From positions 1-23,572 of IMG/VR virus record IMGVR_UViG_3300023176_001105: a DNA stretch of 23,572 nt; one strand, written 5' to 3'. Positions 1-23,572 of the stretch are shown here, piece by piece. The notes under the pieces were generated by a model. That model was not told the origin of the DNA. It made no database searches and saw only the letters and a program-made list of their open reading frames with translations. The first letter of the stretch is position 1; each line of letters begins with the position of its first letter. The position numbers and the translations under genes were made by a program. Source of the stretch: a virus.

Positions 1-3000
1 ATTAAAGACGAAAATCCACTTGTTGTGGATTTTCTGAGATCTTATTACACGTCTCAAGAATTTGCTGGTGGTCCAGTCGATATTGCTGAGAATATTGATC
101 AGTACCTGAAACTGGATAGTCTGACACCAGATGTGATTGCTGGTATGTCCACAGTGACATCTGGCATTTCCACAACAGATACAGAAATCTTTGTTACTAA
201 TACAAAAGGATTTCCGCAAGAATATGGATTAATCAAGTTAAATAATGAAATTATTACATATACTGGTGTAACAACTAATTCCTTTACAGGATGTGTGCGC
301 GGATTTTCTGGCATTACATCATATCATGCCCCCAATAATCCTGAAGAATTAGTATTTTCCGAATCTGAAGCAGAAACTCACGCAGAGGGAGTATCTGTAC
401 AGAATTTAAGTGCTCTCTTTCTTAAAGAATTTTATAACAAACTCAAAAAACTATACACACCTGGATTAGAAAATACGCAACTTGCTCCTAGTCTAGACGT
501 AAATAACTTTATTAAAGAATCTAGAAGTTTATATGAGAGTAAAGGTACGGAAGAATCTATCAAAATTCTTCTGAAAGTTCTGTATGGTGTAGATTCTAAA
601 GTAATCGATCTTGAACAGTTTCTAGCAAAACCTTCTTATGCGGAATATGTTCGTAGAGAGGTTATTGTTGCTAAACTGATCAGTGGCAATCCCGCTCTTA
701 TTTCTGGCACAACACTATTCCAAGATGCTCAACCACTGAATAAGATTGGGTCTGCTAGTGGACCAATTTCCGAAGTAGAGATTTTTACTAGAGGAACTTC
801 TGAGGATATTGGTGTACAGACATACTATAAGATTTCTCTCTTTACTGGATTTGGTGATGAGAGTCTTATCGAAGGTAAATTTAATATTCCTGGAAGTAGT
901 TTTACTATTGGCAGTCACTCTGCTGGTTCTAATGTAATCACCGTAGATTCGACTATTGGATTCCCAGAGTCTGGATCATTTGTTATTGGTGACGACACTA
1001 TCACATATACATCAAAGACAATTACCCAGTTCATTGGATGTTCTGGTTTAACAGAGGATATTACACCCAGAACAGAGATCACTCAAGATCTTGAAGTATA
1101 TGCTTTTGAAGAAAATGATTTGACCAGACAGGTCAGATTTGTTATCACTGGTGTTTTAAGTAACTTTGAGCAATCTGAGGATATCTTTTCCTCCGTAGAG
1201 GGATCATTAATCTCTGTTAAAAATCTTGGTCAAGTTATTTCTAATGATCAGGAAGATGATTCTTATGCGAAGATCTTCTTCAACTCCTGGATCTACAATA
1301 CTTCTGCAAGATATTTTGTAAGCTCTTTCAGTGGTTCTACTTTCAATCTCTCTTCCACAATTGACAGATCTAGTCTGAAAGAGGGTGATTTCGTTGACAT
1401 TGTAGAAAGATCTAGTCAAACAATTGCCGCATCCAATCTTGAAGTTGTTGGTGTAAACTTAACAAATAATGCAGTAACACTTGGATCTGGTGATTATTCT
1501 GGAGTAAATCCAGCTGGGTTTTATGATATCCGAAAGAGAATCAACAAGGCATCTTCTTTAGGTGCCCCATTATCGTCTGGTGACAATGTTCTTTCTTCTG
1601 ATGTATTAAACACATATGTCGAAGACAATAAATTTGGATATGTTGCTTCCAACTCCTTACCATCCTATGTAATCAGACCAGTAACAACTGAGTCTCAAAT
1701 TTCCGTAGCATCTACATCAAGTGGTTCTATTCAGGGATACGACTCTAATAAGCTTTCATATGATACGATTTCTTTCCAAGACGTTGTTCCATTCTTCAGT
1801 GGAGACGAAGTATTTTACCAACCTTTAGATGGTGCTTCTCCTATTGTTGGATTGAATACGGGAAGTTACTTTGTCGAGGTTCAACCAGCACCCAATAACA
1901 ATAGGATTAAGCTTTCCCTGTCTAGATCATTCTTGGCAGCAGGATCATATGTAAGGTTTAATCCTTCTAATAGTGGTCCTCACTCCTTCATTCTTGCGGA
2001 ACAAAGAGAGGGTTCTATTCAACCACAAAAACTTCTTAAGAAGTTCCCACTCTCTCAAGATATTAGAACTGGTGAGAGAGATTTAACTCAACCTGGAACA
2101 ACAGGTATTCTTATCAATGGTGTTGAAGTAACAAACTATAAGGTTGATGATTCCGTATTCTACGGTCCCCTTGATAGGGTTGAAGTGTTTACTGGTGGAA
2201 CAAACTATGATGCATCTAATGCTCCAAGAGTGATTGTTGGTAATCCATCTATTTCTTCTGGAACAACCGCATTAGTACAACCAGTTGTTGAGGGATCATT
2301 TACTGATATTCTTGTTGATCCAGTAAACTTTGATTTGGAAGAAGTAATTTCCATTAACGTTTCTGGTGGTAATGGTGAAGGTGCTACGGCATCCGCAACC
2401 TTAGCATCTGAATTTAGAGAAGTATTCTTTAATGCGAATACTCTTGCTGAAGGTGGTGGTGTTGATGTTTCTGCTAATACCATTACTTTTGATACTCAGC
2501 ATAACTTCCAAACTGGTGATCCTATTGTTTACAATGCATTAGGTAATGCTGCTCTTGGTATTGCCACAAATACCTCCAATGATGCTATTCAGAACTTAAC
2601 GCTTCAAACAGGAAATATCTACTACTCTAAGTTTATTAACAGTAGTACTATTCAAATCCATAATACAAAACTGGATGCTCAGTTAGGAATTAATACTATT
2701 GGTATTACTACTGAAAATAATGCTGGACTGATGAAGTTCAGAACTACTAATAAGAAGCTAAAGATTGATAGAATTAATGTCCTTAACCCTGGACAAGGAT
2801 ATTCTAATAGAAAACTCATTGTTCAGTCAACAGGTATCAATACAGCAAATGATACCATTGTCTTTGATAATCATAACTTTACTAATGGTGACTTTGTAGA
2901 GTACGAATACTTTGATACTGCTATCTCTGGACTTTCTACAACAGTACAGTACAAGGTATTGACTGTTTCTGATAAAGAGTTTAGACTTGCCAATGCTGGT

Positions 3001-6000
3001 GTTGGTGGAACCAATCATACTGACTTCAATAGAAACAAGTATGTCACTCTTGGATCTGTTGGTGTCGGTAGTCACATCTTCAAGTATCCTGAAATCACCG
3101 TAACTATCAAAGCAGTAACAACTCAGCAAACAGAGGGAACATTTACTGCTACTCCAGTTGTTCGTGGACCAATTGTAGATGCTTATCTCTACAATGAAGG
3201 TACTGACTATGGTTCAGAAATTCTGAACTTCCAAAGAACACCTCAGATTAGTGTCAATAGTGGAAGTGGTGCTGAAGTAAGACCAGTAATCCTCAATGGA
3301 AGGATTGACAATGTATTCGTTCTCAGTGGTGGTACTGGATATACGTCCCCACCAGAACTGGTTGTCAACTCTAATCCTGTTGGAACAGGAACAACTGGAT
3401 CTGGAGCTAGACTGAGAGCACTCATTAACAATGCTGGTGTAGTGACCTCTGTAGTCGTCCTCTCACAGGGTTTAAACTACGATTCGAACACAACCACCAT
3501 TAAGGCTAATTCGGTGGGTTCTGGGGCAATCCTGAACGGTTTCGTGAGACGTTTGGGTGTCAATAAGTTTGCTAAGATTAACGATAATGGTGGAGAGGTC
3601 GTATCTCCAACTCCAGATCGTGGTCTTGAGTATACTGCCATTGGATATGGTGTAACACTTAGAAATGCATTTGGTGATACTGGAGCATTCCACTCACCAA
3701 TCATTGGTTGGGCATATGATGGCAACCCAATCTACGGATCTTATGGTTATAATAATCCAGAAGACATTCAGAGTGGAACTAAGAGAGTTGGATCTGGATA
3801 CACTTCTAGCATTTCTTACATTACCAATAGACCAAACTCAACTACTTTCCCACTTGGATTCTTTGTTGATGACTACAGATTCACTGATGTTGGTGATCTT
3901 GACGAGTTTAATGGAAGATATACTATCACCAATGAATTTCCACAAGGAATTTACGCATACTTTGCCACTATTGATTCTAACAATAATCCACAGTTCCCAT
4001 TCTTTGTTGGAAATTCTTTCAGATCCAAGAGTGTTCCTGAGAACGTAGATCCTGCGGCTTCTATTGATCAGAACTATGACTTTAATAACTCCAATCTGAT
4101 TAGAAATACCTTCCCACAAAAAATTGCTGAAAAGGGTGCTTCATATGACTTTGCTATTGAACCATATAAAGTATTCTCTCAAGATGCTGTAGTTGATGTT
4201 GTTAGATCTGGGTCTGTAGATTCTATCAGTGTTGCTTCTACAGGAAATGCCAGATATGCTGTTGGTGACAACTTAAACTTCGGTGAGACTGAGGTTGGAA
4301 CTGGTCTTGCAGCTCAAGTATCTAAAATCGGTGGGAGATCCATTGTTAGTGTTTCTTCCACAGAGACTGTTTATGAAAATGCTATTGTTACCTGGAAAGA
4401 TGATAAAACAGTAGAGTTTTCTATTAGTCCAAACTTTGATCTGAATGATAAAGACGTTGTTCAAGTTACTGGTTTATCTACTTTTGTCCAAAATCTCGAT
4501 GGTTCTCATACCATTAATACAGATCTCCCTAATGGCAGACTTTTAGTTGGAATGGGAACCACTGGTGTTAGTGGAATGACCACAGACATTTCTGTTTCTA
4601 CAGTTCCCGTTTCCATTGGAAGTTCCCTGAAAGTTTCTAATGAAACATTTGGTGTTCTGAATGTTTTCTCTGCAGATGGTATCATCAGAGTTCAGAGATT
4701 CCCATCAGAAACCGCTAGTGGTGGTGTGGCACATACAGCAACGGAAACCGTTTCTTATCTGCCACAACGGTTCACTGTTTCCTTAGAAACACCTTACTTC
4801 GATTCTAAGGAAGAGGATACTGTATACTTCAATCCATTCGAATCTGTTGGTATTGGAATTACTGCTGGTCTTTCTACCACAAGATCCTATCAGTTTAATG
4901 GTATTACGACACAGAGAGGTATCCTTGCCCAGAACATCTTCCTTGAAGATCACCCATTTGTAACCAACCAACAAATCTCTTACTCTGTTGGTCTCGGAAC
5001 GACTTCTATTGGCATTTCTACAAGTCCAACGGGAACTGTATTCTACATGCCAAGTCAGGTCTATGCTATTAGAACCTCTAAGGATACTATTGGGATTGCA
5101 ACTGTTCTTAATGGAGATCAAGTTTATTTCAGAGATGTTTCATACACTAATTTGTATGATTATCAGTTTGCCTCTATCAATAGTCAGATAACTGCTAATG
5201 TTAAGAAGATAACCGCAACAGTTTCCACTGGTGAAACTCATGGACTTACTAATGGAAATACTATTGAGTTGATGGTCAATCCTGGTTTGAGCACTGGTGT
5301 TGGAGCTGCTTCTACAGTAGTAGTTAAGGTTGCAGAAGAAAGAATTCTTATTAATCCAGTTGCTATTAGTTCCACTGGCATTAACACGAGTACTAATACT
5401 ATCACTAAGACCGATCACGAATATTCAACTGGTGATAAAGTCTATTATGATGCAAGTGAAGTCATTGGTGGACTGTCAACTGGAACGTTCTATGTCTTTA
5501 CGATTGATAAAGACAATTTTAGACTAACTGAAACCAGAAAAGATGCTATTTCTTCACCACCAACTTTTGTAAACTTAACCTCTGTTGGTGGAACTTCCCA
5601 AACACTTTCTTTGGTTAATCCACCACTTGAAGTGTTTAAAAATAATGATATAGTCTTTAATCTTGAAGACTCCAGTCTTTCTGGATACAACTTTAGTGTT
5701 TACTATGATAATGATTTTAATAATGCGGTCGTATCCACTGGACAAACAACTAATTTCTTAATTACACCATTTGGAACTAATGGAACAACTGGTGCTGGAG
5801 TAACAGTTGGATTCTCTTCAATCTTCCCATCTATTCTTTATTACAATTTACATAAGGGTGGATTTATCAGTACTGCTGATAGAGATGTATCTGGATATAA
5901 CGAAATCAGATATTCTAATAGCAAATACAATGGAACATACAATGTATCTGGAGTAACAAGCACCACTTTTGATGTTAATCTTTCTGATGTTGCTGAAAAG

Positions 6001-9000
6001 TCTTCTTATTCTGCTTCTGAGTGCGATTCTATAAAGTACAAAACGACATCGACAAGTGCTACTGGATCTATTGAAGATGTTAGAATAATCTTTAATGGTA
6101 TTGGATATAAGTCTGTTCCAAATATTTCTAGTATTACTTCTACGTATGGATCTGATGCTGTACTGAGACTGAATTCCAACTCTATTGGTAAGTTGGAATC
6201 TGTAAGACTTTTGACTCCTGGATTCTCCTATCCATCAGATAAAACTCTTACACCTACAGCAAAAGTTCCAAATGAACTTTCTGTTAAGAACTATGAAACT
6301 CTAGATTCTATTACAGTGACAGGTGGTGGCAAAAATTATTTGACACCCCCAAGCTTGGTTCTTTATGACCCATCTTCTGATAGCATCGTTTCTGATTTCC
6401 AAGGTTCTACAGAACTTTCTGGAAATGCTGTAAGTCCAACTACGTTAGTTAACGGTGTAGAGACAGCTGGAATCAGAATTGATAGAAATCCAGTTGGTCT
6501 TAAAGAAGATGTTGTGTATCGTGCCGTAGCAGTAAACAATGATAACGGTGTTTCTGTTGTCAGTGTTGCCTCTAGTACCGATAACATTGTCACTTTGAGT
6601 GTTACTACACCTATTCTTGGATTCAGTACAGCACCATTTAAGGTTGGGGATGAAGTTTTCGTTGAGGGAATAGGTCTTGCATCTACAACTGGTGATGGAC
6701 ATAATTCGTCTGATTATGGATATAAGTTCTTTACTGTAACTGCTTACAATAGCAGTGTTAATCCTAATCAGTTGACATATGACCTTAGCAGTTTAGTTAC
6801 TACTAACACAGGCATTGCCATTACAAACCCAGGTCTTTTTGCTAACGTTATTAAGAAAGAGAATCTTCCTGAGTTCGTAGTAAACAAGAAGACATCTGTA
6901 TTTGAACCAGGTGAATCACTTTATCTCAATGATTCTCTAGTTCCTGGATCTACAAATCTTGTTGTAAGTAGCTTTAACTCTTTAACTGGTAAACTTAATA
7001 TTACGGGAACAACACCTATTAAGAATGGTGATACCCTGACGGGATCTGTTACTGGATCTAAGTGTACTATTCAAAACATCACTACTAAAATTGGTAGGTT
7101 TGAGATTGATTCGACTTCTACCTTTGTTAAGGGATGGAGTAATGACATTGGAAAACTTGATGAAGATTATCAAGTAACGGGTGACAATGATTATTATCAG
7201 AGAATGTCTTACTCTATCCAGAGTGAGAAATCCTTTGATGACATTATCAGCTATGTTAATGACAATGTTCACCCAACTGGATATCGCAACTTTGCCGATA
7301 CCCAAATCAACCCCAAGGGAAATGTTGGTGCTTCCTTCACGACTGCACAGGAACAACCATTCCTAGTTCTTGATATTTTTGATGGATCTAAGAGAGTCGA
7401 TACCATTAATGATTTCGACTTTGCTTTGGACTTGGATGCAACCACAAATACATCTAAGTCTATTGAACTCCAAAATGTTCAAGTAACTGATTATATTCTT
7501 AATAAGACCAACAGAGTTGTTTCGATTGATGATATTAGTGGTGAATTTCTTAATGAGGATTCTGACGAACTTCTTACCTTTAAGGACGTTTCTTCTTTTG
7601 GTGACGCAAGAAAAACTAACAAGTTCTTAGTACAACTTGTAGACATTACAAATGATGCTGAAATGGGTCTTAAAGAACTCGTTTTGGTTAATAACAATGA
7701 AGACACCTTTGTATTTGAAAAAGTTGGTCTTGGTGAAACAATTGGTGAACTTGATGGATTCTTTGATGCTGATACTAACAGATATTCTTTAAGATTCTCT
7801 CCAAATGAGATTTACAATACTGACTATGAAGTAAAACTTCTTCAGACCTTCTTTGATGATGATACCGCTGGAATCGGATCTCAAAGCATTGGATTTGTTG
7901 ATCTGATTTCTAAAACTCAAGATGTAAGTGCTGGTGTTGGTACAACTGTTCTTGGATTTAGCACTTCTGTTACTGACACCTTCTACACTAGTGTGGAAGT
8001 GTTTGATGAACTTAGCAATGCAGTAGACTACACTGAACTGGTTATTACTCATAACGGTGTTGATACCTATTTGACTGAGTTGGCAGCATTTAATACCAGA
8101 GTTGGTCTTAATGGACTTTCTGGACCATTCATTGGATCATTTACTGCTTCTATTGAATCTGGTGTAGTAAGTCTTGTTTACAATAATAATGGATCTAATG
8201 ATGTAAGACTGAGAACTCAAACCATTGGAATAGGAACAACTGCTGCTGGTATTGGCACTTACAGATTTAAATTTACTGGAACTTCTGATGGAACAGAAAG
8301 AACTGGTAGATTAGAATCTGATTATGAGATTGTAACTGGCGGAACACCAACAGTAATCACTGGCATTAACAGTGTTACCGATGGGTCTTTGAAATCTACT
8401 GTAAGGGTAAGTATTGGTGAAACTCAATCTGTCCATCAAGTATATGTTCTGAACGATCAAAAAGATAGAGAGAATTTATATGTTCTCAGTTATCCATATC
8501 TTTCTGTAAATGATGTTAATGGTATTGGAACATTCTCCGCAGAATACTCATCTAATGGTGTTGATCTGAAGTTCCATCCCGATTACAGTGGTGATATTCA
8601 GGTTCAGACTTTTAATGAAATCATTTATAGGGATCTTGATAACAATGGTGATATCAATGGAATTGGTGATCTTTCTTATGGAGATGTAAACCAAAATGTC
8701 TCTCAAGCAGTTTATTATGGAATCAATCAAAGAGAGATTCTTGAATTTTCTGCTCAGCATGGTGATGTTGATATTTTTGCTAAGACATTTGACCCAGCAG
8801 GATCTGGTATTCTTAGCACCACGACTGGTAGATTCACATTAGAGCACTTTTTCCAAACTGGTGAAGAACTTGAGTACAGACCAGAGTCTAATTTGATTGG
8901 TGTCGGTGCTACCGCTCTTGTTTATGATACTGGAATTGGAACGGCACGTCTTCCTCAGACGGTTTATGCCATCAGAGACAATGCCACTCAATTTAGAGTT

Positions 9001-12000
9001 GCTACTGCTGCCACTCTTGCCACTGCTGGAACTGCGGTTACATTCACCGCACTTGGTTCTGGTAACAAGCACGTCTTCTCCATGGCAAAGAGGAACGAAA
9101 AGACAATCATTACTTTAGATGGTATTGTACAGTCACCAATCTTAAAGACTCCTTTATCAGAGCAGACAATGCATTCTGTAGGAGCAGGAACCACTATTAT
9201 TCAACTTTCTGGAATTTCTTCTATAAGACCTGCGGATCTGGTTAAAGTTGATAATGAATACATGAAGGTTTCTATTGTTGGACTTGGCTCTACAAATACT
9301 GCTGGTGTAGGTGCTATTGGAACTCTACCAATTATTGAAGTTGAACGTGGATTCGTTGGATCTAGTGCAACGTCCCATAGTCAATTTGCAGATATTTCTG
9401 TTTATAGAGGATCTTACAACATCGTCGATAGTAAAATTTACTTTACTGAGGCACCCAAGGGTGCTGGTAGAGAGGATCTTGACAGTAGAGGTCTGACGAT
9501 TCCAAGATCGAACTTCTCTGGAAGAGTTTATCTGAGAAAGGATTATGACACCAGCATTCTGTTTGATGATGTATCTGATCAATTTGATGGTGTAACTTCT
9601 GAGTTTACACTCAACTCTAATGGCAATAGTGTAACGGGTATTGGATCCACTGGTGGTAATGGTGTTGTCTTTATTAATGGTATTTTCCAAGCACCATCTA
9701 CACCAAACAATACTGATAATAATTTCACCATTACTGAAGTCAGTGGAATCAGCAGTATTGTATTCACTGGTATTCTTTCTGAGGGTGGTTCTCAAATTAT
9801 TGATGTTGATGATATCAACCAAAATCAACTTCCTAGAGGTGGAGTTCCCATTTCCTTCGGATCTACTAATGGGTTGGGATATGCACCTTTGAGAAAAGCA
9901 TTTGCTGTACCTACAGTTACTCTTGGACAAATTACAAATATTGCTGGAGTACCAACGACTGGAGTCTTTGATGCCATTTCTAATGCTGAATATGATAATG
10001 CAACTGGTATTCTGACAGTAACTTCTTCTAGTCCTCATGAACTGAACACTGGTGATAAGATTGAACTGAAAAATATGACGTTCTCTTGTCCTGCTAATGG
10101 TCCATTTGCTAACAACTATCAGTTCCCATCTGAGCAAGGTGTAAACTTTACCATCAGTTCTTTTGTTTATGATAATAGAACAGGTCTTGCCACGGTTGGT
10201 TTGACATCTGCTCATAACTTTAGAATTGGTAGATTGGTTGATCTTTCTAATATTGGAATGGCTTGTTCCACTCCACATACTGGAATCACTAACTCCATCT
10301 TCCCAGATGGAAGTTCTAAAGGTAAAGCTGTTGGTGTTAATACCAATAGATATCCAATCCTTGGTATTGCTGGAACCAATACTTTCTTAATTAACGTTGG
10401 TGTTTCCACCATTGTCCACGTCTATGCTGGTGCTGGTGCTACAGCAGGAAATGCATATGAAGTAAAACCAGCTGGTCCTTATTATGCTACTAGAATCCTC
10501 TCTAACACTAAGTTCGAAACTCAAGTCGGTGTTGTAACATTTGCCCACACATACAGTTCTGGTGGAACTTTTGCAAAGTGGACAAATGCTGATTTTGGTA
10601 GTGGATATTCCACAATCACTGCTCCTGCCATTGCTGTCACAGAATCTGGTCACACTGGAACACTTGCTGAAATTACGGCAAGTGTAGGTGCTGGCGGAAC
10701 ACTGGCATTCACCATTACGAATGCTGGAAGTGGATACACAAATCCAACAATCAACATTCAAGAACCAAGTTACGATAACCTCGTTGTTGAGGGTGTTTCT
10801 AGACTTGCTACTGGGGCAACAACAGCAACTGGTATTGGTATGTCTATTACCGTAGGTGTTCTTGGAATTAATACCAGTTACAACTCTCAACCAATCGTAG
10901 ATTTTGTCTATGATGAAATCACTGGGTTATCCACTGTTAGTGTTGTTGGACATGGACATACCACGGGTGATATTATCAAGATCAATAATGTTGAGTTTGA
11001 ACCATATGCTCCAGTTGGTGGTGGTGGAGCATTCTTCCCTGGACCATCTGTTACTTACAACTACACAGTTCTTCAGTATATTGATGATGATACATTTACA
11101 ATTAACATTGGTGCTGCAACCACCGCTGTTTCTTATACCTATGTTGGTGCTGGTGGTGTTGTAAGAACTGGTATTGGTGCTACCTTGTTTGAAGTTCAAG
11201 AGTTTTCTGTCACTAAACCAGGTTACTCCTTCAGAAGAGGTGACGTTGTAAGAGTTGTTGGTATGACTACCGACCCTCTTGCTGGTGATGATTTCAAAGA
11301 GTTTGAAATCACAATTGATAATACTTTTGAAGATACTTTTGCAGCATGGCAGTTTGGAGAACTTGATTATATCGATAGTGTCAAACCATTCCAAGATGGA
11401 AGCAGAACAAGATTCCCACTGGCATATAATGATCAACTGATTAGTTTTGAAGTTGACAAAAATGATCCAGATTCTGCTCTGATTGACTTAGAATCCCTCC
11501 TGTTGGTCTTTATCAATGGGGTAATTCAAGAACCAGGTGTGGCATATGAGTTTGTAGGTGGCACTTCTGTTTCCTTTGCAGAACCACCCGCTCCAGAAGA
11601 TAGAATTTCTATTTTCTTCTATAGAGGAACTGGTGGAACTGATAGTTTCCTGAAAAATATCACCGAAACTATTAAGGTTGGTGATGACATCTTCATGAAG
11701 AGAACACCTTTGATTGAAAAGAATGATGCACTTCGCACTTTCTCCAACCTTTCCCAAGAATACAATCGTGCTATTATCGGCATTACGTCTTCTAGTGAAG
11801 TTGAAACCTCTCTTTATCGTGGAGATGGTGTTAGCACCACAGAACCAAAACCAATTGCTTGGACTAAGCAAAAGGTAGACCGAATTCTTGGTGGTGAGTT
11901 TATTTCCAAAGCAAGAGATTCTATCGAGGCACAGATTTATCCAACCGCAAAAATCCTTAAGGATATTACAACTTCTGACACAGAAATATTTGTTGAGGAT

Positions 12001-13494
12001 ACATCACTCTTCTTAGGTGTCAATCCAGTAAGTGATCCAGACACTAACTTTGGTGGATTGATTGTTTCTGGATTCTCTACCTCTGGCATCGGATCTACAA
12101 CCACAGTCCCAACTGAGAGAATCAGTGGAATTCTAGATACAAACGTTCAGGGTTATTCTGGTGTTGTTACTGGGATTACAACAGCATATGCAAGACTGGA
12201 AGAGTTCTATCCTTTCGATGTTTCTAAGTTAAACTACAAGAAAGGTCAAAATCTTGTAGATGGTACTAAGAATGATCTTCAGGGAATTTTCTTAAGACCT
12301 GATGGAACAAAACTGTATGTTGCTGATCAAAATACCCTAACAATTACAGAGTGGACTCTTTCCACTCCATATGAGATTGATTCGGCAACAATCAATGCCA
12401 GCAATCAACTTGGTATTAGCACACAGGTTCAAAACATCTATGATCTCTTCATCCGTGATGACGGCACTAAACTTTATACTCTTGGTCGTGGTGCTCAAGC
12501 ACCATTCGTTACCCAACTCAATGAGTTTAGCCTTTCCGTTGCATGGGATTTGACTAGTGATACCGCAGCTGGTATTGAGACAGCAACAACAATTGCTAAC
12601 CAGACTCAAACTCATAGAGGTTTGGAAGTTGTTGACACTGGAACTAAAGTTATTACTATTTCCCCAACCGACTCTGCACTTTATAGTTACACTCTCTCTT
12701 CTGCTTATGATATTACAAGCATTTCTTATGCTTCTAGTTCTGGAACATTGACAGATGATGCTGCTCCATCTGACTTTGCTATGAGCACTGACGGTGAGAA
12801 GATGCTTGTTCTCGGTGGTGATGCTGAAAAGATTCTTGAATACAATCTCACCACTGGATTTGATGTTACCACAATTGGTATTGGATCAACATCCAACTTG
12901 AGTGTTGGTGCAGGTGCAACAATTTCCTTGACAATCAAGGAAGATGGTGAAAGAGCATATGTTCTTAATTCTTCTGGCATCGGTTCTCAATATCACATGA
13001 GTCTCCCACCAGATGGTCTCGGACTTACTTTCCAGTTAGATCTGAGAGATGTACCAACCCTTGCGGAAAGGCAGCAACTTCTTGCAGGGTATCGTGTTCT
13101 TATTCTTGACACTGGAGTTGGAACTGGTCTTACAACAATTATCGGATCTGGTGTTTCTGTTGGAATCGGAACAACAAATGTAATCGGAGTTTCTACTGAT
13201 AAACTTGACAACATCTATGAAACTTACTACACCCAGTATTCTGGAACAGTAGGAATTATTACATGTCAAGTTGATCCAGCAACTAATATTACTGGGATTG
13301 CCGTTACGGGAACCTATCTTGAACCTGTTGGTAAAGTTGTATGGGGTAGGATTTTTAATGTTACTAGAGACACGACTGATCCTATTTCGGTTTCTGTTGA
13401 TGGTAATGAATTCGAAGTTGGATTAACAACATATCCAACTATTCAAAGAAGAGATGCTGGTCTTAGATCTACTGGTGCTCTGAGCAAACAGTAA
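1..13494 (+). CDS. Giant modular virion/baseplate structural protein in the T4 gene 7 position (5' partial)
   Basis: At least 4,497 codons without a stop, ending at TAA 13492-13494. The first ATG/GTG-type start in frame is GTG at 25, but the frame is open from nt 1 (IKDENPLVVDFLRS), so the true start lies upstream. The N-terminal ~210 codons hold a helical stretch (FLKEFYNKLKKLY, then ESRSLYESKGTEESIKILLK) of the kind seen in phage tail and baseplate proteins. A small beta module (TDTEIFV...NEIITYTG) is inserted near nt 150-320. Most of the rest is short beta-rich modules: G-x-G-Y-x-x-P-P segments, 'F-x-T/N-G-D-x-V-x-Y' segments, a YHYH domain (nt 3600-4035), two 'VFINGxxQxP' modules (near 9560-9780 and 11370-11640) and a propeller-like region (12289-12990). 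I see no signal peptide, membrane segment or protease motif. Being directly upstream of gp8 matches T4 gene 7 (baseplate wedge, about 1,030 aa), but I cannot show homology to gp7. Role in the virion is well supported; exact location (wedge, baseplate periphery or fibre) is inferred. Confidence 0.88.
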   Translation: MKDENPLVVDFLRSYYTSQEFAGGPVDIAENIDQYLKLDSLTPDVIAGMSTVTSGISTTDTEIFVTNTKGFPQEYGLIKLNNEIITYTGVTTNSFTGCVRGFSGITSYHAPNNPEELVFSESEAETHAEGVSVQNLSALFLKEFYNKLKKLYTPGLENTQLAPSLDVNNFIKESRSLYESKGTEESIKILLKVLYGVDSKVIDLEQFLAKPSYAEYVRREVIVAKLISGNPALISGTTLFQDAQPLNKIGSASGPISEVEIFTRGTSEDIGVQTYYKISLFTGFGDESLIEGKFNIPGSSFTIGSHSAGSNVITVDSTIGFPESGSFVIGDDTITYTSKTITQFIGCSGLTEDITPRTEITQDLEVYAFEENDLTRQVRFVITGVLSNFEQSEDIFSSVEGSLISVKNLGQVISNDQEDDSYAKIFFNSWIYNTSARYFVSSFSGSTFNLSSTIDRSSLKEGDFVDIVERSSQTIAASNLEVVGVNLTNNAVTLGSGDYSGVNPAGFYDIRKRINKASSLGAPLSSGDNVLSSDVLNTYVEDNKFGYVASNSLPSYVIRPVTTESQISVASTSSGSIQGYDSNKLSYDTISFQDVVPFFSGDEVFYQPLDGASPIVGLNTGSYFVEVQPAPNNNRIKLSLSRSFLAAGSYVRFNPSNSGPHSFILAEQREGSIQPQKLLKKFPLSQDIRTGERDLTQPGTTGILINGVEVTNYKVDDSVFYGPLDRVEVFTGGTNYDASNAPRVIVGNPSISSGTTALVQPVVEGSFTDILVDPVNFDLEEVISINVSGGNGEGATASATLASEFREVFFNANTLAEGGGVDVSANTITFDTQHNFQTGDPIVYNALGNAALGIATNTSNDAIQNLTLQTGNIYYSKFINSSTIQIHNTKLDAQLGINTIGITTENNAGLMKFRTTNKKLKIDRINVLNPGQGYSNRKLIVQSTGINTANDTIVFDNHNFTNGDFVEYEYFDTAISGLSTTVQYKVLTVSDKEFRLANAGVGGTNHTDFNRNKYVTLGSVGVGSHIFKYPEITVTIKAVTTQQTEGTFTATPVVRGPIVDAYLYNEGTDYGSEILNFQRTPQISVNSGSGAEVRPVILNGRIDNVFVLSGGTGYTSPPELVVNSNPVGTGTTGSGARLRALINNAGVVTSVVVLSQGLNYDSNTTTIKANSVGSGAILNGFVRRLGVNKFAKINDNGGEVVSPTPDRGLEYTAIGYGVTLRNAFGDTGAFHSPIIGWAYDGNPIYGSYGYNNPEDIQSGTKRVGSGYTSSISYITNRPNSTTFPLGFFVDDYRFTDVGDLDEFNGRYTITNEFPQGIYAYFATIDSNNNPQFPFFVGNSFRSKSVPENVDPAASIDQNYDFNNSNLIRNTFPQKIAEKGASYDFAIEPYKVFSQDAVVDVVRSGSVDSISVASTGNARYAVGDNLNFGETEVGTGLAAQVSKIGGRSIVSVSSTETVYENAIVTWKDDKTVEFSISPNFDLNDKDVVQVTGLSTFVQNLDGSHTINTDLPNGRLLVGMGTTGVSGMTTDISVSTVPVSIGSSLKVSNETFGVLNVFSADGIIRVQRFPSETASGGVAHTATETVSYLPQRFTVSLETPYFDSKEEDTVYFNPFESVGIGITAGLSTTRSYQFNGITTQRGILAQNIFLEDHPFVTNQQISYSVGLGTTSIGISTSPTGTVFYMPSQVYAIRTSKDTIGIATVLNGDQVYFRDVSYTNLYDYQFASINSQITANVKKITATVSTGETHGLTNGNTIELMVNPGLSTGVGAASTVVVKVAEERILINPVAISSTGINTSTNTITKTDHEYSTGDKVYYDASEVIGGLSTGTFYVFTIDKDNFRLTETRKDAISSPPTFVNLTSVGGTSQTLSLVNPPLEVFKNNDIVFNLEDSSLSGYNFSVYYDNDFNNAVVSTGQTTNFLITPFGTNGTTGAGVTVGFSSIFPSILYYNLHKGGFISTADRDVSGYNEIRYSNSKYNGTYNVSGVTSTTFDVNLSDVAEKSSYSASECDSIKYKTTSTSATGSIEDVRIIFNGIGYKSVPNISSITSTYGSDAVLRLNSNSIGKLESVRLLTPGFSYPSDKTLTPTAKVPNELSVKNYETLDSITVTGGGKNYLTPPSLVLYDPSSDSIVSDFQGSTELSGNAVSPTTLVNGVETAGIRIDRNPVGLKEDVVYRAVAVNNDNGVSVVSVASSTDNIVTLSVTTPILGFSTAPFKVGDEVFVEGIGLASTTGDGHNSSDYGYKFFTVTAYNSSVNPNQLTYDLSSLVTTNTGIAITNPGLFANVIKKENLPEFVVNKKTSVFEPGESLYLNDSLVPGSTNLVVSSFNSLTGKLNITGTTPIKNGDTLTGSVTGSKCTIQNITTKIGRFEIDSTSTFVKGWSNDIGKLDEDYQVTGDNDYYQRMSYSIQSEKSFDDIISYVNDNVHPTGYRNFADTQINPKGNVGASFTTAQEQPFLVLDIFDGSKRVDTINDFDFALDLDATTNTSKSIELQNVQVTDYILNKTNRVVSIDDISGEFLNEDSDELLTFKDVSSFGDARKTNKFLVQLVDITNDAEMGLKELVLVNNNEDTFVFEKVGLGETIGELDGFFDADTNRYSLRFSPNEIYNTDYEVKLLQTFFDDDTAGIGSQSIGFVDLISKTQDVSAGVGTTVLGFSTSVTDTFYTSVEVFDELSNAVDYTELVITHNGVDTYLTELAAFNTRVGLNGLSGPFIGSFTASIESGVVSLVYNNNGSNDVRLRTQTIGIGTTAAGIGTYRFKFTGTSDGTERTGRLESDYEIVTGGTPTVITGINSVTDGSLKSTVRVSIGETQSVHQVYVLNDQKDRENLYVLSYPYLSVNDVNGIGTFSAEYSSNGVDLKFHPDYSGDIQVQTFNEIIYRDLDNNGDINGIGDLSYGDVNQNVSQAVYYGINQREILEFSAQHGDVDIFAKTFDPAGSGILSTTTGRFTLEHFFQTGEELEYRPESNLIGVGATALVYDTGIGTARLPQTVYAIRDNATQFRVATAATLATAGTAVTFTALGSGNKHVFSMAKRNEKTIITLDGIVQSPILKTPLSEQTMHSVGAGTTIIQLSGISSIRPADLVKVDNEYMKVSIVGLGSTNTAGVGAIGTLPIIEVERGFVGSSATSHSQFADISVYRGSYNIVDSKIYFTEAPKGAGREDLDSRGLTIPRSNFSGRVYLRKDYDTSILFDDVSDQFDGVTSEFTLNSNGNSVTGIGSTGGNGVVFINGIFQAPSTPNNTDNNFTITEVSGISSIVFTGILSEGGSQIIDVDDINQNQLPRGGVPISFGSTNGLGYAPLRKAFAVPTVTLGQITNIAGVPTTGVFDAISNAEYDNATGILTVTSSSPHELNTGDKIELKNMTFSCPANGPFANNYQFPSEQGVNFTISSFVYDNRTGLATVGLTSAHNFRIGRLVDLSNIGMACSTPHTGITNSIFPDGSSKGKAVGVNTNRYPILGIAGTNTFLINVGVSTIVHVYAGAGATAGNAYEVKPAGPYYATRILSNTKFETQVGVVTFAHTYSSGGTFAKWTNADFGSGYSTITAPAIAVTESGHTGTLAEITASVGAGGTLAFTITNAGSGYTNPTINIQEPSYDNLVVEGVSRLATGATTATGIGMSITVGVLGINTSYNSQPIVDFVYDEITGLSTVSVVGHGHTTGDIIKINNVEFEPYAPVGGGGAFFPGPSVTYNYTVLQYIDDDTFTINIGAATTAVSYTYVGAGGVVRTGIGATLFEVQEFSVTKPGYSFRRGDVVRVVGMTTDPLAGDDFKEFEITIDNTFEDTFAAWQFGELDYIDSVKPFQDGSRTRFPLAYNDQLISFEVDKNDPDSALIDLESLLLVFINGVIQEPGVAYEFVGGTSVSFAEPPAPEDRISIFFYRGTGGTDSFLKNITETIKVGDDIFMKRTPLIEKNDALRTFSNLSQEYNRAIIGITSSSEVETSLYRGDGVSTTEPKPIAWTKQKVDRILGGEFISKARDSIEAQIYPTAKILKDITTSDTEIFVEDTSLFLGVNPVSDPDTNFGGLIVSGFSTSGIGSTTTVPTERISGILDTNVQGYSGVVTGITTAYARLEEFYPFDVSKLNYKKGQNLVDGTKNDLQGIFLRPDGTKLYVADQNTLTITEWTLSTPYEIDSATINASNQLGISTQVQNIYDLFIRDDGTKLYTLGRGAQAPFVTQLNEFSLSVAWDLTSDTAAGIETATTIANQTQTHRGLEVVDTGTKVITISPTDSALYSYTLSSAYDITSISYASSSGTLTDDAAPSDFAMSTDGEKMLVLGGDAEKILEYNLTTGFDVTTIGIGSTSNLSVGAGATISLTIKEDGERAYVLNSSGIGSQYHMSLPPDGLGLTFQLDLRDVPTLAERQQLLAGYRVLILDTGVGTGLTTIIGSGVSVGIGTTNVIGVSTDKLDNIYETYYTQYSGTVGIITCQVDPATNITGIAVTGTYLEPVGKVVWGRIFNVTRDTTDPISVSVDGNEFEVGLTTYPTIQRRDAGLRSTGALSKQ
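148..327 (+). other. Protein module: 'TDTEIFV...NEIITYTG...GCVRG' beta module, copy 1
   Basis: About 60 residues with the pattern T-x-I-x-V-x-(8-12)-G-x-I/V-x-I/L-x-N/D-E-x-I-x-Y-x-G-(6-8)-G-C-x-R-G. It interrupts the helical N-terminal region of the giant protein. Related copies lie at about 901-1060, 9170-9385 and, more degenerate, 11950-12050 in the same gene. Another sits at about 20930-21150 in the DUF4815 gene. The pattern resembles small beta units seen repeatedly in marine phage structural proteins; function is unknown. Confidence 0.6.
3193..3520 (+). repeat. Cluster of G-x-G-Y-x-x-P-P protein modules
   Basis: Three consecutive modules are built on a Gly-x-Gly/Asn/Asp-Tyr turn: NEGTDYGSEI (near 3196), SGGTGYTSPPELVV (3325) and SQGLNYDSNTTTI (3463). 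Each is followed by G-S/V-G-A and a strand ending in V-x-x-V. Further copies occur in this gene near 2191, 2788, 6091, 6214, 6319, 10594 and 10720. Two are in gp8 (14221, 14344) and two in the DUF4815 gene (20450, 20576). This is protein-level repetition; the DNA copies are diverged. Confidence 0.65.
3600..4035 (+). other. Embedded YHYH-type domain in the giant protein
   Basis: The motif HSPIIGWAYDGNPIYGSYGY (His codon at 3691) is followed by DEFNGRY (3901-3921), then FPQGIYAYFATID (3937-3975) and a final PFFVG (3997-4011). This is the ordered set of landmarks I associate with the YHYH family (PF14240): a 'DG-PIYG' core, a 'D-E-x-N-G-R' turn and a 'GTYAYF' strand. The Tyr-His-Tyr-His tetrad that names the family is not visible upstream of the core, so this is a phage-type variant. 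Such domains are commonly annotated in cyanophage structural proteins. Boundaries are approximate. Confidence 0.75.
12289..12990 (+). other. Five-repeat beta-propeller-like segment in the giant protein
   Basis: Five in-frame repeats share the pattern 'xDGTKxYVL...xxEYxLSTxxD(I/L/V)'. They are PDGTKLYVADQN (Asp codon 12301), DDGTKLYTLGRG (12457), DTGTKVITIS (12634), TDGEKMLVLGG (12787) and EDGERAYVLN (12940). The DG-type turns are 53, 59, 50 and 51 codons apart. The first four are followed by an aromatic-rich strand such as EWTLSTPYEID or EYNLTTGFDVT. Regular spacing of about 50 residues with a D-G turn is typical of propeller blades. Five visible blades could form a five-bladed propeller, or a sixth or seventh diverged blade may lie at the edges. 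In phage tails such propellers can be receptor- or glycan-facing, but that is inference here. Confidence 0.7.
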
Positions 13495-13503
13495 AGATCA
13501 CCT

Positions 13504-13511
13504 TATAAATA
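13504..13511 (+). promoter_or_regulatory. T4-type late promoter box TATAAATA
   Basis: A perfect TATAAATA lies in the 39-nt gap between the giant gene and gp8, 22 nt before the ATG. This is the T4 late promoter consensus, recognised in T4 by RNA polymerase with the phage late sigma (gp55), gp33 and the clamp gp45. Transcription would start about six bases downstream, within or near the A8 tract at 13513-13520, giving a leader under 20 nt (inference). It would drive gp8, the DUF4815 gene and the small coiled-coil gene. Being one of only two true intergenic gaps strengthens the call. Confidence 0.85.
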
Positions 13512-13528
13512 CAAAAAAAACTAAAGTC

Positions 13529-13549
13529 TAATAATGTCTGCTATTATTA
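13529..13549 (+). other. Small AT-only inverted repeat around the gp8 start codon
   Basis: TAATAAT (13529-13535) and ATTATTA (13543-13549) are perfect 7-bp arms with a 7-nt loop. The first two bases of the ATG (13534-13536) lie in the 5' arm and its G begins the loop. With only A-U pairs the hairpin would be weak. It may modestly occlude the start or may be chance in AT-rich sequence. No clear Shine-Dalgarno sequence precedes this start. Confidence 0.3.
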
Positions 13550-15117
13550 CAGATCAATTTAGGATTTTGAATGCCGAAAACTTTGTGGCTTCTGTCGCAA
13601 ATACGGCAAATTCTTACTATGCCTTTATGAGTTTATCCAATCCTACAGGATCTGGATATGGTAGAACCTCAACTTGGAATGATGTCGGTGGTCCACCCTT
13701 CCCCACCGATAACTTTAACTACTCCAATCATGTTTATGACACTATGCTTTTTGGCAAACGTGTCACATCTGCTAATACAAGAAGATTAGTTAGAAAAGTA
13801 AATTGGGTTCAGGGTTCTACCTACGACTTTTATAGACACGATTACAGTGCTACAAATCAAACTCAGGTTACAAATTCTAGCAGACTGTATGATTCCAACT
13901 ATTATGTTGTAAACAGTGATTTCCGTGTTTATATTTGCTTAGACAACGGAACTGCTGCTGGAATCTCCACAACACCTTCTGCATCACTGGACGAACCATC
14001 GTTCACTGATGTTGAACCTAGTAGAGCAGGAACCAGTGGTGATGGATATCTTTGGAAATATCTCTATACTATTAATCCTAGTGACATCATTAAGTTTGAC
14101 TCTACAGAATATGTAACTGTACCTAATGACTGGTTAACCACTACCAACACAGGAATCCAAGCTGTTAGGGATAACGCAGACTCTGAAGTTAACAATAATC
14201 AAATTAAAATTGTTGCTATTGATGAACCTGGTCTTGGATATCCACAGTTCACTGCCAAAGAGTTTCCAATCTTAGGTGATGGTCAAGGTGGAAAAGTTAG
14301 AGTTACGACAAACTCTCTTGGACAAATCATCGAGACTCAGGTAACTTCTGGTGGGTCTGGATATTCCTTCGGACGTGTTGACCTTTCAAGTGAAAACACT
14401 GGTGTTCAGACAGCAACATCTGCTTTTGCTAAACTGACACCAATCATTCCACCCTCAAAAGGTCATGGGTATAATGTTTACAAAGAACTTGGTGCTGACA
14501 AAGTTCTGATGTATGCAAGATTTGATAACTCTTCCTATGACTTTGCTGACGACACGGTATTTGCTCAGGTTGGAATTGTAAAAAATCCCACTATTCTGAA
14601 CTCTGATACTGTTTTCACCGATAATCAGTATTCCTCTTTATATGCGGTCAAGTATGAAACTCAGAGTGCTGCACAAGATTTGGTAGTTGGTGATTCTATT
14701 CAACAAACAGTTGGTGTAGGTTCTACTGCCAAAGGCATTGTTGCTTCTTATGACACCGAAACTAAGATCATTAAATATTATCAAGACAGAAGTCTCTACT
14801 ACAATGCTGCAACAGGTGATGAGACTGATGCAACTGATGTAAGATCTAGGTCTCCAATCATTAACTTTACCTCCAGTTCTAATCCAATTACAAAAACTGG
14901 TGGTTCTTTCAGTGTTAATGTTGACCAAAACTTTAGTGGAGTCACTACCACTCTTGCCAACGGAAGAGTAGTTAACCTGGGTGTTAACTTTACAGATGGT
15001 CTTGCAAATCCAGAAATAAATAAGAGGAAAGGGGAAATCATCTACCTTGACAATAGACCTTCTGTAACCAGAAATGAAAGACAGAAGGAAGACGTTAAAA
15101 TCGTATTAGAGTTCTAA
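13534..15117 (+). CDS. gp8: Baseplate wedge protein, T4 gp8 homologue (enlarged)
   Basis: A 527-residue homologue of T4 gp8, a dimeric component of the baseplate wedge that in T4 binds gp7 and gp10. Landmarks shared with T4 gp8 run in order: PPFPTD (residues 54-59; T4 PPYPTD), a downstream basic-W pair (RKVNW; T4 RRDW), GDGYLWKYLYTI (169-180; T4 GDGYVWEYLFEI), EYVTVP (T4 EYIVVP), and the C-terminal block RKGEIIYLDNRP (498-509; T4 SGEMIYMENRP) ending in a beta strand (VKIVLEF; T4 INILFTF). T4 gp8 is about 334 aa. The surplus lies between the EYVTVP and C-terminal blocks and includes two GxGY modules (EPGLGYPQF at about 231 and SGGSGYSFG at about 272) and a GVGSTAKGIVASYD module (about 394). 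The ATG at 13534 follows a late promoter; two tandem stops (TAATAA) end the gene. Confidence 0.92.
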   Translation: MSAIITDQFRILNAENFVASVANTANSYYAFMSLSNPTGSGYGRTSTWNDVGGPPFPTDNFNYSNHVYDTMLFGKRVTSANTRRLVRKVNWVQGSTYDFYRHDYSATNQTQVTNSSRLYDSNYYVVNSDFRVYICLDNGTAAGISTTPSASLDEPSFTDVEPSRAGTSGDGYLWKYLYTINPSDIIKFDSTEYVTVPNDWLTTTNTGIQAVRDNADSEVNNNQIKIVAIDEPGLGYPQFTAKEFPILGDGQGGKVRVTTNSLGQIIETQVTSGGSGYSFGRVDLSSENTGVQTATSAFAKLTPIIPPSKGHGYNVYKELGADKVLMYARFDNSSYDFADDTVFAQVGIVKNPTILNSDTVFTDNQYSSLYAVKYETQSAAQDLVVGDSIQQTVGVGSTAKGIVASYDTETKIIKYYQDRSLYYNAATGDETDATDVRSRSPIINFTSSSNPITKTGGSFSVNVDQNFSGVTTTLANGRVVNLGVNFTDGLANPEINKRKGEIIYLDNRPSVTRNERQKEDVKIVLEF

Positions 15118-15121
15118 TAAA

Positions 15122-18100
15122 ATGCCACAACAGACTAATCTCAACGTCAATCCTTACTATGATGATTTTGATCCAGCTAAGGATTATTATCGTGTGCTAT
15201 TTAAGCCTGGATTCCCTATCCAAGCTAGAGAACTAACAACCCTACAGTCGATTTTACAAAACCAAATCGAAAGTTTTGGTAGCCATATCTTCAAAGAAGG
15301 TTCTATTGTCGTCCCTGGCAATGTAACTTATGATGATCAATATTATGCTGTAGAAATCAATTCTACACACTTGGGGACAGATGTTAGTGTGTATATTGAT
15401 AACTTTGTAGGGAAGAGGATTGTCGGTCAAGAGTCTGGTGTAAGTGCTCAGGTACAGTATGTTCTCCCTCAGACTGGATCTGAAAGAAATAACGTAACTC
15501 TATACATCAAATACATTGATTCTGGAAATACTAATAATGCTCTCTCTTCCTTCTCTGATGGTGAAAATCTAGAGACTCTAGAAGCAGTAGATTATGGAAA
15601 TACGACTATTCCTACAGGTAATACATTTGCTACCTGTATTTCCGAAAATGCAACCTCTATCGGATCTGCCGCACACATTGGTGCTGGCATTATGTTCCTT
15701 AGGGGAGCATTTGTCAGAGTAGAAAAACAAACTATCCTTTTGGATCAATACTCTAACCAACCATCCTATAGAGTTGGTTTAGTAATCTCCGAAACTATTA
15801 CTACAGCAAAGGATGATTCTTCTCTTTATGATAATGCAAAAGGGTTCTCTAATTATACAGCACCAGGTGCCGATAGATTAAAGATTCAACTGGTTCTTGG
15901 TAAAAAAGCACTAACTGACACTACAGATGTCAACTTTGTTGAACTGCTTAGAGTTGAAAATGGTTCGATTAGAAAAATTATCAAATCCACGGAATACAGC
16001 ATTATCCGTGACTACTTAGCAAAGAGAACTTTTGATGAGTCTGGAGATTATTCTGTAGAAGATTTTGAACTGGATCTATTCAATTCCCTAAATGATAGGC
16101 TTGGGAATGATGGATTGTACTTCTCTAACCAGTCAACATCTCAAGGAAATACCCCAAATGACAACCTTGCATGTCTCAAGGTCGGTCCTGGTGTTGCATA
16201 TGTTAAGGGATATGATGTAGAGAAGAATGGTACTGAAATTATTGATGTAAACAAAACAAGAGCAACTAAGGAAGTAAAGTCTTCTGCTGTTGACTTTGAG
16301 ATGGGCAATCTCATTAAGTTGAATCATGTTGTCGGTATTCCCAAGTTTAAAGATGCCGTTCAACTTTACGATCAAAGAAGAAATAATACTGGTGCTGGTA
16401 TTGGCACTCAAATTGGTGAAGCACGAGTATATACTTTAAAACCAGAATCTCAAGTTAGTATTGCTTTAACTGATACAACAATCTACGATTGTTATCTTTA
16501 TGATATTCAAACTTATACCAGACTGGAACTAAACTCTTCCCTGAGTGCTGGTGATCTTCCAGATACTGCATACATTAAAGGTCTCAGCAGTGGTGCAACT
16601 GGATATGCCACTACAGTTGGATCTGGAAAGTCTGAAGTATTCCTGAGACAAACTGCAGGATCTTTTATTCAAGGTGAGTCTATTAGCATCAATGGCATCT
16701 CTACGACTCCTAGAACCGTCAATAACGTCAAGCAATACGGTGCTGGGGATGTCAGGATGGTATGGCAAGACAGCAGCTCTCTGTCTGGATATACCACTGA
16801 TTTCCAAGGTGACACCGTTTTAGACTTTGTTGTTCCAACTGGATTTAGTGTTGCCGATACGATTACTATCAACAATGCTGGTGTTACTACCTCTGCTGGA
16901 AATAACTTTACTAATTTCAAAGTCGGTGATGTTATTCAATATCAGAGACCTGGGTTTTCCACAGCAACTTACAACAGAGTAAGTTCTATTACAGCAGATG
17001 GTCTTAAAATGACTTTATCTGCCGTTGTTAACGTCAAGGGAGTCTGTGATGGTTCTCTTCCAAGTTCTACAACAACCGTTCAGTTTAGAAGAGGTAGATC
17101 TTCAATCAGAAATGAAGAGCAGGGATTCCTTTATGCTCCTCTGGATGATGGAAACATTGCTACAGTAGATTTTACTGGATCTGATCTTAAAGCAGTTGTA
17201 GAAGCAACTGGGAAAACTACCAATTCTAGTGGTGTTCTCACACTGTCTGCTTCTGATATTGGTGGACTTACTGATATTCTATTCGAAGCCTTTGACGAAG
17301 AAAGATATTCTATTATCTACAGTGATGGAAAAATTGAACCACTTCGTGATGATCAAGTAACCATTTCTTCCAATGTAGTCACTTTCAATGGTCTGAGAGC
17401 AAGTCAGTCTAACGTTAATGTCATTGCCACTGTTAGAAAGATATCTGTTCAAAACAAACAGAAAGTCTACAATAGAGTTAGGACTCTTGAGGTAACTAGA
17501 TCCAAGTACAGTAATTCTGGCACTAATGGCAATAGCAGCATCAATGATGGTCTGACTAAGAGCCCATATTATGGTTTGAGAGTTCAAGATAAAGAGATCT
17601 GCCTCAACTATCCAGATGTTGCTAATATTTTTGCTGTCTATCAAGCAATTGATGAAAATTCAGTAACACTTGACACTCTGAACTTCTTCACAAATCCCGA
17701 CATTAATGATAGTGTTATTCTTGGTGAAAATGTAGTCGGTAGCACATCTGGTGCTGTTGCTAAAGTAGTAACAAAAGCAGCAAATCAGATCACATTTGTT
17801 TATCTGAATGAAAATAGATTTTCTATTCAAGAAAATGTTTTGTTCCAAGAATCTAATGTTATTGGACAAATCCAGACCATTAGTGCTGGAAGATATACTG
17901 ATGTAACAAACAGATTCACTCTGAATAAAGGTCAGAAGAGTCAGTACTATGATTATGCTCGTTTAGTAAGAAACGACGGATATTCTGAACCAAACAGAAA
18001 ACTGTATGTTGTCTATGATCACTATACGGTTCCTTCTAATGACGAGGGTGATATTTTCACCGTAGACAGTTATGATGAAGAAAGGTTTGCCAAGGATATT

Positions 18101-21100
18101 CCTCTTATTGGCAAAGTCAATCAGAGAGCTTCAGATACTTTAGACTTTAGACCTAGAGTTGCAGTATTTGACCCATCCACTGCTACAAAATCACCATTTG
18201 ATTTCGGCTCTAGAGTATTCACTGATCAACCAAAACTTCTTCTTGCTGCAAACGAAAGTTCAGTAATTGGATATACTTTCTATGCACCAAGAGTTGACAG
18301 ACTTTACTTAGACAAACTTGGCAACTTTGTTTATGTTGAAGGTGTTGCTGAGAGAACACCAAAAGCACCAGAAAAAGTTGGTGATGTAATGCTCCTGGCT
18401 ACCATTGAACTTCCTGCTTATCTCTATGATGTTGATACTGCGACTATCACCATGGAGGATAATAGAAGATACACCATGCGTGATATCGGAAAACTTGAAG
18501 ATAGAATTGAAACCCTTGAAGAGTTGACCTCTCTTAATCTTCTTGAGTTGGAAACACAGTCTTTACAGGTTCAAGACGCAACTGGACTGTCCAGATTTAA
18601 GTCTGGTTTCTTTGTAGATAACTTTAGAAATGGTGACTTTATTGATCCAAGATCTGTGATGCTTCCTGATAATGGTGTTCTGAGACCATTCTTAGATGCC
18701 ACAACACTTTCTGGTCTTTTAGCATCTAACACAAATATTCCAGATAATGAAATTGACCTTGCTGTTGACTTTGATCTTCTTGATCAAAATGTAAGAAAAT
18801 CTGGACGTATTGTTACACTCGATTACACAGAAACTGAATATCTCAACCAACCACATGCAACTAAAGTAGAAAACGTTAATCCATTTAACGTCGTACTTTA
18901 CAATGGTAGTGTTCAGTTAAGTCCTAAGTCTGACTTCTGGGTAAGAAATATTTGGGTTCCTGGTGGAAGCGTAAGAATTCCAAATCCAAATAGAAGAGGT
19001 CAAACAGATACCGTTGTAAGAACACTGTCTAACAGACCAGACAGGTTCATGAGATCTAGGAACGTACAGTTCAACTCCGTAGGTAATAAACCATATGGTA
19101 GATACTATCAGTTCCTTGATGGAAATGGTGGGGTCGATGTTATTCCAAAACTTCTTGAGGTTGAGAGCGTAACTGGTGTATTCCAAGTCGGTGAAACTGT
19201 CGTTGGATCTGTCAACGGTGTTGATATTATCAGATTTAGACTTGCTAGACCAGATCATAAGTCTGGAGCATATGCTACACCATCGGTTGCTTATACGATC
19301 AACCCATATGACAACACAACTACACTCCCTACCCAATACTCTCTTGCTTCTACAGTTCTGAACGTAGATACAGCAGCACTTTCGGCACAAGCTCAAGGTG
19401 CTTATTCTGGAAGAGTTGAAGTTGGAACTAGATTCAGAGGTCTCAGCAGTGGTGCTCAGGCAGTTCTTTCTGATATCAGATTGATTGCTGACAATGGTGG
19501 TGATCTCATCGGTTCATTCTTTATCAGAAATCCAAATGGATCTCCCACACCAACTGTAAGAATTACTACAGGAACTAAAGAGTATAAACTGACCACTAGT
19601 GCCACAAATGCCGAACCACTTCCTGGCAGCAAGTTAATCTCCACTGCCGTTACAAATTACACTGCTAACGGAAGAACTATCGTAAGACAAAGAGTAACTG
19701 CTACTTTCTACGATCCACTTGCACAGTCCTTCCTGATTGAAAAAGAAGGTGCATTTATTACTTCCATTGACTTGTTCTTTGCCAATAAGGACGGTGGTAA
19801 CATCCCAGTTGAAGTTCAACTTCGCACAATGGAGTTGGGTACACCAACAACAACTCTGGTAACTCCAGATGCAAGAGTTCTGGTTAAACCTAGTGAAATT
19901 ACAACATCTTCAAATGCTTCTGTTGCTACGAACGTTAAGTTCCCATCACCAATCTATCTTGAACCGAATCAAGAATATTGCGTAGTTCTTCTTGCTGACA
20001 CTGATCAGTATGAAGTCTGGGTTGCTGAAATGGGCAAGAAGACTGTTAATGCAAGTCAACTCCCAGCTGCTACTGGTGTTGTTTATAGCACTCAGTATTC
20101 CATGGGATCGTTGTTCTTGTCTCAGAATGGATCTATTTGGACTGCTAACCAGTTTGAAGACATGACGTTCAAACTGTATCGTGCCAACTTCACATCCGAT
20201 GTTGGAACTGCATACTTCTACAACCCCAAACTTGACATTAGTAATGGTGGAAGCAGAAGACTTGGTGAGGATCCAATTGAAACATATCCAAGAAAACTGA
20301 CTGTTGGTATTGAAACATTTGCCAATGGTGCCAGTGGAATTACAACTCTGTCTGCAGGAAGAAAAGTCACCTCTGCATCTAAAGCATATAACTTTGGATA
20401 CGTTGAACAGCAGGGTGGTCCTGTTGCTGCTGGTGGTGCTGGAATCTTCACTGGTGGTAGTGGATATGGAACTCCATCCAATCCAGTTTCTACTTTCAAC
20501 ATTGACAGCAATGGAACTGGTCTAACACTTAACGTAACCGTTGGTGCTGGAATCAGCAACGTAACTGCCGTTTCTGTTGCATCTTCTGGTTCTGGATATG
20601 TAGTTGGTGACACCGTTGGTCTCACTACTGCTGACATTGGCGGATTTGGTGACGGTGCTGTAATTAACGTTGAAAGTCTCTGGGGTATCGATACTCTTTA
20701 TCTTACCAATGTTCAAGGTGAAGAGATGACAGTTGGGGCTGGACTTTCTTACTATGATAATAGTGGCAATATTCAAAATGCTGGCACTGAAGTTGTTACA
20801 ACTAATGTAACCAGTGGGGATGTTAATGACGGATCTTGGTTCTTTGTTGAGCATTATGGTCATGGAATGTATGCTGATAACAACAAAGTTTCTCTTTCTA
20901 AGATTAGACCAAACACAGTAGTAAATACACTTGCCGCTAACTTGGGTGTTGATGATACGGTTGTTTCTCTTGCTAGCACTTCAGGACTCTTGACATTTGA
21001 AGGTGTTTCTGTTGGTGTTGCAAATACTGGTTACCTGATTATTAATGATGAAATCATTGCTTATGATTCCGTCGGAGTTGGAACAGTTGGTATTCTTCAG

Positions 21101-22165
21101 AGAGGTGTTGATAACACTCTCACCATTACTCATAACGCAGATGATCAAGCACTTAAGTATGAACTTAACGGTGTCTCCCTGAGAAGAATCAATAAGACCC
21201 ATGATATGGGATCTGTTGATAGAACTATCGACGGATACTACATTCAGGTTGATAGATCAAACAGAAACACGGATGACACTCCAAACCAAGAACCACAACT
21301 TTCCTTCAATACCAACTCTTTGGTTGGTGGAAACTTGGCTGAGGCAACTCAAAACGTTCAGTTCAATTACATCGCACCAAACTTTGATGTTGTGACACCT
21401 GGAGATGCTACTAGTGTTTCCGCAATTATCAGAACGGTCTCTGGAACAAGTGTTGATGGTTCTGAGGTTTCCTTCTTAGATCAAGGATATGAACCAGTTG
21501 GATTGAATACAATCAATACACTTGAAACACCAAGATTGATTGCATCTAAAGTTAATGAGGATGCTAGAACAACCGATTTGCCACGTAACAAGTCGTTCAC
21601 TTTAGGTGTCCAACTTGAGACACAAAATAACTTTGTTTCTCCATATATCAACCTTGATACTGCTAACCTGGAACTATTCTCGAATAGAATCGACAACCCA
21701 GGACTGAACTATGCTACTGACAGTAGAGTTAACTCTGATGATACTGATCCACACTCTGCGATCTATGTATCCCAAAGGGTCGATCTTCAGCAACCAGCCA
21801 CTTCGTTGAGAGTTCTTTTAACTGCTGCTAGACCTTCTGGTGCAGACTTCAGAGTTCTTTATAAACTAGTAAGAGCAGACTCCAGTGAGATTGATCAATC
21901 ATATGAACTTTTCCCTGGATATGAGAACTTGCTTGATACCAATGGTGATGGATTTGGTGATGAAGTTATCAACATTGCAGCAAACACTGGTCATCCAGAT
22001 GTTCTGGTTCCACCAAGTCTAACACCAAATGATTATCTGGAATATCAGTTCACTGCTGATAATCTTGAACAGTTCACTGGATATGTAATCAAGGTTGTAT
22101 GTACCACAACTAATCAATCTAAGGTTCCCACATTCAGAGACATTAGAACAATCGCACTGGCATGA
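15122..22165 (+). CDS. DUF4815-family giant baseplate/tail structural protein
   Basis: A 2,347-residue protein whose N-terminus (NPYYDDFDPAKDYYRVLFKPG, QARELTTLQSILQNQIESFG, FKEGSIVVPG; residues 9-66) is the signature opening of DUF4815 phage proteins. Other family-like landmarks are DTLDFRPRVAVFDPS (about 1005), a short coiled coil GKLEDRIETLEELTSLNLLE (about 1123-1142), DPLAQSFLI with FITSIDLFFANKDGG (1531 onward), two GxGY modules (about 1777-1830), an 'NDEIIAYD' beta module (about 1937-2015) and a beta-rich C-terminus (YVSQRVDLQQPATSLRVLL). Four VxGxxSGAxA-type units are spread along it. No signal peptide or membrane segment is seen. In T4 the genes after 8 are 9, 10, 11 and 12, so this protein occupies the gp9/gp10 position and probably makes the outer wedge or fibre-attachment layer; equivalence is inferred. 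It starts 4 nt after gp8's first stop, implying co-transcription and coupling. The stop overlaps the next ATG as ATGA. Confidence 0.88.
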   Translation: MPQQTNLNVNPYYDDFDPAKDYYRVLFKPGFPIQARELTTLQSILQNQIESFGSHIFKEGSIVVPGNVTYDDQYYAVEINSTHLGTDVSVYIDNFVGKRIVGQESGVSAQVQYVLPQTGSERNNVTLYIKYIDSGNTNNALSSFSDGENLETLEAVDYGNTTIPTGNTFATCISENATSIGSAAHIGAGIMFLRGAFVRVEKQTILLDQYSNQPSYRVGLVISETITTAKDDSSLYDNAKGFSNYTAPGADRLKIQLVLGKKALTDTTDVNFVELLRVENGSIRKIIKSTEYSIIRDYLAKRTFDESGDYSVEDFELDLFNSLNDRLGNDGLYFSNQSTSQGNTPNDNLACLKVGPGVAYVKGYDVEKNGTEIIDVNKTRATKEVKSSAVDFEMGNLIKLNHVVGIPKFKDAVQLYDQRRNNTGAGIGTQIGEARVYTLKPESQVSIALTDTTIYDCYLYDIQTYTRLELNSSLSAGDLPDTAYIKGLSSGATGYATTVGSGKSEVFLRQTAGSFIQGESISINGISTTPRTVNNVKQYGAGDVRMVWQDSSSLSGYTTDFQGDTVLDFVVPTGFSVADTITINNAGVTTSAGNNFTNFKVGDVIQYQRPGFSTATYNRVSSITADGLKMTLSAVVNVKGVCDGSLPSSTTTVQFRRGRSSIRNEEQGFLYAPLDDGNIATVDFTGSDLKAVVEATGKTTNSSGVLTLSASDIGGLTDILFEAFDEERYSIIYSDGKIEPLRDDQVTISSNVVTFNGLRASQSNVNVIATVRKISVQNKQKVYNRVRTLEVTRSKYSNSGTNGNSSINDGLTKSPYYGLRVQDKEICLNYPDVANIFAVYQAIDENSVTLDTLNFFTNPDINDSVILGENVVGSTSGAVAKVVTKAANQITFVYLNENRFSIQENVLFQESNVIGQIQTISAGRYTDVTNRFTLNKGQKSQYYDYARLVRNDGYSEPNRKLYVVYDHYTVPSNDEGDIFTVDSYDEERFAKDIPLIGKVNQRASDTLDFRPRVAVFDPSTATKSPFDFGSRVFTDQPKLLLAANESSVIGYTFYAPRVDRLYLDKLGNFVYVEGVAERTPKAPEKVGDVMLLATIELPAYLYDVDTATITMEDNRRYTMRDIGKLEDRIETLEELTSLNLLELETQSLQVQDATGLSRFKSGFFVDNFRNGDFIDPRSVMLPDNGVLRPFLDATTLSGLLASNTNIPDNEIDLAVDFDLLDQNVRKSGRIVTLDYTETEYLNQPHATKVENVNPFNVVLYNGSVQLSPKSDFWVRNIWVPGGSVRIPNPNRRGQTDTVVRTLSNRPDRFMRSRNVQFNSVGNKPYGRYYQFLDGNGGVDVIPKLLEVESVTGVFQVGETVVGSVNGVDIIRFRLARPDHKSGAYATPSVAYTINPYDNTTTLPTQYSLASTVLNVDTAALSAQAQGAYSGRVEVGTRFRGLSSGAQAVLSDIRLIADNGGDLIGSFFIRNPNGSPTPTVRITTGTKEYKLTTSATNAEPLPGSKLISTAVTNYTANGRTIVRQRVTATFYDPLAQSFLIEKEGAFITSIDLFFANKDGGNIPVEVQLRTMELGTPTTTLVTPDARVLVKPSEITTSSNASVATNVKFPSPIYLEPNQEYCVVLLADTDQYEVWVAEMGKKTVNASQLPAATGVVYSTQYSMGSLFLSQNGSIWTANQFEDMTFKLYRANFTSDVGTAYFYNPKLDISNGGSRRLGEDPIETYPRKLTVGIETFANGASGITTLSAGRKVTSASKAYNFGYVEQQGGPVAAGGAGIFTGGSGYGTPSNPVSTFNIDSNGTGLTLNVTVGAGISNVTAVSVASSGSGYVVGDTVGLTTADIGGFGDGAVINVESLWGIDTLYLTNVQGEEMTVGAGLSYYDNSGNIQNAGTEVVTTNVTSGDVNDGSWFFVEHYGHGMYADNNKVSLSKIRPNTVVNTLAANLGVDDTVVSLASTSGLLTFEGVSVGVANTGYLIINDEIIAYDSVGVGTVGILQRGVDNTLTITHNADDQALKYELNGVSLRRINKTHDMGSVDRTIDGYYIQVDRSNRNTDDTPNQEPQLSFNTNSLVGGNLAEATQNVQFNYIAPNFDVVTPGDATSVSAIIRTVSGTSVDGSEVSFLDQGYEPVGLNTINTLETPRLIASKVNEDARTTDLPRNKSFTLGVQLETQNNFVSPYINLDTANLELFSNRIDNPGLNYATDSRVNSDDTDPHSAIYVSQRVDLQQPATSLRVLLTAARPSGADFRVLYKLVRADSSEIDQSYELFPGYENLLDTNGDGFGDEVINIAANTGHPDVLVPPSLTPNDYLEYQFTADNLEQFTGYVIKVVCTTTNQSKVPTFRDIRTIALA
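16579..16596 (+). repeat. 18-bp exact direct repeat, copy 1 (encodes GLSSGA)
   Basis: AGGTCTCAGCAGTGGTGC is identical at 19438-19455 and is read in the same frame, encoding G-L-S-S-G-A in both places. It marks two copies of the VxGxxSGAxA module inside the DUF4815 gene, about 2.86 kb apart. The flanking DNA has diverged, so only the module core is conserved. Confidence 0.75.
19438..19455 (+). repeat. 18-bp exact direct repeat, copy 2 (encodes GLSSGA)
   Basis: Second exact copy of the repeat at 16579-16596, within the RFRGLSSGAQAVL segment of the DUF4815 protein. Confidence 0.75.
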
Positions 22166-22377
22166 TAAAGGTAGAGGGATATCAAAACCTCTATCGTGAT
22201 CCTAATACTGGTGCGATAGTAAATACAGATAGACGGGCATACTTAGAGTATGTCCGTCAAAGAAACTTATTGGTTAAACAAAAACAAGAAAAAAGAAGTT
22301 TGGAAGAAGAAGTATCCAATCTTCACGATGAAGTTGATGAATTGAAGAAATTAGTTCACGACTTATTAGGTAGATAA
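22162..22377 (+). CDS. Small coiled-coil phage protein (71 aa)
   Basis: A 71-residue protein opening with MIKVEGYQNLYRDPNTGAIV, a pattern I recognise from small conserved proteins of T4-like marine phages, followed by a tyrosine/arginine-rich stretch. From about residue 38 there is a highly charged helix with hydrophobic heptads (SLEEEVSNLHDEVDELKKLV), which should form a dimeric or trimeric coiled coil. Its ATG overlaps the stop of the DUF4815 gene (ATGA), indicating translational coupling and one late transcript with gp8. Its stop codon lies inside the next late-promoter box. Function is unknown. Given its place it may be a minor baseplate protein, an assembly factor or a chaperone for the large neighbour. 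The overlap and coding pattern make it real with good confidence. Confidence 0.82.
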   Translation: MIKVEGYQNLYRDPNTGAIVNTDRRAYLEYVRQRNLLVKQKQEKRSLEEEVSNLHDEVDELKKLVHDLLGR

Positions 22378-22380
22378 ATA
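22373..22380 (+). promoter_or_regulatory. T4-type late promoter box GATAAATA
   Basis: GATAAATA matches the NATAAATA form of the T4-like late promoter reported in cyanophages. It overlaps the TAA stop (22375-22377) of the coiled-coil gene and sits 24 nt before the ATG at 22405. It would start a separate late unit for the three small fibre-region genes, with a predicted leader of about 20 nt (inference). Confidence 0.75.
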
Positions 22381-22404
22381 CCTTTATAGGGTGCTTGTGA
22401 TTAA

Positions 22405-22746
22405 ATGGCTGCCGTATACGTATCTAATTTAAGTATTAATGTTGGTGTGAATTTTAGTCAATCTTTCACGCTGGCAGATACCGCATCTGACGCACCTATT
22501 AACTTAGCTGGTTATGGACATAGTGCTTTTTTGAGAAAGCATTATACCGCTACTACTAGCACACCATTTTTAACCACCATTGATGACCCAGCAAGCGGAT
22601 CTATCTCTGTTTCTATGGGTTCAAGTTTGACTTCGACATTAAAACCTGGAAGATATGTTTATGATGTAGTTATTGTAGATGGAAGTGGGACAAAAACTAG
22701 AGCGGTTGAAGGTTCAGTTATCGTCCGAGGAGGAGTAACTAGGTAA
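22405..22746 (+). CDS. BppU-N-like small virion protein (113 aa)
   Basis: A 113-residue, all-beta protein. The order of motifs is a start strand (VNFSQSFTL), INLAGYGHSAFLRKHYTA, a D-x-A-S-G-S-I-S-V-S turn and strand, LKPGRYVYDVVIVDGSGTKT, and a closing EGSVIVRGGVTR. This matches the immunoglobulin-like N-terminal domain of BppU-type baseplate or receptor-binding proteins found widely in phages ('tGyt...iRk...GrYvYDv...dg.g...rvleG...v...vTr'). Here it is a stand-alone domain, so it may cap or anchor a fibre. It is the first gene after the GATAAATA promoter, with no obvious Shine-Dalgarno sequence. Its TAA stop overlaps the next ATG by one base (TAATG). Function in this phage is inferred. Confidence 0.8.
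   Translation: MAAVYVSNLSINVGVNFSQSFTLADTASDAPINLAGYGHSAFLRKHYTATTSTPFLTTIDDPASGSISVSMGSSLTSTLKPGRYVYDVVIVDGSGTKTRAVEGSVIVRGGVTR
22727..22735 (+). promoter_or_regulatory. Strong Shine-Dalgarno for the 70-aa gene
   Basis: GAGGAGGAG ends 10 nt before the ATG at 22746. It is the clearest ribosome-binding sequence in the window and fixes that start. It lies within the coding end of the preceding gene and contrasts with the weak or absent sites of gp8, DUF4815 and the 113-aa gene. Confidence 0.75.
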
Positions 22747-22958
22747 TGGCAAACAACATAAAAGTTCGTGTTGGTCAGACCCCTGCAGTAAAAGTCTTAA
22801 CATCTGGAACCATTTCCGCAGTTCCTTCCTTTTCAGCATTAACTGACACATCGTTCTCTGATCTTACTGACGGTCAGTTTGCTGCTTATGAAGCTTCATC
22901 TGGACTTTGGAAGAATACCTCCACTGCTCAGTTTGACATCGATGGGGGTGTTTACTGA
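22746..22958 (+). CDS. Small fibre-associated phage protein (70 aa)
   Basis: A 70-residue protein. The N-terminus (NNIKVRVGQTPAVKVLTS) is beta-like. The C-terminal half carries the 'LTDTSFSDLTDGQFAAYEAS-SGLWKN' pattern, a common tail-fibre motif (L-x-D-x-x-L-x-D-G-Q-x-x-x-Y-x-x-x-x-G-x-W). A strong Shine-Dalgarno and TAATG overlap with the upstream stop support the start. The TGA stop overlaps the next ATG (TGATG). It lies between a BppU-N-like protein and a fibre-like protein, so it is probably a minor fibre or adhesin component or connector. No enzymatic feature is visible. Confidence 0.78.
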   Translation: MANNIKVRVGQTPAVKVLTSGTISAVPSFSALTDTSFSDLTDGQFAAYEASSGLWKNTSTAQFDIDGGVY

Positions 22959-23572
22959 TGTCACAGATTAAATTAAAAAGAACGTATGGCATCGGTTTAC
23001 CCGAGTTTCCACCAGTAGGAACGGGTGTAACCGATGGTGAACTAGTCTACGTATACGATACTAACAACCTTGGTGCTGGTGGCACCTACAGGAAACTCTA
23101 CATTGGTAGTGCCGCTGGTGTAAACACACTGCCTTATCCTGTAGGCGGTCAGTACTACATGGAGAGACTTCCTGATAACCTAACTCAGGAAGGTGTTCTG
23201 TTACCTAGAAAGGTACTCTCTGCTAATGCTAATGCCTTAATCGACAGAATCCAAGTAGGAAGTGGACTGTCTGTTTCTGGTATCTCCACCTTCAAGAATG
23301 ACGTATATATTGAAGGTGATTTAGATGTAACTGGTGATATTACCTTTGATGAGTTTACTGCTAGACAGGTAGTAGTAACTGGCATTGCCACCGTAAATGA
23401 GGCAATGTCTATTGGTGGAACCCTTGGTGTCCACAATGCTTATATTGCTGCTGGTTTAGTAACATCTTTAGTCGGCACATACGGCACAATAACCACCTTT
23501 GACTCTGAGACTGGTGATATCCAGACTCTCAATGTCAATGCTGGTCTTGCCACCGACTTTGCTGTCACAAAT
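22958..23572 (+). CDS. Tail-fibre/adhesin-like structural protein (3' partial)
   Basis: The frame opens at ATG 22958, overlapping the previous stop as TGATG and preceded by a purine-rich GGGGGTG (22944-22950). It runs 205 codons without a stop to the window end. The N-terminal ~70 residues (GELVYVYDTN, RKLYIGSAAGV, VGGQYYMERL) resemble the particle-attachment region of phage fibre proteins ('GEl.y....kLyIG.....GG.yy...'). From about residue 106 the chain becomes short hydrophobic repeats (GISTFKNDVYIEGDLDVTGD, then VVVTGIATVNEAMSIGGTLG) like the triple-stranded beta-helical shafts of fibres. Function is probably host recognition or a whisker-like fibre. The length and receptor-binding tip are outside the window. 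Confidence 0.82.
   Translation, partial: MSQIKLKRTYGIGLPEFPPVGTGVTDGELVYVYDTNNLGAGGTYRKLYIGSAAGVNTLPYPVGGQYYMERLPDNLTQEGVLLPRKVLSANANALIDRIQVGSGLSVSGISTFKNDVYIEGDLDVTGDITFDEFTARQVVVTGIATVNEAMSIGGTLGVHNAYIAAGLVTSLVGTYGTITTFDSETGDIQTLNVNAGLATDFAVTN

Follow-up and report, generated by a model that had tools for sequence, protein, structure and literature searches.

The giant frame and its neighbours

Directly ahead of a gp8 gene, in the slot of T4 gene 7, the DNA analysed here (the window, a whole IMG/VR contig of 23,572 bases) holds a single frame of 13.5 kb. The question is whether this frame encodes the T4 baseplate wedge protein gp7, expanded by module accretion, or a different giant structural protein that has replaced it, the two alternatives put forward in a first-pass annotation made from the letters alone. 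Gp7 was counted among the non-cyanophage core genes in a 2010 comparison of 26 T4-like genomes (PMC3037559), and according to a 2020 mSystems study, cyano- and pelagimyophages lack T4 gp7, for which VrlC appears to substitute (PMC7029224).

The frame (1..13494, plus strand) runs for 4,497 codons with no internal stop, for which the probability by chance is approximately 10^-134 at the 38% GC of the window, and its 5' end is open at the contig edge; both the uninterrupted frame with an open left edge and the clear gp8 behind it, as described at first reading, are confirmed (Table 1). A complete copy of the gene, encoding 4,522 aa from the start MINTNSVFDSRVKIQQVVDNQLPEF, is present on contig IMGVR_UViG_3300018421_000345, with nucleotide identity of 99.9% over 11.5 kb and 98.8% across the last 2.2 kb. 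Thus, the window protein is short by just 25 residues; the motif LPEF sits just upstream of the window's left edge. T4 gp7, which had been put at about a quarter of the length, has 1,032 aa, and the complete giant is 4.4 times longer. The gp8 homologue of the window, a gp6 homologue upstream of the giant gene on a near-identical contig (L006) and the gene order of complete relatives place the giant between gp6 and gp8.

Downstream of gp8, the protein encoded at 15122-22165 contains the PF16075 domain (VrlC/DUF4815), which is not found in the giant protein. The closest solved relative of this VrlC protein is PDB 9euf, 'DUF4815 domain-containing protein, ORF65' (1.8e-46, residues 1506-1706), and it has a TKGFP-type module in common with the giant. 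A 71-aa frame (22162-22377) that overlaps the end of the VrlC gene has a C-terminal half resembling a short coiled coil by eye, and similarly sized genes stand behind VrlC in P-HM2 and S-PM2 (T4-GC 112). Next come a 113-aa protein (22405-22746) with a match to PHROG 3304, 'L-shaped tail fiber protein assembly' (1.4e-32), then a 70-aa frame, and lastly a fibre-like gene that runs off the right edge.

The giant protein is already listed in databases for marine cyanobacterial viruses, and in the Kyanoviridae the same giant, in most cases already named gp7, is encoded behind gp6. PHROG 2885 ('baseplate wedge subunit') matches window residues 1-3661 nearly collinearly with its positions 24-3643 of 4179 (E=0), and relatives of the first 500 residues occur in 462 phage records, all but five of which are named Synechococcus, Prochlorococcus or cyanophage; identity to the nearest named phages over these residues is 47%. 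The order gp25-gp6-giant-gp8-VrlC is found in P-SSM2 (5,195 aa, named gp7), P-HM2 (4,454 aa, named gp7), Sf-CH5 (4,878 aa) and S-SRM01 (3,895 aa). S-PM2 (3,048 aa) and S-H9-2 (3,224 aa) have the same order but with one small gene before gp8, and in Syn9 (6,076 aa) and ACG-2014a (6,064 aa) two genes stand behind the giant, which occupies the slot after gp6: a gp9/gp10-like connector gene and one other. A search of phage records with two conserved segments leads to other T4-like phages with much shorter proteins, encoded directly behind gp6 in Stenotrophomonas phage IME-SM1 (503 aa), Melnitz-2 (896 aa) and Sinorhizobium phage phiM7 (1,006 aa); the short protein of Pelagibacter phage HTVC008M (gp055) has 1,016 aa. 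Proteins in the slot behind gp6 thus range over 503, 896, 1006, 1016, 3048, 3224, 4454, 4878, 5195 and 6076 aa, all with both core elements described below. S-SKS1 (L003:17923-30315) is omitted from this series: its public record shows the gene interrupted over several frames, by sequencing error or genuine decay, and annotates no CDS in the 5' half.

Relationship to T4 gp7

Two short elements of the T4 gp7 core are recognized in the window protein. The first (N-core) comprises helices with the family motif KGTEESxKFLFxxLY (T4 gp7 724-758), and the second (C-core), an HPxG helix element (T4 866-897), lies downstream of it and is strong in the bridging phages. By profile-profile comparison, the N-core matches T4 gp7 724-758 with an E-value of 3.5e-10 and the C-core matches T4 gp7 866-897 with 3.6e-5, in the T4 order, and neither matches T4 gp6, gp8, gp9 or gp10. 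Searched with a profile of the marine N-terminal region, the T4 gp7 family is hit at T4 727-758 (3.5e-6), and gp6 is not. As a control, all T4-type sequences were excluded from the core models and reversed proteins were used as decoys. For the N-core model built in this way, the E-value is 1.1e-7 with T4 gp7, 1.5 with the highest-ranking protein other than gp7 and 11 with the top reversed decoy; the C-core model finds the T4-like gp7s at 0.01-0.16, all at one position, the next best protein at 0.8 and the best reversed decoy at 6.3. The T4 match of the C-core is weak by single-profile search, and its assignment relies on the bridging phages and the profile-profile comparison: direct profile comparison of window residues 2331-2560 with T4 gp7 gives an E-value of just 0.07, and a tight C-core profile that includes the bridging phages is needed to reach T4 gp7.

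The short gp7 profile, searched against 177,635 PDB sequences, matches only T4-family gp7, in three collinear segments (2.3e-7); the profile of the window-family N-terminus matches only gp7 among PDB sequences (1.9e-4); and T4 gp7 as the query matches cyanophage PHROG 2885 (1.3e-4) and PHROG 26741 (1.7e-5). AlphaFold2 gave models of poor quality (mean pLDDT 57 and 62). In a Foldseek search with the low-confidence model of the 503-aa IME-SM1 protein, the top three of 350,542 PDB chains are T4-family gp7 (1e-4), and the window-family N-terminal model finds nothing meaningful in the PDB. Xylanase look-alikes found by phmmer with the first 500 residues against the PDB (E ~6e-4) are spread over beta regions and were dropped as being of low specificity.

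The giant gene is very probably an orthologue of T4 gene 7 with a split and expanded core. Expansion by module accretion is favored by the core matches, the repeated modules and the cassette differences described below, and an unrelated replacement giant is not supported, the first ~230 residues matching T4 gp7. The first-pass annotation proposed that both ends be compared with gp7 and gp6. The N-terminus indeed belongs to gp7 and not gp6, but its counterpart in T4 gp7 is the C-terminal third (~645-760), not the N-terminus, and the last ~140 residues match none of T4 gp6, gp7, gp8, gp9 and gp10. A separate gp7 homologue elsewhere, which had been named as evidence against the expansion, was not found in the nine complete relatives searched, the window being only part of a genome: with the window-family profile, P-SSM2, P-HM2, Sf-CH5, S-PM2, S-H9-2, Syn9, Melnitz-2, phiM7 and IME-SM1 each have a single core-bearing gene, and what else this profile finds in Syn9 and S-H9-2 is weaker and consists of single modules.

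That the slot holds an unrelated giant structural protein, with true gp7 lost and VrlC in its place, would agree with the published statement (PMC7029224) and with the failure of an ordinary single-sequence PDB search with the N-terminus to find gp7; however, this explanation is very improbable when profile searches match T4 gp7 and no other PDB protein. VrlC is encoded behind gp8, beside the core-bearing gene, in phiM7, IME-SM1 and HTVC008M as well as in the window, and it was rejected as a substitute for gp7 because both gp7 cores are absent from it, in HTVC008M as in the window. The HTVC008M protein I899_gp055 (L206:33435-36485), labelled 'head closure Hc2', has both cores (2.4e-27 and 4.9e-19) and is, by sequence, gp7. 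Together, these results contradict the loss of gp7 and its replacement by VrlC. PHROGs 3465 and 460 ('head closure Hc2') and 4406, 701 and 19630 ('head and packaging') also match gp7 proteins, so one gp7 family is spread over several conflicting labels. Conversely, P-HM2 PHM2_094 and S-SSM7_103, annotated 'gp7', HTVC008M gp059 and gp062 ('baseplate wedge initiator') and Syn9 gp103 were rejected as gp7 because they lack both cores; proteins with the name 'gp7' or 'baseplate wedge initiator' and without both cores lie at L085:28838-36109, L206:44145-46025 and 46673-49735, and L211:29634-38639. The name may have spread to such proteins through shared beta modules.

A split core with added modules

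In the window protein, the T4 gp7 wedge core is split in two, and ~4,000 residues of beta modules have been added within and after it (Table 1). T4 gp7 (PDB 5IV5, 5HX2) likewise has the N-core before the C-core and a place between gp6 and gp8, but its core is nearly continuous and is preceded by ~640 residues, whereas the window protein has three insertions. No counterpart of these N-terminal residues was found in the window protein; they are treated as a non-defining addition of the T4 lineage because the short gp7s, in which the core starts at the N-terminus, lack them too. The short gp7s of IME-SM1, Melnitz-2, phiM7 and HTVC008M (gp055) share the slot and match both cores strongly, but differ in the insertion between the cores (~240-780 versus ~2,150 residues) and in the tail (~15-220 versus ~2,060). 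The spacing from N-core to C-core is 89 residues in phage SRB7757, ~100 in T4, ~240 in IME-SM1, 370 in Melnitz-2, 780 in phiM7, 1,560 in S-PM2, 2,150 in the window and 2,330 in P-HM2, and the residues behind the C-core number ~60 in IME-SM1, 140 in T4, 2,058 in the window and ~2,670 in P-SSM2. The description of the protein at first reading as N-terminal helices followed by a beta chain agrees, for the first ~480 residues, with the predicted secondary structure of a near-identical protein, but it missed the second core element (aa 2378-2439) and the beta insertion of ~90 residues within the helical region, which is absent from IME-SM1 gp7 and at whose site Syn9 and ACG-2014a are ~500 residues longer.

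Table 1. Positions of the giant gene, its parts and the genes behind it in the 23,572-base window.
Feature	Position	Strand	Residues and remarks
Probable gp7 orthologue, baseplate wedge protein	1..13494	+	4,497 of 4,522 residues; phrog_2885 baseplate wedge subunit, E=0
N-terminal helical segment	1..135	+	IKDENPLVVDFLRSYY...; counterpart of T4 gp7 ~645-681
First beta insertion	166..315	+	aa 56-105; TKGFP-type module within helical core
N-core	415..687	+	aa 139-229, with LYESKGTEESIKILLKVLYG; matches T4 gp7 724-758
Internal insertion between core halves	688..7131	+	~2,150 residues; repeated HxTGD and GGxGY beta modules
YHYH domain (PF14240)	3691..3981	+	aa 1231-1327; 7.3e-24
C-core	7132..7317	+	aa 2378-2439, includes YYQRMSYSIQSEKSFDDIISYVNDNVHPTGYRNF; matches T4 gp7 866-897
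C-terminal extension	7318..13491	+	~2,060 residues (2,058 behind C-core); beta modules
S-SSM7 gene split point	9282..9321	+	aa 3094-3107
Beta-propeller-like cassette	12271..13035	+	aa 4091-4345; five repeats; confined to window's clade
Conserved terminal anchor	13078..13491	+	aa 4360-4497; common to P-SSM2, Sf-CH5, S-SRM01; no T4 wedge protein match
gp8 homologue, baseplate wedge	13534..15117	+	Pfam Phage-Gp8 1.3e-11; phrog_438 1e-150
VrlC protein (DUF4815)	15122..22165	+	2,347 aa; without gp7 core

The insert and tail contain seven copies of the HxTGD-type module, eight of the GGxGY type and two of the TKGFP type, which were detected by segment-wise phmmer but not reported by self-BLAST of the whole chain. 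These modules are also present in other giants, and the GGxGY type in the short gp7s of IME-SM1 and phiM7. The YHYH domain is the only Pfam match above the cut-off in the giant protein. The giant gp7s of the Kyanoviridae (phrog_2885; P-SSM2 YP_214343, S-SRM01, Sf-CH5) resemble the window protein in slot, length class and possession of both cores, their modules are collinear with it over most of the chain, and the last ~140 residues are conserved; the window protein differs from these named giants in its clade-specific propeller cassette (aa 4091-4345). The five repeats of the cassette resemble surface-layer protein 1l0q (8.6e-7), a known beta-propeller. Across relatives, the cassette site, between the C-terminal anchors at aa 3761-4030 and 4360-4497, holds 54, 137-141, 328-331 or 610 residues, and among the relatives compared a propeller is found there only in the window's clade. 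The relative with 610 residues, against the usual 54-331, is L243.

S-SSM7 encodes the chain as two genes, one matching window residues 307-3094 and the other 3107-4007, so the portion beyond aa ~3100 can also exist as a protein of its own. This arrangement and the great length of the chain of repeated modules would suit a polyprotein that is cleaved to leave the wedge gp7 as one fragment and the rest as separate baseplate or fibre proteins, but such processing is improbable in that the core needs residues on either side of the 2,150-residue insertion, and cleavage inside it must leave the halves associated. Accretion onto gp7 is visible in the repeated modules of the insert and tail, the size-variable cassette site and the S-SSM7 split.

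Proposed assembly and significance

The two short core elements, one formed by the N-terminal helices that bear the KGTEESxK motif and the other by the HPxG helix, would be the conserved wedge scaffold; by analogy with T4 and XM1, they would join two gp6 chains in a (gp6)2-gp7 core bundle, of which six surround the tail hub. In XM1, gp17 (242 aa), reported as the T4 gp7 orthologue, completes a (gp16)2-gp17 core bundle with its N-terminal helices and binds tail spikes with residues 80-106 and 201-242 (PMC10457771); the analogy with the giant is functional and drawn from this description, XM1 gp17 being ~19 times shorter. In the cyanophage lineage, beta modules have very probably accreted at three sites: in the helical core (~90 aa), between the cores (~2,150) and behind the second core (~2,060). 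The chain is predicted to run out from the wedge core in a long loop, come back to supply the HPxG element and then depart a second time.

The two arms formed in this way would build the host-facing periphery of the baseplate and carry or anchor receptor-binding parts, for which the T4 equivalents are gp9-gp12; on balance, such a role is slightly more likely than not. It is made plausible by a review according to which the genes recognized in cyanomyoviruses do not include 10, 11 and 12 (PMC2984593). A 1,937-aa product of S-CREM2, encoded between two other wedge proteins, is present in the virion with 91 unique peptides (PMC10665884) and occupies the same slot as the giant. The arms would presumably contact the receptor, follow the six-fold geometry of the baseplate and remain uncleaved. 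The further proposal that both arms are the cyanomyovirus baseplate's own receptor-reading periphery, replacing T4 gp9-gp12, with host recognition retuned by cassette exchange at fixed sites, is tentative and rather unlikely. Somewhat less probable than the host-facing role, though a serious contender, is a gp7 with mainly structural arms that build a broad or double-layered baseplate and clamp gp8 and VrlC, leaving receptor binding to the downstream fibres; fibre-like genes do follow VrlC and most of the modules are generic beta repeats, but the YHYH domain and the swapped cassettes indirectly suggest exposed, varying parts.

The locus belongs to a known family, and what is useful here is the finding that the core is split and that a published statement needs correcting. 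The gene is familiar, but a disputed point is settled in that marine T4-like phages, on the evidence of the cores, have a gp7 that is disguised by core-splitting insertions. This removes an apparent gap in the marine T4-like baseplate, in which VrlC coexists with gp7 instead of replacing it, and brings out the conflicting names ('head closure Hc2', 'head and packaging', 'putative fiber') under which databases list one family. For the structure of a cyanophage baseplate, the prediction is that window residues 1-230 and 2378-2440 would meet in the wedge, from which gp7 chains of ~480 kDa would radiate with six-fold symmetry.
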